This document shows, one piece after another, positions 1 through 64,000 of a DNA stretch of 64,000 bases (positions are counted from its first letter, which is position 1; every line of letters begins with the position of its first letter). The DNA is from a virus. Under the pieces are notes generated by a model. It made no database searches. It saw only the letters and a list, made by a program, of their open reading frames with translations, and was not told the DNA's origin. Made by a program: the position numbers and the translations under genes. The stretch is from IMG/VR virus record IMGVR_UViG_3300009553_000019, positions 1 to 64,000 of that record; one strand, 5' to 3'.

Positions 1-1
1 T

Positions 2-2644
2 GCTACTGGACCTCAAGGCGCTCAAGGAAATCAAGGCGTAACCGGTGCTACTGGACCTCAAGGAAATCAAGGTGTAACTGGTGCTACTGGACCTCAAGGA
101 AACCAGGGTGTAACGGGAGTTCAGGGTGCTACTGGACCTCAAGGAAACCAGGGTGTAACAGGGGCAACTGGACCAGCTGGATCTACAGGGGCAACTGGAG
201 CAACTGGGCCTCAAGGTGCAACAGGAGTTCAAGGCGCAACAGGACCAGCTGGTGGCGGAGGATCTGCTTCTGGTGCAGCCCTATTTCCAACCTCGGGTGC
301 TCTATTTAACTCTGTAGCACACTGGGGTACTGCTCCTTACATTAAGGATAGTCAGGTCATTCTTGATGATGTTGGAAATTTCACGAATGTCAGGTCTATA
401 CAGTTCAATGGGGCTACCTCTGGTGTTGGGCCTGTTCCAGTTCCAACTTCTATTGGAACTCAAACTGTAGATTTAACAAAAGGCCAAAAGCTTAGAGCCT
501 GGGTATCAACTGATACGACTTTTCGAATAATCCCACCTACTGGAGTGGGAAATTATCAATTACAGATTACCCATCTTTCGGACAACATTAACCTCTTTTG
601 GCCTTCGAGTGCTACCGGAGTAGTTTGGCAGCACAACTACATCCCATCTTTTAATTCAGCATCTGGATCAAATGACTTCGTAGCCTTGATAGGCGATGGC
701 TCAGTTGTTTATGGCTCGTTAGCTCCAAACTTTGGTGCATCTGGACCATTGCCTGGAGCTGGTGCTACTGGACCTCAAGGAGCTCAAGGCGTAACTGGTG
801 CTACTGGACCTCAAGGAGCAACAGGCGTTCAAGGCGCAACAGGACCGACAGGGGCTAGGGGTGTAACGGGTGCTACGGGACCACAAGGCGTAACTGGTGC
901 TACTGGACCTCAAGGAAATCAGGGTGTAACTGGCCCAACTGGACCACAAGGCGTAACCGGTGCTACTGGTCCTCAAGGAAATCAGGGTGTAACTGGAGCA
1001 ACAGGACCCGCTGGACCTCAAGGTGCTACGGGGGTTCAGGGTGTAACTGGTCCAGCGGGTGGTGGCGGGTCAGCATCTGGAGCTGCAATAGCACCTACAG
1101 CAGGAGCTACATTCAACTCATTAGCCCGTTGGGGTACTGCCCCCTCCCTCAAAGATAGTCAGATAATTCTTGATGATGTTGGCAATTTAACAAATGTCAG
1201 ATCAGTACAATTCAACGGTGCTACGATAGGGATTGGACCTGTTCCTGTACCCACAGCTATTGGAACTCAAACTGTAGATTTAACAAAAGGTCAGAAACTT
1301 AGGGCTTGGGTATCAACTGACACGACTTTTCGAATAATTCCACCTACTGGCGTGGGAAATTATCAGCTACAGATTACACATCTCTCTGATAATATTAACC
1401 TGTTCTGGCCATCAAGCGCCACGGGGGTAGTTTGGCAGCATAACTATGTCCCATCCTTTAGTTCTGCCTCTGGTGCGAATGATTTTGTAGCTCTAATAGG
1501 CGATGGCTCAGTTGTTTATGGCTCGTTAGCTCCAAACTTTGGTGCATCTGGGCCACTACCAGGGGTTGGTCCAACAGGTCCAGCTGGAGCAACGGGAGCA
1601 ACGGGACCTGCAGGTGCTACTGGAGCTGGTATTCAAGGTGCTACTGGAGCTGCTGGCCCAACAGGCCCTGCTGGTGTAACTGGTGCTACAGGACCTCAGG
1701 GTGCTACAGGACCTCAGGGAGTTACGGGTCCAGGAGCTGGTGCTACAGGACCTCAGGGAGCAACAGGTCCAACAGGACCAGCGGGTGCTACTGGAGCATT
1801 ACCTGCTAGCATAAACCTCCCTATAGGGACTGCGTCTTTCACTGGTATTTCGATCCCTACAGTTAGCTCTGGAACTTTTACAGCAGTAGCAACTAGCTTC
1901 GCAAATGTAACGAATAAAGCAGTAGGTAACCTCATTGGGTTATTTATTGGCCAATTCTCGTCTACTGGCCTTTCGACTGGTCTAGGTGCTCCAGTTCAAG
2001 CAAGAGTAGTTATTGATAATATCCCAGGCATTCCGTTTACACTGTCTTTACAAGGTGTAACTGGAATCAATGCTCCTATAACTGCTCAGCATGTGATTAG
2101 TTCTACAAACGTAGGTGGACATACTGCTTGGATTGAGGTATCGAAGCAGGGAACATCAAGCAGGCAAGTTTTCGTATCAGGTAATCTCAGTTTAATCTCT
2201 CTTGAGGCTGCAATAGGTGCAACTGGTGCTACTGGCCCATCTGGTGGTCCTCAAGGAGCTACTGGGGTTCAAGGAGTAACTGGTTCTACAGGTCCAGCTG
2301 GAGCTCAAGGGGCTACAGGGCCAACTGGACCAGCTGGTGCTACTGGACCTTATGTAGGTACATTTAACGGGACTAGCTACCAACTTGGAACAGGAGATAT
2401 CCTTTTTGAGGCAGCCCTTTTAAGTGGTCGAGATTATTTCGCTATGGGGGTTAGGACTGGATTATCTGAGATTCATGTCCCATCTGGAACAGGGCATGGT
2501 GTTGGCTTTATTGGAAATGCTGCTACAGCCCCACTAGGAACTGTTAAACCAACTGGTGGTATTTTGATCTGGGCATATGCGGCTACATCTTATTCAAACC
2601 TGTATATGATGAATGGTAATGGTGGGATAACAATCCTAGGTTAA
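2..2644 (+). CDS. Collagen-like tail fibre protein (5' partial)
   Basis: The frame is open from base 2, so the start lies upstream of the window. The GTG at 545 is internal. The visible 880 residues alternate Gly-X-Y collagen-like blocks (units such as GATGPQG and GVTGATG, at about 2-250, 760-1060, 1567-1800 and 2215-2350) with globular beta-rich domains. One globular domain ([10 protein letters not shown] to GASGPLPG) occurs twice, offset by exactly 807 nt (269 codons). The C-terminal 100 residues are non-collagenous and probably form a trimerising or receptor-binding head. Gly-X-Y repeats of this kind form triple helices in phage fibres and bacterial surface proteins. Threonine is very frequent at the Y position, a known glycosylation site in bacterial collagen-like proteins, and glycosyltransferase genes lie 4.7 kb downstream. 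The fibre role is inferred from composition and from the tail-gene context. Confidence 0.85.
251..757 (+). repeat. Internal domain duplication, copy 1
   Basis: This stretch encodes a globular domain between two collagen-like blocks. It recurs 807 nt downstream with near-identical protein sequence (landmarks [19 protein letters not shown] and [15 protein letters not shown]). The copies have diverged mainly at third codon positions, so the duplication is not very recent. Confidence 0.9.
1058..1564 (+). repeat. Internal domain duplication, copy 2
   Basis: Second copy of the globular fibre domain, in the same frame and offset from copy 1 by 807 nt. Together with the adjoining collagen blocks this suggests the fibre grew by duplicating a 'collagen stalk plus knob' unit. 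A further unit may lie upstream of the window edge. Confidence 0.9.
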
Positions 2645-2645
2645 C

Positions 2646-3044
2646 ATGAAATATCTGTATAACGTTCGTTCAGAAACCGATCCAAACACCTCTCAACCTT
2701 CTACTACAGGTGTTACTACAGTAAATGTAGCAACCTTTAATAGTTGGCTGCAGCTTGGTGGTGTTCCAAACAATGCGATCATTTATGTAAAGGGAATCCT
2801 AATTGGCGTAGATGGTTCGGGAAACGCAGCCACTATTGAAGTGGCCAGACCATTTAAATTCTCGTCAGGTGTTTTATCTGCATTAGGCACCTTAAACGTT
2901 ATTACAGGTGCTACTGGAACCTTAGCTACAGCTATCGCATCTCTTGTGGCTAGCAGTCCAGCTATTGTTCTTCAAGCGACTGGGGTTTCAGCTACAACCA
3001 TAACTTGGTTTGGGCATATTTATCTCTTTTCTAATTCATATTAA
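2646..3044 (+). CDS. Small virion-associated protein, unknown
   Basis: 132 residues, starting at ATG one base after the stop of the collagen-like fibre. It is rich in Ser, Thr, Ala, Val and Gly with alternating hydrophobic stretches (VTTVNVATFNSW, AIIYVKGILIGV) that suggest an all-beta fold. A short GATGTLATA segment echoes the neighbouring fibre. There is no signal peptide and no recognisable catalytic motif. Its place between fibre genes suggests a fibre-tip, adaptor or chaperone-like structural role, but this is inference from position only. Confidence 0.6.
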   Translation: MKYLYNVRSETDPNTSQPSTTGVTTVNVATFNSWLQLGGVPNNAIIYVKGILIGVDGSGNAATIEVARPFKFSSGVLSALGTLNVITGATGTLATAIASLVASSPAIVLQATGVSATTITWFGHIYLFSNSY

Positions 3045-3055
3045 TCAGTGATTAG

Positions 3056-3787
3056 ATGTCAATTAATGTAGGCGCACATACTCATGCAGGGGCATTATTT
3101 GGTGCATCATCTGTAACTTCGGGAGCTATAACAACCCAAGCTACTGGAAGTACCTTTTTTATTGGGGTGGGGGTTTACAGTTCTGCGAATACAATTACGA
3201 TAGCTGATAATAAGTCGAACAGTTTTCCCCAGGTTGGGACAAACGCTTCATTTGCTCCAGATAACCAGCTACAGCTAGCAATCTTTCTCTGTGTAAATGG
3301 CTCTGGTGGTGCTGGTCATACATTTACTGCAAATTTATCACCAAACTCTGCAGTTGGGTTGTGGGTGGTAGAGATTACTGGAGGAGCGTTATCTGGTATT
3401 TTAGATCAAAATCCAGCAGCTAATAGTTCAACAACTGACCCATACACCTCTTCAGTAACGGGAACGTTATCCCAACCCAACGAGCTGTTAATATCCCAAA
3501 CCTTAACCTATACTAGTGCAGATGGTGAGGTTCTTAACTGGGGTAACAGCTTTACACCGTTAGATGCTGAAGGCCATGGTTCAGATTCAGTTACCGGTGG
3601 AACTGCTTATCGGATAGTATCTTCAGCAACAACTTACCAAAGTTCTTTTTCAGCTAGTGGTGGGGTTACATCAGGAGCTCTTACTGGTATATACTCATTC
3701 AAAGAACTTGGAGCTGGATTGATATCTCGAACGACTCAAATGTCAAGCAGGAATGCATTGGGCTCTAGAAGCATTTTGGCTGCTTAA
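3056..3787 (+). CDS. Beta-sandwich tail-fibre-associated protein
   Basis: 243 residues with a beta-sandwich pattern: Ser/Thr/Gly-rich, with the sequence style ITIADNKSNSFPQVGTNASF and HTFTANLSPNSAVGLWVVEI. I recognise this style from many secreted and phage-fibre proteins of unknown exact function. The start is ATG at 3056. Its stop overlaps the next start in a TAATG junction, so the two genes are probably translationally coupled. The location among host-recognition genes suggests a carbohydrate-binding or decoration module. No catalytic residues could be assigned. Confidence 0.6.
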   Translation: MSINVGAHTHAGALFGASSVTSGAITTQATGSTFFIGVGVYSSANTITIADNKSNSFPQVGTNASFAPDNQLQLAIFLCVNGSGGAGHTFTANLSPNSAVGLWVVEITGGALSGILDQNPAANSSTTDPYTSSVTGTLSQPNELLISQTLTYTSADGEVLNWGNSFTPLDAEGHGSDSVTGGTAYRIVSSATTYQSSFSASGGVTSGALTGIYSFKELGAGLISRTTQMSSRNALGSRSILAA

Positions 3788-5178
3788 TGTCTATTTTCCC
3801 TTTAAGTGTTAGCAGCTCTAGTCGATATTTTCAAACAGCTGCTGGTGCACCGTTCTTATTTAACGAATGCACTGGGTGGGGTTTATTTCAATCTCTATCT
3901 ACAGCAAACGCTAAAGATTTTGTTGATAGGAGGGCAAATCAAGGTTTTAATACCATGAAGATTAGTGTCATATCTTTTGATACTAGTTTTCCTGGATCTC
4001 CTCCTGATTGGCAAGGAGTACCACCTTTTACTACTCCGGGGGATTTTTCTACTCCTAATTCAACATATTTTTCACACGTGGATGATATGTTGGATTACCT
4101 AAGGACCAAAGGTTTTTTTGTGTGGTTGGTGCCTGACTATTTAGGTTATTACGCTTTTACTAACCAGGGGTGGGGAGATACCATTAACACACAAAATAAC
4201 ACTACCAAAATGGCATCTTTTGGAACCTATCTTCAATCAAGATATGGATCAAGAGATCATGTCGGGTGGTTGCTAGGTGGGGATCAGGTTCCTGGAACAG
4301 GGGTGGGATCTAGCGTTAATCTTTCACTGCAAAACTCGCTAAAGAATGCACTTCTTACAGGTAATACACTTCCAGTAGCTGGTCACTATGCTGGTGATTA
4401 TCAAATTGGTGGTGGATCAATTGATCCCATTCCAGGAGGGATGCTATCCACTGATTTTGCTAATGATGCTTCTGTGATGAGTTTTAGATCATTATATTCA
4501 TATAACCCTTCTAGCGGTAGCCCACCTTATTCAAGAATTCTAACTGGTTACAATGCTTCACCAACTTTACCTACAGGACCTATTGATCAGAGTTATGAGT
4601 CAGGTCCTGGGATTGGGCAGCCACAAGGTGACCCATTAACGATTAGGCGAAAACTTTGGCAGGCTATGTGTTCTGGAGCTTGCAGCCTTTCTTACTGTTA
4701 TGGTTCATTGTGGTATCAATTTTCCGATTGGGTAAGTGGTTCTCCAGGGCAAAGTCAAGCAGTTCTTGCTTATCAGTTTTGGTCAAGTATACCTCAGCAT
4801 ACACTAGTACCCGATCAAAGCAGTTCAGTATTCACTTCTGGTAGAGGGACGTATTTAAACGATAGCTACATCTGTGGAGCTTCAACACCTACTCTAGCGA
4901 CTGCCTACTTCCCCAATGGTGTAGGTTCATCTTTGGTAGTAAATATGTCGACATTCTCAACTAAGATGAGAGCGAGGTGGTTTGATCCTACAGCTTCTAG
5001 TGTTTCTACAGGTTTTACGTTAATTTCAAATTCGTTGCCAAATAGTGGGACACATTCATTCAGCACACCTGGCGGAAATTCAGGTGGGGATAGTGATTGG
5101 CTGTTGATATTGGACTCAGTTACAAGTACCGTTTCCCCAACTTTCACCATGGCACCTTTTCTTTGTAATAACTTTTGA
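3787..5178 (+). CDS. Apiosidase-like (DUF4038/GH140-type) glycoside hydrolase, tail-associated
   Basis: 463 residues. The N-terminal sequence (RYFQTAAGAPFLFNECTGWG and FVDRRANQGFNTMKI) is typical of the DUF4038/apiosidase-like TIM-barrel family. Candidate acid/base and nucleophile positions are Asp166 in GWLLGGDQ and Glu271 in DQSYESGPG, each in the family's usual context. Residues about 395-450 (RARWFDPTASSV, then TPGGNSGGDSDWLLIL) match the collagenase-type 'collagen-binding' domain that normally follows DUF4038. There is no signal peptide, which fits a virion enzyme. It ends in APFLCNNF, a C-terminus shared with the next two genes. Likely role: degrading a host capsule or other surface glycan during adsorption. 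The exact substrate cannot be read from the sequence. Confidence 0.75.
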   Translation: MSIFPLSVSSSSRYFQTAAGAPFLFNECTGWGLFQSLSTANAKDFVDRRANQGFNTMKISVISFDTSFPGSPPDWQGVPPFTTPGDFSTPNSTYFSHVDDMLDYLRTKGFFVWLVPDYLGYYAFTNQGWGDTINTQNNTTKMASFGTYLQSRYGSRDHVGWLLGGDQVPGTGVGSSVNLSLQNSLKNALLTGNTLPVAGHYAGDYQIGGGSIDPIPGGMLSTDFANDASVMSFRSLYSYNPSSGSPPYSRILTGYNASPTLPTGPIDQSYESGPGIGQPQGDPLTIRRKLWQAMCSGACSLSYCYGSLWYQFSDWVSGSPGQSQAVLAYQFWSSIPQHTLVPDQSSSVFTSGRGTYLNDSYICGASTPTLATAYFPNGVGSSLVVNMSTFSTKMRARWFDPTASSVSTGFTLISNSLPNSGTHSFSTPGGNSGGDSDWLLILDSVTSTVSPTFTMAPFLCNNF

Positions 5179-5235
5179 TGTACATCAAATGTGTAATCAG
5201 GACAGACTAGGTACCAGAAGTTGGCTAATTAACTT

Positions 5236-6657
5236 ATGACAACTTTTCCATTGAGTGTTAACAATTCTGGTAGATACTTACAAACAGCAAGTGGCTCTCC
5301 TTACCGAATCAAGTCTGATGCAGGGTGGATTACCCAATGCAATTTCGATACCTCCACTCAAAATTCATATCTTGATGGAATCAAGGCGTTAGGCTTTAAC
5401 GCCACCACCTTGATGGGTATTGTTAAGAACTCTACTAGCTGGGGTGATGTAAACGAACCCGCTAATTTTGACGGTGATCAGCCATTTACTGGTGCTACTT
5501 TCTCAACCCCAAACTCTGCTTATTTTTCTAAACTAAGCGATTATATTGACAGAGCCAACTCCCGTGACTTAGGTGTTATGTTTTTTCACACCTATGCAGG
5601 GGCTGGATCTGATGGTTGGGATGCTGATTTAATTGCTGCTAGCAACTCCACCTGTTTTAACTGGGGTGCCTATCTTGCTTCTACATTCACTCAACCAAAT
5701 ATTATTTGGATGCATATGGGTGATCGAACAGCAAGTGGCACATCATTAACAAGGTGGCAAAATATCATAGCAGGGATTCAGAGTGTTAGTCGTAATCGAT
5801 TAGCAGGATGCGAGCTAGACGGACCAAACTCGATTATAACTAGCCAGTCTGGTGTAACTCTCGGAGTAAACCCTTCAACATCAGACATGCAAATTAGCTC
5901 ATTTTATGGGCAAGGTGCGAGTCAAAATGGGTGTACTTATGTAGAAGCTTATTCTTCTTACCTACTTTCAGTGGCTGGTACATGTGGGCCAAGTTATCAA
6001 ACTGAGCCTAACTACACAAATGCTTTTTATGACCCTAAGAATTCTAGATCTGATATTAGATCTATGATTCACTGGGCCTTGTCCAGTGGGGCTTTGGGTG
6101 GGACGAATTTTGGTGAGGATTTGAGGTGGGATGGAAGGCCAGGAATTCTTACCTCTCTAACTGCATCTGCCACTATTGATCAAAGTTATTGCAACGCATT
6201 CTATGATTCGATAAAGTGGTGGTTGTTAAGGCCCAGTGGTACCAGTTCAAGTAGTCCAATCTCAGGTGCTGGTAGCTATGGTACTGCGAACTGTGGTAGA
6301 ACCCTCATTGTTTCGGGTCAGGGGAGTGGTACTTCTTTTATTTCGGCTTGTATGACAAGCGATGGATCACAACTTTTCTCTTACATTCCACCAACTGGTA
6401 CAGGTACAACTACCTTTAGTGTCGATTTACAGAGTATGGCAGGTTCTACTGTATTTCGATGGTGGAACCCCACTACTGGAATTATGGGATCGGTGATTGG
6501 TACTTACCCCAAAACTGCTTCATCACAGTCTTTTACCACACCTGGAGATAACGGAACAGGTACTAATGACTGGTATTTAGTTGGTACTTTAGTGGCTGAT
6601 ACTTTTCCAGCTTCGACTGGTTTGGTGACTGCCCCCTTTCTTTGTGCTAATTTTTGA
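5236..6657 (+). CDS. Second apiosidase-like (DUF4038/GH140-type) glycoside hydrolase
   Basis: 473 residues, a diverged paralog of the preceding gene. It has the same N-terminus style (FPLSVNNSGRYLQTASGSPY), the family motif NIIWMHMGDR with Asp163, and a candidate nucleophile Glu257 in SYQTEPNYTN. The C-terminal beta domain has FRWWNPTTGIMGS followed by GTNDWYLVG. It ends in APFLCANF. The similarity is moderate and spread over the whole length, so this is an old duplication and probably a change of specificity rather than a recent copy. The start is ATG at 5236 without a strong Shine-Dalgarno sequence. The stop forms TGATG with the next gene, indicating coupling. Probably a receptor-degrading tail enzyme. 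Confidence 0.75.
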   Translation: MTTFPLSVNNSGRYLQTASGSPYRIKSDAGWITQCNFDTSTQNSYLDGIKALGFNATTLMGIVKNSTSWGDVNEPANFDGDQPFTGATFSTPNSAYFSKLSDYIDRANSRDLGVMFFHTYAGAGSDGWDADLIAASNSTCFNWGAYLASTFTQPNIIWMHMGDRTASGTSLTRWQNIIAGIQSVSRNRLAGCELDGPNSIITSQSGVTLGVNPSTSDMQISSFYGQGASQNGCTYVEAYSSYLLSVAGTCGPSYQTEPNYTNAFYDPKNSRSDIRSMIHWALSSGALGGTNFGEDLRWDGRPGILTSLTASATIDQSYCNAFYDSIKWWLLRPSGTSSSSPISGAGSYGTANCGRTLIVSGQGSGTSFISACMTSDGSQLFSYIPPTGTGTTTFSVDLQSMAGSTVFRWWNPTTGIMGSVIGTYPKTASSQSFTTPGDNGTGTNDWYLVGTLVADTFPASTGLVTAPFLCANF

Positions 6658-7313
6658 TGCAATATCAAACTAATTTTCCCTTAAATCAGTCGCCAATTTC
6701 CGAAGGCGGGGTGTGGGGACATGTAGGTCTTGATTGGACCTTGGTTAACACTTCTGGCGGAGTTGCTTTTGGAACACAGACTGGTTCAGATGGTTTTAAT
6801 GACTCTTATGCCTTACTCCAGTCCACCTACGGGGACACTCAAACTGCTACTGGTGTAGTATCAAGAACTGGTGGTGCTATTACTTCAGCACACGCAGAGG
6901 TAGAATTACTTCTTAGATGGACAGATCAAGCTCACTTTTCTAGAGGATATGAATTCAACTTAGCTTTTGATGGAAGCTATGCCCAGATTATTAGGTGGCC
7001 AGGACCATTAGGCACATCACTCGGTGATTTTACCTATATTGCTACAGCTGGTGGTTTGGGTACAATTAATGACGGTGATGTTTTGATGGCAAAAGCTATT
7101 GGAAATAACCTGTTTTTGTACCTAAATGGATCACTTCTTTGTTCAGGAACTGATACTGTTTGCCCATCAGGGTTGGTAGGGATTGGTTTCTATTGTGATG
7201 GTGGGGCAGTTGGGAGTAAGTATGGCTTTAAGAATGCAACATTCACAGATGGCCAAAACTCTCAGAATTACCAACCATTTACTTCAGCTCCCTTTCTTTG
7301 CACTAATTTCTAG
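6657..7313 (+). CDS. ConA-like lectin/jelly-roll domain tail protein
   Basis: 218 residues from the ATG that overlaps the upstream TGA (TGATG). A TTG three bases earlier is less likely. Residues about 70-205 read as a concanavalin-like jelly roll: VELLLRWTDQAHFSRGYEF, a middle strand, DVLMAKAIGNNLFLYLNG, then LVGIGFYCDGG. This pattern resembles laminin-G/DUF1080-type sugar-binding domains. The protein ends in APFLCTNF, the same tail as the two glycoside hydrolases upstream, so the three products probably dock on the same virion partner. Likely a carbohydrate-binding accessory of the receptor-degrading apparatus. Confidence 0.6.
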   Translation: MQYQTNFPLNQSPISEGGVWGHVGLDWTLVNTSGGVAFGTQTGSDGFNDSYALLQSTYGDTQTATGVVSRTGGAITSAHAEVELLLRWTDQAHFSRGYEFNLAFDGSYAQIIRWPGPLGTSLGDFTYIATAGGLGTINDGDVLMAKAIGNNLFLYLNGSLLCSGTDTVCPSGLVGIGFYCDGGAVGSKYGFKNATFTDGQNSQNYQPFTSAPFLCTNF

Positions 7314-7324
7314 CTTGGTATAAT
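7297..7324 (+). promoter_or_regulatory. Possible sigma70-like promoter before the glycosyltransferase cassette
   Basis: A perfect TATAAT (7319-7324) sits 20 nt before the first glycosyltransferase start. A weak -35 (TTTGCA, 7297-7302) lies 16 nt upstream, overlapping the end of the previous gene. An AGGGAA ribosome-binding sequence follows before ATG 7344. This is suggestive only, because the region is AT-rich. Confidence 0.3.
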
Positions 7325-7343
7325 TACGACAAGTAGGGAAACG

Positions 7344-9779
7344 ATGCAAAGAAGTCTAATTTCAGCATGTTTAATCGTTCGAAACGAAGAACTCCGTCTT
7401 GAGCAGTGCTTAAAATCATTACGACCTCATGTTGACGAGTTAGTAATCGTTGATACAGGTTCAAACGATAAAACCCCAGAAATTGCTAGACAGTTTGCGG
7501 ATAAGTTTGAAGTTTATCGATTTTGCAATGATGATCTTGATCGTATCGAAGACTTTGCTAAAGCTAGAAATCGAGCTTTAAGTCTTACCACCCACCCCTG
7601 GGTGTTTTGGGTAGATGGGGATGATGAAGTCGTAGGTGCAGAATATCTACGAGAGATGGCTTTTGAGGCTGATCAAATCCCTCAATACAAAGGCCATGGC
7701 ATTCAGATATTCATGAACTATGAATATGATTACGATGCTAGTGGAAACGTGACCTGTCTCTTACGTAGAGAGCGGTTAATCAAGAATAAAGATTCATTTC
7801 ATTGGGTAAACCCAATCCATGAATTACTCGTACCAAAGCCTGATCAGAATGTAGGGATCTTATATCGATTTGATAAGACAATTATCAAGCACCGACGGCA
7901 AGGAAAAACCTCTTCTGATCCCGAGAGAAATCTGAGGATTTTGAAGAAGTGGTATGAAAAGCATGGAGAGTCAGATCCTCGACAGCTGTACTACCTAGGG
8001 GTGGAGTATGGTGGAAGAGGGTACCATGAAGAGAGCTTATCAATCCTGAAGCGGTATTGTAGACTCTCTGGCTGGGATGATGAAAAGTGTAACGCGATGT
8101 GCCAAATCTCTGCAACCCATCTCATTCGAGAAGAATTTGATGAAGCTATTGCATGGGGTTTGCAAGCAACTACTGTTAGGGAAAACTGGTTCGAGCCTTA
8201 TTATGCTTTACTAAGAGCCTTCTATTGCAAAGCAATGAAAAGCCAATCTACTCGTGACTGGGAATTGGCTGTTCATTTTGGGAAGGTTGCTACATCTAAG
8301 CCAGTTACCGATAGTTTGCTTTTCATTAATCCTATGGACCGGAATGTTGAGGTTTTCAGATACCTCAATTTTGCTTACAATCGAATTAATCAGGTTGTCG
8401 AAGCTTTGAACTGTTGCGAAGAAGCGTTGAAAGCAGTTCCAACAGACCCTCAATTTTTACTAAATGCTGCGGTATACAGAGCTGCAAAAACTGTATATGA
8501 TCTGAAGGTTAACTCTCAAATTCTCCATAAGACTCTTCAAGAAATGCCATCTGATTTGCATCCCTTGAAGTTAGATCAGTTAAAAGTAATCACAGATCTG
8601 TTGGGAATTTCAGAAGCTTTAGAACAACCTAAGATAGCTCAATCTACTACATCAATTGCTTTACCAACCCACAAAGAACGAAAATTTGATGGTCCATTGG
8701 ACATCGTTTTTTGGATTGGTGACGGAGTTGAAAAATGGTCACCAGACAGTCTAAAATCTGGCTTGGGTGGTTCAGAAACTGCTGCGATATACACCTCTAA
8801 GCTTCTAGCTGCTAGAGGACATAAGGTTCGTGTTTTTGCAGAAGTTGGTGGTGTATTTGATGGTGTTGAGTATTTACATCACTCAAAGTTCAAGGATGTT
8901 GAGTGTGATGTGTTCATCAGTTCTCGTCAGCCATGGGTAGTGCAGCAATCATTCAAGGCAGGTTTGAAACTACTCTGGATTCACGACGTACATTGTGGAA
9001 CATACACTCAACAAATGCAACAATGGTTGCTAAAGTTTGATGCGGTATTGGTGCTATCTGAGTGGCACAAGAAGTTTATCCTAGAAACTTATCCCTGCTT
9101 AAATCCTTCAATTGTGATTAAGACAGCAAATGGTATTGACCACTCAAGATTTTCAGGTCCTGCTATTAAGCGAACTAACAAATTGGTGTATTCAAGCTCA
9201 CTTGATCGTGGGTTAGAAGCACTTTTGCAAATGTTTCCTTCTATTCAAGAGCAAGTTCCTGGAACGGAACTACACGTTTATTACGGATTTGACTGGTGGA
9301 AGAAGTTTACCGAGATGAAGGGCAACCCTCCACAAGAACTTGCTAGAATTGACGCAGTTGAAAAAGGGTTGAAACAGCCGGGGGTTTTCTTTCATGGTAA
9401 GCAAAGCCAAGAAGTCATAGCCCAAGCTTTCAAATCGGCTAAGGTCTGGGCCTACAGCACCTGGTTCCATGAGTCCTTCTGTATTACCGCTCTTGAAGCC
9501 CAAGCTGCTGGGGCAGTGCCTGTTACTACAGCTATTGCAGGGTTGTTGGATACTGTGGGTAGTGGATTCTTGATCGAAGGAGATTGTACTCGACCTGGCT
9601 ACCAAAAGCAGTTTATCGAACATGTAGTAACTCTGCTATCTCACGAAGGTATTAGAGAGCAGTGTTCAGAGACTGCAGTTCAATTTGCATCAAAATTTAC
9701 TTGGGAATCAGTAGTGGATCAATGGGAACAGATCTTCAAGCAAGAATTTAACATGGTTCCACTACTACCAGCTGTTTAA
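7344..9779 (+). CDS. Bifunctional glycosyltransferase: GT2 - TPR - GT4
   Basis: 811 residues in three parts. Residues 4-230 are a GT2 (GT-A fold) domain with ISACLIVRNEE, DTGSND (37-42) and the metal/nucleotide motif DGDDE (91-95). Residues about 230-430 are helical repeats of TPR type. Residues about 455-800 are a GT4 (GT-B fold) domain with GGSET near 474, SSSLDRGLEALL near 620 and the ExxxxxxxE donor-site motif in HESFCITALE near 710-718. GT2-TPR fusions are typical of protein or surface-polymer glycosylation, so the enzyme could build at least two linkages. It is soluble, with no membrane segments. It lies in the tail-structural operon just after the Thr-rich collagen-like fibre genes. 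That suggests fibre glycosylation, although modification of a host surface polymer is also possible. Confidence 0.88.
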   Translation: MQRSLISACLIVRNEELRLEQCLKSLRPHVDELVIVDTGSNDKTPEIARQFADKFEVYRFCNDDLDRIEDFAKARNRALSLTTHPWVFWVDGDDEVVGAEYLREMAFEADQIPQYKGHGIQIFMNYEYDYDASGNVTCLLRRERLIKNKDSFHWVNPIHELLVPKPDQNVGILYRFDKTIIKHRRQGKTSSDPERNLRILKKWYEKHGESDPRQLYYLGVEYGGRGYHEESLSILKRYCRLSGWDDEKCNAMCQISATHLIREEFDEAIAWGLQATTVRENWFEPYYALLRAFYCKAMKSQSTRDWELAVHFGKVATSKPVTDSLLFINPMDRNVEVFRYLNFAYNRINQVVEALNCCEEALKAVPTDPQFLLNAAVYRAAKTVYDLKVNSQILHKTLQEMPSDLHPLKLDQLKVITDLLGISEALEQPKIAQSTTSIALPTHKERKFDGPLDIVFWIGDGVEKWSPDSLKSGLGGSETAAIYTSKLLAARGHKVRVFAEVGGVFDGVEYLHHSKFKDVECDVFISSRQPWVVQQSFKAGLKLLWIHDVHCGTYTQQMQQWLLKFDAVLVLSEWHKKFILETYPCLNPSIVIKTANGIDHSRFSGPAIKRTNKLVYSSSLDRGLEALLQMFPSIQEQVPGTELHVYYGFDWWKKFTEMKGNPPQELARIDAVEKGLKQPGVFFHGKQSQEVIAQAFKSAKVWAYSTWFHESFCITALEAQAAGAVPVTTAIAGLLDTVGSGFLIEGDCTRPGYQKQFIEHVVTLLSHEGIREQCSETAVQFASKFTWESVVDQWEQIFKQEFNMVPLLPAV

Positions 9780-9837
9780 CCTGACGTAACCTAAGTTTTA
9801 GTTGTCGAGTTGATACTATTATCATGAGGAATCTCAA

Positions 9838-10935
9838 ATGAGATTAGCGATGTTTTACGGGAAGTGGTCATCTAGCAATCGTGGTGGGTTTGCAGATTTT
9901 CCCAACCTATATACGAGCAAAGGTTTGACTGGATCTGAAAGTTCTTTTTTTAACCTAGTTAGAGGTCTTTCAGAGCGTGGGCATCAGATTGATGTGTTTT
10001 GTGATACACCAAAGCCTGCAAAATTTGGTGATGCTACAATTTACCCGTTGAGTACTGCAGTAGGTGAGTATCAAGCATATGTCAGCTGGAATGAACCTGA
10101 CATCTTGAGAAACTTCAAAGGAAAGCGTATTGTAGCTCAGCAACTAAACGATTTCAACTACTGCAAACCTGGATTCGATGACTTCGTAGACTACTACATT
10201 AGCCCATCGAAAGCTCATGCTAATCGAATGCTAGAGTGGGGTTGTGTAAGTGAGTCAAAAGTTCGAGCTATCAGTAATTCAATCAACCTCGATTTGTTAC
10301 CGACGGGTTTGGAGAGATCTTCAAATCGCTTGATTTACTGCTCTTCTCCAGATCGTGGACTTCATCAGGCATTACAGATTTTTGGACTTGCACGACAAAA
10401 GAAAAAAGATTTAGAGTTGCATGTTTTTTATGAATTCAAAAACTGGTTTGATGTCAACATTAACCAGTGGAATTCAGGAAACCCAATTTCGGACGCATTT
10501 GGAAACCGTGCTAGATACATTGCTGAATGCTTTAGCCGTTTAGGGGTGAATGGGGAGAATGGTTTATTTCTTCATGGCAATGTATCGAATAAGCAGATGC
10601 AGGAAGAGCTTGCAAAATCTACCATAATGCTTTACCCCTGCGATCCTGTAAACTGGACTGAAGGGTTTTCAGTTTCAACCATGGATGCCTGCGCTAACGG
10701 TTGTGTTCCGATGATTACTGGAGTGGATGCATTGGGTTCAATTTACGGAGAAAGTGGTGCATTACTTCATCCTGTGAATTCACCAAGTTATCTTGGAAAT
10801 TGGGTCCACAACCTACTTTGGTTGTTGCAGACAAATTTAAATGCTAGTCGAGAACAGGTTACCAATTTTGCTAAGAATTTTGATCGAAAGATCATTGCTG
10901 GAGAATGGGATTCGTTCTTCCTTGAGGTAATTTGA
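9838..10935 (+). CDS. GT4-family glycosyltransferase
   Basis: 365 residues, start ATG 9838 preceded by a GAGGA ribosome-binding sequence. The N-terminal half has GLTGSESSFFNLVRGLSERG, the acceptor-side glycine/serine motif of GT-B enzymes. The C-terminal half has LIYCSSPDRGLHQAL and EGFSVSTMDACANGCVP (from about residue 275), the donor-binding region. It is related to the GT4 half of the preceding gene (both have SSxDRGL), so the pair may have arisen by duplication. The last codons overlap the next gene's TTG start (TTGA), so it is probably translationally coupled to the radical SAM protein. Likely adds one sugar in the same pathway; donor and acceptor are unknown. Confidence 0.85.
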   Translation: MRLAMFYGKWSSSNRGGFADFPNLYTSKGLTGSESSFFNLVRGLSERGHQIDVFCDTPKPAKFGDATIYPLSTAVGEYQAYVSWNEPDILRNFKGKRIVAQQLNDFNYCKPGFDDFVDYYISPSKAHANRMLEWGCVSESKVRAISNSINLDLLPTGLERSSNRLIYCSSPDRGLHQALQIFGLARQKKKDLELHVFYEFKNWFDVNINQWNSGNPISDAFGNRARYIAECFSRLGVNGENGLFLHGNVSNKQMQEELAKSTIMLYPCDPVNWTEGFSVSTMDACANGCVPMITGVDALGSIYGESGALLHPVNSPSYLGNWVHNLLWLLQTNLNASREQVTNFAKNFDRKIIAGEWDSFFLEVI

Positions 10936-12461
10936 CTGTATCTGTTGATAGCTTAACCCGGTTTAAACCCCAACCAAAAGAGACTGTTCTTTTAATCACC
11001 CCACCATCAGCTTTTTTGCTGGATGAACGGGTGTTTATGAGTTTGGGGATTTTGAAAGTAGCTGCAGTTCTAGAAAAAGCAGGGCACTCAGTAGAACTTC
11101 TTGATTTATCTGGAATTGAGAACTATTTAACAGTTGTAGCACTTCAAGTAGCATCTACAAAAGCTAAAGTTGCAGCACTTACTATTACAACCCCTCAACT
11201 TCCAGCGGCCAGTCTAATAGTAGATCAAATTAGAAAGGTCAGACCTGATCTTCGAGTCATTGCTGGTGGTCCACACATCACTTTAGTCCATTCTGCAGTA
11301 AAGTTAGAAGTGAAGCTGGGCAGGGTCGGTAGAGCTCATAAAGCCTATGATCGACTTGTTCAGCTCTTTGACACTATGGTGTCAGGAGATGGTGAGATAT
11401 CTATCTTTGCAGCAATAAGAGAAGATGCGCCACAGCTAATTGATGCAGATGATCCAAAAAGTGGGTTGTTTATGTCCAACGCTGATTATGGCGAGTCACC
11501 ATTTCCTGCTCGACACTTAGTCGACGTAACCAGCTATAAATACAGCATTGAAGGATTTCCTAGCACCAGCCTAATAGCACAGTTGGGTTGTCCGTTTGCA
11601 TGTGGATTTTGTGGTGGTCGAAATTCGAAAATGCTTCGAATGATACGGACTCGATCCACCGAATCGATTGTTAACGAAGTTGAAATGCTCTATAAAACGT
11701 ATGGTTTTACTGGCTATATGTTCTACGATGACGAGCTAAACGTTAACAAATCTATGGTGAGTCTGATGAATGCCATTGGAGATCTCCAAGAACGCTTGGG
11801 AGTGGAATTTCGTCTTCGGGGATTTATCAAATCAGAGCTGTTTAACAAAGAGCAAGCTCGAGCTATGTTCAGAGCTGGGTTTAGGTGGTTGTTATGCGGG
11901 TTTGAGGCAGCGTCTCCTCGAATTCTTGAAAATATCAACAAGAAAGCTACCCTAGAAGATAACACCAAAGTCTTAGAAATTGCAGATAGGGTTGGTCTGA
12001 AGGTTAAGGGGTTGATGTCGGTTGGCCATCCTGGTGAATCTGAAGAATCCATCCTAGCTCTTAGGGATTGGTTGTTAAAGGTAAAACCCGCTGATTTTGA
12101 CTGCACAGTAATTACAACCTATCCAGGTACACCTTACTATGATGAAGCAGTTCCTCATCCGTCGTTGGAGGATGTCTGGACCTATACCTGTAAGAAATCT
12201 GGCGACCAGTTACATTCTTATGATGTAGACTTTACTAAGGTTGCTGAGTACTATAAGGGTGATCCTGATGGGGGTTATCACTCATATGTATTTACAGATC
12301 ACTTGTCAGGCCAGCAGATTGTAAAACTTCGAAATCAAGTTGAAACAGAAGTTCGATCTGCTTTAAACATCCCATTTAACCCTGGACATGCTTCAGTTAG
12401 ATATGAGCATTCTATGGGTCAGTCAGAGTTACCTCAGTTCATTCTCCGTAAAACTCAGTAG
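10932..12461 (+). CDS. B12-binding-domain radical SAM enzyme
   Basis: 509 residues. The N-terminal part (about 15-170) resembles a cobalamin-binding Rossmann domain: LLITPPSAFLLDERVFMSLG, RKVRPDLRVIAGGPH, then SGDGE. The radical SAM core follows, with the cluster motif CPFACGFC (CxxxCxxC) near residue 220 and FYDDELNVN downstream. The architecture is that of the BchE/HpnR-like class, which does methylations, cyclisations and other radical chemistry. The proposed start is TTG at 10932, overlapping the upstream stop, with GAGG just before it. The next in-frame ATG would delete the first strand. Coupling to two glycosyltransferases suggests modification of the transferred sugar or of the glycosylated protein. 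The substrate is unknown. Confidence 0.82.
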   Translation: MTVSVDSLTRFKPQPKETVLLITPPSAFLLDERVFMSLGILKVAAVLEKAGHSVELLDLSGIENYLTVVALQVASTKAKVAALTITTPQLPAASLIVDQIRKVRPDLRVIAGGPHITLVHSAVKLEVKLGRVGRAHKAYDRLVQLFDTMVSGDGEISIFAAIREDAPQLIDADDPKSGLFMSNADYGESPFPARHLVDVTSYKYSIEGFPSTSLIAQLGCPFACGFCGGRNSKMLRMIRTRSTESIVNEVEMLYKTYGFTGYMFYDDELNVNKSMVSLMNAIGDLQERLGVEFRLRGFIKSELFNKEQARAMFRAGFRWLLCGFEAASPRILENINKKATLEDNTKVLEIADRVGLKVKGLMSVGHPGESEESILALRDWLLKVKPADFDCTVITTYPGTPYYDEAVPHPSLEDVWTYTCKKSGDQLHSYDVDFTKVAEYYKGDPDGGYHSYVFTDHLSGQQIVKLRNQVETEVRSALNIPFNPGHASVRYEHSMGQSELPQFILRKTQ

Positions 12462-12465
12462 TTGC

Positions 12466-12512
12466 TTGTTGATCTGAGTCTAGTGCATTATACAATCGAT
12501 GCACTAGACTCA
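12466..12512 (+). promoter_or_regulatory. Promoter with a 14-bp palindrome flanking the -10 box
   Basis: TTGTTG (12466-12471), a 17-nt spacer and TATACA (12489-12494) form a sigma70-like promoter. Two perfect 14-nt inverted arms (12475-12488 and 12499-12512) surround the -10 element, with only 10 nt between them. The right arm ends on the A of the ATG of the next gene, and no Shine-Dalgarno sequence is visible. There is no T-run, so a terminator is unlikely. An operator, or a 5' hairpin controlling translation, fits better. Confidence 0.5.
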
Positions 12513-13045
12513 TGATAATAGCACCTATTGGAGTGACTTTTCCATTAATTCTAACGATCTCTCAAGAAGGGATTGGTGGATTAGTTGGACAGAGCCCTAC
12601 TGTAGCTCTTAGAAATACCTTAACCAATACCTACCTTGATTGGTCGGATGGGACATTCAAAGTATCTGGTTGGGGAGTTAAGTATCAACCTATGTCTGAG
12701 ATCGAAAGAGGGAATTATCAACAGTTGGTGATTCATTCATCTACCCCAGGAATCGTATCAGGTATGTTCTTGTCTGCCGAGTACAACCTAAATGGGGCTT
12801 CTAATGTTAAGGGTGAGGCTAGTGATCTAGTCTACATCTCTGGTGGGGATAGTAGCTTAGATGTTGCTTTGCTGCGTAAGGGTATGACTAACCGAATGGA
12901 GGAGTTCGGTGGAGATCCCGGTCAGCTGATCTTGTATGACGACGACGGAGTTACACCTCTTATGCGTTGGGAGCTGAGAGATGAAAGTGGAGGGCTTGTA
13001 GTTTCTACTGTTGGCCAACCTTCTCGAAGAGGTCCTGGAGTATGA
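12512..13045 (+). CDS. Unknown structural protein of the neck/tail module
   Basis: 177 residues, beta-rich (VGVTFPLILTISQ-type strands, TNTYLDWSDGTF, SDLVYISGGDSS) and acidic. It overlaps the next start by ATGA. The ATG at 12512 lacks a ribosome-binding site and sits at the end of a palindrome. GTG at 12533 is an alternative start, seven codons in. The gene opens the block that continues through the tail-completion, terminator-like and sheath genes, so a head-tail connector or neck role is plausible. I recognise no family. Confidence 0.55.
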   Translation: MIIAPIGVTFPLILTISQEGIGGLVGQSPTVALRNTLTNTYLDWSDGTFKVSGWGVKYQPMSEIERGNYQQLVIHSSTPGIVSGMFLSAEYNLNGASNVKGEASDLVYISGGDSSLDVALLRKGMTNRMEEFGGDPGQLILYDDDGVTPLMRWELRDESGGLVVSTVGQPSRRGPGV

Positions 13046-14199
13046 GAAGTGGGTTTATAGCTAGAACTGGTGTAAACTACACCCCACTAGGTCAAACATT
13101 TGGGTTGGGGTCTGTAGGGACTGAAGTTGTACCCACTCCAGTTCAACCACCAAAGCATCGAAATATTTGTGTTCCAGGCTATTGGGGTAACAACCTGAGA
13201 TGTAGAATTGGGCAAGAGTCTACTCAGCTTAAGATAGCAGCAGCTTTAAATGATGAGTTGCTTGCAACAGGAGTTAGAGTTGCCTTATGGTTACCTGTTC
13301 ATGAATACCTGAAGCTTACAGCACCCAAGAATCAAACTGGTGGGGATATTGCTACAGCAGGAACCTTGAAATGCTCTTGTGTTAAAGAGTCGGGTCAGCA
13401 TGCAGATAGACGGTGCAATAGCTGTCATGGCACAGACTTCATTCCCGGCTACTTGAAGTTTGGTTATCAAACGCTATGGATGTCTTCTATCAGCCATGGT
13501 TGGACAGTTACGAATTTAACTCAGAATACAGTACTCAAACCCTACCGCTATGAACTTAAGAGTGGAGCTACTGTAGGCACTCTTGAATCTACTGATCTGT
13601 TTTTTACAAAATCAGTAACCAATGGGGACTGGGATTATCGAAATGATTTTGTTCTTCGAGATGCTGCTAATAATGCTGTGACAGTTTTCTTTAGTGTTAA
13701 TCAAGGCGCAAATTGGTATGACATAGCAAACCTTCAGTCAATAGCTCCAGCTTCTGGCAGTATTAGGTTTAGAATCAATCTTAGCAGAACGTCAACATCG
13801 ACTCCATCACCGGCTTGGGAGATGCTTAGAGTTCGTTATCCTACGATAGCTGAAAATGGAAGAGTAGGGCCATGGATTTTGATCTTGAAGAATGTAATGA
13901 CCAAAACTGATATCCAAGATCTTCGAGGGATTATCCAGGATGGTTCGATGTCGTTTTGGACAGCTCCACTGTCTTTATTTGACTGCAACATTCAGAAGCA
14001 GAGTTCGATTGATGACCCAATCAATCTTTTTTCATTAATTAAAGAGCCTGCTTTTATCGAGTTTCTGGATAGCGTAAGAATCGGACAAAGATGGTCGATA
14101 ACGAAAGTGAATTATTCCGACTCACTAGACTTTTTAACCAGGCAGTTCTTTTCCAGCAGACTACAGCAAGAACTGGAATTTACTTCGCTAGTGTTTTAA
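13042..14199 (+). CDS. Virion protein with a cysteine cluster, unknown
   Basis: 385 residues. Residues 113-131 contain CSC, eleven residues, then CNSC, a CxC-x11-CxxC arrangement that could bind zinc like a rubredoxin knuckle. The rest is beta-rich (DLFFTKSVTNGDWDYRNDF, VTVFFSVNQGANWYDI, SIRFRINLSRTST). The N-terminal 40 residues are proline-rich and look extended. It is coupled by ATGA to the gene upstream. Its place before the HK97-gp10-like gene suggests a neck or connector component. The fold and partner are not identifiable from sequence alone. Confidence 0.55.
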   Translation: MRSGFIARTGVNYTPLGQTFGLGSVGTEVVPTPVQPPKHRNICVPGYWGNNLRCRIGQESTQLKIAAALNDELLATGVRVALWLPVHEYLKLTAPKNQTGGDIATAGTLKCSCVKESGQHADRRCNSCHGTDFIPGYLKFGYQTLWMSSISHGWTVTNLTQNTVLKPYRYELKSGATVGTLESTDLFFTKSVTNGDWDYRNDFVLRDAANNAVTVFFSVNQGANWYDIANLQSIAPASGSIRFRINLSRTSTSTPSPAWEMLRVRYPTIAENGRVGPWILILKNVMTKTDIQDLRGIIQDGSMSFWTAPLSLFDCNIQKQSSIDDPINLFSLIKEPAFIEFLDSVRIGQRWSITKVNYSDSLDFLTRQFFSSRLQQELEFTSLVF

Positions 14200-14242
14200 T
14201 CATCGAGTAAGGGTTAGAACCTTACTAAACTCCGTTAAAACA

Positions 14243-14761
14243 GTGTCTAAGATCAAAATCACAATCAAGAGAAAAGAGGGAAAACCTGCTTACGATTCTC
14301 AGACATTGAAGAAGGCGGTTTTATGGTTGGAACAGATCATCCCACCAACTATCACTTCTTGGATCTTCACTAACCAACCATTTAAGTCTCAGTCAGGTAT
14401 GGCTGCAAAAAGCTGGAAGGTTACTGTTGATGGTAACATCCTCAAGATAACCAATTTGATGCCTTACACATATTGGTTAAATGATGGGGTTAGGCCTCAC
14501 GTTATGACTTACCTCTTGAATGGGAAACATACCCAAAGGCATGCTTTTGGTAAGTATGCTTATTGGGGTCGAACTCCTGTCCCAATTCCAGGAGCTGCTG
14601 GTTTCTTTTTCAGAACTCCCACCCCAGCCTCATTTGCAGCTGGAAAGTGGAAGCATCCTGGAACAATAGGTTCGCACTTCTTAGAGAAGTCGTTGTCTGA
14701 ACTTATTGAAACAGTTAAGACTCAACTGCCCAACCTTCAAATAGATTTGACAACGTTATGA
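14243..14761 (+). CDS. HK97 gp10-like tail completion (neck) protein
   Basis: 172 residues with a GTG start at 14243. The centre and C-terminus show the gp10/tail-completion signature: PYTYWLNDGVRPHVM, followed by HPGTIGSHFLEKSLSELI, comparable to the 'Y-x-x-x-x-x-x-G ... HPGT ... FL-x-x-A' pattern of the family. Such proteins sit at the head-tail interface and stop tail growth or join heads to tails. A short imperfect stem-loop (14207-14225) precedes the gene. It overlaps the following gene by ATGA. The assignment rests on motif and gene order, and the similarity is modest. Confidence 0.6.
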   Translation: MSKIKITIKRKEGKPAYDSQTLKKAVLWLEQIIPPTITSWIFTNQPFKSQSGMAAKSWKVTVDGNILKITNLMPYTYWLNDGVRPHVMTYLLNGKHTQRHAFGKYAYWGRTPVPIPGAAGFFFRTPTPASFAAGKWKHPGTIGSHFLEKSLSELIETVKTQLPNLQIDLTTL

Positions 14762-15939
14762 TCACTGAAGATCTTGCTAGTCATAAAAACATAGCCACCA
14801 CTCCGCTTGATCCACAAGATCCCGCTAGATTTAGTCAGTTAACTGAGACTGTGAAGGATTGCATACAACGTGAATTATGTCAATTCTTCAAGTTTGTAGG
14901 ATCAGGTTCTAAGCATATTGAGATACCTACAATAGAAAAGTATAGTCTAGGTTCTGAAGGTGGTAACAATCCTATCGAAACCATGACTAGGATTATCCTT
15001 CAGCACCCTGATATTTTAGAGCGATTACCGCTTATCGCCATCACGACTTCGACTGGTTCGAATTTAAAGCTGGGCTTTAACAGTCAGATGGTTGGTGCAA
15101 CTCAGCAACCTGCTAGAGTAAAGGGAACCAACAAAGGGCCCTTTCATTTTGTAGAGGGTGATAAGATTGCTTTTAGAACGAAGCCTGATGGCATCAACTT
15201 TGCAATATCAACCATTCTTTTTCCATCGAAACTAATAACAAATCTAGCTGCTACGACCGTAGAAGAAGTAGTTGCTCTTACTGCTGTTCAGGCTTTGCAT
15301 GTTACAGCTCAGGTTACTAATTTTTCTGATCCAGTTGGGGTAATACGGTTTTTAGCCTTTGGTCCGCTTGCTAAACTCTACCCTAACCAGATAGAAGTTT
15401 TACCTCCTCCATATTCTACTCAGAATGCTATCGACCAGTTAGGGCTGACTATAGAGGTGGTAGATAACAGTGCTAATAGACCACCAGCCAATCGTTACCA
15501 GTTAGCAGCTAATCTAACAGTAGGTTTAGATATAGGTTGTGAATCAGAGAATAGTCGTCGAGAGTTGACAGACTTACTTCTGAATTTTTTCAGCCTGGAG
15601 ATGGATAAGAGGGACTTTACCTTTTATGGTAGATCCATCTTTGATGATGAATTTATCCAAGATGATTCTGGCAGAAAAGAAAACTATCAGGTAATTCTAA
15701 AAGATCAGCACGCACTAACGGGTGAAGCAGAGGTACCTCGTCAAGCTAGTTCTGGTGAGCAGAAAGATCTGATTTATATAAATCGGTTATCAGTACCCGT
15801 CACAATCGTTGATTACATCGATCGGTACGTAGTTAACCTGCCAAGGCGACTGAACGAGGCCACTTTGATTCAATCAGTCAACGATTCTGGTGGAATGCCA
15901 GAAGGTGATCATGTTGGCTTTGGTGAGACTTCTGGTTAG
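14758..15939 (+). CDS. Putative tail terminator/neck protein
   Basis: 393 residues. The second half (YQLAANLTVGLDIGCESE, then RRELTDLLLNFFSLEMDKRDF) has the strand plus 'relative-to-boundary helix' pattern of tail terminators, here with a large N-terminal extension (LTETVKDCIQRELCQFF). It lies between the gp10-like gene and the sheath gene, the usual position for the terminator in contractile-tailed phages. It is longer than the usual terminators of about 130-300 residues. The function is inferred mostly from order. Confidence 0.45.
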   Translation: MITEDLASHKNIATTPLDPQDPARFSQLTETVKDCIQRELCQFFKFVGSGSKHIEIPTIEKYSLGSEGGNNPIETMTRIILQHPDILERLPLIAITTSTGSNLKLGFNSQMVGATQQPARVKGTNKGPFHFVEGDKIAFRTKPDGINFAISTILFPSKLITNLAATTVEEVVALTAVQALHVTAQVTNFSDPVGVIRFLAFGPLAKLYPNQIEVLPPPYSTQNAIDQLGLTIEVVDNSANRPPANRYQLAANLTVGLDIGCESENSRRELTDLLLNFFSLEMDKRDFTFYGRSIFDDEFIQDDSGRKENYQVILKDQHALTGEAEVPRQASSGEQKDLIYINRLSVPVTIVDYIDRYVVNLPRRLNEATLIQSVNDSGGMPEGDHVGFGETSG

Positions 15940-16087
15940 CGAAAGATTAATCGAATCCTTACGACGATCACTATAATCGAGTTGTAGGGTAGGTCCTGCC
16001 TCATGAATGCAATTCAAGCAAGTCTTTCTTGAAGTTGTAAAGAAGGTTGGACAAGGTTCTTTAGTATAAAGACTGAGTTACACAAAC

Positions 16088-18511
16088 ATGACTATCGATC
16101 TTTCAGTATATACAGACCCAGGCGTGTACCAGCAAGAGGTTATTCAACCTCAAGCATTAGCTACAGGTCAGGTGCCAAATGTACTGGCTGTAGTTGCTAT
16201 CGGTCCTCGGTCTAAGCGATCGACTAACGAGATTGTTCAACGTGGTATCGTACTTAACGAATCTGTAACTTTCAGTACCCCATCTCCTTACAATTACACA
16301 TTGTTGAGTCATGGAAATCGTCGTAAACAAGATACAACGATTTTAAGGAATGGTACTGATTCAATCCCTCTGGGTGGTTATGATTATCTTCCAGCTTCAA
16401 AGCAAGGAGTAGCTGGACCCTACAACATTCCTGCAACTTCATATCTTACCTTTGAGTTAGATCACAAGGGTTACCTCTCAGTATTAATCACAGCGTCAGC
16501 TACTCAAACTGCTGGGGTAATTGTAGGCCTAATTAATGCAGCTCTAGCAGCTGATGCTAGGTATGGGGTACCATACAACGCTGTAGCTTCAGTTGCAGGT
16601 GGCAATGCAGTCAAGATAACTTCACCAGTTACTGGTGCTACATCTGACTTTAGAATTATTCAGACCCCAGCAGCCACTGGTGGTGATGTAGGTGTTGTTA
16701 TTTTTGGTGGTTCGCTACCATTTATCGCAGACACAATCGTTCAACTGAATCCACTTCAGTATGTTACTGGTGCTACTTATACGATTTCCTACGTATCGAC
16801 AGATAACCAAGTCGATCCATTGACATTTAGTCCAGTTACCAGCATCATCAAAATTGGTAATACTGCGAATGTCACTTCTTATGCTAAGAGTGTTGATTAC
16901 ACCTTAAACGGTAACAATGTTGATTGGTCACTAAATACTCAAGCAACAGTTACTGGTCCTGCTGGAACCTTTAATACGACGGTGCTTAACAGTATCAAGT
17001 TTGCGGTTAATGGTTTAGCAGCTCTTACAGTTGCAATTCCAACTGGAGCAACGACTTCAGCTGCAGCAATTGCAACAGCTTTAAATACCGCTTTAATTGC
17101 TAGTTCAGCATATGGACCTCTGTATGGTTCGGTGTTTACTGCACCTAGTACTTCAGTTGTAGCTACTGCTCCAGCTCAATTTCAAGACGAGCCTGTAGCT
17201 AGAGGTGTGAATAGCATCATTGAATTCTTTGATACACCAAACAACTCTGCAAACTTAGTGTTTGGTATCACTTCCTTTCCTTACCAAACAATTGGTTCAG
17301 CTGACCAACCAACATATGGTTCTCTGTATTTCATTACTTATGAGTACGTTCGGCCTACTTCTGATTACAACAACCCAAGTCCTGTAGATCATAGATTCTT
17401 TGACGAGACATCTGCATATCTTTATACAGAGCCACTAACTGCTGATAATATCTCAGTTAATAAGTTGGCGATGGCAGTGAGAGTAGCATTTGAGAATAAT
17501 ACCCCACAGATCATCTTGATTCAGGTGAATGATCAGAATCAGCCTGGTTCTCCATCAATTAATGAGACCAAGGCAGCCATTGACTCGGCTAGCAACAACA
17601 GCAGCATTACAGAGCTGGTGGTTCTCGATACTAGACTAGCTGTTCAATCTTACTTGCTGTCTCATGTCACTACACAATCCGCGATTCTCGAGAAGAATTA
17701 TCGTAGAGGTTGGTATGGCATGGCACGAAACACTCCAGTGGGTGACATCGACACGCCCAACACTTTCGTCTACAGAGCACAGATCACACTTCAGGTTCCA
17801 CCAGATAGTCCTGGAAGAGGTCGATCCATCATCTCTGCTCCAGCAAATGTTTCCAAGACATTTACTCTAGAGTCTGGAGCTGAGCAAAAAGTGTTGTTGG
17901 ATTCGACTTATCTTAGCTTAGCAACAGCAGCAGTGATGTGTAGCTTTCTATCAGTAGCGACCTCTCTATTGCGCAAGACGATTGTTGGATTCGATCTCGA
18001 TGATTTCCAGGTTTATCAGAAGGGTGAGCGTAGAACACTAGCAGCTAACGGTGTAAACGTTGTAACTCTTGATGGTGGAAACTTTAAGCTAACTGATCCG
18101 GTAACCACTGAACAGGGTGCTGGAAACCTTAGAGAGTTTACTGAAATTAGTGCAGGTGCTCAGAAGGATAAGGTTGTCAGAGGGATTGATAAAACTCTAG
18201 ACACCAACGCGGTCGGTATTGTGCCTTCAGATCTAGCCGATTACATTAACGACATCAAGGGGCTGATTGCAAATGAGCTTCGATCAATGATCGAAACTGG
18301 CGACATTGCACGTTACAAAGATCAGAATGGAAACCCTCGAGATATCAACCTCCAGACTGATATGCAGGTCTTCCAAAGCCCGACTGATCCTACCAGATTT
18401 AATTTCAGGTATTACTTCAACCTACGCTATCCAGCCAAGAGATTCTTTGGTGAGTGGTCGGTAGACAATCCGTTTTTTGGTGCAGCAAATTCAGGACAGC
18501 AAACATCTTGA
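16088..18511 (+). CDS. Contractile tail sheath protein
   Basis: 807 residues. It opens with the sheath hallmark YTDPGVYQQEV. The C-terminal domain (MIETGDIARYKDQNG, MQVFQSPTDPTRFNFRYYF, then LRYPAKRFFGEW) has the beta strands that mesh with neighbouring sheath subunits. The variable middle (about 100-400) carries Ala/Thr/Val-rich domains that would decorate the sheath surface and make it longer than the T4 protein. It is followed after two small genes by the tube gene, the usual arrangement. A 148-nt intergenic stretch precedes it, room for a separate promoter. Confidence 0.85.
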   Translation: MTIDLSVYTDPGVYQQEVIQPQALATGQVPNVLAVVAIGPRSKRSTNEIVQRGIVLNESVTFSTPSPYNYTLLSHGNRRKQDTTILRNGTDSIPLGGYDYLPASKQGVAGPYNIPATSYLTFELDHKGYLSVLITASATQTAGVIVGLINAALAADARYGVPYNAVASVAGGNAVKITSPVTGATSDFRIIQTPAATGGDVGVVIFGGSLPFIADTIVQLNPLQYVTGATYTISYVSTDNQVDPLTFSPVTSIIKIGNTANVTSYAKSVDYTLNGNNVDWSLNTQATVTGPAGTFNTTVLNSIKFAVNGLAALTVAIPTGATTSAAAIATALNTALIASSAYGPLYGSVFTAPSTSVVATAPAQFQDEPVARGVNSIIEFFDTPNNSANLVFGITSFPYQTIGSADQPTYGSLYFITYEYVRPTSDYNNPSPVDHRFFDETSAYLYTEPLTADNISVNKLAMAVRVAFENNTPQIILIQVNDQNQPGSPSINETKAAIDSASNNSSITELVVLDTRLAVQSYLLSHVTTQSAILEKNYRRGWYGMARNTPVGDIDTPNTFVYRAQITLQVPPDSPGRGRSIISAPANVSKTFTLESGAEQKVLLDSTYLSLATAAVMCSFLSVATSLLRKTIVGFDLDDFQVYQKGERRTLAANGVNVVTLDGGNFKLTDPVTTEQGAGNLREFTEISAGAQKDKVVRGIDKTLDTNAVGIVPSDLADYINDIKGLIANELRSMIETGDIARYKDQNGNPRDINLQTDMQVFQSPTDPTRFNFRYYFNLRYPAKRFFGEWSVDNPFFGAANSGQQTS

Positions 18512-18544
18512 TTCTTTTAGCGTGAACTAGAGGAGTTAAGAAAG

Positions 18545-18877
18545 ATGACACCAGAACAAGAAGCTAAGATCGACCAACTACTAAAAATGGTTGGAGATGT
18601 TGCCAACGATCAGATAGCCCTTCGACAGAAGTTAGAAAACTGTGTAGGGGTAGTAGAAGTTCTGGTGCATAAACAAGGAATTCAGCAAGAATCTCTAAAA
18701 TCTGCTTGGGATGCAATTATGCGAGCAGTTGATAGAAGAAAAGACTTAGACTCGAAGATTCTAAGTCTACAAGAAGTTACAGGAAATGCTTTTGATGCCA
18801 TCAAATCGATAACAGATCATCTTGGCATTCCAGCACTTACAGAAAAAAATGACAGGTCCTCGGTGTCTTCTGGTTGA
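18545..18877 (+). CDS. Small coiled-coil protein, unknown
   Basis: 110 residues, start ATG 18545 with a GAGGAG ribosome-binding sequence. It is helical throughout (EQEAKIDQLLKMVGDVANDQ; ESLKSAWDAIMRAVDRRKDL) with heptad-like spacing of hydrophobics, so probably an oligomeric coiled coil. Its 3' end overlaps the receiver-domain gene by 29 nt in another frame. No known family. It could be a tail-assembly factor or a partner of the receiver domain. Confidence 0.65.
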   Translation: MTPEQEAKIDQLLKMVGDVANDQIALRQKLENCVGVVEVLVHKQGIQQESLKSAWDAIMRAVDRRKDLDSKILSLQEVTGNAFDAIKSITDHLGIPALTEKNDRSSVSSG

Positions 18878-19223
18878 TGATGAGCCAGGGCTATTAAGAC
18901 TAGTTTCTAGAATTCTTGAAATTCACTGTAATATGACTGTAGTTACTGCATCAAACGCTATAGTAGCACTTCAGCGACTTCATGCTGAAAGTTTTGATAT
19001 CTTAGTTACTGATGAGGGTATGCCTGGTCCTTCTGGTTTGCATCTTTTGAAAGTTGCAAAAGAGAAATGGCCATTAATGCGAAGAGTCTTATTGACTGGG
19101 GCAGCAAATAGTGAGCAGATGAATTCTGGCATTGCTGATGCAGTAATTGATAAGATCTTCAACTCCAAGGTAATAGCCTCAAAGATTTGTCGTCTAGCCT
19201 CAAATGCTAGGAATATCACTTAA
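18849..19223 (+). CDS. Stand-alone response-regulator receiver (CheY-like) domain
   Basis: 124 residues from ATG 18849; a TTG at 18822 would add nine residues that fit no family feature. All receiver landmarks are present: acidic pair Asp10-Asp11 plus Glu12 in LLVDDEPG, phospho-acceptor Asp55 in ILVTDEGMPG, Thr83 in VLLTGAA and Lys102 in VIDKIF. There is no DNA-binding or enzymatic output domain. It overlaps the upstream coiled-coil gene and sits between the sheath and tube genes, so it is made with the structural genes. Phosphorylation by a host kinase would let it act as a phosphate sink or protein-binding switch. This role is inference. Confidence 0.85.
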   Translation: MTGPRCLLVDDEPGLLRLVSRILEIHCNMTVVTASNAIVALQRLHAESFDILVTDEGMPGPSGLHLLKVAKEKWPLMRRVLLTGAANSEQMNSGIADAVIDKIFNSKVIASKICRLASNARNIT

Positions 19224-19276
19224 ATGGGAATTGCAAGCTAGTCAAAAGCTAGCCCGAGAACCGAAAGAATAAGCTA

Positions 19277-19729
19277 GTGCCTACTAATCCTCCAAATACA
19301 CTGGTTAGAAGCTCTCATGCTTTGACCATCAGAGCAAACGGTATAACAGTTGGCGTTATTCAAGGCTGGTCTCCAGCTATGAATCGGGCGATTACACCGG
19401 TATATGAAATATCGGTCGCTACCAGCGGTGAACCCATTGAGAACGTACCTGGAAATGTTGGTGGGTTAACCATCTCCGTCTCCCGATTTGATCTATACAC
19501 TAAGCGTATGGAGTCAGCATTTGGTACACCAGATGTAGCAATGCTAGGAGATCACAACAACCCATTCCAGGTTCTCGAAATTTGGAGATTCCCTGATAAT
19601 ACTCAAGAGGGCTGGCTTTATCTAGGCTGTTGGTTCTCCAACATGGGTAGAAACTATTCTGCTACCGACCAACGCTTAGTAAATGTTTCAGCATCTATTT
19701 CGTATGTTCGTAAGATTCGGTCAATCTGA
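19277..19729 (+). CDS. Tail tube protein
   Basis: 150 residues with a GTG start. The size, the position after the sheath gene and the sequence pattern support a gp19-like inner tube subunit: beta strands LTIRANGITVGVIQGWSP and PVYEISVATSGEPIENVPGN, then LYLGCWFSNMGRNYSATDQ, ending in a strand with VSASISYVRKI. The tube would stack in hexameric rings around the tape measure inside the sheath. The GCTAG-containing spacer upstream (19224-19276) has three AAGCTAG repeats and could form a weak hairpin. Confidence 0.75.
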   Translation: MPTNPPNTLVRSSHALTIRANGITVGVIQGWSPAMNRAITPVYEISVATSGEPIENVPGNVGGLTISVSRFDLYTKRMESAFGTPDVAMLGDHNNPFQVLEIWRFPDNTQEGWLYLGCWFSNMGRNYSATDQRLVNVSASISYVRKIRSI

Positions 19730-19736
19730 GGTTAAG

Positions 19737-20201
19737 ATGAAAAAGTTTTTCTCGCTGTTTTTAATTTTTGCAATCATCCTTCCTGCCGCAGTACTCGAAA
19801 CTGGCTGCACAGAGGCCTTGTCTGATGCAAACATTGGTAAGGCTAGTTCTGTCTTGAGTGCTATCGAAACAGTTGTTTCTGTGGCCTCAGTGATTTTTGG
19901 TGATGCAAAACCTTTGATTCCAGCAGATCATCAAGATACTGCTCAAAATGCTTTCAATACTTTGGTCTTGAATGTTGAAAAAGCAAAAACTGCTTTGGCA
20001 GATGCTTTGAGTTTAGCCAAAGATTCAAAGACTCGTCCAGATACTAGAAAACTGGTTGATGATGCGATCAGTGCAATTAACGATCTTCAAGACTTTTTGA
20101 AGACTTTGAAAACTTCTAAGTTTGGTATTAAACCAAATGGAGAAGATGATGTCAGTAAAGTCTTTGAAACGTCAAAAGGAATCCTTGCAAGAAGTAAATA
20201 G
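19737..20201 (+). CDS. Small lipoprotein
   Basis: 154 residues from ATG 19737, with GAGG just upstream. It starts MKKFFSLFLIFAIILPAAV, a lysine-headed hydrophobic signal, followed by LETGC, a somewhat atypical lipobox that would put Cys23 at the mature N-terminus. The mature part is mostly helical and highly charged (LNVEKAKTALADALSLAKDS, DLQDFLKTLKTSK). A lipoprotein within a tail-structural operon is unusual. Known phage lipoproteins act in superinfection exclusion (blocking receptors) or as outer spanins in lysis, and either is possible. No inner-spanin partner is visible nearby. Confidence 0.7.
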   Translation: MKKFFSLFLIFAIILPAAVLETGCTEALSDANIGKASSVLSAIETVVSVASVIFGDAKPLIPADHQDTAQNAFNTLVLNVEKAKTALADALSLAKDSKTRPDTRKLVDDAISAINDLQDFLKTLKTSKFGIKPNGEDDVSKVFETSKGILARSK

Positions 20202-20242
20202 TCAGTTGGTAAACCAGTCATTAGTAGGTTTATAATTGACAA

Positions 20243-20376
20243 TGCTAAACTTATATCTCACTAGAAAAACGACTTAGTTTAGCACTGTATGGTAACATAA
20301 GTTCGAAGGATTCCTGAGCGTGTAATAACGCGATGACGGGCTCCAAGGAGGTTAAGTCTTGTTACTTAACCTCCTT
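20243..20376 (+). other. Structured intergenic RNA candidate (series of stem-loops)
   Basis: The gap between the lipoprotein and chaperone genes holds several inverted repeats. The arms TGCTAAACT (20243-20251) and AGTTTAGCA (20276-20284) pair perfectly. A nested GAGCGT/ACGC/GGCTC region lies around 20318-20343. A perfect 13-bp stem (20345-20357 with 20364-20376) has a 6-nt loop. The last stem contains AAGGAGGT, a full anti-16S sequence, buried in the helix. No T-run follows, so it is not a classical terminator. It could be a processing or attenuation element, or a small RNA. Confidence 0.45.
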
Positions 20377-20399
20377 CATCACGTTTAGTAGGAGCAAAA

Positions 20400-20930
20400 A
20401 TGTCTGATCAAAATGATATCTCAAACGCAAAACGACAATCAGCCTTAAATGTACTTGACGATCTAGCATCGGAATTGGATCAGGGGTTTCTTGAAGAAAC
20501 ATATACTGTAAAAGGAGTAGAATGGACAATTCGTCTACTGAACGACCATGAGAGAAACTGGGCTAATGGCTATCTGAGAAACGCCTCTCTTACTTCGATG
20601 GCAACCTCTTTGAGATCCCCAACATTAGCTATCGCTATTCGTAAAATTAACGGGTTAAGTGTTGAGGCATTTTTTACACAAAAATGGCAAGAACGAGAAA
20701 CTGCGTTGAGCGAGGTTGAGAAGGCAATTTTAGCTGCTACCAACCAGTTCGTAAAACAGTACTTTTTTGCTGAAACATTATTTAAGTGGTTATCTGAAAG
20801 ACCTCCACAATTTGTTCAAGAGTTATGGTCAAAATACACAGCTTTAGACGATCGTAGGGAGGCAGCAGAAAGCGCCATGGGAAAATCTTTGGGGCAGGTT
20901 GGGACATCGGAGACTCCCCAGACTACTTAA
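20400..20930 (+). CDS. Tail assembly chaperone, short form (G-like)
   Basis: 176 residues, start ATG 20400 with TAGGAG 6 nt upstream. It is acidic and helical, and lies immediately before the tape-measure genes, as lambda G-type chaperones do. Near its end the sequence ATG GGA AAA contains the slippery heptamer GGGAAAA (20879-20885). Most ribosomes would read on to TAA at 20928-20930 and give this short product. Those that slip back make the long GT-like form. Chaperones of this kind coat the tape measure and recruit tube subunits. The family is assigned by position, size and frameshift architecture rather than by sequence identity. Confidence 0.75.
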   Translation: MSDQNDISNAKRQSALNVLDDLASELDQGFLEETYTVKGVEWTIRLLNDHERNWANGYLRNASLTSMATSLRSPTLAIAIRKINGLSVEAFFTQKWQERETALSEVEKAILAATNQFVKQYFFAETLFKWLSERPPQFVQELWSKYTALDDRREAAESAMGKSLGQVGTSETPQTT

Positions 20931-21676
20931 AAGATGATCCATTTCTAAAAACATTACGTGAAGATCCAGCTCTTAGCTGGAGGTGGACTCAACTAAAGAT
21001 AAAGGCTAGAGTTTGTCATTCAAAAGGTTTACTATTAAGCGATGACAGGCTGAAGTTTATGAACAAGTCCAGGTGGATGTTTGAAACCTGGCAAATAGCC
21101 TTATCAGAGACACAAAAAGCTAATCAAACCACAAAGATTGGTGAACTAGGGTTTAAAGCTTTACAGAACTTGCTGGTAAATCTTATAGGTTTGAACATTG
21201 AACCCGTTGTTGATGATTCAAAACCACTTGATAAAGATGGTAAGCCAGCATATCGATGGCCAATAGGTGAAGAGTTTACTCCGTTGATCTTAGCAATTGC
21301 CCGCCCTGACTACGTAAAACAGGCAATGGATAAGATAACTACCCTTACTGAATCAGCAACAGCTGAATCTACTGAAAGTGACTATTCAGAAGATGATCTG
21401 CAATTCTTTGATGACTTACCAATCAATGAGAAGCAAACAGTTTGGAATAGTGCGGAATTCCAAAACCAGCTAAAGTCTCTCGTCATTATGAAAGATTCGG
21501 CTTCTGTTGACCCTTTTGCTGAAAAGATAGAACAACCTGTTGGTCCTACAGCTGAAGATAAGAAACGTTTAGCAGAAGAGCAAGCTTTTAATCGACCAAG
21601 GAGAGCACCAGCATTTAAGGTTGATGCTGATACTGAAGATTTGCTTGATTTTGGTGAACTTAAGAAAGACATTTGA
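20400..21676 (+). CDS. Tail assembly chaperone, -1 frameshift product (GT-like)
   Basis: The product joins 20400-20885 and 20885-21676, giving about 425 residues. After slippage at GGGAAAA the -1 frame is open, without an initiation codon or stop, from before the site through 21676. It continues as KIFGAGWDIGDSPDY and then into the long T-like extension (MNKSRWMFETWQIALS). An ATG at 21059 falls inside this extension and need not be a real start. The T-like part ends in an acidic low-complexity tail (DTEDLLDFGELKKDI). Its stop overlaps the ATG of the first tape-measure gene. In lambda the T domain binds the tube protein and G binds the tape measure; the same split is likely here. Confidence 0.8.
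20879..20885 (+). other. Programmed -1 ribosomal frameshift site (GGGAAAA)
   Basis: The heptamer has the X-XXY-YYZ form and is phased correctly to the zero frame (G GGA AAA). It differs from lambda's GGGAAAG only in the last base. The zero-frame stop follows 43 nt downstream, and the -1 frame stays open for 263 codons. Confidence 0.82.
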
Positions 21677-24030
21677 TGGAACTAGAAGCAGAGCTAAGTG
21701 TTGAAGGTTTAGATTCAACATCCTCTTCCTTTACTGATATGGGTAAAGCGGTGGAGGAGTTTGAGCCACTCGCTGAACGACTTGCTAAAGCATTAGGCTC
21801 TGTTTCTGCTACATTAGATTCGCTATCTAAAAAAGTAGATAGCGAGGTTAAGCTAAGTCAAGAGCAGCAAAAGAAACTTGACGAAAAACAGCAGGATCAG
21901 GAACGTAAAAAGAGTGAAGAAGATGCAAAAAATGAGCAATCAAGGCTTCAAAACAAAGTTGCTCAGTTGATTGGTGGTGGGATTAACACTGCTGCTTACG
22001 CTCAAGCTCTCGATAAGGTAAAAGAGCAAGAAGATGCAATTCAAGAAGCTGCTAAGAGAGGGTTGATAACAACTAAGGAAAAGGTTGAAGCTTTAGGTAA
22101 GCTAAAGGTTCAATACAGCAAGTTAGCCACCGAATCTGCAGTCTACAACGCACTAGGTCAAGGTGCTATTGGTAGGATAGCAGCTACAACGACTAGTAGA
22201 TTAATGTCGGTACCTGGCAAAGCTGTTGACGCGGTTGGATCACAGATTTCAGGTATTGGGACGGGGTTGATGGGTTTAGCAGGCTCATTACCCATCGCTG
22301 GTGGACTTTTTGGGTTGATGCTATATGGTGTAATGAACCAAGACAGACTCAATAGAGAAGCTGGGGAGATCCTTAACATAGGTTCAGCCATGGCTGGAAA
22401 CCTTACCTCTGCTGGTTCTGGTTGGTTATCCGGATTCCAAGAAAAGGCACAAAAGTACTACGCAATTAACAAGAGCGAGGTACAGGGCCTTCTTTCAACG
22501 TTTAAAGAAGCTGGATTCTCAATAAACGATGTACTAAAGAAGCAGTCGGGGTCATTAGGCGAGGTTGGGTCTAACATTATGACCCTGACTTTAGGTATTG
22601 ATAAACACTTTGAGCTAGCATCTGGGGCATCTGCAAGAAATGTAGTTTCGCTAGTTAACGACTTTGGCATGAAGGTAAAAGATGCTGGGGATCTTTACGA
22701 GAAATTGGCTTTTGCGGGTTCTAGATCTGGTATCGGTGTACAAAACTTTGTTAACTATGTTCAGCAAGGTTCAATGACTCTACGGCAGTATGGTGTTTCT
22801 GTAGAAAATACTGCTGTAGTTTTGACCAAGTTACAAGACGCTTATGAAGCAATGGGCATGCCCAAGGCTTTGGCTGGTACTCAAGCGGGTATAGCTTTGG
22901 GTCAAATTTCCGGAGGGATGGCCAATCTAAATTCTGGAATGCAAGGCTATATGGCTGAACGAATGGGGATGGGTCAGGGTATCGAAGCTAGGATGCATTT
23001 TAGGGAAGGGATGGAGCGGTTATCAAAGGGTGGGGCTGATAATTCATTCCTGAGTGATTTCATTCGTCAAGCTAGACAAATGGCGCTTGAATCAACTGGT
23101 GGGGATTCAGCCATGGCGAGATATTTCCTCGAGCAGCAGGGGTTTGGTTTTGAAGGAGCCAAGGGGATAATGACCATTGGTGATAAGTTAGATAAGGGTC
23201 AAACCTTAGATCAGCTATCACTAAAAGAACAACAATCCCTTAGAGATTCCTTTATGACTGAAGGTCAGAAACAGGGGGAAATCCAGAAGAATATGAATAA
23301 GATTCTTGCTGGGATGGCTGACATAGGACAAGGTCTCTTAAAGATTGTAACCAACTTTGTAGGGTGGGGAATCGTATTTTTCAAGACATTGATGGTTCGT
23401 TTTACAGGAACAGAAGAAGAGAAGCAGAAAGCTCAAGTTGAGCTCGATAAGTTCTCAAAAGGTATGCGGGAAGGCGCTAGTCAAATTTGGGGTGGCAAAG
23501 ATTCAACTGGTGGTTTTAAGGGTTTAAAATCTGGATTTGGTGGGTTGTTAGCACCAATTGCTAAACCATTGACAGATGCTATTGAATGGGATCCACATTC
23601 AGCTAATTCACCTCCTCCCATTCCAATTGATGAACATACAACTAAAAAAGAAGCCGAAACTAAAGCTGCTGAAGCTGCATACCAAAAGTCAATGGTAGGT
23701 CAAATTGATAAATACTCGGATGAGTATTACCACAAGTTAGTACATGATTCAGATTCAACTGCAATGCAAGCCCTATATGCTGCTAACGCTGGGTTAGCAA
23801 AAGTAGAAATTGGTGCATTGAAGGCTATATCCCATCCGATTGAGAAGTTCAACAATTGGCGAAGTGGCGGAAGTTGGGAATCGGATGACGAAAAAGCTGC
23901 TAAGGATAGAGGGGTGCAGGCATATGATGCATGGCAAGCAGCTCATGGCAAGAAAGTTGTCATAACTGTTGAAGCAAGTAGTAGTAATCAACAATCACGA
24001 CCATCAACTAGATCAATAATGGATCATTAA
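21676..24030 (+). CDS. Tape-measure protein, paralog 1
   Basis: 784 residues. The start is ATG 21676, overlapping the chaperone stop; a TTG three bases earlier is less likely. Residues 30-140 are charged coiled coil. A hydrophobic segment (SLPIAGGLFGLMLYGVM) lies near 215, followed by NREAGEI and the block FQEKAQKYYAINKSEVQ ... GEVGSN ... IDKHFE, which recurs in two later genes. A second hydrophobic stretch (LLKIVTNFVGWGIVFF) is near 560. Helical rods with membrane-like segments are typical of tape measures, which set tail length and enter the host envelope at injection. The position right after the G/GT chaperone supports this. Confidence 0.82.
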   Translation: MELEAELSVEGLDSTSSSFTDMGKAVEEFEPLAERLAKALGSVSATLDSLSKKVDSEVKLSQEQQKKLDEKQQDQERKKSEEDAKNEQSRLQNKVAQLIGGGINTAAYAQALDKVKEQEDAIQEAAKRGLITTKEKVEALGKLKVQYSKLATESAVYNALGQGAIGRIAATTTSRLMSVPGKAVDAVGSQISGIGTGLMGLAGSLPIAGGLFGLMLYGVMNQDRLNREAGEILNIGSAMAGNLTSAGSGWLSGFQEKAQKYYAINKSEVQGLLSTFKEAGFSINDVLKKQSGSLGEVGSNIMTLTLGIDKHFELASGASARNVVSLVNDFGMKVKDAGDLYEKLAFAGSRSGIGVQNFVNYVQQGSMTLRQYGVSVENTAVVLTKLQDAYEAMGMPKALAGTQAGIALGQISGGMANLNSGMQGYMAERMGMGQGIEARMHFREGMERLSKGGADNSFLSDFIRQARQMALESTGGDSAMARYFLEQQGFGFEGAKGIMTIGDKLDKGQTLDQLSLKEQQSLRDSFMTEGQKQGEIQKNMNKILAGMADIGQGLLKIVTNFVGWGIVFFKTLMVRFTGTEEEKQKAQVELDKFSKGMREGASQIWGGKDSTGGFKGLKSGFGGLLAPIAKPLTDAIEWDPHSANSPPPIPIDEHTTKKEAETKAAEAAYQKSMVGQIDKYSDEYYHKLVHDSDSTAMQALYAANAGLAKVEIGALKAISHPIEKFNNWRSGGSWESDDEKAAKDRGVQAYDAWQAAHGKKVVITVEASSSNQQSRPSTRSIMDH

Positions 24031-24845
24031 TGCCCGTTTCCCCATCGTTAGCACAGGCCCTAGACCTAGCAAACCGTTTTAATCGAGGTGATGGGAATGC
24101 AGGTCCTCGAATTCCCATGTTGATATACTCTGATGCTACTGCCGCCAGAGGCGAACCTCCTCTTCAGTTAAGAATCAATCCGCAGTCTGTAGCTTTTAAT
24201 CAACCAAAGCGCATATCAAAAAAGAATACGCAAGCTGGAACTGTGTATATGCATTGGTCTGACGAGAATGGAAGTAACAATGACATTCTTGAAATGCAGT
24301 TTAAGGGCAAAACTGGCAACATCAACCTGAAACACGATAAACCAAATCAACCAACTCTAGTTGGTAATGCTCTTCAAACGTTAGCAAATACACTTTCGAA
24401 TACTCCACCAAATCAAGGTCCAGCGCCTAATCAAGGAGCTGGAAAACTTTACACTTGGGCTAGGTTGTACCAAATGACACTAGCACCAACTCTGGATTTT
24501 TTGCCAGTTGGAAATACTGGTGGAACTTCCCGTCAAAACATAACTTCTTACATAGTTTATCGATCTCCCCTCCTACCACGAGCTATTAGATTTGGTGGAT
24601 TCTTTAACAACGCTTTAACATTTGCTGAAAATGCTGAACAGCCATGGTTAGTAGACTGGTCATTTAGCTTTATTGTCCAAAAGACAAATCCACCTCTCAA
24701 CCAACTTACTTCTTATCTAAACAACATCCTAACTGGTGGAGACAATGCTTTTGTAACCACCATTCAACAAGCTCAGAGAGATACAGTAGAGATGGCAGAG
24801 ACTAACAGAGCTGCTCAAGTAAATACAAATTTCAAACAGGGTTAA
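24030..24845 (+). CDS. Tail/baseplate protein inserted between tape-measure genes
   Basis: 271 residues, joined to the tape-measure gene by TAATG. The sequence is beta-rich (LRINPQSVAFNQPKRISKKN; GTVYMHWSDENGSNNDILEM; AGKLYTWARLYQMTLAP), with a mixed-charge C-terminal helix. The INPQSVAF-type opening resembles tail-tube-initiator or LysM-carrier proteins near the baseplate hub in contractile phages (gp48/54- or XkdP-like), but no LysM domain is visible. It probably caps the tube at the baseplate. The call rests on context and loose resemblance. Confidence 0.5.
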   Translation: MPVSPSLAQALDLANRFNRGDGNAGPRIPMLIYSDATAARGEPPLQLRINPQSVAFNQPKRISKKNTQAGTVYMHWSDENGSNNDILEMQFKGKTGNINLKHDKPNQPTLVGNALQTLANTLSNTPPNQGPAPNQGAGKLYTWARLYQMTLAPTLDFLPVGNTGGTSRQNITSYIVYRSPLLPRAIRFGGFFNNALTFAENAEQPWLVDWSFSFIVQKTNPPLNQLTSYLNNILTGGDNAFVTTIQQAQRDTVEMAETNRAAQVNTNFKQG

Positions 24846-24848
24846 GTC

Positions 24849-27023
24849 TTGGAAAAAGAAGTTGAATTAGACCTGGAAGGAGTTGCTTCTAGTTTTACAG
24901 ATTTAGGTAAAGCTATAGCCTCCTTGGCTAATTCAGCTGAAAATTACTCTGAAATTTTAGCTCAAAAGAAACAGAAAAAGACTCCTGAGAAAGAAAACGA
25001 TACTTTAGACCCGCTACTGCAACTTCAAAAAGATCGTCAAGTAGCTCTAAGAGAATTTTCTTCTCAGCTGCAGTTAGCAGGACTACCTCAGGCTGAAATT
25101 AGAGAGTTAGTGACCATTCAAGAAAACATACTAGCTCTTGGCGATGCTGAAAAAACAGGTTTAATAACCCGTACGGAAGAAGCTGCTGCAATAAAAAGCA
25201 TGAGAAAAGAGTTGGTAAAAGCTTCAGCTAGGGCTGAAGGAATTGACGAAAATCAACTTAACTCTGCTATGAATTCTGTTGGGGTTTCAAAAGGGTCTAG
25301 ATTGTTAGGGAAGGTTAGCAATCTTGGTGAGCAGCTAGGAGAAATGTCTGGTGGCTTTGGAAAGATTTTCGGATCTTTCACTGGGTTAAGTTCACTGGCA
25401 ACAGGAGGGTTTGCTAGTGCTGGAGTAATGGGTGGAGGGTTAGCATTGTTTGGTGCGATGCTATTTGGAGCTACTGAAACTAGCAGGTTGGGAGCACAGT
25501 ATGGACAAATCTATAATCTAGCAGTTGCTGATGGCGATTCTAGCTATAAGGCTGGTGTTGAATCTTTAGCAGCTTTTCAAGAAAAAGCACAGCATTATTA
25601 TGGTGTAGCTAAAACTGAAACTCTTGCCAACATAAAAATCTTCGTTGATGCGGGTTCCACGTTTAAGAGTATTTTTTCTGCTGAAGCTAAAAGCTGGGGT
25701 GAGGTAGGTGAAAATGCTGTTACGATGTCAATTGGTCTAGATAAGTTTTTCGAATCTGGGGATGGGTTTGCAGCTAAAACAGCAACCTCTATAACTAGAA
25801 ACTACAACCTTGATTTAGAGAAGGCAATCAAGGTTGTAGCAGGTATGGAATTTCAGGCTAAAAACCTTGGTTTTAGTGTAAGCTCCTTTGTTAGCTGGAC
25901 CCTACAAGCAACAGGTAATGTCAGGGAACTTGGCGGGAATTTAGAAGAAACTGCAAGTGCTCTAATCCAACTCAAGAAAAAATACATAGAGTTGGGGTTT
26001 ACAGGTGAGTCTGCTAACAGAATGGCAAACGAGGCTTTACAGTCATTGGTTGGTGGGTTAGCCCATATGTCTACTGGCCAACAGATAAGCATGGCTACAG
26101 AACTTGGCCTAGGCTCTGGGTTAGCAGGTAGACAGGAATTGTTAAACGGTATTGCCAGGGGTGAAGACTCAATCTTAGAGAAAGCTACAAAAGTACTTCG
26201 TGAACGAGCAATGAAGGCTGGTGGTGGTAGAGAATTTGAAGCTAGATTTGTCCTACAGGAAACTATGGGATTTTCTGGTGAAGGGGCGAGAGCTGTTTTA
26301 CTTTTAGGTGAGAAATTCGATAAGGGTTTGAAACTTACCGAGCTTAAAGCAACAGATAAAGCCTTACTAAGAAAAGCGTTTATAGACGAAGGAACGAAAA
26401 CCTCTGCTATTGAGAAGAATAACAGAGAGATGATGGATGGCATAGCTGAGTTAGGTAAGGGCTTACTAACCATTATTGGTAGTTTTTTAGGTGTAGCTAT
26501 TGTTGGTTTTAAAGCCACTCCTGACCTGATTTATGGAAGCGCTGCTGAAAAGTCCGCAGCAGTGGCAATGTTAGATAAAGAATTACGATATATGGATGCT
26601 GGGTTAAATCTAGCAGAAGCAGGTAGTAAAAAGGCCTTATCAGGTGTTTGGCATCAGATTGAGCCACTTTTAAGACCTGTAAAAGAGGCTCTTAGTTTTA
26701 ACGCTATAGGTGTAAAGTCACCTGAACCTGTTGAAAAACCTTCTCCTATATCCTCAGCTAAACCAACGAAATCCCTACCTTCGTCTTGGGATGTTGCTAA
26801 ATCACCTTCTCCTTCATCATTCTATCAGACAGATAACCAAAGCAAAGCTCCAACCACAAAACAACTAAAAAATGGTTACAAACCAACAACACAGGCTATT
26901 AAGGATTTGGGTAAGACCAAAGTCGAACAGACTGAAGATGCTATAAAGAATGCAGAATGGCAGTGGTTACCTGGATCTTCAGACCCTGACAAACAAGTCA
27001 AAGTTCAAATGACCATTCAATGA
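24849..27023 (+). CDS. Tape-measure protein, paralog 2
   Basis: 724 residues. The TTG start is supported by the matching N-terminus (VELDLEGVASSFTDLGKAI, compare SVEGLDSTSSSFTDMGKAV in paralog 1). It shares the hydrophobic segment (GGGLALFGAMLFG), FQEKAQHYYGVAKTET, SWGEVGENAVTMSIGLDKFFE and the FDKGLKLTELKATDKALLRK region. Each landmark has a counterpart in order in the other two paralogs. The last 100 residues are Pro/Ser/Lys-rich linker-like sequence. There is no lytic domain. The three copies are old enough that only these blocks align by eye. Confidence 0.8.
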   Translation: MEKEVELDLEGVASSFTDLGKAIASLANSAENYSEILAQKKQKKTPEKENDTLDPLLQLQKDRQVALREFSSQLQLAGLPQAEIRELVTIQENILALGDAEKTGLITRTEEAAAIKSMRKELVKASARAEGIDENQLNSAMNSVGVSKGSRLLGKVSNLGEQLGEMSGGFGKIFGSFTGLSSLATGGFASAGVMGGGLALFGAMLFGATETSRLGAQYGQIYNLAVADGDSSYKAGVESLAAFQEKAQHYYGVAKTETLANIKIFVDAGSTFKSIFSAEAKSWGEVGENAVTMSIGLDKFFESGDGFAAKTATSITRNYNLDLEKAIKVVAGMEFQAKNLGFSVSSFVSWTLQATGNVRELGGNLEETASALIQLKKKYIELGFTGESANRMANEALQSLVGGLAHMSTGQQISMATELGLGSGLAGRQELLNGIARGEDSILEKATKVLRERAMKAGGGREFEARFVLQETMGFSGEGARAVLLLGEKFDKGLKLTELKATDKALLRKAFIDEGTKTSAIEKNNREMMDGIAELGKGLLTIIGSFLGVAIVGFKATPDLIYGSAAEKSAAVAMLDKELRYMDAGLNLAEAGSKKALSGVWHQIEPLLRPVKEALSFNAIGVKSPEPVEKPSPISSAKPTKSLPSSWDVAKSPSPSSFYQTDNQSKAPTTKQLKNGYKPTTQAIKDLGKTKVEQTEDAIKNAEWQWLPGSSDPDKQVKVQMTIQ

Positions 27024-29464
27024 CTGATCATTTATCAGACTTAAGCAAGGCGATTCTGTTCTTTGCTCAGAGAACCGAAAAGCTGTATGCTGATTTGGGA
27101 TCCTTATCTGACTCTTACGGTGAAAAGGGTAATTCCTTAGTTGATGAGAACCTACCTGATGAGGTTAGAGAACAGCTTGAAACAGAGCATAAAGAGCTTC
27201 AAACAGTTTCAAAATTAGTTGGCAACGATACCTCTGCTAACTTATTAGCAGATATGAAACGAATTGAAATTCGTTTATACGAATTAGACTCTGCTTACCA
27301 ATTAGGGCTAGTTACTGATTCAGAACACCTGAAGACTTCAGAAGAGTTAAATCATGCCTATGATGATTTAAATGCAACATTAAAAGCCAGCTCCTTAACA
27401 GGAGTTTCAGCAGCAAAGAAGCTCTCATCTTTACCAAAGAAAGCTGGAGATTTAATAAGTGGGCAATTAGGGGGTGTACTAACTGGTACTGTTGGACTGA
27501 TAAGCAACCTCACATCCCATCTACCCGCAGCGGGACTATTCGGGTTGCTTTTGTATGGAATCCTAGAAAAAGATAGGCTAAACCAACAAGCAGGGGAAGT
27601 TGTAAACCTGCTATCAGCAACAGGTAGTGAATTAACAAATGCCTCGATTAACCACTTAGCATCTTTTCAAGAAAAAGCTAGTAAGTTTTACTCAATCTCA
27701 AAAGAGTCAGTTCAGGGTGTTGTAAAGGAACTAGTAGATGCTGGTATGTCTGTTGAACAGATTACCCGAGTTCAATGGAAAAACCTAGGGGAGGTGGGGG
27801 AGAATGTAGTAACTGCATCTTTAGCAGTAGATGCTTTCTTTGAACATAGTCAAGGGTTTACTAATTCAGCAGCAGTAGAGTTGATAGACCAGCATGGTAT
27901 TGCTTTAAATAACGCAGTTAACCAAATTGTAAAGATTGAATTTGCTGGAAAAAATGCAGGGGCAGGTGTTGAAGAATTTACTAAAGAAGCATTGGAAGCT
28001 TCTGCAGAATTGAAGAATTATGGTGTTGAAGCTGAATCAGTAGCATCCTTATTAATTGCAGTTCAGCAAAGTTATGAAAAGACTGGTTCAAGTGCCCAAT
28101 CTGCTATGAAGTGGGCTTTAGATGGAATGTCTGAGATAGCGGGTGGGTTCAAGAATTTATCAGTGGGTATAAACTCTAAATTAGCTCAGTCTATGGGTTA
28201 TGGATCTGGAATTGAGGGAACTTATGCCTTAAGGGATCGAATTGCAGTTGATGACCCCAACCAACTAAAAGAGCTGGTAGACCACCTATTCGATATCGTT
28301 AAAAGTACCGTTTCAGATACTGCAAACCCCATGCTATCTGATTCAACCAAGATGCGTCTGTATCTTGAGGGGTTAGGGTTTGGGCAACAAGGTTCAAAAG
28401 CTTTAGTTGAGGTAGCAGGAAAACTAGACAAACCACTAGCCGAAGTTTCCAAGGAGGAATGGTCTGGTATTCGACAGGCTTTTACCCAAGAAGGTACTAA
28501 AACCTCTGCCATCATGAAAGATACCGAGCAGATCTTAATTGGTATGAGAAATACTGGTCAAGGTTTGCTTGGTATGTTTACTAATTTTGCTGCTTATGCA
28601 ATTATGTCAATGAAAGCATTATTGCAGTTAGATTGGGCTGATGTTGCGGGCATATTTAACCTTCCCGGTAGCTCTCTACTTCCACATAACGATGAGTTGA
28701 AAAAGTCAGTCTCAACTGCATTAGATCAACAGTGGCATAGAGTAACTGATTCGATGGATCAAGTTAAGCACGGGTTTTCAATGTCTTGGGAGGGAATAAA
28801 AGACATTGCTCAACCAGTTCTTGAACCAGTAGCAGTTGCTAGAGATTTGAAGGTAAATCCAGTTTCTAGAGTTGGTGGGGATGGGGGACCAAAACGGATG
28901 GTAACTATGACAACCACCAAGCTTTCTATGAAGCAAGCTGTTAATGTTTTAGCTACGGCATGGCAAAATGTTTTTGGAGAACAGAATGATGAAGCAGTAG
29001 CTCTTCTTGCTTCTCAGTGGTCAGTAGAGACTGGAACTGGCTCTAAAATGTACAATTACAACTTTGCAGGGATAAAGGGGTACAGCTACCTGGGTACAGC
29101 GTTTTCATCAAAAACAAAAGAAGGGTATGACAAGACTGAAAAAGTGATTACTGATAAGTTTCGAGCTTATGAAACGGTGGAACAGGGAGCTGAAGATTAT
29201 GTTCGATTTCTAGCTTCTAAATACAAAGATGCTGTAAATGCTGCTGCCGAGCATAATGCTAACGAATTTGTACACCAACTAAAGGCTCATCATTATTTCA
29301 CAGGATCAGAAAAAGTGTATACAAAGTTGGTTAATTACTATTCTTCGATAGCTCTAAAAACAATTAAAGAAGTTCGAACTTCAATTTCTAGTGCTGTTGT
29401 AACTAACAATGTAAATGGAAGATCCGTAAAGTTGGTAGTGAATGTTCAAGAAGCAGGTCTTTAA
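27020..29464 (+). CDS. Tape-measure protein, paralog 3, with C-terminal glucosaminidase domain
   Basis: 814 residues, coupled by ATGA. The core repeats the paralog landmarks: AAGLFGLLLYGILEKDRLNQQ, FQEKASKFYSISKES, NLGEVGENVVTASLAVDAFFE. From about residue 635 the chain changes into a FlgJ/glucosaminidase-type muramidase: KQAVNVLATAWQNVFGEQND, WSVETGTGS with the probable catalytic Glu near 671, YNFAGIKG, then KFRAYETVEQGAEDYVRFL. Tape measures often carry such a domain to open a hole in peptidoglycan when DNA is injected. Of the three paralogs only this one has it. Confidence 0.85.
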   Translation: MTDHLSDLSKAILFFAQRTEKLYADLGSLSDSYGEKGNSLVDENLPDEVREQLETEHKELQTVSKLVGNDTSANLLADMKRIEIRLYELDSAYQLGLVTDSEHLKTSEELNHAYDDLNATLKASSLTGVSAAKKLSSLPKKAGDLISGQLGGVLTGTVGLISNLTSHLPAAGLFGLLLYGILEKDRLNQQAGEVVNLLSATGSELTNASINHLASFQEKASKFYSISKESVQGVVKELVDAGMSVEQITRVQWKNLGEVGENVVTASLAVDAFFEHSQGFTNSAAVELIDQHGIALNNAVNQIVKIEFAGKNAGAGVEEFTKEALEASAELKNYGVEAESVASLLIAVQQSYEKTGSSAQSAMKWALDGMSEIAGGFKNLSVGINSKLAQSMGYGSGIEGTYALRDRIAVDDPNQLKELVDHLFDIVKSTVSDTANPMLSDSTKMRLYLEGLGFGQQGSKALVEVAGKLDKPLAEVSKEEWSGIRQAFTQEGTKTSAIMKDTEQILIGMRNTGQGLLGMFTNFAAYAIMSMKALLQLDWADVAGIFNLPGSSLLPHNDELKKSVSTALDQQWHRVTDSMDQVKHGFSMSWEGIKDIAQPVLEPVAVARDLKVNPVSRVGGDGGPKRMVTMTTTKLSMKQAVNVLATAWQNVFGEQNDEAVALLASQWSVETGTGSKMYNYNFAGIKGYSYLGTAFSSKTKEGYDKTEKVITDKFRAYETVEQGAEDYVRFLASKYKDAVNAAAEHNANEFVHQLKAHHYFTGSEKVYTKLVNYYSSIALKTIKEVRTSISSAVVTNNVNGRSVKLVVNVQEAGL

Positions 29465-31992
29465 TGCCTAGATTAACGCGAGGGGAAAATCAAGGATATG
29501 TTAGAAACTTGTTCCCTGCTTACCGGGTGTATGTTGGAGGTGAGAACGTTACAGAATTAGTAACGTCGGTCAGGACTCAATGGCCGGATGGTAGTCCTTC
29601 AGAAGCAACCATTGAGTTGGTCAACCCCAACAAATTGTTAACCATCACTAGATCAGACATAATCACAATAGGTAATGCTAGATTTGATCTGATAAACCAA
29701 ACTACTGATCAGGGTATTGTAGATAGAACTAATCAAATTCTGTTTACCGACGAGGATGCCGATTTACGCGAAATTATTGAAGCTAATAATGAGATTGAAG
29801 CTAACCGTCGAAATGTTTCTGTAGGTGATTTTACGGAATCGGTAGATAAGCTAGTTTCAGATCGATTTAAAGACGCTAGTCGACGAATTGGAATTGAGGA
29901 TGTGATTGCTTCTACTCCACTGTCAGCTAAGGTAGCAGGGCTAAAATCTCGTATGGTTCAAAAGAAGCAAGATTTGAAATTCATACAGGGGACTACCAGC
30001 TTTGATGGATCCGCAGCTACTTCAGAACCATTTTTTAAGTGGCCTTTCTATGAGGGTTTATGGATTTTCCACCATCAAGATCCAGTTAGAGTTGCTTTTC
30101 GAGATCCTTACGACCCCTCCATTTGGTACTGGATGCATGCAGGTACCATTACCGATATTAATGAACGTGAAACTGATAATCTTCAATCAACGGTTACCAT
30201 TAATTCAGAAGGCGTTTTAAAAGACCTTAGATATGCTAGAATTGCAAATGTCACTACTGCTCTGTTGACCCCTGATCAAATTACATCGATCAAGGATCAA
30301 CAGACAGGATTTTCAGGTGAGCAACTGTCAAAATTGCAGGCTACTGTATTTTCTAATTTCTTACAGAATAGCACTCTAGACCAGGTTGTGGAGTTAGTCG
30401 TTTTTGGCTCTACTTCAGTAGCAGATCAGTTAAAACAAAGTATTAACGCAATTACCAATGGTACCGTAGCTCCAGAAGTAGCTTTGGTAAGGTTTGGTTT
30501 TAACCCATCCCTACTCAGCAAAGATACAAGCACAGGGACTTCTGGAAATCCCACCACAACAGCTAGTAACACTACTGCAACTTCTGGAAATATCAGTCAG
30601 TTGATTCAATCAGCTCAAATTTCTGAAGAACAGTTTAGAGGAATGAATATTGATGCAATCTCTAACTTCAAGAGATTTTCAAATCAGCAGGGACTTGATG
30701 TTAGGATCATAGGTGGACCAGTTGGTCCCGTTGATGAGTTGATCGGGGCACCAATTGACGGGCTATTCGATTGGCAGAGCCTGCTTGATCATCAGGTAAG
30801 ACTGTCTGACATCCAGACGATGGCTTTTCCTGAAAATACTAACAGAAGAGGAGCTACTTCTGACGTAGCCTTTGGTTCACAACCTTCTAATCCTAATTCC
30901 TCATCAAACTCCACCATTGGTATAACGACTTCTAGCATTGAAGACACCATTGATCAAATTGGTGAAGATATTCAGACCTATCCTATACGCCAGCGGGTTA
31001 AGATGTTGTTACCAGCAAATCTTGGCCCTTCTTTAGGTAGAGAGGTTCTAGATAGAGACTTCGCTGCTTCACCTGCAATGCAGGCAGAGTATTATGATCG
31101 ACTTTCTTTACTTCAGCAGATTGTGGAAAGAATTGAGTTTTCACTCTACGACACTCCAAGAGGCGATATAGTCATAGAGCATCCCCTGTACGACTTTGAA
31201 CCTCGTCATTTTTCTGGTGGAGGAGGGACGAATGCTTTTAACCAATCTGCAGACTCTTTTGACTTAACCGACCAACAAATGGCTGAATTACTTGGTGTGG
31301 AGGATTTACCAACTCCTTCAGCTGCCACTATCCAACAAGATAACATTGGAAATAAATATCAGAACAATTACGTAGTTGGTTCTTTTGAAACCATCAGTGT
31401 AGATATTGGTAGCTCTGAAGAGAATGTAAAAACAGTAATGGTCTGTACGCCAAGACTCTTACCATCAATCTCTGGTGATAACAGTAGACGAGACAACAGA
31501 CAGGTTCTTGTTTCTTTACCTAACTTAGTACCGCTGTATGGTTTTAGACTTGAGCAAGGTGATGTTCTTGGTTCTATAACTACAGTAGAAGCTGCTAGGC
31601 TGTGGGGCCATGTCATGCTAAATCGAATGAATGCTGATATGGTTAGTATGCGAGTTCCAGCTTTACCTAATTGGTGTTCTTGGCCAAATAGGCCACACTA
31701 CATACAGACTAGAAATGTGATGGCGGTAACTAAATCAGTATGTCATACTATAGCATGGCAATCAGACTGTAGCACAGAATATGGTGTAAACCACTGTAAA
31801 TTTTGGGATGGCAGGACTCAAAAATCAGATGTCCTAACTGGTAGCGTAATTTCAAAGCCATTGGTTCCAAGATTCGTCCCATTTGGTGGGGTTAATGCTA
31901 GACCATTCAACTATTCAGACATACTTCGTGTAGAATTTGATCAAAGAGGTCAACCTACACCGTACAATGCTGCAAATAAGGCTCCACAATGA
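29464..31992 (+). CDS. Baseplate hub protein (gp27/gpD-like)
   Basis: 842 residues, TAATG junction with paralog 3. The N-terminus (FPAYRVYVGGENVTELVTSV, then SPSEATIELVNPNK) is the tube-like domain of hub proteins. It is followed by WIFHHQDPVRVAFRDPYDPS and TITDINERETDNL, the 'tool for field D' type domain. A Ser/Thr/Asn-rich linker (about 355-380) and an extra C-terminal domain (VVGSFETISVDIGSSEENV onward) make it much longer than T4 gp27. It would form the trimer that connects the tube to the spike encoded next. Confidence 0.7.
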   Translation: MPRLTRGENQGYVRNLFPAYRVYVGGENVTELVTSVRTQWPDGSPSEATIELVNPNKLLTITRSDIITIGNARFDLINQTTDQGIVDRTNQILFTDEDADLREIIEANNEIEANRRNVSVGDFTESVDKLVSDRFKDASRRIGIEDVIASTPLSAKVAGLKSRMVQKKQDLKFIQGTTSFDGSAATSEPFFKWPFYEGLWIFHHQDPVRVAFRDPYDPSIWYWMHAGTITDINERETDNLQSTVTINSEGVLKDLRYARIANVTTALLTPDQITSIKDQQTGFSGEQLSKLQATVFSNFLQNSTLDQVVELVVFGSTSVADQLKQSINAITNGTVAPEVALVRFGFNPSLLSKDTSTGTSGNPTTTASNTTATSGNISQLIQSAQISEEQFRGMNIDAISNFKRFSNQQGLDVRIIGGPVGPVDELIGAPIDGLFDWQSLLDHQVRLSDIQTMAFPENTNRRGATSDVAFGSQPSNPNSSSNSTIGITTSSIEDTIDQIGEDIQTYPIRQRVKMLLPANLGPSLGREVLDRDFAASPAMQAEYYDRLSLLQQIVERIEFSLYDTPRGDIVIEHPLYDFEPRHFSGGGGTNAFNQSADSFDLTDQQMAELLGVEDLPTPSAATIQQDNIGNKYQNNYVVGSFETISVDIGSSEENVKTVMVCTPRLLPSISGDNSRRDNRQVLVSLPNLVPLYGFRLEQGDVLGSITTVEAARLWGHVMLNRMNADMVSMRVPALPNWCSWPNRPHYIQTRNVMAVTKSVCHTIAWQSDCSTEYGVNHCKFWDGRTQKSDVLTGSVISKPLVPRFVPFGGVNARPFNYSDILRVEFDQRGQPTPYNAANKAPQ

Positions 31993-33332
31993 GCGGTAGA
32001 CCAATTATCCCCACTGATAGAAAGAATGGGCCATTATCAGCTACAAGACCTGCTGATTTTTTTACTACGATGCACAGAGCTATCGTAGTATCGGTTGATG
32101 CTGAAAAAGGGAAACTTACAGCACAGTTTGAAGATACCGCTGGTCAAAGAGACAACATCAATGTCCCATTCGGGTTTATCAGTTCACCAATAAATAATCG
32201 AAGAAAGTCTGCCTGGAGTAGGTATATACCACAAGAGGGTGATATTGTAGTTTTAGGTTTTGATACAAACCACACACCTAGAATCATAAGTTACAGCCTG
32301 ATTTCTTATGAATTACTTTCGGTGTTAAATAGCGAAACTGGTTATCAGTTTAGTACTCTACAGCCAGGTGAGTGGGATCAAAGATCTAGTGGTGGTGCAT
32401 ATTTTAGAGGTGATAGGACAGGACTACTATTCCTATCAGGTGGCTTAACGAGTATCTCATTAGACAAGAAACGATTTGAAATACGATCTTCAGCGGGACT
32501 TGAAAAGTTTTCAGCAAATCAATCAGTATGGAGACGAGGTCAGGTTAAACGGTCTTTGGTACCTTTTACCCCCGAGACTGTCATTAAGTTTCCAGCTGGT
32601 GGTGCACCTGCTACCCCAGCTAATGCAGTACAGATGGATTTGTACGAAAGTACCGTAGATCTTCGGTCTCCTGTTCCGGGAACTCCCTTAGGGTTCCCAA
32701 TGGCCTTCAGCTCGTTGGGAAATGTAGTAAATCCGGAGCTGTCTACAGCAGCAGGAGATGCTTATGGCGTTGGTCCCGTAGCTATAAAAAGATTTCCTGC
32801 TACTGTGGCAGCTGGAGCACCAGCAACCGCTACAGCTAGGTTTTTTGCTAGGATCTATGCTTCTGATCCAGTATCTCAACTTCCAGCCCCACCCACTCCA
32901 CCAGTCCCTGGAACTCTACCATTTGAAATTGGTATTGACCAACTGGGAAATGTTTTCATAAACAATTTAGGTGTAGGTGCTTTGGGTGGGGTAAGGTGGT
33001 TTACTTCTGGAACTCTTTTTGAGTTAGCAGGTGCAGTAGCAATACAACTATCCTCCCCAATCATTCGACTAGGTGGTCCATTAGCTACCGTACCAGCAGT
33101 AAAAGGAACTGAATTTGCAACTGCATTTACTGCTTACTTTACAGCAGTAGCATCTGCAAGTTCTACTTTAGCCGGAGGTAGTGGTTCACCACAATCTGTC
33201 ATTACCTATGGAACAGCCATGGCAGCTGCAGCTACTGCCATGGCTGCTACAATAGCTGGTATGCTAGCTCCACACATCTTAATGACTGAAGCTCCAATTC
33301 CTAGCCTTCTACCTAACATATTGACAGGTTAA
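31989..33332 (+). CDS. Baseplate central spike protein with OB-fold (gp5/gpV-like)
   Basis: 447 residues, ATGA overlap with the hub gene. Residues 30-110 read as an OB-fold: MHRAIVVSVDAEKGKLTAQF, then YIPQEGDIVVLGFDTNHTPR, the usual tube-facing domain of spike and VgrG proteins. The middle has STLQPGEWDQRSSGGAYFRG and FEIRSSAGLEKFSANQS, consistent with a beta-prism needle. The C-terminal 80 residues are Ala/Thr-rich and helical. There is no lysozyme domain; peptidoglycan cleavage may rest with the third tape-measure protein. Confidence 0.72.
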   Translation: MSGRPIIPTDRKNGPLSATRPADFFTTMHRAIVVSVDAEKGKLTAQFEDTAGQRDNINVPFGFISSPINNRRKSAWSRYIPQEGDIVVLGFDTNHTPRIISYSLISYELLSVLNSETGYQFSTLQPGEWDQRSSGGAYFRGDRTGLLFLSGGLTSISLDKKRFEIRSSAGLEKFSANQSVWRRGQVKRSLVPFTPETVIKFPAGGAPATPANAVQMDLYESTVDLRSPVPGTPLGFPMAFSSLGNVVNPELSTAAGDAYGVGPVAIKRFPATVAAGAPATATARFFARIYASDPVSQLPAPPTPPVPGTLPFEIGIDQLGNVFINNLGVGALGGVRWFTSGTLFELAGAVAIQLSSPIIRLGGPLATVPAVKGTEFATAFTAYFTAVASASSTLAGGSGSPQSVITYGTAMAAAATAMAATIAGMLAPHILMTEAPIPSLLPNILTG

Positions 33333-33345
33333 AAGGAAATCTAAA

Positions 33346-33861
33346 ATGGCTTGTACCGACCTAAGCACATTCGAACGCTGCCTAGTTAACACACTCTTGA
33401 ATTTAGGAGCCTACGGTTTAGAAGCTCTACAATCATTTATCAGAACTGAGCTGATACTAATTGATGCAGAACTTGCAGCTTTGTTGATGCAATTGCTTCA
33501 ATATGATCTACTAGGGCAATTAGCGAAAAAATATGGTGATATTGCTAATGCTGAATTTAATTCGCTGATATCAGTTTTAAACGGACTACCTCTAGGGTTG
33601 CTTGATAAGGAATGTCTTGGATGGGCAAACCTCTCAAATGGGATTAACGGGTTTTTACAAAACGAGATTCAGCCACCATTTCAGCAAATCATTTATGAGG
33701 TTGAGAGGTATGCTAGTTTCCAATCGGAGTTGGCTGCATTACAATCTGATTTTGAACAGCTGAAAGAGCTTTTAACAGGAACCTTAGATTTACTAGATAC
33801 CTTGATCCTTGAAGCAAAGTGTAGAGCTACTGCCGAAGGACAGAATGTAGTAGCAGCATAA
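33346..33861 (+). CDS. Helical baseplate-region protein, unknown
   Basis: 171 residues, start ATG 33346 with AAAGGA upstream. Almost entirely helical, with many leucines (LLNLGAYGLEALQSFIRTEL; AELAALLMQLLQYDLLGQLA) and four cysteines. It lies between spike and gp25-like genes, so it may be a baseplate assembly factor or a small wedge subunit. No signal peptide, no known family recognised. Confidence 0.6.
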   Translation: MACTDLSTFERCLVNTLLNLGAYGLEALQSFIRTELILIDAELAALLMQLLQYDLLGQLAKKYGDIANAEFNSLISVLNGLPLGLLDKECLGWANLSNGINGFLQNEIQPPFQQIIYEVERYASFQSELAALQSDFEQLKELLTGTLDLLDTLILEAKCRATAEGQNVVAA

Positions 33862-33912
33862 GCTTGAGAACATCGTTGAAAATCACGATAAACTACTAGT
33901 GAAATCTATAGC

Positions 33913-34338
33913 ATGTCTTCGACTTTTCTTGTTCAAAATAATGACGCTGTATATGATGTCTCTGGTAGACCAAAAACTATTGTAGATCACGCAAAAGTTC
34001 GTCAAGACATTGCCGAGATGCTATCTATCGAAACTCAACCATCCGGGTTTGGTTCTGGAATTATCTCACTGCTTGGAAAAGTTGATGGAGCACTCTCGGA
34101 TGGAGTAAACAGTAACATTGATTTTTCAATACGAGATAAGATTGAATCTGCTACTACTCGATTTATTGGACTACAGAGAAAGAATCTGAAAAACCGACCA
34201 TTTACAGAACAGATTTCCGGTCTAGACTTTTTTGATGTTCGTCAAAGCTCAACAGATCCCACACTGTATATCTGGAAAGCTGCTTTTAGTACCGTTGACG
34301 GAAACTTTATCAATAGAAGTGGTAGCTTTAATTTATGA
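33913..34338 (+). CDS. Baseplate wedge protein, gp25/gpW-like
   Basis: 141 residues. Size and order (just before the gp6/J-like gene, overlapping it by ATGA) match the gp25-like lysozyme-fold wedge protein. Internal features are KVRQDIAEMLSIETQPSGFG near the N-terminus, the expected 'ultimate-helix then G-rich' pattern, and the beta pair YIWKAAFSTVDGNF at the end. In contractile tails gp25 locks the sheath initiation ring to the wedge. The similarity is visible but not strong. Confidence 0.62.
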   Translation: MSSTFLVQNNDAVYDVSGRPKTIVDHAKVRQDIAEMLSIETQPSGFGSGIISLLGKVDGALSDGVNSNIDFSIRDKIESATTRFIGLQRKNLKNRPFTEQISGLDFFDVRQSSTDPTLYIWKAAFSTVDGNFINRSGSFNL

Positions 34339-35768
34339 GCGTACCTAAGCTTAATGCAGCTGCATTTGAAGGCCAGCTTAAAACTGGAATAAATGCTAGA
34401 GATACATCTGCTGACACTGATATAGGCCCCATTAGAGACTGGGTAATATCACCAGTTGCTAGGGTTTTTGAAGGGCAGAATGAGAGAATCAGGCAACTAT
34501 ACCAACTTCTGGCTCTTCAACGCCCTAATGAACTGGATCCAGCAGATGTTGATGCTTTCGTTTTTAATGAACAGGTTATCCGTAGTCCAGGTAGTCCAGG
34601 ATTTGTAGATTTAATCTTTTACCGTAAAACTACACCAACTGCTAATTTACCGATACCTGCTAATTTTCCAGTAGCTACGGATCCAGACCCTACCACTGGT
34701 GCCCAGGTAGTTTATGTGACTTTGCAATCTCAACAGTTGTTGGTTGCTACGGCTGGTGCTTACTTTAATGGCATAACTGGCAGATATGAGCTAAGAATTC
34801 CAGCTAAATCATTAATTATCGGAGATTCTGCTGGGGTCAGTAAGAACCGATTAGTTAGGCCACTTCGACCACTTCCTGGATTTGATGGAGTAGTAAACGA
34901 TCAAGATTCTAGAAGTAGCAACCCGGCTGAGACAAATGTTGATGTTGCTGATAGATACTTCCTTAGAATCAGAGGTACAGAAATTGGTACACCAGCTGGT
35001 TTATCCAGGTATGTACTCCAAACATTTGGAACGGTGGAGGATATCGAGATAATTTTTGGTAACGATTCTGCTTTGACAAGAGCAGACATTGATGCTGGAG
35101 CAGTAGATGCCTACATAGTTGGAGAGGCTCCTTTATCTATTACCCAGACGTTGCCATTTCCCGGTAAGCTGAATTTGATGGTGTTGGGAAACCAACCATT
35201 AGTGAACGTGATTTCAGTATCATCTGGTCCTTCCTTCACTGAAGGTGTAGATTTCGATGTCGTATATGATTCTGGTATCTACTCAGGTAGTACTAAAGGA
35301 AAAGATGGAATTCGGTTTAGAGCTACAGGTGGATCCCCTAACATAGGTGATCCTGTAAATATTACGTACACATATGATACACTAACAGTAGCTTTGCAAT
35401 CGTTTTTCAATACGGTAGAGTTTGATGAAACTGGCAGAGACCTACTCTTTCGAAGAGGGGTCAAGGTTCAAGTTGCACTTCAAGGCAACTTGAAGGTAAA
35501 AGCTGGTGACCCCAACACTGTCTTATCAGTTGTTAATCAAACAATTTTGGACTTCTTCAATGGCAGCACAGTACAAAAAGGGCTGAAACTTGGAGATGCA
35601 GTTGAAATCTTTGATATTGATGCTCAGCTATCTAGAATTCCAGGTGTTGATAACTTTGTATACACACTGCTAGCAAGAGTCGGTAGTACTGGAGTTGCAG
35701 ATATCCCAATCGCTAGGTTGGAATATGCTCGCCTAGATCCAGCAAATCTTAGTGTTTCTTTAGTTTAA
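34335..35768 (+). CDS. Baseplate wedge protein, gp6/Baseplate-J-like
   Basis: 477 residues. The N-terminal helical region (TDIGPIRDWVISPVARVFEG, RIRQLYQLLALQRP) is followed by the J-like core, which carries SPGFVDLIFYRKTTPT, LRIPAKSLIIGDSAG and DRYFLRIRGTEIGTPAG. The C-terminal end has LQGNLKVKAGDPNTVLSVV and VEIFDIDAQLSRIPGVDNF. This domain order is standard for gp6/gpJ proteins, which dimerise to make the baseplate ring that triggers sheath contraction. Gene order gp25-like then gp6-like is also standard. Confidence 0.8.
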   Translation: MSVPKLNAAAFEGQLKTGINARDTSADTDIGPIRDWVISPVARVFEGQNERIRQLYQLLALQRPNELDPADVDAFVFNEQVIRSPGSPGFVDLIFYRKTTPTANLPIPANFPVATDPDPTTGAQVVYVTLQSQQLLVATAGAYFNGITGRYELRIPAKSLIIGDSAGVSKNRLVRPLRPLPGFDGVVNDQDSRSSNPAETNVDVADRYFLRIRGTEIGTPAGLSRYVLQTFGTVEDIEIIFGNDSALTRADIDAGAVDAYIVGEAPLSITQTLPFPGKLNLMVLGNQPLVNVISVSSGPSFTEGVDFDVVYDSGIYSGSTKGKDGIRFRATGGSPNIGDPVNITYTYDTLTVALQSFFNTVEFDETGRDLLFRRGVKVQVALQGNLKVKAGDPNTVLSVVNQTILDFFNGSTVQKGLKLGDAVEIFDIDAQLSRIPGVDNFVYTLLARVGSTGVADIPIARLEYARLDPANLSVSLV

Positions 35769-35785
35769 GCTGTCGAGGAGTAGTT

Positions 35786-38700
35786 ATGAGTTCTGCAATC
35801 ATCCTAATTCAGCAGAGTGGAGCCCCTGCTGGAGTAGCAGGGAAAAGTCGTGATGACCTAGCTCTGTATTCTGGCGCCAACCCAATCCAAATTTCCTCGA
35901 CTGATGGAACTGCAGGAACTGTTGCATGGGCGTTAATTGATAAACCCCCATCATCGACTGCAGCTATTGCTAATCCATCAATAGCATCTACTACATTTAA
36001 TCCAGACGTACCTGGGTCATACTTTATCCAGCTGACTGTAGATGGAGGTGGAAGTCCAGGTCAGATCCAAAGGTTGGTAGCTGCAGTACAAATCGCCTTA
36101 CCAGTCTGGGTTACAGGAACTTTGGATGCACCAAAGCTCAGAATTCCAGCAAAAGGTGAAACGATAGAGTTTAACGTCCAGTCATCTCCAGCTAGCGGGG
36201 CAAATACTAGAGGCTGGGCTCAAGAGATGGACGAGTGGTTTAGATCCATCTCTCAGTATGCTTTTGGTGTTGCTATTCAGTCAGCATCAACTCCTGTTAC
36301 TGGAACTGGTTATTCCACCTTTTTCACTCTCAACTTTGGATCTGGTTTTACAATAGTAGATGGTGGAAATGGTGTTCTTAACATCTCTACCTCAGGTGGT
36401 GGCGGAGGTGGTGGTGCACTAAGTCCTGCTAACTACACTGTAGCTCTTCCCGGTGGTCCGTTTTCAGTTTTAGATGTTGAAGCATCCTTCTTTGCTCCTT
36501 CTGGTTCTAACATCTACAACTCTGCTGGAAATGCTAATTTTGAAGCATCAGGATCAAATGCTCAATTAGTCGTCCATGCAGGTCATCATCAGAAACTCTT
36601 CCATAACCCAGGGATTCTCCCTGACCCAAATACTACGTTGGGTTATGCAGCTACTATCAACACAGGTTCAAACCCCCACACAGTAACATTTACAGACCTT
36701 GCTGGAACCCAGATTGCAACCTCTGATGGAAGGGTAATCAATCCTGGAGTACTTGGAGCTGGTCCGCAGATCAACATTGGGGCACCAGCTTCACCTCGAT
36801 TGATTGATTGGACGATTAACCCAACTTCTCTTCAACCAGAAGCAACTCAAATAATTGCAGTTGCAGCATCGGTTAATGTAGAAGGATTGATTGTAGATGT
36901 TTCACCAGGCCATCCAACTGGAGCACAAAATCTAGCATATAGTGCTAGTGGGTGGAGATGGAGTAATGGTCAAACTACTCCACCCCTAGCTGCTCCAGGA
37001 ATTTTAAGACTCTTCCACTCAAATGGGGTGGATTATGTTGATGTCTATCAACGAGTTGCAACCCCCTCAACTGGAACTGACAGCTGGACAATTTCAGCTC
37101 CAAGCCCAACTCTTCAAAGGGTTGGTAGAGCATTGTATTGGGTAAATGGATCCACATCAGAATGGGGGTTTTTACTCAATAGCGAGAGAAGATTTATTGA
37201 TGCTAGACAAACTGGATTTTTAGGTGATATTGAGCTCCAACCTGTTGCCTTAGCCAGGATTGATCAGCTTGGCGCTGACTTACAGTTTCAAGCTGGTGTT
37301 GTTTTTGACCACCGGAGAACGGTAGCTGTTAGCAGCCTAGCTGACATGTATTATGATTCGTTTGGTTTAGTTGGAACTGGATCATCAGTACCAAACGATG
37401 CTGTATCGATTGAGGGTGGTTCTTGCTGGATTTCTGGGAGACGCTATACGCTCAAAGGATCATTAGCAATTAACACAATCAGCGGAATTGGTTCTGCTGG
37501 AAAGAAGATTATTTGGGCTGAAGTTGGGGCTGATGGCAAATCAATCTCTCTTAAGGCTGCAGCAGCAACCGATCCGATCAATGGCTTACAAACTGCACTT
37601 TTGAATGGGTTTGATACACAGCCTCCGTTTGCAAAAGATTCCGCTGGTGGGACTCCCAGAAAACGTTGCCCTCTGTGGTATGGCAACTACGACGGTACAA
37701 ACCTATTGGGAGCTGGCAGAGTTGACTTGCGAAGAGATGTGGCGTACTTTGGAAGCTGGTCTGTAGGTACTCGATCTTTTTACGCTTACACGTCTTTGGA
37801 TGGCTCACCCACTCAGCAACCTTTAAGCAGAACAGCAGTACCAACCCCTGCTGGTGGACTGGGGACCGAATTTGAGAGTATAGCTGCCGCTTTAGCTTGG
37901 CATGCAGTTTTGACAGCTGGTTCTTTAGCAGGGACTGTTAACAACCTGCTAGACTCTGGTGGTAGAGGAGAAAACTACCCTTGCTGCTTGAATATCATCA
38001 AGGATACCTTTGAGACCTATCCTTTCACAATCTGGAATAACATAGAGATTCGTGGAGGTGGTAGACCTAATGTCCGATTGATGGCTAGGGCAACCGCTTT
38101 TGGGACCTCTGAACCAGGCTATTTTTGGATTGGTTCAGATTCTTTAGTTTACGGATCAGGTGGTGGTAATCAACTGGTTTACAATGTAAAGATCACTGGT
38201 TGTAATTGGGTGGTTGATAACCCAGTTGGTGATGGCGCATCTAATGCTGAGTGCATTAGAGTGAATGCGCCTTACTGGCTTGACTCTGCTTTCCCGACCA
38301 TCGCACCTCAAGCAAGCTGTCAACATGTGACAATTGATGACAATCGGTTTTTTGCTAGAGTATCAGCTCCAACTACTTCATTCGCAGGAATACGATTTTA
38401 TGCGGAAGCTGGTCCTGGGGGACCTGGAACTCATGCAGGAACTTACCACATCATCTCAATTCGAAAGAATAACCTTGGACTGAGTTATGGTACGACGGGT
38501 AGTTCAAACACGACTCTGGGAGTAGGTATTGGTGGTATATTTACAGCACCAATTAATGGCGAGCTTAGCCAACAAATAGAGATCCTAGATAACACCATTC
38601 GGGCAGGTCAGTTCGGTATTCGATTGGGTGAAGGAAATTGGGGAGTTGATAGAACTATCATTAGGGACAATTTTATAGGTGTAACCCAATCAACTGGAAC

Positions 38701-40600
38701 GTTGATCTCTTTTAGAGATAGCTCAGATTGGGAGGTTTCTAGAAATACAGGAACAACCTCGACATCTGGTGGTACTGGTATCTTTATGTTTGGATCTTGT
38801 CCAAATGGACGGATGTTTGCTAACAGGTTAACCGGTCCATCTAGTGCTACACCAACTGGTAGTGCTATAACTTATAGCTCTTGTTCCGATATCAGAGTCT
38901 ATGACAATACCTTGGTTGGTTGGTTGTATGGTATTACAGCTTCTGCTAGTGTGATTAGAGGTAGCTTTAAAAATAACAAACTTGTTGAAGGTGGGACATC
39001 GGATTCATGCTCTTTCGGGGTGAATTTCCCTGTTACTATCAACGACTGTGAGTTCGTTGGAAACGTAATTAGCGGTTATAGGGTTGGGCTGATTTTAGGA
39101 GCAACTGGTAATGTTACTCGTCTGTCGGTAAAAAACAACACCATTGCTGGTCAATCTATTTCAGCAGTTACTGGTGTAAGTGAATTTAGTGGTAAGGGAA
39201 TCTTGATAGCAATGCAGTCAATACTTGGAACTGACCAAGCTATCGAAATTCAAGGAAATACCATAAGAGACATTGTCACTAGTGATACACTAAGTCATGA
39301 TCTTTTCTCTACACCTACTGGTGGTATTGTAGTTCGAGCGATAGATAATGCTTCCAAAGCATTATCAGGACTAACGATAGAGGGTAACCAAATCCACTGC
39401 TCCAACTCGATAAGTCCTGGATCTGCTTTAATCAACACATTAGGTTGTTGGGGTATTTGGACAAATGCATCTCTTTCAGCTGGTTCAGTATGCAACAATA
39501 CTATCAACAGTGATGGTCTACAGATAAATTGTAATGATGCTGGAGGAACCGGAGATGGTGGGATTCGAGTTGGTTGTGGATCCAGCCCTCTTAGTAGTTC
39601 AACTTTTGCCATCACAAGTGCTATCATAAACGGAAATACGATTACGTGGACTTCAGGATCTGTTAGTGCTAGTCAAGCAGCATCTGCTGGTGTTAGAATT
39701 TTTGGTGATCAGCTAAATACAAAGGTCACCAATAATCAGATGTTGTTGAATTCCACAATGAATACAGACGCCACTTCGTGCGGTAGATTACACGGTGTGG
39801 TTGTAGATACAAACGGATCAAGAATCGCTTCAAATATCGAAGTTTCAAACAATCGAATTTCTTCTGAAGGGTACATGGCTACGCCACTCGGAACTGGTGG
39901 GGTTCCAGTCTGGATTAGATTTAGTAGCAATAGCTGCTCAATCAACAACAACAAAATTTCTGGGTCTTGGCACCACAACATTAATACCTCTGTCGGATTG
40001 ACAGAAAATCTGAAGTGGGCCTTTATTGCTGTAGGTATTGATGGTGCCAATACTACAAATGATTGCACCATTAATGGAAACACTATTATCGTTCCAGATA
40101 TACCAGTAGCTGCTGGCTGGAACATGCTATGTGGCATACGTGTTGGGTTATCTACTGGTAGTGGTAGTAACCTCCAGATAAACAACAATCTCTTGGATGT
40201 AAATCTTTACTCAACTGATCTTGCGGGTGAAGGTTCAGGAGCTCTGGATTCTGGGGCAATTCAAGTTAGTGGTAATGGTGTAAGTTGTGAGTTTGTTCAA
40301 ATTATGAACAACAGAGTTTTTAGGTTAGATCCACGAGGTGCTAGAACTGCAACCGCAATTTCAAATAGAGGTTGGTGTTCTGCCCAAGTGATTGGCAATG
40401 ATACTAACTCTTCGCCAACCCCATTCCCTGCTGTTCGAGACTTGCTTGAAGTTAACGTTGGTGGGATGCCCCATTCGGCTAGGTGGAGTTTAAATAGAGC
40501 TGGTACACCTTCGAGCGTTGGTCGTATTGATTTAGATCCCACCTCATATCTAGCGGATCCAGGTGGTGGAACTAACTGGGATGGGAGCACTTTTAGCTAA
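35786..40600 (+). CDS. Giant beta-helix tail fibre/spike protein
   Basis: 1604 residues, start ATG 35786 after GAGGAG. Residues 15-105 resemble a PKD/Ig-like domain (SSTDGTAGTVAWALIDKPPS; NPDVPGSYFIQLTVDGG). A Gly-rich hinge follows (SGGGGGGG near 210). From about 740 to 1560 there are dozens of parallel beta-helix rungs, each with an Asn/Asp-Asn turn such as ILDNTIRAG, IRDNFIGV, VKNNTIAG, IEGNQIHC and INGNTITW. This is the pectate-lyase-like fold of phage tailspikes, which bind or cut polysaccharides. No catalytic pair can be named by eye. It sits directly after the baseplate wedge gene and overlaps the next gene by TAATG. Confidence 0.78.
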   Translation: MSSAIILIQQSGAPAGVAGKSRDDLALYSGANPIQISSTDGTAGTVAWALIDKPPSSTAAIANPSIASTTFNPDVPGSYFIQLTVDGGGSPGQIQRLVAAVQIALPVWVTGTLDAPKLRIPAKGETIEFNVQSSPASGANTRGWAQEMDEWFRSISQYAFGVAIQSASTPVTGTGYSTFFTLNFGSGFTIVDGGNGVLNISTSGGGGGGGALSPANYTVALPGGPFSVLDVEASFFAPSGSNIYNSAGNANFEASGSNAQLVVHAGHHQKLFHNPGILPDPNTTLGYAATINTGSNPHTVTFTDLAGTQIATSDGRVINPGVLGAGPQINIGAPASPRLIDWTINPTSLQPEATQIIAVAASVNVEGLIVDVSPGHPTGAQNLAYSASGWRWSNGQTTPPLAAPGILRLFHSNGVDYVDVYQRVATPSTGTDSWTISAPSPTLQRVGRALYWVNGSTSEWGFLLNSERRFIDARQTGFLGDIELQPVALARIDQLGADLQFQAGVVFDHRRTVAVSSLADMYYDSFGLVGTGSSVPNDAVSIEGGSCWISGRRYTLKGSLAINTISGIGSAGKKIIWAEVGADGKSISLKAAAATDPINGLQTALLNGFDTQPPFAKDSAGGTPRKRCPLWYGNYDGTNLLGAGRVDLRRDVAYFGSWSVGTRSFYAYTSLDGSPTQQPLSRTAVPTPAGGLGTEFESIAAALAWHAVLTAGSLAGTVNNLLDSGGRGENYPCCLNIIKDTFETYPFTIWNNIEIRGGGRPNVRLMARATAFGTSEPGYFWIGSDSLVYGSGGGNQLVYNVKITGCNWVVDNPVGDGASNAECIRVNAPYWLDSAFPTIAPQASCQHVTIDDNRFFARVSAPTTSFAGIRFYAEAGPGGPGTHAGTYHIISIRKNNLGLSYGTTGSSNTTLGVGIGGIFTAPINGELSQQIEILDNTIRAGQFGIRLGEGNWGVDRTIIRDNFIGVTQSTGTLISFRDSSDWEVSRNTGTTSTSGGTGIFMFGSCPNGRMFANRLTGPSSATPTGSAITYSSCSDIRVYDNTLVGWLYGITASASVIRGSFKNNKLVEGGTSDSCSFGVNFPVTINDCEFVGNVISGYRVGLILGATGNVTRLSVKNNTIAGQSISAVTGVSEFSGKGILIAMQSILGTDQAIEIQGNTIRDIVTSDTLSHDLFSTPTGGIVVRAIDNASKALSGLTIEGNQIHCSNSISPGSALINTLGCWGIWTNASLSAGSVCNNTINSDGLQINCNDAGGTGDGGIRVGCGSSPLSSSTFAITSAIINGNTITWTSGSVSASQAASAGVRIFGDQLNTKVTNNQMLLNSTMNTDATSCGRLHGVVVDTNGSRIASNIEVSNNRISSEGYMATPLGTGGVPVWIRFSSNSCSINNNKISGSWHHNINTSVGLTENLKWAFIAVGIDGANTTNDCTINGNTIIVPDIPVAAGWNMLCGIRVGLSTGSGSNLQINNNLLDVNLYSTDLAGEGSGALDSGAIQVSGNGVSCEFVQIMNNRVFRLDPRGARTATAISNRGWCSAQVIGNDTNSSPTPFPAVRDLLEVNVGGMPHSARWSLNRAGTPSSVGRIDLDPTSYLADPGGGTNWDGSTFS

Positions 40601-42423
40601 TGGCCTGGGGTACTTCAGCCTGGGGTGGAGGTGGTGGAGGAACTGGACCATGGGGAGCATGCATTCCTGGTGGTCCAGATTTAACGCTACCAACTATCTC
40701 TTTACAATCTCCAGCTCCCACATCGACTGTATCAAACAACACCAACATTGCGTTTAGAATTTCTGATGATGTTGGAGTTGATTTTAACACCATTGTCGTA
40801 AAAGTCACTGTCGGTGTAACTACCTACACTGCATTTTCGGATGGTGTTTTTGATCCTCTGTTTAATGGTGTTCAAAACTTTCTTAGTGCGAATGCTACAA
40901 ATGGCTTTGATTTCATCATACAACCTAGTATCGTATGGGCTGCAGGTTCTACTGTTAGTGTTACTGTTGTTGCTGGTGATACTAGCTGCAACCTAGTAAC
41001 TACTAGTTGGTCATTTCAAATTGAGGAGACTGAGTCAGTTTGTTGTGGTCCAATCAATTTCATAGATGTACCCTATCTAGGTGGGTGGGGTGATCATGAG
41101 TGGGGTACCTCATATTGGGGTGGGGGTTTAACGGTTTCTTTACCAGTAGATGGGGGCGGTGTTCCACTAATCGGAAGTATTACCCCTAATCAAGGCTTTA
41201 CTACTGGTGGTGATAACTTCACTATCATAGGATCTAACCTAGCTAGTTTCTTTTTTAATGACCGCTTTTCTGATGCTATTGTTGGATTTCTCTGGTATCA
41301 GATGGGTGGCTTAATTACTGAAGGACCCATTGGGTTCAATGGTTCATTACACTGCAAAACTGTTGGGTTTAACTCATACTCTGGAGTAGTTGCGAATTAT
41401 CTAAAGCCTAATGGCGATTTTCATGTAGCTCTAGACTTTTTGGTTAAAACTCCATTCTTAACTAAAAAGCCACCAGTAGAAGTAGTTCTTGCAGCGGTTG
41501 AAGCTTTTGTTGATGATGGGAATCGTATACGTTTCTCTTATGTTGCAAAAGGGTCAACTAGCATCCTAAGGATGGAGGTCTGGAAGACAGGAATACTTCG
41601 ACACATAAAAGAAAAGCAACTATCTACTTTTAGTGGAAATCTTGGTATTATGCGATACTATGACAGTATCCATAGTGATGAGAAGGTTGCTTTTTGGTTT
41701 AACGGAAATAAGATTTTTGACTGTTTTGATGGTCCAGTCGGTACATTGCAGATTAGATTCTTTACCTACAATAACAATAGTTCCTATGAACTAGAGACAT
41801 GGTTTGACAACTTTATCTCTCATACTGTAATTGTCTTTACTGGTCCATTTGGTAGTGATGTAGTAACTAACGTAGTTGAAGTAAATACTAATCGAGTTAG
41901 GGGTAAGACACCAGCTACTGTTGAAAACTGGGCTGGTGATGTTAATATCAGAGTTACTAATGGGTCAGGATCTGGTTGTGTAGGAACTTGTTACGCATCT
42001 GTAACGCCTTATGTACCTGCTAGCCCTTCTGACTGGGAATCACCAGCACCTACAACAGTCGAAGAAGCAATGCTTCGAATTCAGCTGGAGCTTTTAGATC
42101 ATTTTGATGGGACAGTCTCAACTCTAGGAGTATGTTCTAACTTGGTTGATTTGGCTGCAGACTTAGCCTTGCATATCGACTTTGCAGTCTCACCGACTTT
42201 AGATGATATCTCTCATAAGCTATTCTTACATACAGAACATCCAATTGGACATCCCGATGTGCTAAGTAGTGGTGGATGTTTCCAATATGAGTACCCACCA
42301 GGTTATATCGTTGGCAGGTCTCAGCCATTCCGACCAACCCTAAGAGAAGTATCAATCTGTAATGACGAGGCTCTTAGGAATCCGGGACCAAATATTGGTC
42401 TGGGTCTCCGTGTGGAATATTGA
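40600..42423 (+). CDS. IPT/TIG-domain tail protein with an inserted ConA-like domain
   Basis: 607 residues. The N-terminus is Trp/Gly-rich (MAWGTSAWGGGGGG, repeated as GGWGDHEWGTSYWGGG near 160). An Ig-like domain spans about 28-145. From about 185 an IPT/TIG domain begins (LIGSITPNQGFTTGGDNFTI) but breaks after GSNL. A jelly-roll-like block (about 205-400, with GFNGSLHCKTVGF, GDFHVALDFLVKT and YELETWFDNF) intervenes. The TIG end resumes as VVEVNTNRVRGKTPAT and VNIRVTNGSG. The C-terminal 120 residues are helical, with HTEHPIGHPDV. Probably an adhesion or fibre-attachment protein of the baseplate. Confidence 0.6.
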   Translation: MAWGTSAWGGGGGGTGPWGACIPGGPDLTLPTISLQSPAPTSTVSNNTNIAFRISDDVGVDFNTIVVKVTVGVTTYTAFSDGVFDPLFNGVQNFLSANATNGFDFIIQPSIVWAAGSTVSVTVVAGDTSCNLVTTSWSFQIEETESVCCGPINFIDVPYLGGWGDHEWGTSYWGGGLTVSLPVDGGGVPLIGSITPNQGFTTGGDNFTIIGSNLASFFFNDRFSDAIVGFLWYQMGGLITEGPIGFNGSLHCKTVGFNSYSGVVANYLKPNGDFHVALDFLVKTPFLTKKPPVEVVLAAVEAFVDDGNRIRFSYVAKGSTSILRMEVWKTGILRHIKEKQLSTFSGNLGIMRYYDSIHSDEKVAFWFNGNKIFDCFDGPVGTLQIRFFTYNNNSSYELETWFDNFISHTVIVFTGPFGSDVVTNVVEVNTNRVRGKTPATVENWAGDVNIRVTNGSGSGCVGTCYASVTPYVPASPSDWESPAPTTVEEAMLRIQLELLDHFDGTVSTLGVCSNLVDLAADLALHIDFAVSPTLDDISHKLFLHTEHPIGHPDVLSSGGCFQYEYPPGYIVGRSQPFRPTLREVSICNDEALRNPGPNIGLGLRVEY

Positions 42424-45400
42424 TGCCAATAAATAGCTTAATCAACAGATATCGAGACCTTGTCAATCAAATTCCGAAGGGGTCTTTCTATAGTAATGAT
42501 GGAAACATTGTCCCTATGCGGGACAATCCCTATGTAATTCGATTTACAACTAACTCACCCAATACACAGTTTGGGGTGTTTGTCAATAACATCTATACAG
42601 GTGTAGTTCAGAGTGATGCTCAGGGGAATGTAACTACCTCTGTTTTACCGAAGTTGGGTGAGAACGAGCTATCAATTGTTAACAGCGTAACTCAAGAACG
42701 AACTATATCGTATCTTACTACTAGAAATTACGCTACCTGGCTAGCTTCTATAGCTGAAGTTTTTGAAGAACTAGATAACTTCATAGATCTAACTCAGTTA
42801 GATTCTGGGTTAGCCACTGCATCAAGTTCTGGCTTAGATGAGGTTTGGGGGGTTAGGGCAAACCAAAGCAATGTAGGTTATGAACCTGATGCTTATCGGG
42901 AAACACTTCAAGCCTTACTTCTTGGTTATCGACTTTTTGGTGCAAAGTTTAGAGGTATTGAGCTAGCAGTTGCAAGTTTTACTCAAATCCCTCCTCTTAT
43001 TTATCAACGACGATTTGATGGTAAACGATGGATTCTTGGGTCGGATTTCCTAGTCAACCGTACTTTCGAAACTATTGAATTCGCTTTTAACCCAACCCCT
43101 TCACTGCCTGGATTAACCTTAGAGAGTATAGGGTGGATTGCTAATACAGGATCAACCACTCTTGGTTGGGTGTCTGGTGGGACTATTAGTGTATCTGGAA
43201 CTGTCGATCTTAATACCCTAACTTATGGTAAAGGTGGAAGCGTTGATGGGCTAACGTTAGTAATTTCTAACGAAGCTGGAGCATTTCAAACAGTAAAGTT
43301 TAATCAACCCGCTAGTGGTGGGGATCTTACGGATCAAATCAACCGAAGTATCCAGGGCATAGAATCGTACATTGGGGTTGGAAATGTTTTGGTTATAAAA
43401 TCAACTTTGCTTGGTTCTACCAGCTTTATCAAGGTTGAGCGTTATGGAACAGCCCTGCCAATAGTCGGATTGTTAGAGCAGCTAATAACAGGTAATGATA
43501 ATCTCATCACATACATAGACCCTATCTTGGGGTTGTTTACAAAACTGACTTCTCCAAGATTTGATGGGCTAGTAGATATTCCAGGACCTAGGTTTCCAGC
43601 AAGAAGTCTCAGTATTGCAGGTCCATTCAATATCACGCCTGGAAATCAGCTGCTAGAATTTGATATTGACTCAAGAGGGGTAATTGATATTCTTTTACCA
43701 CTTGGAGCTCAAACAGCTACTAGTTTAGCTACTTTCATCAACACTGCTTTACTTTTAGATGTTAGGTATGGAATCACCTACTCGAACAGTATTCAAGTAG
43801 CAGTTGGAAGTCCAAGAATAAGAATAGACTCTTCGGATGGTGGTTCTATTGAAATTTACCCCACCACCGGATCTATCTACCTATTCAACATCACAGCTCC
43901 TGAAAAGTATTTAGGGTACCAACCAATCATTGCTACTGTTCGAGTAGTTAATGCAGCTACAGATGTTTCAAATTCTGTAGTTTTTCAGACCTATAGATCA
44001 CCACTGCCAGAGAATTGGTTTGCTTTTGGAGCTTCAGCAAAAGTTGTCGCTAGACAGGGACAACAGTTTTCTACTGGTCCCCAATGTTTACAGCTAACTG
44101 CAACAGGATCTGGTGAAATCACTCTTTACCAAAAGGCAATTGTCCAAGCTAATAAGTATAAGGAATTTCTTTTTGATTGGGGTATGTGGTTATCACCAAC
44201 GGTAAATATATCAGCTACGTTAGGTTGGAGTTTTGATAATGGTACAACCTGGAATGAAGGTACTACGATTGCATTATCAAAACTAGATGACCCTAACCAG
44301 CTCCCAAAATTCATCAGAAGTACATTTAGGTACGATGCTGACGCTTTAAGCTTAACAGTTAGGGTAAGAATATCAGGGTTGACAGCTGGGCAGACTGTTG
44401 TGGTTGATTCTGCTAGATTATTACAACCCAATGTTACTGCAATGTTTCTGGCAAGAAATACAATCATACGATCTCGTAAACGATCGTATTTCGGAGAACT
44501 ACTTTGGAGTTGGTGTTCTGATCCATTAACTGCTGATGAATCTACCTCAATTGGTTTGGGATCACCTCCCAATTGGCCAGTAGGTACGATAGATCAAATA
44601 GCAGCAGCTCAAAACCAAATCGATAGATTTGACGTTTCGGAATTTGACCTAGTTTCGGGATTGTCAAAAAATCTCATGGGGGTTATTAATGAGTCAGATT
44701 GGTCAATGGCAACCTTAACCAATCTAGATCTTATCCCCAGAGATCCTTCTAGAGCTTCTTTTGTTCAACCATCTGTTGCAGATGTAGTAACTGATTCTTT
44801 GACTTTTCCAAATGCTCCACCATATAGAGCAACTCTAAGTTTAGTTTCAGATCAAGATCAAGGTCAGGCTGTATTATTTGAAGATGGTACACCATTACCC
44901 AACGACAAATGGTTTTTTAGCTTAGCGAACCAAATTACAGTAGATACATCATCTTATAACCCCAACGCTCTATACACTGTTAGTTATTTACCTCTTTGGC
45001 AAGCTGAGACTCAGATCATTGATTTGGGTAGTGGGTTTCAAGATTATGTGTGGTATGGAGATCACTATCGATTCACTAGATTTGATACAGATAAGACAAA
45101 AACATTGAAGTCACGATATCTCTATCTTGATTTCACTACCTTTGAAGCTGTTTTAGATTTTCCAGCAGTTCCCGACATTAACCTGACTACAATCGTTAGG
45201 GATAATGGTTTGGATAAGGTAGAGCTAACAAAAGATTCTTTCATTTGGGTTGATCAATACACCGTCCGATTAGCAGCACAGGCAGTTATACCTACGGCAC
45301 TTTATACTATGACTTACTACGAAGTAGGTATGAAAAACGAAGAGCTTCCTCAGGTTTTATTTGAGACTAGGGGTGGGGCAACTGCCTCTGATTGCCAATC

Positions 45401-45581
45401 AGCTAGCTACAAGACAATAACGAGAAATCAGGCATTGAGGACTAGCACTGGTTTTAGATACCACCAATTTAGGTTAACAGCAACCAATATCAAATATGTT
45501 ACTGATTTTAGGTTGTCATCAATTGTTGCAAAAGGGCTAAATGTTTTTGGCTCTCAGTCTGTTCCTGGTTTAGTACCGTGA
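42423..45581 (+). CDS. Large baseplate wedge-like/tail protein
   Basis: 1052 residues from ATG 42423 (TGATG with the previous stop); an in-frame TTG three bases upstream is less likely. The N-terminal third has IRFTTNSPNTQFGVFVNN (beta), then VFEELDNFIDL and EPDAYRETLQALLLGYRLFG. The latter helical stretch resembles the gpI/gp7-type proteins that follow gp6 in baseplate operons. The remainder is beta-rich with several jelly-roll-like modules (EKYLGYQPIIATVRVVNAA; KEFLFDWGMWLSPTVNIS). It likely bridges the wedge to the fibres. Confidence 0.55.
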   Translation: MPINSLINRYRDLVNQIPKGSFYSNDGNIVPMRDNPYVIRFTTNSPNTQFGVFVNNIYTGVVQSDAQGNVTTSVLPKLGENELSIVNSVTQERTISYLTTRNYATWLASIAEVFEELDNFIDLTQLDSGLATASSSGLDEVWGVRANQSNVGYEPDAYRETLQALLLGYRLFGAKFRGIELAVASFTQIPPLIYQRRFDGKRWILGSDFLVNRTFETIEFAFNPTPSLPGLTLESIGWIANTGSTTLGWVSGGTISVSGTVDLNTLTYGKGGSVDGLTLVISNEAGAFQTVKFNQPASGGDLTDQINRSIQGIESYIGVGNVLVIKSTLLGSTSFIKVERYGTALPIVGLLEQLITGNDNLITYIDPILGLFTKLTSPRFDGLVDIPGPRFPARSLSIAGPFNITPGNQLLEFDIDSRGVIDILLPLGAQTATSLATFINTALLLDVRYGITYSNSIQVAVGSPRIRIDSSDGGSIEIYPTTGSIYLFNITAPEKYLGYQPIIATVRVVNAATDVSNSVVFQTYRSPLPENWFAFGASAKVVARQGQQFSTGPQCLQLTATGSGEITLYQKAIVQANKYKEFLFDWGMWLSPTVNISATLGWSFDNGTTWNEGTTIALSKLDDPNQLPKFIRSTFRYDADALSLTVRVRISGLTAGQTVVVDSARLLQPNVTAMFLARNTIIRSRKRSYFGELLWSWCSDPLTADESTSIGLGSPPNWPVGTIDQIAAAQNQIDRFDVSEFDLVSGLSKNLMGVINESDWSMATLTNLDLIPRDPSRASFVQPSVADVVTDSLTFPNAPPYRATLSLVSDQDQGQAVLFEDGTPLPNDKWFFSLANQITVDTSSYNPNALYTVSYLPLWQAETQIIDLGSGFQDYVWYGDHYRFTRFDTDKTKTLKSRYLYLDFTTFEAVLDFPAVPDINLTTIVRDNGLDKVELTKDSFIWVDQYTVRLAAQAVIPTALYTMTYYEVGMKNEELPQVLFETRGGATASDCQSASYKTITRNQALRTSTGFRYHQFRLTATNIKYVTDFRLSSIVAKGLNVFGSQSVPGLVP

Positions 45582-45590
45582 GGTTATGAG

Positions 45591-48500
45591 ATGGAAGGCA
45601 CTAGATATCGAGATGGCACGTTAGTTGACCAGAATCAACTACAAAGAACTGAGTCAACTAAGGCAGCCCAGATTTTAGATAGCCGAACTGATGAGTGGGA
45701 ACTGGGGATTGTAGGCGGATTAGTAGTAACCGTTAATAGCGTAAATACTAACCGAGTTGATTTATCTGCAGGTCATGGCTATGCAAATAATGCGGAGTTG
45801 GTTTTTATTGGGGTTGACCAGCTAAATATAGCTTTAGCAGATAATACACTTGGAGCTATTAACCTCCTTTACGCGTTTTATACTGAATTGGGTGGATCAC
45901 CATCACCACATGAGACCAATGGTACTGCGCCAGACACCGAGAATATAGCTTCTTTTAGGGTTAGGGTTTTAACAGCATCTCAATTTGCTGCCTTACCGTT
46001 TACCGACCCTACCTATTCTCAAGATGCTCAGGATAGGGCATTTTTGTTGAGTAAGATAACCGCTACTGGAGGTGCTTTAACTTCAGGCAGTATCACTCAA
46101 CCCCCACCATGGAGAGGGTTAAAGCAAGCAACTTTAGGGTTGCCAAATTTTGGCGATGGTATAAAGATCGTTATTGTTTCAGATACTACCCCAGAAGGAC
46201 CAAATGGTCAACTATCTTTTACCCAATCTCCAAACGCTTTAGCTTGGGCAGCTCCGGGAGATACCTTCGGTCCAACGGTACTGATTCCCAACGATGGTTA
46301 TTACACACTGACGTCTAGTGGTGGCTCAACAATTCAGGTTAATGTTCAGGTTACCGGATTGCCAGTAACGCCTCAAATAGTTACGGTTTCTATTTTAGGT
46401 CTATATACTCAAGAAGTTCCTAGAATGTCGGGAACTGACCTTCATCATAGAAGTTTAGTCGGAACTGGAACACCAACCAAACAAAACCCGCATGGTTTAT
46501 CACTAGCTGATATTTCACCTGAGTTCGTTGATGAAATTCGATTTCATCAACAGCTGATGCATAGTAATGGAATTTGGAGAGGGTCAAGTGCAAATTGCCT
46601 AAAGGTTTCTATTAACGAATCCCCATCTCCAGATAATTTGTTAATTAACACGCCAACTGGAGCAGATACCTACTTTGTTGATGGTAGACGGTTAGTTAGT
46701 ATCGTCAATTCTGGTGTATCTTTTACCGACGTTGTATCAAATAACAAATCACTGTATGAGATTTTCGTAGATGCTAGTGGCAATGTAAAGAAATCTGAAA
46801 GAGCCCGCCAACCCCAACCTGCAGTATTAGCAGGTTTGGAGAATGGTATAGTCTTTGTTTCAGAAGACTTCCCCGCTGGAACTTACCAACTGACATGGGA
46901 TACCACAGGAGCCCCACAACTATCGCTAAACGATGGCCCACCTGTCTTAATATTAGGAACAGGTCTTTACAATCTCAGGTTTGATTTTGGTTACATACAA
47001 TTCTATGTAGGCTCATACAGCAACTTACCTGGTGTATCTCCAAACCCCCCAGGAACGTTTGTTGAGGTGATTACAATAAACCCTGCTGTTAGCAAGAGTA
47101 AAAATCTTTCATTAGCTCAAGTTTACTTTTCAGGATCATCGTCAGGGTTTTTGGGCTATACACCAAATAGGGGAGTTGAGGCTGCCAAGCTAGTTGATAC
47201 TCGATTATTTGGAAGCATTGAAACCTATCATTTTAGAGATGATACTTTAAGAGAGTTAGAGCTTCCGACGGATGAACATAGCTATGACGGAGTAGTTATT
47301 GGCAGACCTGACCCACGATATACAGAAGGGCTAACTGTTTCAATTCTGGGTGGTTTAACAGTAACGGTAAATGGCTTCGCACCAGCTTATGTCAAAGGAC
47401 GTCGTTTTGAGGTTGAAGGTGGAGTGAACATTACTGTTCAAGGAACTTCTAGTACTGTAATCTATGTAAATGAGCATGGTTCGATAAGTGAATGCCCTAT
47501 AACTCTAGCCTCATTTTTGAGTGCAAATAATGCAACTGATGGGTTAAATCAAGACGGGTCATTAATCCTTCGAGGAGCTGCTCTAGCTCTAGTTTTATCA
47601 GATGCAGGTTCTGTAGTTGATGTTATAGATTTAAGACGAAATCTTGGAGGTGGGAACGTTTCTGTTGAACCATGGACTGTTGGTTCAACCAACTTCGTTT
47701 ATGGTGAGTTCTTTGATCTTAGAGGGGCTATTGTTTACGCCTCTGCTAACAAGATGTCGGTGATAAAGGTTCTTGAAACTGTTATTGATGATCAGATATC
47801 TCTTGTTGATGATTTGGTTATTGATGGTGGTGTGATCATTCTTGACTCAGCAGTCGCTTCACTTTCTAGTATTTTTGAAGTACTAAGCTCTGCAACTATA
47901 AGAAATGCTACAGTTGTGGCAGATATAGGCCCAATAACAGGGCCATTGCTAAACGGCAATTCAGCCAGTAATAGACACCTATCACTTGAAAGTGTTGCTT
48001 TGGTTGGGGCAGGTCTAACAGGTATAAAAATTGGTCCTGCTTCAAATACCCAGCAAGTTACCATTCGAGATTTAGTGTGCAGAGTTGGTGTTGCAGGTCC
48101 TGCTACTGCAAATCCCGTAGTTGAATTGCAAGTAAACACTGCAGTTGATGTTGATGGGATTACGTATGATCCAGGCCTATCACTTACAAGTGATGGGATA
48201 ATCAAACTATCGGGAGCTGGCATAAATTACGATTTAGGTTTATCTGTATCTGGAATACATTCAAAATCAACAGCTTGGGTAGTAGGGTTTGGTGGAAGCG
48301 GAAACACTTTACAAAATCTCAAAGTCTCTGATTGTGTAGGGATCAAACTAGATACCTTCTCTACCACACCTACATCTAAAGTTGCCTTTGCTAACACAAC
48401 ATGTCTTGGAGCTTTGGTATTAACATCTCTACAAGATTCAAGTTTTAGCAATTGCTCAATGCCTAATGGGTTTGGACTAATTTCTGTTCAAAATGTGACC

Positions 48501-49538
48501 TTTACTAGCTGTATTGCTAGTAATTTAGGCGCGATCAATGGCTCGAATATTACTTTTACTGATTGTCAGCATACAAGCCAGTTACATCAATCTGGAACTG
48601 TAGATACGCTTACAATCAGAGGCGGGAGATATCCAGCTGGATTTTTAGCAGATCCAGCTGGAAATCTATCCATTTTCCGAATTACTGACTGCAGTATAGG
48701 CCCAATTGTTTTGGATGGATCTGCGAATAGAAGCCAGATTTGGATTGAGCGTAATCTTTTAAATGGATCAATTAGCTGTAATCTTTCAGCAGTGACCAAA
48801 GTTGGTTTATTCATAAAGGGTAATTCACAGCTGGTTAATTCTAAAATTCAATGTACAAATGTCAGCGAAGCATGGTTGACGAATAACAGATTCTTTTCAG
48901 TGTTTGCTAGTTATGAATCCGCCCCTTATTGGTTTCAAGCAAGTCCTGGATCAAAGATAACAGATATTAGCATTGATGATAACCGTTTCGACATTGTTGG
49001 AACTGCAGGAGCAGCACCTCCAGCTACCTGGGCTTATTACGTAATTAACATGCTATCAGCCCCTGCTCCAAACAGAACAGAGAGGGTTAGCATTCGGGGG
49101 AATCAGTTTCATTGGACTCCAACTTCCCTCCAACCCATTCTGTGCTTTCATAGTGGGCGATCATTAAGTCTCCAAATTTTAAACAACCGTATGAAGTCCG
49201 AATCAGTGGGTACAGTTACCTGGTCGACATACGGTGGAGGTTCTACCCCATTTACTGCCTTTCATATGGGGTTGTTTACTAGTGATTTACCTTTTAGTGA
49301 CCCTTCAGCAGAAAAATCTGCAACTGGAGATTTGGCTATTGTTTCTGGAAATACTGCAGAAGACTCTGGAGGACCTATCTCAGTACCTTGGTTGGTAGCC
49401 AGCACTGGGGTTGGTGGGCAATATTTTGTAGGTTCAAATAATATGCCTCAAATTGGTAACACACGATACCCGACTGACGGTTCTTTTGTTGGGTGGTGTG
49501 GAGCTCTCAGTAATTTTACGCTTAACAACAACCTGTGA
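45591..49538 (+). CDS. Giant tail fibre with baseplate-attachment N-terminus and beta-helix
   Basis: 1315 residues, start ATG 45591 with GAGG 7 nt upstream. The N-terminus (RYRDGTLVDQNQLQRTEST) is typical of proteins that plug into a baseplate. Around 278-300, MSGTDLHHRSLVGTGTPTKQ followed by NPHGLS is a recurrent phage-tail motif. Beta modules follow up to 690. From about 700 to 1290 the sequence has beta-helix rungs (FSNCSMPNG, FTSCIASN, FTDCQHTS, IDDNRFDI, IRGNQFHW, ILNNRMKS). It is the second giant beta-helix product of this cluster and the last large structural gene before the early-type region. Confidence 0.72.
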   Translation: MEGTRYRDGTLVDQNQLQRTESTKAAQILDSRTDEWELGIVGGLVVTVNSVNTNRVDLSAGHGYANNAELVFIGVDQLNIALADNTLGAINLLYAFYTELGGSPSPHETNGTAPDTENIASFRVRVLTASQFAALPFTDPTYSQDAQDRAFLLSKITATGGALTSGSITQPPPWRGLKQATLGLPNFGDGIKIVIVSDTTPEGPNGQLSFTQSPNALAWAAPGDTFGPTVLIPNDGYYTLTSSGGSTIQVNVQVTGLPVTPQIVTVSILGLYTQEVPRMSGTDLHHRSLVGTGTPTKQNPHGLSLADISPEFVDEIRFHQQLMHSNGIWRGSSANCLKVSINESPSPDNLLINTPTGADTYFVDGRRLVSIVNSGVSFTDVVSNNKSLYEIFVDASGNVKKSERARQPQPAVLAGLENGIVFVSEDFPAGTYQLTWDTTGAPQLSLNDGPPVLILGTGLYNLRFDFGYIQFYVGSYSNLPGVSPNPPGTFVEVITINPAVSKSKNLSLAQVYFSGSSSGFLGYTPNRGVEAAKLVDTRLFGSIETYHFRDDTLRELELPTDEHSYDGVVIGRPDPRYTEGLTVSILGGLTVTVNGFAPAYVKGRRFEVEGGVNITVQGTSSTVIYVNEHGSISECPITLASFLSANNATDGLNQDGSLILRGAALALVLSDAGSVVDVIDLRRNLGGGNVSVEPWTVGSTNFVYGEFFDLRGAIVYASANKMSVIKVLETVIDDQISLVDDLVIDGGVIILDSAVASLSSIFEVLSSATIRNATVVADIGPITGPLLNGNSASNRHLSLESVALVGAGLTGIKIGPASNTQQVTIRDLVCRVGVAGPATANPVVELQVNTAVDVDGITYDPGLSLTSDGIIKLSGAGINYDLGLSVSGIHSKSTAWVVGFGGSGNTLQNLKVSDCVGIKLDTFSTTPTSKVAFANTTCLGALVLTSLQDSSFSNCSMPNGFGLISVQNVTFTSCIASNLGAINGSNITFTDCQHTSQLHQSGTVDTLTIRGGRYPAGFLADPAGNLSIFRITDCSIGPIVLDGSANRSQIWIERNLLNGSISCNLSAVTKVGLFIKGNSQLVNSKIQCTNVSEAWLTNNRFFSVFASYESAPYWFQASPGSKITDISIDDNRFDIVGTAGAAPPATWAYYVINMLSAPAPNRTERVSIRGNQFHWTPTSLQPILCFHSGRSLSLQILNNRMKSESVGTVTWSTYGGGSTPFTAFHMGLFTSDLPFSDPSAEKSATGDLAIVSGNTAEDSGGPISVPWLVASTGVGGQYFVGSNNMPQIGNTRYPTDGSFVGWCGALSNFTLNNNL

Positions 49539-49542
49539 AACA

Positions 49543-49848
49543 ATGGAATTACACAACACAAAATTATCCTTCCTCTCTTGGTTACAGCTTAGCCTCGAAC
49601 AGAGAAATCTTGTAAAACAAGCTTTAGTTAGGTTAAGTGCATTCAACTGGACAGATCAAACGGTACAAGATTGGTACTCAGCTAGAAAAATTGGTTTTAC
49701 AGATCATTTAGGAATTCAGCTGTGGGGGTTGGTTGGTGAGAATTACAGACTTCTGGCAAAGTTAGAATTAAAAAGAATCGTATGGTATGTTGGTCATGCA
49801 TGGAAATCACAGCCAGAGTTGATTATCGAAATTTCTTCATCTACTTGA
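49543..49848 (+). CDS. Small protein after the fibre gene, unknown
   Basis: 101 residues from ATG 49543, five bases after the fibre stop. A longer open frame extends upstream inside the fibre gene, but that part is an overlap shadow. Helical and Trp-rich (LSFLSWLQLSLEQRNLVKQA; NWTDQTVQDWYSARKIGF). No Shine-Dalgarno sequence is obvious. Its stop lies within the -35 box of the next promoter. It could be a fibre-assembly chaperone, by position only. Confidence 0.55.
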   Translation: MELHNTKLSFLSWLQLSLEQRNLVKQALVRLSAFNWTDQTVQDWYSARKIGFTDHLGIQLWGLVGENYRLLAKLELKRIVWYVGHAWKSQPELIIEISSST

Positions 49849-49878
49849 TTCTCTAGTGATCATTATTATGATCATTGT
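49845..49878 (+). promoter_or_regulatory. Repeated promoter, copy 1 (with full palindrome)
   Basis: TTGATT (49845-49850), 16 nt, TATGAT (49867-49872), then CATTGT and the probable transcript start at ATG 49879. The sequence TGATCAT-TATT-ATGATCA is a perfect 7-bp dyad over the -10 region, the longest of the six copies. Confidence 0.75.
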
Positions 49879-49890
49879 ATGAAGGTTTCA

Positions 49891-50649
49891 ATGATTCGAT
49901 ATACAATGGTAGCTTTGATGGTCCTAACAGGATGTGGTCCAGCTTTTACTGCTGCTGAAGATTCTGGTGGAGCTTCTGGTCGAACAGCAATTGATGAAGT
50001 TGCAGGTCAACCCTCAGAGCAAGATAATGCTGGCATGGCTGGGGTTAATCTATCATTAGCTGGATCTAACGGAATCGAAAATCTTGGGGGTTCAGTTTCA
50101 ACTGGTGGTGCAGACACTGCAGGACATTCTGGAAGCTCTAGTGCAGGAGCTTCTATAGGTGGTTCGATTGACTCCCAAAATCCCACTGAATCCTCTGCTA
50201 GAATTTCAATTCGATTGCCAGCTAGTACGAATGGGGGTAACTGCCCGGATCCTGGGACAACTTATATTGTAGGTTCAAAACCTCCTACTCAATCAGATCC
50301 AGGAACTCCAGTATCTAATGGAGGTAGTGTTGAGACTTCTTGTATCTTTTCTGATACAGGATTTGGTGGAAAATTAAAAGCATCTCACTTAGCATTTGAT
50401 GATAGTATTGACCTAACGATTAGAAATGGAGTTAGGGAGCTCGATGGATCAATCGATGCAGACTTTACTTTCGTTACTTCAAAGCTAGGAAGTGAGTTTA
50501 CAGGAAATTGCAAACTTACTCCGTTGGTTAAGTTCAGCCAAGAAATGGTTTGGGGTCAGTTCTCTTGCAGCAGTATTACTAGCGCTGATGGAGATCAATG
50601 TCAAGTCGGGGAAAGTGTAATTGTTTTTCGTAACTGCTCAGATAAGTGA
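49891..50649 (+). CDS. Secreted lipoprotein with Gly/Ser-rich linker
   Basis: 252 residues from ATG 49891, preferred over ATG 49879 because AAGG precedes it at the right distance and the predicted transcript begins near 49879. The signal is MIRYTMVALMVLTGC, a clear lipobox with the lipid-bearing Cys at position 15. Residues about 20-105 are a flexible Gly/Ser/Ala/Thr linker. The remaining domain has paired cysteines (GNCPDPG, ETSCIFSD, GNCKLTPL, FSCSS, DQCQVG, RNCSD), probably disulfide-bonded and surface-exposed. This style is common in myxobacterial lipoproteins. A phage version could mask or alter receptors of the infected cell. The function is inference. Confidence 0.72.
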   Translation: MIRYTMVALMVLTGCGPAFTAAEDSGGASGRTAIDEVAGQPSEQDNAGMAGVNLSLAGSNGIENLGGSVSTGGADTAGHSGSSSAGASIGGSIDSQNPTESSARISIRLPASTNGGNCPDPGTTYIVGSKPPTQSDPGTPVSNGGSVETSCIFSDTGFGGKLKASHLAFDDSIDLTIRNGVRELDGSIDADFTFVTSKLGSEFTGNCKLTPLVKFSQEMVWGQFSCSSITSADGDQCQVGESVIVFRNCSDK

Positions 50650-50669
50650 AAATTTTCGAGGCTTCATAC

Positions 50670-50704
50670 TTGATTTCATTCTGAATCATTATTAAGATAT
50701 TTGT
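50670..50704 (+). promoter_or_regulatory. Repeated promoter, copy 2
   Basis: TTGATT (50670-50675), 17 nt, TAAGAT (50693-50698), ATTTGT, then ATG 50705. The -10 differs by one base from the family consensus, which also spoils one arm of the palindrome (ATCATTATTAAGAT). Confidence 0.7.
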
Positions 50705-51097
50705 ATGATGCTATTTACAGAAACAGAACTTCTCCCTCTTGAAGAAATAGCTTGGCAAAAGTCCAATTTGAAAACCATGTACGACGAGGAAACTAAAATG
50801 CACGATCCAGAAATCTCAGAAGAAAACATCAAAAACGCAGTGATGGAAATCAAAGAATTTGATTATACTAACGTTGAAACAGCGGTCATAGAAATGGTCA
50901 AAGCTGACCTGAAACCAAAGAAAGTTCTCAAGAAACCAGCTCCAGTTACTTGCTCAATCTGTGGTCGAGAACGTGATTGTCGTTCAATGAAAGCAACTCT
51001 GGTAGAAGATTCTGCATTGAATCAAGTTCGGCGATATGTTTGTCGTAAGACAGTCAAAGCTGAAGATGGTTCGGTAAAATGCTTCATCAAGGAATAA
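50705..51097 (+). CDS. Small cysteine-motif protein, unknown
   Basis: 130 residues if translation starts at ATG 50705, at the promoter's predicted transcript start. An in-frame ATG at 50798 has a much better ribosome-binding sequence (GAGGA, 7 nt upstream) and would give 99 residues (MHDPEISEENIKN). The C-terminal half has CSICGRERDC and two further cysteines, a possible zinc knuckle (CxxC ... C ... C). Lys/Glu-rich elsewhere. It is the first gene of the operon that contains the ADP-ribosylglycohydrolase. No known family. Confidence 0.6.
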   Translation: MMLFTETELLPLEEIAWQKSNLKTMYDEETKMHDPEISEENIKNAVMEIKEFDYTNVETAVIEMVKADLKPKKVLKKPAPVTCSICGRERDCRSMKATLVEDSALNQVRRYVCRKTVKAEDGSVKCFIKE

Positions 51098-51098
51098 G

Positions 51099-52139
51099 AT
51101 GAAGTACACAGGAAAATTGGATCGGGCAATCGGTGCTTTGGTTGGTAGTGCTATTGGTGATACATTTGGAGCTCCACTAGAGTTCAGGCCAGCTATCACT
51201 GAGCCAAAAAACTGGGTTACCGAAATCACTGGTGGAGGGGGGTTTGGCTGGAGACCTGGAGAGGTAACTGATGACACGATTATGGCCAACGCCATAACTC
51301 AAATGTATCTCCAACACGGCCGTTATAACCAAACCTTCCTGGTTAATCAGTGGTTAGACTGGTTGCATCGAGGTCCGAAGGATATTGGAAGTTGGACTCG
51401 CCAAGCCTTGCATCGAATGGAACGAGAAAAGACTCGAAGTGGTATGTTCGATCACTTTCATTGGGGATCGAACCGTCACGGACTTAGAGATGAAAAGCAT
51501 CCAGCTGTTAAGCTATGGAAATCTGCTGGTTGGAGGGATGCAGGAAATGGCGGAGTTATGCGATGCGTTCCCAGCGCATTAGCAACCCCTCGAGCAAGGG
51601 ATCGAATTCGGGAGGTTCGATGGATTTGTGAAGACACTCACCCTGATCCTCGAGCTATTGCCAGCTGCATTGGAGTAGTTGAAACTTGCGCTCAGCTAAT
51701 TGCAGGTGATTCTGTAGAAGTTGCAGTTGGGGCGGCATTTTCAAGAATCAAATTCAAGACTGTAATTCCTTGGTGTGATACATGGAAGTCTGAAACTATT
51801 TTCGAAAGCTATGAAAATACCTTGTTTCTTGTTAAACAAGCGATGCTGACATCAAAGTCACTTCCTTGGCATAAGTGGACGAATAGTGGATATACGATTG
51901 GGACTATCGAATCAGCTTTCGCAGCTCTGCACCAATGCGACTCGTTCGAAGATGGTTTGGTGATGATCGTCAATCGCGGTAATGATGCTGATTCGGTGGG
52001 AGCTGTTGCTGGATCTCTGCTAGGAGCGAAGTTTGGTTTTGAGGCGATTCCCAAACGTTGGTTTGACAAGCTAGAAAACGGACAACAGTACGTCGATAAT
52101 GCTATCCGACTGTATCAACAGATTCGGAGTAACCGATAA
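51099..52139 (+). CDS. ADP-ribosylglycohydrolase (DraG/ARH family)
   Basis: 346 residues. All family metal-site motifs are present: GSAIGDTFGAP (17-27), VTDDT (56-60, the paired Asp that bind Mg) and NRGNDADSVGAVAGSLLGA (about 291-309). There is also GNGGVMRC in the middle. These enzymes remove ADP-ribose from proteins, nucleic acids or small molecules. In a phage this could undo host ADP-ribosylation defences, reverse a phage-made modification, or restore NAD metabolism. The start is ATG 51099, one base after the upstream stop. Full length and intact, so likely active. The target is unknown. Confidence 0.88.
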   Translation: MKYTGKLDRAIGALVGSAIGDTFGAPLEFRPAITEPKNWVTEITGGGGFGWRPGEVTDDTIMANAITQMYLQHGRYNQTFLVNQWLDWLHRGPKDIGSWTRQALHRMEREKTRSGMFDHFHWGSNRHGLRDEKHPAVKLWKSAGWRDAGNGGVMRCVPSALATPRARDRIREVRWICEDTHPDPRAIASCIGVVETCAQLIAGDSVEVAVGAAFSRIKFKTVIPWCDTWKSETIFESYENTLFLVKQAMLTSKSLPWHKWTNSGYTIGTIESAFAALHQCDSFEDGLVMIVNRGNDADSVGAVAGSLLGAKFGFEAIPKRWFDKLENGQQYVDNAIRLYQQIRSNR

Positions 52140-52358
52140 ATGGTTTACACACCCGCATTACAAATTTTGCTAGGATCTTTCTTAGCTACTGTAGATCTAA
52201 GTTGCCATGAATATTGGTGGGTCGCTTGGTGGCTGTTTTTCGTTGCCACGGGTATCTTGATAATGTTTGTTGATTGTTGTGTAGAAGAAAAGCTGAATGA
52301 GATGATAGCCAGGCGAGAAGAGTTTCTACAAGAGCTTGAATTGGAGGAACTACAATGA
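52140..52358 (+). CDS. Small membrane protein
   Basis: 72 residues, ATG immediately after the preceding stop. A short hydrophobic stretch (LQILLGSFLATVDLS) and a strong membrane segment (WWVAWWLFFVATGILIMFV) are followed by a charged helical tail (EEKLNEMIARREEFLQELEL). Small membrane proteins of this type in phage early regions may act on the host envelope or on superinfection. There is nothing specific to assign one. Confidence 0.6.
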   Translation: MVYTPALQILLGSFLATVDLSCHEYWWVAWWLFFVATGILIMFVDCCVEEKLNEMIARREEFLQELELEELQ

Positions 52359-52624
52359 ACGCAGGTCAAAAGATTCTTTATGATCTGTTTGAAGATATTC
52401 TTCATGCTATTCCTGAACTACCAGTTAAGGACCAGGTAAAGTATCTGCAGGTTAGCTTTAATTATGCAGCACCAGAACGGGAGTTTGAGTTTTGGCAGAG
52501 GTTGTCAGTAATTCTAAACCAAAACTCAAATTCTGGAAGCTGGGATGGCTGGGAGTACAGGATTGCTTTTCTTTACAACGACGCGGCAGAAAATCGAAAC
52601 AAGCTGTCTAACGAGGCTGCATGA
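52355..52624 (+). CDS. Small acidic protein, unknown
   Basis: 89 residues joined by ATGA to the membrane-protein gene, ending in ATGA with the next one. Helical, aromatic-rich (ILYDLFEDILHAIPEL; EFEFWQRLSVILNQNS). No motif recognised. The tight coupling indicates one translational unit with its neighbours. Confidence 0.55.
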   Translation: MNAGQKILYDLFEDILHAIPELPVKDQVKYLQVSFNYAAPEREFEFWQRLSVILNQNSNSGSWDGWEYRIAFLYNDAAENRNKLSNEAA

Positions 52625-53031
52625 TCTCATGGGATTGTGAATTACTGTACGAAGACGGAGTTCGTCTGTACAACAGTAAAAAACTTCGTAACATTAAGAT
52701 AATGTCTGATAATCGTCAGATAGGTGACTTGGTTTACAAGACGACGGAGGGTATCATACGAACTCTTATCTCTGGCTACAAGGTTGACCATTTCAGTATT
52801 CACTGGCTGACCATTTCAGGGTATGAGCTAGGGCTAGATGGCCAAACAATGTTTAAGCAGGTCCTTGCTATTCAACCAGCAATTCTCGAAGCTAATATAG
52901 GACAAGAGAAAGCTGAAGTCCTGGTAAAGACTGAATTAACCAACCCACTTTTATGCATACGGTGTAATCTTGAAAGAGATGAGCATCCCCATCCTAGTGT
53001 ACTTAGGAACTGCATAGTATTTTTAGAGTGA
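52621..53031 (+). CDS. Hypothetical protein before the tRNA pair
   Basis: 136 residues, ATGA-coupled. The mixed alpha/beta sequence includes GDLVYKTTEGIIRTLISG. The C-terminus has CIRCNLERDEHPHP, a CxxC next to a DEHPHP segment that could bind a metal. It ends 17 nt before tRNA-Pro, so the tRNAs may be processed from the same transcript. Confidence 0.55.
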   Translation: MISWDCELLYEDGVRLYNSKKLRNIKIMSDNRQIGDLVYKTTEGIIRTLISGYKVDHFSIHWLTISGYELGLDGQTMFKQVLAIQPAILEANIGQEKAEVLVKTELTNPLLCIRCNLERDEHPHPSVLRNCIVFLE

Positions 53032-53048
53032 CGGTAATATAGCTTGAA

Positions 53049-53121
53049 CGGGGTATGGCGCAGTTGGTAGCGCGCGTGCTTTGGGAGCATGAGGTCGCCA
53101 GTTCGAGTCTGGCTACCCCGA
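53049..53121 (+). tRNA. tRNA-Pro (UGG)
   Basis: The cloverleaf is complete: acceptor stem CGGGGTA/TACCCCG, D-arm GCGC...GCGC, anticodon stem CGTGC/GCATG with loop TTTGGGA (anticodon TGG), and T-arm GCCAG-TTCGAGT-CTGGC. Discriminator A; CCA is not encoded. It reads CCA codons, with wobble. Confidence 0.95.
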
Positions 53122-53130
53122 CTATAATCT

Positions 53131-53203
53131 GCCACCTTAGCTCAGTTGGTCGAGCAGCTGTTTTGTAAGCAGCAGGTCATCGGTTCAAATCCGATAGGTG
53201 GCT
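53131..53203 (+). tRNA. tRNA-Thr (UGU)
   Basis: Acceptor stem GCCACCT/AGGTGGC, D-arm GCTC...GAGC, anticodon stem GCTGT/GCAGC with loop TTTGTAA (anticodon TGT), and T-arm ATCGG-TTCAAAT-CCGAT. CCA is not encoded. It lies 9 nt after tRNA-Pro. It reads ACA, a codon used heavily in the Thr-rich fibres. Confidence 0.95.
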
Positions 53204-53238
53204 CTAATGACTCTTTGTAAAAATCTTGATTCTGCTAC

Positions 53239-53272
53239 TTGATTTGTCGTTAATCATTATTATGATGTTTGT
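53239..53272 (+). promoter_or_regulatory. Repeated promoter, copy 3
   Basis: TTGATT (53239-53244), 16 nt, TATGAT (53261-53266), GTTTGT, then ATG 53273. The dyad ATCAT-TATT-ATGAT is intact. The first codon of the next gene coincides with the expected transcript start, implying a leaderless mRNA. Confidence 0.75.
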
Positions 53273-53431
53273 ATGGACAAATTGGAGCAAGGAAAGATCA
53301 AAGTTGAAGCTAGCAGGCTTAGGCTAGCTGGTTATGAAAAACAGGCTGAAGATCTTCTTGCTAAGATGTATAGCAAAGTCAAAGCAGAGAAGCTCAAGAA
53401 CAGGAAGAAATTCTTGAGTAGGAGTCGTTGA
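53273..53431 (+). CDS. 52-residue basic helical protein (leaderless?)
   Basis: The gene begins MDKLEQGKIKVEASRLRLAG and ends NRKKFLSRSR. One long amphipathic helix, with many Lys/Arg. No Shine-Dalgarno sequence precedes the ATG, which is exactly where transcription from promoter copy 3 should begin. It runs to TGA 53429-53431, directly abutting the next ATG, which supports a real coding role. A small early protein that could bind host RNA polymerase or nucleic acid; unproven. Confidence 0.6.
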   Translation: MDKLEQGKIKVEASRLRLAGYEKQAEDLLAKMYSKVKAEKLKNRKKFLSRSR

Positions 53432-53680
53432 ATGAAACTGGAAATTGAAGTAACTCAGGTACAGGTAATTCGTATACCTTACCATACAGATACCATTTAC
53501 TTCTCTTTTGCTGGACCAACCCCCTTTCCAAAAATGTCAGAAAAAGAGCCTGGTAAGTATGGGCCCGTAATGAAAGTTGAATGCCAGAAAGGGTTTGCAG
53601 AAGTGTGGTTGAGATCAATGGGCATTACCTCTTGTGAATTGATCACTCAAGAAGGTTCTAAACAGGTTACTATCCCATGA
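53432..53680 (+). CDS. Hypothetical protein
   Basis: 82 residues, ATG directly after the preceding TGA. Beta-rich opening (LEIEVTQVQVIRIPYHTDTI) with a strand-turn-strand centre (GPVMKVECQKGFAEVWLRS). It overlaps the following gene by ATGA. No family recognised. Confidence 0.55.
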   Translation: MKLEIEVTQVQVIRIPYHTDTIYFSFAGPTPFPKMSEKEPGKYGPVMKVECQKGFAEVWLRSMGITSCELITQEGSKQVTIP

Positions 53681-54066
53681 AAACCATCAAAACTGTCTGG
53701 AAGTTTCCCATTGTTAATGGTGAATTTACTCACAAGATTCCAGTTGGGGCTGAGTTCTTAACCCTACAGCGGTGGATGGAAACCCCTGTATTCTGGATGT
53801 TGGTAGATCCAAAAGCGAAGAAAGAGGAGCGAAAGTTCTTCCTTACAGGAACTGGAACCGATATTGAGGTTGATAGTAACTCAGTCCTAACTTACCTTGG
53901 CACATTCCAGATGCAAGGTGGTTCCACTGTCTTTCACTTATTTGAGATGACTGGAGTAGCTCCTGTCCTCAAGTTGCTAACCTCAAAAGAACCTCCACTA
54001 GAAACAGACGATTCAAAATCCGGTAACATTACTCCAACAGACCCTAAAGGAACGAATCAATGGTAA
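53677..54066 (+). CDS. DUF7352-like phage protein
   Basis: 129 residues. The pattern TIKTVWKFPIVNGEFTHKIP, AEFLTLQRW, FWMLVDPKAKKEERKFFLTG, TYLGTFQMQGGSTVFHLFE matches a small beta-sandwich family (DUF7352) found in many phages, function unknown. The C-terminal 30 residues are a charged linker beyond the domain. Last codons overlap the next ATG by seven bases. Confidence 0.6.
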   Translation: MKTIKTVWKFPIVNGEFTHKIPVGAEFLTLQRWMETPVFWMLVDPKAKKEERKFFLTGTGTDIEVDSNSVLTYLGTFQMQGGSTVFHLFEMTGVAPVLKLLTSKEPPLETDDSKSGNITPTDPKGTNQW

Positions 54067-54428
54067 ACAGCTTGACTCGACAGCCTCAGAGAGATTTGAT
54101 CAGGTATCGATACATTCGTGAAGTTGGGACTAGAAAACCAATTGGTTGTGTTGCATATGCCCTGGGCATAGAAGGGATTCAGTTTGGTTGGTCGTTTTGT
54201 AGCCCATCTGATAAATGGGACACTAGCAAAGCTAGGATGATTGCTAGAAATCGTTTGTCTTCTGATTCTTTTCAGGAGCTTAGCTACGATACCCAGCAAT
54301 CCCCTACAAGAATGCTTCGAGATGCTTTGCAGACAATCGCAGAGCATTTTGCTAGTCATCGTGAACGAAATATGATCTCAATTATTCACGCATTGAGCAA
54401 TGACTGGGATCTCAACCCAGACCGATAA
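54060..54428 (+). CDS. Hypothetical early protein
   Basis: 122 residues. The first half is beta (YRYIREVGTRKPIGCVAYAL; IQFGWSFCSPSDKWDTSKA) and the second half helical (RMLRDALQTIAEHFASHRER). I have seen this layout in small phage proteins of unknown function, where it is often called 'conserved phage protein'. It is followed without a gap by the glycosylase-like gene (stop TAA, then ATG). Confidence 0.55.
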   Translation: MVNSLTRQPQRDLIRYRYIREVGTRKPIGCVAYALGIEGIQFGWSFCSPSDKWDTSKARMIARNRLSSDSFQELSYDTQQSPTRMLRDALQTIAEHFASHRERNMISIIHALSNDWDLNPDR

Positions 54429-54830
54429 ATGCGTCAATGGATGGTTAACCCACGGATACTCTGTAAACTCCACCTGGGAGGAGAAAATCTTGAACATTGG
54501 ATGTTTTTAGGTTCTATCAGGGTAGGAAAAACGAAGTGGGGTCACTACCCAGGTATGCTAGAAATCAAGAAGCTACATTCTCGACACGTTGAACTAGCAG
54601 CTGAAATGACAAGTCGAGGTTGGAATCATAAGAAGCCAATCACCAACCCAATGGTACATCATGCCTATGTCATAGGGCATGGAAACACAGCTTTTTGGGA
54701 TGGGTTCTTTCAGCCAGAACCAACTATAGACGTTGCAGCTAATGAACGAGAGCTTTGGAGACGTTGTCAGCGATGTAGAAATCGCATGGCAGTTTTAGGT
54801 TACAGATTTCCTCTAACAATCAATACTTAA
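54429..54830 (+). CDS. Pyrimidine-dimer DNA glycosylase-like protein (T4 endonuclease V type)
   Basis: 133 residues. The start MRQWMVNPRILCKLHLGGEN is followed by LEHWMFLGS. H15, E19 and E22 reproduce the HLxxExxE spacing of T4 endonuclease V, whose Glu23 is catalytic. HSRHVELAAEMTSRGWNHK matches the 'RQIELIAECLKRGF' helix. The C-terminus has CQRCRNR. T4 enzyme uses its Thr2 amine as the nucleophile; here residue 2 is Arg after Met, so the chemistry may differ or the protein may be a relative with another role. It would start repair of UV dimers or other base damage. Confidence 0.6.
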   Translation: MRQWMVNPRILCKLHLGGENLEHWMFLGSIRVGKTKWGHYPGMLEIKKLHSRHVELAAEMTSRGWNHKKPITNPMVHHAYVIGHGNTAFWDGFFQPEPTIDVAANERELWRRCQRCRNRMAVLGYRFPLTINT

Positions 54831-54856
54831 AGGAGCACTTTAAGTATTGGTATAAT
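54821..54856 (+). promoter_or_regulatory. Inverted repeat plus TATAAT before a GTG start
   Basis: Perfect 11-bp arms (54821-54831 and 54839-54849) with a 7-nt loop directly precede TATAAT (54851-54856), only 5 nt before the GTG at 54862. The left arm contains the stop codon of the previous gene. The -35 is poor, so this may be a regulated (activator-dependent) promoter giving a leaderless transcript. Confidence 0.4.
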
Positions 54857-54861
54857 AGTAC

Positions 54862-55197
54862 GTGAACTTTAGCTACGCATCACTACTTCAAGCCTCATTA
54901 AACCAACTTGAGCTGGAAGTAAGGTTTGAATCACTGAGAAAGATGTTCTCACATATCAGTGGAATGCCTGAACACCAGATCCCTGATCATTGGATCTATC
55001 TGTGTAATCAACCAGAAATTGCAGATGCTGTAACTACCAAGAATGCTATTCAAGTTCGTATGCAATACAACTTCAGTATTCCGGTGAATACCAATGATCC
55101 TGCCTGGAGCTCTAAGTACAAGGGAAGGGTTGTAGATATGGTTCAGCAACTACTTGATGAAGGATATTTAAGACGTCTCGTTAAAAAATCTGCCTAA
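54862..55197 (+). CDS. Hypothetical protein (GTG start)
   Basis: 111 residues. Helical N-terminal half (ASLLQASLNQLELEVRFESL), then EIADAVTTKNAIQVRMQYNF and a C-terminal helix (GRVVDMVQQLLDEGYLRRL). The only nearby promoter element puts the transcript start at the GTG. No Shine-Dalgarno sequence. No family recognised. Confidence 0.55.
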   Translation: MNFSYASLLQASLNQLELEVRFESLRKMFSHISGMPEHQIPDHWIYLCNQPEIADAVTTKNAIQVRMQYNFSIPVNTNDPAWSSKYKGRVVDMVQQLLDEGYLRRLVKKSA

Positions 55198-55202
55198 GAC
55201 TA

Positions 55203-55236
55203 TTGATTTGTTGAAAATCATTATTATGATGTTTGT
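55203..55236 (+). promoter_or_regulatory. Repeated promoter, copy 4
   Basis: TTGATT (55203-55208), 16 nt, TATGAT (55225-55230), GTTTGT, then ATG 55237. The dyad ATCAT-TATT-ATGAT is intact. As in copy 3, the start codon coincides with the expected +1. Confidence 0.75.
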
Positions 55237-55383
55237 ATGGCCGATTTGAAGAAAACAAAAGTCGAAAGTAGAGACGCTGTAGAGAAGAAACCAACTTTCA
55301 AAGATCTAGGCTTTGCTTCAAATGCTGATATGCTCTATTATCAAATTGCAATGGCTAAAGCAAAGAAGCGAGGTAAGAGATGA
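55237..55383 (+). CDS. 48-residue basic protein (leaderless?)
   Basis: The protein begins MADLKKTKVESRDAVEKKP and ends IAMAKAKKRGKR. Very Lys-rich. Its ATG is at the predicted first transcribed base of promoter copy 4, without a Shine-Dalgarno sequence, and its stop overlaps the next ATG (ATGA). It resembles the 52-residue protein after copy 3 in size, charge and position, but not clearly in sequence. Confidence 0.6.
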   Translation: MADLKKTKVESRDAVEKKPTFKDLGFASNADMLYYQIAMAKAKKRGKR

Positions 55384-55667
55384 AAACGACTCTAGAGCCT
55401 GGACAAATTACTTGCGAGATTGATGGTTGGAATTTTGGTCAATCTTCATATGCAGAAACCGATAGCTATGACAAGGGTTCTGCAACTATCGACTCACAAG
55501 GTAGGTTTTGTATAGAAATTCTCAACACCATCTACGATGATCGAAATGGTGACTCAATCGAAGAGCATTCGATAACCATCCCTAAAGAGGTTTGGCAAGA
55601 ACTAGTTCGTCGGTTTAACTCTCAAAAAATTGTAGAAGTTGGCATGGTGGTTGAGAGGCACGATTGA
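55380..55667 (+). CDS. Hypothetical beta-rich protein
   Basis: 95 residues, ATGA-coupled to the 48-residue gene. Beta pattern (GQITCEIDGWNFGQSSYAET; GSATIDSQGRFCIEIL) with a C-terminal helix (PKEVWQELVRRFNSQK). Stops 7 bases before the polymerase start. Function unknown. Confidence 0.55.
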   Translation: MKTTLEPGQITCEIDGWNFGQSSYAETDSYDKGSATIDSQGRFCIEILNTIYDDRNGDSIEEHSITIPKEVWQELVRRFNSQKIVEVGMVVERHD

Positions 55668-55674
55668 TTCTTCA

Positions 55675-56745
55675 ATGGTAAAAATAGTTAACCCAACTCC
55701 AGACAATTTCAAATCTGCTCATAGCAGATTTCCAGTAGTTCCAACTCAAGCAGAGATCCCTGGTGGGACTGCCGTTGAGGATTCGGTTGATTACTTCACC
55801 AACGACCATATTGCTAACCACCTGGAGAAGATCAAAGATATTCTCCAACGATCAGGTGATCTACAAAGAGTTTACGCTTACTCAAGAGCTGTAAATGCTA
55901 TTCGTAGCCACAGTATACCTGTCTCTAAGATGGATTTAAAGGCTGGTGATATAAAGTATGTTGGACCAGCCATCGTCCAGACTATTGAGGAGTTTATTGA
56001 GTCTGGTATGTCAAACAGGCTGAGAGACCTTGAAAAAGAGTTTCCACCACTACCAGATAGTTTGAAAGAGCTTGAGAAGGTTTCAGGCCTTGGACCAGTG
56101 AAGATTGCCAAGCTTCACAAAGAGTTTGGAGTCCTCAATCTAGCAGACTTGCAAAAACTGATTGACAGTAAACCTGATTATGAATTTGTAGCAAGTTTGA
56201 AGCAAGCTGTACACATTGCGTTAACCGAACAACCTAGAATCCCGATTGATGATGCTCTAGTAATCGGAGACCCAATCCTCGATGTTTTGAGAAATTGGGC
56301 AGAAGTGATCAAAGTTAGTTACGCTGGATCAATTCGACGAAAGCTTCCAACCGTAAAAGATATTGACATTGTTGTAGCAGTATCTGAGCATAATCGTAAA
56401 ACGGTTAGAGATAAAATCAAAGCGGCGTGGCCAGAAGATGTTTATGCAGACGGACCCAGCAAGACTCGTTTAAGAGTAAAAGGTCGTCAGCTAGACATTG
56501 TCTTTAGTGGGTTAGATTGCTGGGGAGCCAGCTTGGCATACTTCACTGGATCTCAAGCTCATAACATTCTTGTTAGAGAGCATGCTGCTAGCAAAGGTCT
56601 AAAACTCAACGAGTTTGGCTTAAACGAACGAAAAACGGGTATGTTTGTCTCAGGATGCCCTGACGAAAGGTTTCTTTATCAGTTACTAGGACTGAAGTAT
56701 GTAGAACCTGAAGATCGAACCGATAAAAAGCTAGAAACTTTATGA
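55675..56745 (+). CDS. DNA polymerase X family protein
   Basis: 356 residues from ATG 55675. Residues about 30-180 form the lyase and HhH region: NDHIANHLEKIKDILQRSGD, VYAYSRAVNAI, GDIKYVGPAIVQTIEEFIES, KVSGLGPVKIAKLHKEFG. The nucleotidyltransferase palm starts at about 217 with AGSIRRKLPTVKDIDIVV, which carries the GS motif and two catalytic Asp. A third Asp is in GRQLDIVF near 274. The thumb has YFTGSQAHNILVREHA and GLKLNEFGL. There is no PHP exonuclease domain. PolX enzymes fill short gaps in base-excision repair and end-joining. They are uncommon in phages. Overlaps the next gene by ATGA. Confidence 0.88.
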   Translation: MVKIVNPTPDNFKSAHSRFPVVPTQAEIPGGTAVEDSVDYFTNDHIANHLEKIKDILQRSGDLQRVYAYSRAVNAIRSHSIPVSKMDLKAGDIKYVGPAIVQTIEEFIESGMSNRLRDLEKEFPPLPDSLKELEKVSGLGPVKIAKLHKEFGVLNLADLQKLIDSKPDYEFVASLKQAVHIALTEQPRIPIDDALVIGDPILDVLRNWAEVIKVSYAGSIRRKLPTVKDIDIVVAVSEHNRKTVRDKIKAAWPEDVYADGPSKTRLRVKGRQLDIVFSGLDCWGASLAYFTGSQAHNILVREHAASKGLKLNEFGLNERKTGMFVSGCPDERFLYQLLGLKYVEPEDRTDKKLETL

Positions 56746-56924
56746 AGATTCTATTTCAGGTTTGGTCTGTAGGGGCTATTGTTGCTGCCAGTATAGTTGA
56801 CGTTGAAGCAGTAAACAAAGTTGGCTGGTACAAATTACGAGAGATTTTAACAAATTTGGTGATTTCTTTAATCTGGCCTGTTTTGCCACTTCTTTACCTC
56901 TATGGTAAAATACGAGGGAAATGA
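56742..56924 (+). CDS. Small membrane protein
   Basis: 60 residues, ATGA overlaps at both ends. Two hydrophobic segments (ILFQVWSVGAIVAASIV and LVISLIWPVLPLLYLYG) around a short basic loop. It sits between two DNA-repair-type genes without an obvious link. Function unknown. Confidence 0.5.
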   Translation: MKILFQVWSVGAIVAASIVDVEAVNKVGWYKLREILTNLVISLIWPVLPLLYLYGKIRGK

Positions 56925-57937
56925 GTCGTCTGCTAATCTGTGATGGAAATCCGTTGGCGTGGCGGAGTGCTCAGATTTATGAAAACCTAAGAACGAAATC
57001 AGGAATCCAAACCGGGATTATTTTTGGGGCACTTGAAAACCTGATTCGTGGAGTTACTGCTACCAAGCCAGATTCAATTATCGTAACCTGGGATATCAAC
57101 CGATCTCGATGGCGTAAAGAATTGCTTCCTAGCTACAAGTGTAGTCGAGATGTTAAGAAGTCTGCTTCTCAGGTAATCACCATAGACAATGTTGCAGAAC
57201 AGATGCTCTTAACAAGAAAGATTCTTGATCGAGCAGGTGTTCATCAGATTGGTGTTCCAGGAGTAGAGGCTGACGATCTTATTGGCATCCTCTCATCTGC
57301 TTTTGATCAGACGGGAAGCTATGATGAGGTGGTGATTATGTCACAGGATCATGACCTTCATCAGCTGATTCGCGGTCGAGTAAAATTCTACGAGCCAGTA
57401 AAGAAACAGTACATCACACCTGACTTTGTCAGAGAGAAGTTTTCTGGATTTGGCCCAGATGATCTAACACAGATCATGGCTTTGACAGGAGATGGTGGAG
57501 ATGATATACCTGGCATAAATGGAATCGGAGATGTATATGCAGTCAAGTTTCTAAAAGAATTTGGCTCTTTGGAAGCTCTTTTAGATCCTGCAAATGATGA
57601 TAGACTTAAAACTAGCAAACGTGGTCAGTCTATCATCGATGGTCGAGATATTATTCGAAAAGCCTTAAAGTTGGTTACTGTACCTAAAGTTGATGATTTC
57701 TCTCAATACCTAAACCAAGCTGAAATTTCAGCGTTTGTCGAAACTGTACGTTTACCTCCCCAAGCAGATCGATTTTCCTTTATTGGACTTGCAGAGCAAT
57801 ACGAGTTGAGGAAGTTTATAGGATCAGTGGATACAATTCTTCGAGATCCTCCAAATTTCTCTGGTTTTGAAAAGTGGTTCGAAATGACTCCAGAACGAAA
57901 TTTCGAATCAGATGCTAACCTTTTCTGGGAGAGGTAA
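56921..57937 (+). CDS. 5'-3' exonuclease / flap endonuclease (FEN, T4 RNase H/T5 exonuclease type)
   Basis: 338 residues. The FEN metal-binding set is in order: LICDGNPLAWR at the N-terminus, IIVTWDINRSRWRKELLPSY (the Asp and arch region), GVEADDLIG near 113, MSQDHDLHQL near 140 and TGDGGDDIPGINGIG near 189, followed by a helix-hairpin-helix. The length is right for phage enzymes. It would remove RNA primers and 5' flaps during replication or repair, handing nicks to the ligase encoded downstream. Confidence 0.88.
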   Translation: MSRLLICDGNPLAWRSAQIYENLRTKSGIQTGIIFGALENLIRGVTATKPDSIIVTWDINRSRWRKELLPSYKCSRDVKKSASQVITIDNVAEQMLLTRKILDRAGVHQIGVPGVEADDLIGILSSAFDQTGSYDEVVIMSQDHDLHQLIRGRVKFYEPVKKQYITPDFVREKFSGFGPDDLTQIMALTGDGGDDIPGINGIGDVYAVKFLKEFGSLEALLDPANDDRLKTSKRGQSIIDGRDIIRKALKLVTVPKVDDFSQYLNQAEISAFVETVRLPPQADRFSFIGLAEQYELRKFIGSVDTILRDPPNFSGFEKWFEMTPERNFESDANLFWER

Positions 57938-57939
57938 AC

Positions 57940-58257
57940 ATGTATTTATCATTGATAGAGACAGAACGAGTTTTTGGTTTTAAACCTAGATTAGCATTTG
58001 AAATCTACCAAAGAGAGGCTAGCAGTAATCATTTTTGGTTACTACAAGAACCAGGAGAAACCTTCTTTTGGATGCGACAGATCTTGTACAAAGAGAGGGA
58101 TATCAGTGTAGAGATTACTGGGTATCTAGGTAGGACAGTTCCTGAAACCCGAGTAGCAAATCAACCTAATTTGCAAGATCTTTGGAAGAAGTGGTATAGT
58201 CAAGCAGTTCAAAGCAGGGCTGGAATTCTTTGCCAGCCAGTAGTATACCCTTGCTGA
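57940..58257 (+). CDS. Hypothetical protein
   Basis: 105 residues. Mixed alpha/beta and rich in aromatics (SNHFWLLQEPGETFFWMRQ; LQDLWKKWYSQAVQS). It follows the nuclease by two bases and precedes tRNA-Leu by ten. No motif known. Confidence 0.5.
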   Translation: MYLSLIETERVFGFKPRLAFEIYQREASSNHFWLLQEPGETFFWMRQILYKERDISVEITGYLGRTVPETRVANQPNLQDLWKKWYSQAVQSRAGILCQPVVYPC

Positions 58258-58267
58258 AGTAGTTTTA

Positions 58268-58350
58268 GCTCCATTGGCGTAATGGCAGCCGCAGAGGACT
58301 TAAAATCCTTTACTAGCAATAGTGTCCCGGTTCGAGTCCGGGATGGAGCA
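58268..58350 (+). tRNA. tRNA-Leu (UAA)
   Basis: Class II cloverleaf: acceptor GCTCCAT/ATGGAGC, anticodon loop CTTAAAA (anticodon TAA) on a GAGGA/TCCTT stem, long variable arm TACTAGCAATAGTG, and T-arm CCCGG-TTCGAGT-CCGGG. CCA is not encoded. It reads TTA codons, which are rare in GC-rich hosts. Confidence 0.95.
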
Positions 58351-58371
58351 CTGAAAGAAAGGAGGTTCAAA

Positions 58372-58698
58372 GTGTCACAAAGAGATCGTAAGCTAATCGA
58401 AAGCTGTATCGCAAGGCATAGCATCTTCAACCCTGTTCGATGGTTATTGAGGATTGGTATTGTCAGACCATATGAGAAGTCTACTCTAAACCTGAAATTA
58501 GGTAAAGTTGAGATTGACTGTCAATTAAAGGGACCTTTTAGTTGGGAACCTAAACACATATGGGTTTATGTCTGGAAGAGTGAAAGACGTATAGGTTTTT
58601 TTAGAAACTTGCCTGGGGTTGTTAACGACGTTGGAACATGGCTGCCACGTAGGTGGGGATTTTACATAGTCGGGTTTGAGTTTGGACAACGAGGTTAA
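58372..58698 (+). CDS. Hypothetical basic protein
   Basis: 108 residues from GTG 58372, chosen because AAAGGAGG lies 7 nt upstream. The frame is open further upstream, but that part is the tRNA-Leu gene. The sequence (RDRKLIESCIARHSIFNPVR; GFFRNLPGVVNDVGTWLPRR) shows no known motif. It overlaps the GIY-YIG gene by about 20 bases. Confidence 0.55.
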   Translation: MSQRDRKLIESCIARHSIFNPVRWLLRIGIVRPYEKSTLNLKLGKVEIDCQLKGPFSWEPKHIWVYVWKSERRIGFFRNLPGVVNDVGTWLPRRWGFYIVGFEFGQRG

Positions 58699-59044
58699 GT
58701 CTGCTGAAACGGTGGTTAAAGATTGGTATGTATATATGCTAATCAGTCAGAAAGACCAATCGATATACACTGGTATAACCACTGATCTGAATAGAAGAGT
58801 TAACCAACACAATTCTGGATCTGGTGCTAGGCATACTAGAAGTAGGCGACCATATCGACTACTTGGTTATGTCACCATTGGTGAATGCCCTGCTTTTGTA
58901 GAATCACCTCAGTCTAGAGCGTTGAAGCTTGAAGCTAAGGTAAAAACGCTAACTCATCAGGAAAAGTTAGAACTAGCATTGTCTAGGCTCTGGCAAGGGC
59001 CCCTGGTAGAATTAGTTAACAAGAATCTTGTTTTAGGTACTTGA
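58676..59044 (+). CDS. GIY-YIG domain protein (YhbQ/UPF0213-like)
   Basis: 122 residues if TTG 58676 is used; a GTG at 58712 would give 110. An ATG further in would cut the first motif. The domain has WYVYMLISQ (GIY part), SIYTGITTDLNRRVNQHNSG (YIG part plus the conserved Arg), RHTRSRRPYRLLGY and a downstream Lys/Glu-rich helix, as in stand-alone YhbQ proteins. The lack of a separate DNA-binding domain makes homing less likely than a repair or processing nuclease. The context of repair enzymes fits this. Confidence 0.78.
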   Translation: MSLDNEVKSAETVVKDWYVYMLISQKDQSIYTGITTDLNRRVNQHNSGSGARHTRSRRPYRLLGYVTIGECPAFVESPQSRALKLEAKVKTLTHQEKLELALSRLWQGPLVELVNKNLVLGT

Positions 59045-59075
59045 TTTGTTGCATATCATTATTATGATATTTGTA
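59041..59075 (+). promoter_or_regulatory. Repeated promoter, copy 5
   Basis: TTGATT (59041-59046), 16 nt, TATGAT (59063-59068), ATTTGT, then ATA in place of ATG. The dyad ATCAT-TATT-ATGAT is intact. The next gene uses its own AGGAAG ribosome-binding site and ATG 14 nt on, so this copy is conserved as a promoter rather than as a start codon. Confidence 0.75.
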
Positions 59076-59088
59076 TAGGAAGTTGAAG

Positions 59089-59406
59089 ATGGACCTCAAA
59101 TCAAAGTATCAGAACAAAGAAGCATTCGAACTTGACGAGCACCTATTTAGCTGGTCTGATACGTCGGCTACTGGAAGCTCTCACGGGGTTCTGTTTACTG
59201 ATATTGGAACTGACGACCATTTCTCTAAGGGCTTTTCTGTAGAGTTTGATGAGTCACAGTTGCGGGTTTGGGATTATTCGCAACAAAAAGTCGTAGAAGA
59301 GTACGACGCAGAGTTTCTTATCAGCGTAGTTGAGGAGTTGCTGTTGAAGTACAAGGAGATGAGCGATGAAGGATTTGGGGAAAAATTCAACGACCCACCA
59401 CGATGA
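59089..59406 (+). CDS. Hypothetical acidic protein
   Basis: 105 residues from ATG 59089 (AGGAAG six bases upstream); an upstream TTG is in the promoter. Acidic and beta-rich (EHLFSWSDTSATGSSHGVLF; KGFSVEFDESQLRVWDYSQQ), with a helical C-terminus. A second gene starts inside its 3' end. No family recognised. Confidence 0.55.
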   Translation: MDLKSKYQNKEAFELDEHLFSWSDTSATGSSHGVLFTDIGTDDHFSKGFSVEFDESQLRVWDYSQQKVVEEYDAEFLISVVEELLLKYKEMSDEGFGEKFNDPPR

Positions 59407-59551
59407 TGGATTCTCTCAAAGAATTGACAGAATCAAGAATCTTCTAACCTATGAAGTCGCTTTGCAAGATTTCCCTCTAGATTCTAACCCATATGAAATT
59501 ATCGGAGCAAAACTTTTGTTGAAGTGGGGAGCCAATGCCAACCGTATTTGA
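59366..59551 (+). CDS. Small overlapping gene, unknown
   Basis: 61 residues, ATG 59366 with AAGGAG seven bases before it, overlapping the previous gene by 41 nt and the ligase gene by 17 nt. The sequence ends LLLKWGANANRI. The good ribosome-binding site makes it credible despite its size. Confidence 0.5.
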   Translation: MKDLGKNSTTHHDDGFSQRIDRIKNLLTYEVALQDFPLDSNPYEIIGAKLLLKWGANANRI

Positions 59552-60827
59552 AATTTTTGAAGCTCTTGAAGCCGAACCTAGCAGGTTGGCAAAAGAGGCA
59601 ATCTTGAAGGAGAACAAGGACAATGAGCTACTTCGTGATTGCTTCTCTGCAGCCCTGGATCCGTATCGTCAGTATGGCGTAACGAATTTTAACAAGCCAG
59701 TTCCAGTTCCAGTTAACCAGCAATCTAGCACTGATGGTGTAGTTAAAAATTGGCTAAATCTGCTGACAATTTTTCAACGCAGGATTAACGTTGGTAATGC
59801 AGCTAGGACTAGAATTTTTGAATTCTTTTCCGCATGTACTGCACTAGAACAAAAATGGTGTGAGCGAATCATTACAAAAAATCTACGGTGTGGAGCTACT
59901 GAAGCAACCGTCAACAAAATCTGGCCAAAGCTCATCCCCAAATTTGAAGTTCAGTTAGCTGAAGAAGCAAAACTGGATGAGGTTAAGTACCCAGTCTATG
60001 TAGATCGAAAGATCGATGGGCTTCGATTGATCGCTTTTATCAGCCAAGGAACTGTTACGCTGATGACTCGTGGTGGTAAAGAGGTTGAAACCTTGCCAGC
60101 ACTTACTGAAGCTCTTTCCAAACTAGTTGGAGATTGGGTTCTGGATGGGGAAATTTACGGTGGAAACTGGAATGACAGTCAATCAGTAATCCACAGCTCC
60201 AAGACTCGTAAAGACGATTCAAAGATGGTTTACAACGTTTTTGATGCTATGAGTTTAGCTGAATGGCGATCTCAAAATTCACTCGATTTTTTGAGTCGAC
60301 AAAAACTGCTAATGCAATTGGTTCAAAAAATCGATTCCCCACTAGTAGTTCGAGTTGAGGGTGATATTGTAGTCGATGAAGAAACTTTGATGCTCTTTCA
60401 CAAGAAGAGCTTAGAGCTTGGCTATGAAGGTACTATGCTGAAGACCTTAGATTCAAGCTACAAGTTTGGCAGAGGAAAGAACGTAACAAAATTAAAACCA
60501 CTTTCTCGATGGACGGGAGTTGTTGTTGGGAGTTATCGTGGCAGCAAGGGAGGAAAATGGGAAAACGAGTTTGGCGGGTTCTATGTGATGGTAAAAGGGA
60601 GCAAGCGCCCAACACAGGTTGGGGGTGGTTTTTCTGATGAGCAACGAAAGACTTTTCTAGGTGCTGGGGTTGGCAGAGTAGTCGAAGTTGAGGGTCAGGA
60701 GCTTACAAAAGACGGGATGATTCGATTTCCTGTTTTTGTAGGTTTTCGTGAAGAAGCGGATCTTGATTCTCAAACAGTTTATGAGCTGAAAGAGTTGGTT
60801 AGTTACTGGATGACTAGAAATGGCTGA
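59535..60827 (+). CDS. ATP-dependent DNA ligase
   Basis: 430 residues, ATG 59535. The nucleotidyltransferase motifs are in order: VDRKIDGLRL with catalytic Lys159 (motif I), LDGEIYGG (III), YNVFDAM, YEGTMLKTLDSSYKFGRGKN (IV) and VTKLKP (V). The N-terminal 140 residues are the helical DNA-binding domain (KWCERIITKNLRCGATEATV). The C-terminal OB-fold includes GGKWENEFGGFYVMVKG. It seals nicks after the nuclease and PolX steps. The size matches phage T4/T7-type ligases. The last 8 nt overlap the next gene. Confidence 0.9.
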   Translation: MPTVFEIFEALEAEPSRLAKEAILKENKDNELLRDCFSAALDPYRQYGVTNFNKPVPVPVNQQSSTDGVVKNWLNLLTIFQRRINVGNAARTRIFEFFSACTALEQKWCERIITKNLRCGATEATVNKIWPKLIPKFEVQLAEEAKLDEVKYPVYVDRKIDGLRLIAFISQGTVTLMTRGGKEVETLPALTEALSKLVGDWVLDGEIYGGNWNDSQSVIHSSKTRKDDSKMVYNVFDAMSLAEWRSQNSLDFLSRQKLLMQLVQKIDSPLVVRVEGDIVVDEETLMLFHKKSLELGYEGTMLKTLDSSYKFGRGKNVTKLKPLSRWTGVVVGSYRGSKGGKWENEFGGFYVMVKGSKRPTQVGGGFSDEQRKTFLGAGVGRVVEVEGQELTKDGMIRFPVFVGFREEADLDSQTVYELKELVSYWMTRNG

Positions 60828-61005
60828 TATAAAGACTAACAAACAGTGGTTTAAAAGCTTAGACAGAGAAGGTAGAAAGCACGTCCTTAGCATGCTCCAT
60901 GAGGTGAGAGTATCATTTCGTCATTTTGAAGGGATTTCTAATCCCGAGGACGTTGTTAGCTCATACATAAAAGAGTTTGAAGATATTCACATCAAGATTT
61001 TTTAG
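60820..61005 (+). CDS. Small hypothetical protein
   Basis: 61 residues overlapping the ligase stop. Helical (KSLDREGRKHVLSMLHEVRV; ISNPEDVVSSYIKEFEDI). Last gene of its operon. Function unknown. Confidence 0.5.
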   Translation: MADIKTNKQWFKSLDREGRKHVLSMLHEVRVSFRHFEGISNPEDVVSSYIKEFEDIHIKIF

Positions 61006-61017
61006 ACCTGACTCTAC

Positions 61018-61052
61018 TTGATTTCTTTGTAGTCCATTATTATGATGTTTGT
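61018..61052 (+). promoter_or_regulatory. Repeated promoter, copy 6
   Basis: TTGATT (61018-61023), 17 nt, TATGAT (61041-61046), GTTTGT, then ATG 61053. One base of the left palindrome arm is changed (CCAT). The next gene has its own GAGGA and ATG at 61064, just after. Confidence 0.72.
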
Positions 61053-61063
61053 ATGAGGATCTC

Positions 61064-62707
61064 ATGGGAAGAGTAGATAGAGGTTTAGTCAAGAAAAGAG
61101 CTGAGCTTTTTCTAAAAGAACTCAAACCTGGAATGACTGTAAAGGAGATTGAAGCTGCTAGTAAAATCTCAGCATCTCTTAGAGGTTTACCTAAACGTGC
61201 TGTTAGAGCAGTTTTGATGGGTACATATGCGTCGTTGCAGAAAGCAGGAAAAGTCAGAGTGATAGCTGGAAGGGATATGGCAACTAGTCATGAAAAGTTT
61301 CACATTGCAGATCCAAAACCGAGCTTTCAAGAAGCTAGCAGAGCTACAAAAGGTTTAAATGCTGGAACCTTTTCAACTCCTTACAAAGGAGTTGTGGACC
61401 AATCCCCCATTCAAGAACTAGATAAGGGCTTCTCTTCAGGCCCTTTGACTCCTGAAGGACAGGCAATGTTATCACCCCTTTCTTCTCTTGGTAGACCACC
61501 AAAAGATGAATATCCCGAACGTGCTGAAGAGGATGTCAACAGGTGGTTAAAGTTCAAAACTCTAGATCACCAGCAACGATTTAAAACAGAGGTGGAAAAG
61601 TTTGAGGCTGACATTAACAAAATTGTAGTAGATGCAGGCCTTCAATACTTAAACGATTTTGAACGGGTAGCTTTTGCGTGGGTTAGTGGAGAGAAACTAA
61701 GTGGAAGCTTTGACCCACTAGCTTTAGCAAAGCTAATAGCATCTGTCTACAAGATCTCTCGTCATCCAGTTTGGTGTGATCAAAAACAAAGTTCAAACAC
61801 TTTTGAAATTGAGACTACCCTAGCTGCTAGAGTGATCTCTGAGTTGCAAGTAGTTAAAGCGGATCTCGTGGAGGTGTTTAAGGGTGTAAACGCCTTACAT
61901 ACCTACGCTGACAAAAAGAAGCTTCCTGGCTGGGACTACTACTTTAGCTCTGGAGCATCTTATGTAGAAGTATCAAAAGGAAGATTTGATACTTTTTTGC
62001 AGCTTTGGCTAAGGTCAGGGTTTGCTAGATTGAATGTAGGTCACAAATTAGCGGCAGCTTTAGCCTTAACTGATGCCCCAGAGATTCCTCTTCATTCGCC
62101 ATGGGACGCTTGGAGCCTGACTATCCCCGATGGATTCTTTTCAAACCTTAAGATTGAACCTGTAGCAAAAAATGGTAACCCAACTAAAAGTGAGGATGCT
62201 ACAGTCTCTCTCAGAAGGGCATGGTTCATAGGAACAGAAATCGTTTGTCTTCTGGGTGATTGGGAAGGTGCTACTCGAGGTACTGCAATCACTTGGAATG
62301 AACATATGGATCTGTGCTATGGTAAAGACATCGTCCAGATGGTTAAAAACCTTGGGATGGGAGCTATAGCAGCTATTGAGAATCACCCAGTTAAGCAGTC
62401 AAGTAGCTGGGGATCTACTAGGTCAAAAACAAATGAGAAACGACTAGAAGCTCCAGCTGTTGGAGCAACTTACGAACTAGCAGCTCCTGTCACAATTGAT
62501 CTCCGAGATGATTTAAAGCGAATTGTAGCTGGTGAAAGACGTGGCAAAGGTACTTCGCCAAAAGCTTACTGGATTGTCAAAGGGCATTGGAAGCAACAAG
62601 TCCATGGTCCAAAACGAGGTCTTAGAAAGACGATCTGGATCGAACCTTACCCCAAGGGCGACCCCAGCTTAAAGGTTCTTATGAGAACGGTTGATGTAGA
62701 TGAGTGA
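61064..62707 (+). CDS. Large unknown protein with an N-terminal winged-helix-like region
   Basis: 547 residues from ATG 61064 (GAGGA four bases upstream); a TTG at 61049 lies in the promoter. Residues 10-75 look like a DNA-binding winged helix (LKPGMTVKEIEAASKIS; PKRAVRAVLMGTYASLQKAG). The centre is helical with no known motif. The C-terminus has YWIVKGHWKQQVHGPKRG and RKTIWIEPYPKGD, a sequence style I have seen in mobile-element proteins of unknown function. It precedes the helicase-type gene region. The role is not known; control of replication or host takeover is possible. Confidence 0.6.
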   Translation: MGRVDRGLVKKRAELFLKELKPGMTVKEIEAASKISASLRGLPKRAVRAVLMGTYASLQKAGKVRVIAGRDMATSHEKFHIADPKPSFQEASRATKGLNAGTFSTPYKGVVDQSPIQELDKGFSSGPLTPEGQAMLSPLSSLGRPPKDEYPERAEEDVNRWLKFKTLDHQQRFKTEVEKFEADINKIVVDAGLQYLNDFERVAFAWVSGEKLSGSFDPLALAKLIASVYKISRHPVWCDQKQSSNTFEIETTLAARVISELQVVKADLVEVFKGVNALHTYADKKKLPGWDYYFSSGASYVEVSKGRFDTFLQLWLRSGFARLNVGHKLAAALALTDAPEIPLHSPWDAWSLTIPDGFFSNLKIEPVAKNGNPTKSEDATVSLRRAWFIGTEIVCLLGDWEGATRGTAITWNEHMDLCYGKDIVQMVKNLGMGAIAAIENHPVKQSSSWGSTRSKTNEKRLEAPAVGATYELAAPVTIDLRDDLKRIVAGERRGKGTSPKAYWIVKGHWKQQVHGPKRGLRKTIWIEPYPKGDPSLKVLMRTVDVDE

Positions 62708-63158
62708 GCAAGAATTTATCGTGATGCTAACCTTAGGTTGGTGTCGGTCATTCTCTGCTAAACACTTAGGCCAAAGAGTTCAGGCATATAAGATATTCTC
62801 TGATGGTTCAGAGGAGTTAATGACTGGTACATCGGTGGTAGGACAGTCATTAACCTCTCCCAAGGATAGAGGTTCCAAGTTCTGGTTTCTAGCTAAGGTT
62901 CCATTCTGTAACCAAGACAAAATCAGGCTGGAAGTTTTTAGTGGTTACAAGACGAAAGGTGAAGATGAACGACTAACCTTTCGAAAACTATATATCGTTG
63001 TTGCTGATGCTCCAATTAGGGAGTTTTCAATACCTAATGTTGGTTACAGGGGTGTACCACTTTTGAAGGGTAGGCTACTTGAAGTTGCAAGTTTGTCCAA
63101 CGAAGAGGTTAAAAACCATGCTATTAACCAAATTCTAACCGATGAAGAAGGGATGTAG
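62700..63158 (+). CDS. Hypothetical protein
   Basis: 152 residues, overlapping the previous stop by eight bases. Beta-rich (EFIVMLTLGWCRSFSAKHLG; SKFWFLAKVPFCNQDKIRLE), with a helical acidic C-terminus. Function unknown. Confidence 0.55.
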   Translation: MSEQEFIVMLTLGWCRSFSAKHLGQRVQAYKIFSDGSEELMTGTSVVGQSLTSPKDRGSKFWFLAKVPFCNQDKIRLEVFSGYKTKGEDERLTFRKLYIVVADAPIREFSIPNVGYRGVPLLKGRLLEVASLSNEEVKNHAINQILTDEEGM

Positions 63159-63202
63159 CAGTAGGTAGAATAACTTGAATACGTCCTAACGGAGTGATAA
63201 AG

Positions 63203-64000
63203 TTTGCCGATCGACATAGATGTTCTAGACGAAAAACACCTATCAATCAGTTTGGTTGACCAAAGACATGCACAGCAAGTAAATCTACTTTGTCAGTCTT
63301 TACTGAATAGTCAGTTTGAAAGGCTAAAAAATCACTGGAAAATAACATGGCACGATCTGGTTCATCTAAGATCAAAGATGGACAAGATGGGGTTGAATTC
63401 TGGTAGATCCGCTACTGATGAGGCTATTGCCTGGTTTAAAAATCAGGAAGCTGAGGATGCTAACATTGATCACATCAAGGCTGGATTACAGAATGATCAG
63501 CTGAATGGGATTCAGAAATTACTCAAAACCAATCCCTATGCAGATCAACTAAGCGGGATTAGGTTTTTAACCACTAGACCTAGAGCGGTTTTAGCAGACG
63601 AGATGGGGATTGGAAAGACTCTCCAACTATTGTCCGCTTATGCTTGGTTAAAAGAGACTGAAGGGGTTGGTCCATTTTTAGTGATCTGTCCTAATGCAGT
63701 CAAGCAAGGGTGGGTAAAAGAGGTTGCAAAGCATACCAATCTAACTGTGAAAGCTTTAGGGAATGGTTCAACCCAGCTTGCTCTAGACTTTGCAGAGTAC
63801 AGAAAGAACAGAACTGATGTTCTTGTCATCCACTTTGATGGGATGGTAACAGTCACTTCGAAGAACAATAAGCGAAAGAAGGCATGGTCAGAGCTAGTTG
63901 AAGATATGCTAAAGCTTCCATGGGGTGGCATTATTATCGATGAGGCTCATCAAGCTAAGAACCTAGAAGTAAAGAGAGCCAAAGCATCACTTTACTTCTG
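63203..64000 (+). CDS. SNF2-family DNA helicase/translocase (3' partial)
   Basis: The protein runs off the window edge. Helicase motifs seen: ADEMGIGKTLQLLSAY (Walker A, motif I), FLVICPNAVKQGWVKEV (Ia) and GGIIIDEAHQAKNLEVKR (motif II, DEAH). These are typical of SNF2/SWI proteins in phages. The start is not settled. A TTG at 63203 with GGAG nine bases upstream is attractive, but the frame must be checked across a short A-run near 63230. TTG 63252 and ATG 63378 are safe in-frame alternatives. A TTGAAT-17-TAAAGT promoter-like pair lies just upstream. Confidence 0.75.

Follow-up and report, generated by a model that had tools for sequence, protein, structure and literature searches.

One tape-measure gene per phage is the norm. 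The stretch of viral DNA analysed here (the window, positions 1 to 64,000 of IMG/VR virus record IMGVR_UViG_3300009553_000019, 64,000 nucleotides in all) appears to carry three in tandem, which raises the question of whether all three are tape measures and, if so, how they would be used in one tail. It is still debated whether tape measures are trimers or hexamers and in what way a core of three strands is fitted into a six-fold tube; if the strands were the products of distinct genes, each could be tagged, counted and deleted on its own.

The three genes, W1, W2 and W3, lie within the tail locus of a contractile-tailed phage. All features described below are on the plus strand and all positions are those of the window. 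The order is sheath, tube, two chaperone-type genes, W1, gene x, W2, W3, hub, spike and then the baseplate wedge genes. The 807-residue tail sheath protein (16088..18511), which was used as the marker for the phylogeny of the tail module, was recognised by its similarity to a protein of Virus Rctr197k (39% identity, 98% of the length covered) and to gp178 of Bacillus phage G, which is annotated as a tail sheath. The product of 19277..19729 is taken to be the tail tube protein from its position and from a match to the virion structural protein family phrog_985 (E 1.3e-9). The next two genes, a G-like gene of 176 residues (20400..20930) and a T-like gene of 205 residues (21059..21676) whose position is conserved, would from that position encode tail assembly chaperones. 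Across the relatives this pair adjoins the tape measure or tape measures on the 5′ side, and there is one pair for all of the copies. Beyond W3 are a baseplate hub-type protein of 842 residues (29464..31992), with homologues in the same place in the relatives, and a spike-type baseplate protein of 447 residues (31989..33332), the functions of both being suggested by gene order.

Several other genes in and around the locus deserve mention. Between sheath and tube is an ORF of 133 residues (18822-19223) that by eye resembles a response-regulator receiver (LLVDDEPGLLRLVSRILE...DILVTDEGMPGPSGLHLL), which is unusual for a tail cluster. A small ORF between tube and chaperones (19683-20201) has a lipoprotein-type signal (MKKFFSLFLIFAIILPAAVLETGC...) and could be a superinfection-exclusion lipoprotein; two relatives, L013 and L059, have an ORF of similar size in that place. 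Past the wedge genes, a gene for 1053 residues (42420-45581) has short stretches in common with the sheath (E 2e-11 over 101 residues), and a second sheath-like gene is found at the equivalent place in several three-copy relatives. On the 5′ side of the tail genes (545-12461) are a collagen-like tail fibre-type protein and two apiosidase-like glycoside hydrolases, in a row that also holds multi-domain glycosyltransferases and a radical SAM/B12-binding protein. The tail tube gene itself is present as one to three tandem paralogues in the family (L004, L005, L025, L038, L062, L069 and others), with no clear correlation between the copy numbers of tube and tape measure: the window has one tube gene, and L025 has three tube genes and one tape measure.

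W1 (21673..24030) encodes 785 residues from a TTG codon, or 784 if started at the ATG at 21676 as in an earlier note on this DNA, and its start overlaps the stop of the chaperone gene (TTTGATGG). That note had also described a different gene between the first and second tape measures, and this was found to be gene x (24030-24845), which starts on the W1 stop and encodes a baseplate or tube-initiator-type protein of 271 residues with 31-39% identity to Qx and R72. W2 (24849..27023, 724 residues) has a TTG start immediately past the stop of x, and the start of W3 (27020..29464, 814 residues) shares an ATGA overlap with the stop of W2. The W1-x-W2-W3 cassette is thus translationally compact, with its reading frames coupled.

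The open reading frames and BLASTP bore out the description of three intact tandem homologues of 784, 724 and 814 residues. In pairwise BLASTP W1 and W3 are 32.6% identical over 562 residues (E 1e-78), W1 and W2 30.5% over 665 (E 5e-77) and W2 and W3 29.0% over 593 (E 7e-57), a similarity far beyond chance as judged from these alignments. The motifs said to recur in all three were largely recovered when the proteins were aligned: GEVG(S/E)N is GEVGSN in W1 and GEVGEN in both W2 and W3, and D..FE is DKHFE, DKFFE and DAFFE respectively. The motif given as FQEKA..YY holds for W1 (FQEKAQKYY) and W2 (FQEKAQHYY), but W3 has FY in place of YY (FQEKASKFY). The order of the motifs is identical in the three proteins, with hydrophobic stretches on both sides. 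A search of the whole 152,626-base record gave no fourth copy.

The position of the three genes, after the tail chaperones and before the baseplate hub, is that of the tape measure, the gene order in the family being sheath-tube-chaperone-chaperone-tape measure-x-hub. The possibility that only one of them would belong to a tape-measure family did not arise, since PF10145 matches W1, W2 and W3 (E 5.7e-6, 4.1e-4 and 5.6e-6) in a search restricted to the window's own record, all three below the curated cut-off, and the models of W1 and W3 described below retrieve tape measures. With hmmscan PF10145 matches W1 only (4.9e-4), and W2 alone gave no significant match in the library. AlphaFold2 models of W1 and W3 as single chains, made from an alignment without the Rctr197k row, are helical, with a confident core in W1 at about residues 210-600. 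The part of this common to all paralogues on alignment and AlphaFold2, W1 residues 211-552 (22303..23328), has pLDDT values mostly above 90. Foldseek searches of BFVD with the two models retrieved tape measures: there were 92 matches for W1 and 91 for W3 at E<=0.001 (best E 1e-7), those with names being mostly tape measure or minor tail proteins. The global TM-scores are low, as is expected for long helical proteins. There was no fold match in the PDB, where sequence and fold searches yielded generic coiled coils only; profile positions 34-177 match coiled-coil bundles, corresponding to the N-terminal coiled coil, and hydrophobic segments occur near residues 200 and 550 in most members, more weakly in some. 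W2 is counted as a tape measure through its homology to W1 and W3. Taken together, the locus, the homology of the three and the predicted folds of W1 and W3 indicate that W1, W2 and W3 are all homologous tape-measure-type proteins.

The C-terminus of W3 carries a feature that had been overlooked. Residues 661-768 (29000..29323) match the PF01832 glucosaminidase family, a peptidoglycan hydrolase, with an E-value of 3.8e-9, above the curated cut-off, and W3 is accordingly described here as an enzyme-bearing, or armed, tape measure with a predicted glucosaminidase; W1 and W2 are the unarmed paralogues.

To place the arrangement among its relatives, these were found with sheath and gene-x profiles, in IMG/VR contigs and two genome bins; a scan of viral contigs with W3 as a single protein gave no full relatives, nor did a tblastn search of 50,697 phage records with W1 and W3. 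Copies were counted along the stretch from chaperones to hub and in whole records, near-identical contigs being collapsed, and for each phage counted the locus was covered from the chaperones as far as gene x or the hub. For loci that end early, overlapping loci and whole-record searches were combined, the records themselves possibly being fragments. Among 32 distinct phages with the same tail module, 13 have one copy, ten have two and nine have three; none of the 32 has more. Apart from Rctr197k, an enrichment virus that is uncultured too, every relative is metagenomic. One of the single-copy relatives was binned with Actinomycetes and one of the sheath relatives with Archaeoglobales, placements that may be binning errors. 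One to three members is a common size for a small gene family, and the ceiling at three, seen in nine triple phages of two origins, is suggestive only. That the extra copies are redundant, decaying or an artefact of assembly is hard to credit: nothing was found in its favour, nine distinct phages, assembled independently, have intact arrays, and the copies are deeply diverged and keep orthologous positions.

Wherever it was tested, a multi-copy phage has one paralogue with a C-terminal peptidoglycan hydrolase, five Pfam families being represented overall. Hydrolase_2 is found in L029, L055, L056 and L066 (the matches in L055 and L056 are below cut-off), peptidase M15 in L034 and L060, and peptidase M23 in L064 and, weakly, in L063, while L013 has a marginal SLT match. 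L004, L014, L015, L016, L035 and L049 gave no passing Pfam match and have by eye a Hydrolase_2-like C-terminal pattern common to them; L020 and L022 were scored as armed from extension length and homology, and L059 from BLAST similarity to W3. Pfam detected no hydrolase domain in any of 13 single-copy proteins or in any of the 12 unarmed companions tested, nor was a hydrolase found on the hub or spike of the single-copy phages (0/5 phages). The C-terminal extensions are 238-402 residues long in armed proteins, against 140-241 in unarmed proteins of multi-copy phages and 73-196 in single-copy ones; the single-copy tape measures have 642-740 residues in total. In L063 (14450-19446) and L064 (14451-19426) the long tape measure with peptidase M23 is encoded by the first gene, not the last.

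W1, W2 and W3 are, on the evidence of their sequences, descended from one ancestral gene by duplication. In a tape-measure tree of 60 sequences the W1, W2 and W3 genes of the window, L013 and L059 form one clade (100/99), apart from a sister lineage in which one gene first duplicated into A and B and A then duplicated again, so that there are now A1, A2 and B (the relevant branches have support of 99/96 or higher); where exactly the W clade joins A and B has weak support (~41-43% bootstrap). The gene that was duplicated on going from two to three copies in the sister lineage was the unarmed one, as would be expected if this gene supplied two of three strands. In the sheath tree mostly single-copy phages are followed by the L063/L064 lineage and then by the window lineage, which is sister to two-copy phages, with the remaining three-copy phages nested within these; a single group of all three-copy phages is rejected (delta lnL 125, AU 8e-68). 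Gene order differs in the same way. Gene x separates the first tape measure from the second in the window lineage, whereas in the other lineages, single-copy phages and sister lineage alike, it follows the last, so that the triples read tape measure-tape measure-tape measure-x. The W clade, the gene order and the sheath tree together indicate that three copies were reached on at least two occasions. The two-copy lineage of L063 and L064 falls with the single-copy phages at the split that has the best support, and is probably an independent duplication. The single-copy phage L067 is on a long branch and its placement is uncertain.

Two further ideas about this history were considered and rejected. 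That W3 and the other armed genes are orthologues was rejected at a moderate level (AU p = 0.015, with groups picked after viewing the gene tree). Gene conversion as the cause of the W clade was set aside as sub-segment trees, which are weakly resolved, did not put W2 or W3 with the sister paralogues; the tree of segment 330-460 alone drew W1 near the A-type genes.

How three such proteins might be used is suggested by what they have kept. The core is 341, 340 and 341 residues long in W1, W2 and W3, and every paralogue in the family has a full core (334-351 residues) and full overall length. A similar, SFTDxGKA-like motif is found at the N-terminus of all of them, the N-terminal segment varying among paralogues by up to 40 residues, and in the window lineage all three end in a short beta-like tail, which in W3 is present even past the enzyme. 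Equal cores, a common N-terminal motif and these C-terminal tails fit three parallel strands in register better than end-to-end stacking. In a stacked arrangement the three proteins would sum to a longer tail, for which it could be said that each is a complete unit and that it is mostly the last gene of the array which has the hydrolase, but the collar and baseplate ends are not divided among the proteins and the stop at three is left unexplained, and we regard stacking as improbable. We think just as poorly of separate homotrimers forming distinct tails or virion classes that differ in length or armament. Three complete genes, one of them armed, could serve such a purpose, yet with core and overall lengths nearly equal the tails would hardly differ in length, and the genes form a single compact cassette with one chaperone pair.

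The most serious alternative is that one paralogue, probably W1, forms a homotrimeric tape, with W2 and W3 being accessory lumen or pilot proteins ejected alongside it and W3 acting as a wall hydrolase. Of the three, W1 is clearly the best conserved (54-56% within the clade, against 33-41% for W2 and W3), and the enzyme is on W3 only. However, W2 and W3 retain a complete tape architecture and a core of full length, and the same course would have to have been followed in parallel in several lineages, full-length tape domains being retained each time; this explanation appears rather unlikely. A search for charge complementarity among the paralogues gave net charges without consistent pattern, and the idea was dropped.

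We give about an even chance to the reading that W1, W2 and W3 share one tail tube as the parts of a hetero-oligomer, which would most likely be a 1:1:1 trimer, or a 2:2:2 hexamer if the phage of the window uses six chains. One protein per strand is supported indirectly, by the stop at three copies, the two origins, the full-length tapes and the arming of one copy. The compact cassette, the single chaperone pair and the three chains of solved tape measures also favour a hetero-oligomer, while the unequal N-terminal segments, the PF10145 matches below cut-off and the negative hmmscan result for W2 weigh against it. Each paralogue would then span the full length of the lumen with the strands parallel, W1 and W2 being plain strands and W3 the strand that carries the glucosaminidase, and firing of the tail would deliver one armed strand per trimer to the cell wall. 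Co-assembly, stoichiometry, presence in the virion, the parallel arrangement and delivery of the enzyme are all inferred from the genes. In the sister lineage the simplest reading is that the two-gene stage had two plain strands and one armed, after which the plain gene was duplicated. The broader proposal, that this is an A:B:C tape measure with one armed strand, derived from a homotrimer on at least two occasions and going no further than the strand number, is tentative and falls a little short of an even chance; so does its corollary, put forward with the same caution, that a viral homo-oligomer has here become an obligate hetero-oligomer. If true, the family would provide a natural series of one, two and three genes for this transition, reached more than once, and the reason may be that a bulky cell-wall enzyme passing through a narrow tube is needed on one strand only.

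Compared with known tape measures, the W proteins resemble the PhageMin_Tail / TP901 core families (PF10145, PF20155) in gene position, N-terminal coiled coil, helical core, hydrophobic segments and fold, but such phages normally have one gene where the window has three diverged ones in tandem. Virus Rctr197k (KX853510) has the same tail module and gene order, with homologous sheath, x, hub and spike, but a single tape measure of 669 residues in which no hydrolase was detected. The open-access literature searched gave no precedent for multiple or duplicated tape measures. The diffocin tape measure CD1366 is a homotrimer of ~817-residue chains spanning 139 nm (PMC10996793), comparable to the 724-814 residues of W1-W3 and likewise composed of helical and globular parts. 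The tape measures of JBD30 (PMC11445458) and 80alpha (PMC7048315) are three-chain homotrimers and that of Sf11 is also three-chain (PMC12724387). In these four systems one gene gives the homotrimer, whereas the window has three genes. The six-fold features of the tape measures of Pam3, as cited in PMC10996793, and of A-1(L) (PMC10966104) count against the trimer reading. A hydrolase fused to a tape measure, as in W3, is known from mycobacteriophage TM4, which has a peptidoglycan hydrolase domain (PMC1796659), and from phiCbK, which has a CHAP domain (PMC3556154); in those phages it is the sole tape measure that is armed, while here it is one of two or three paralogues.
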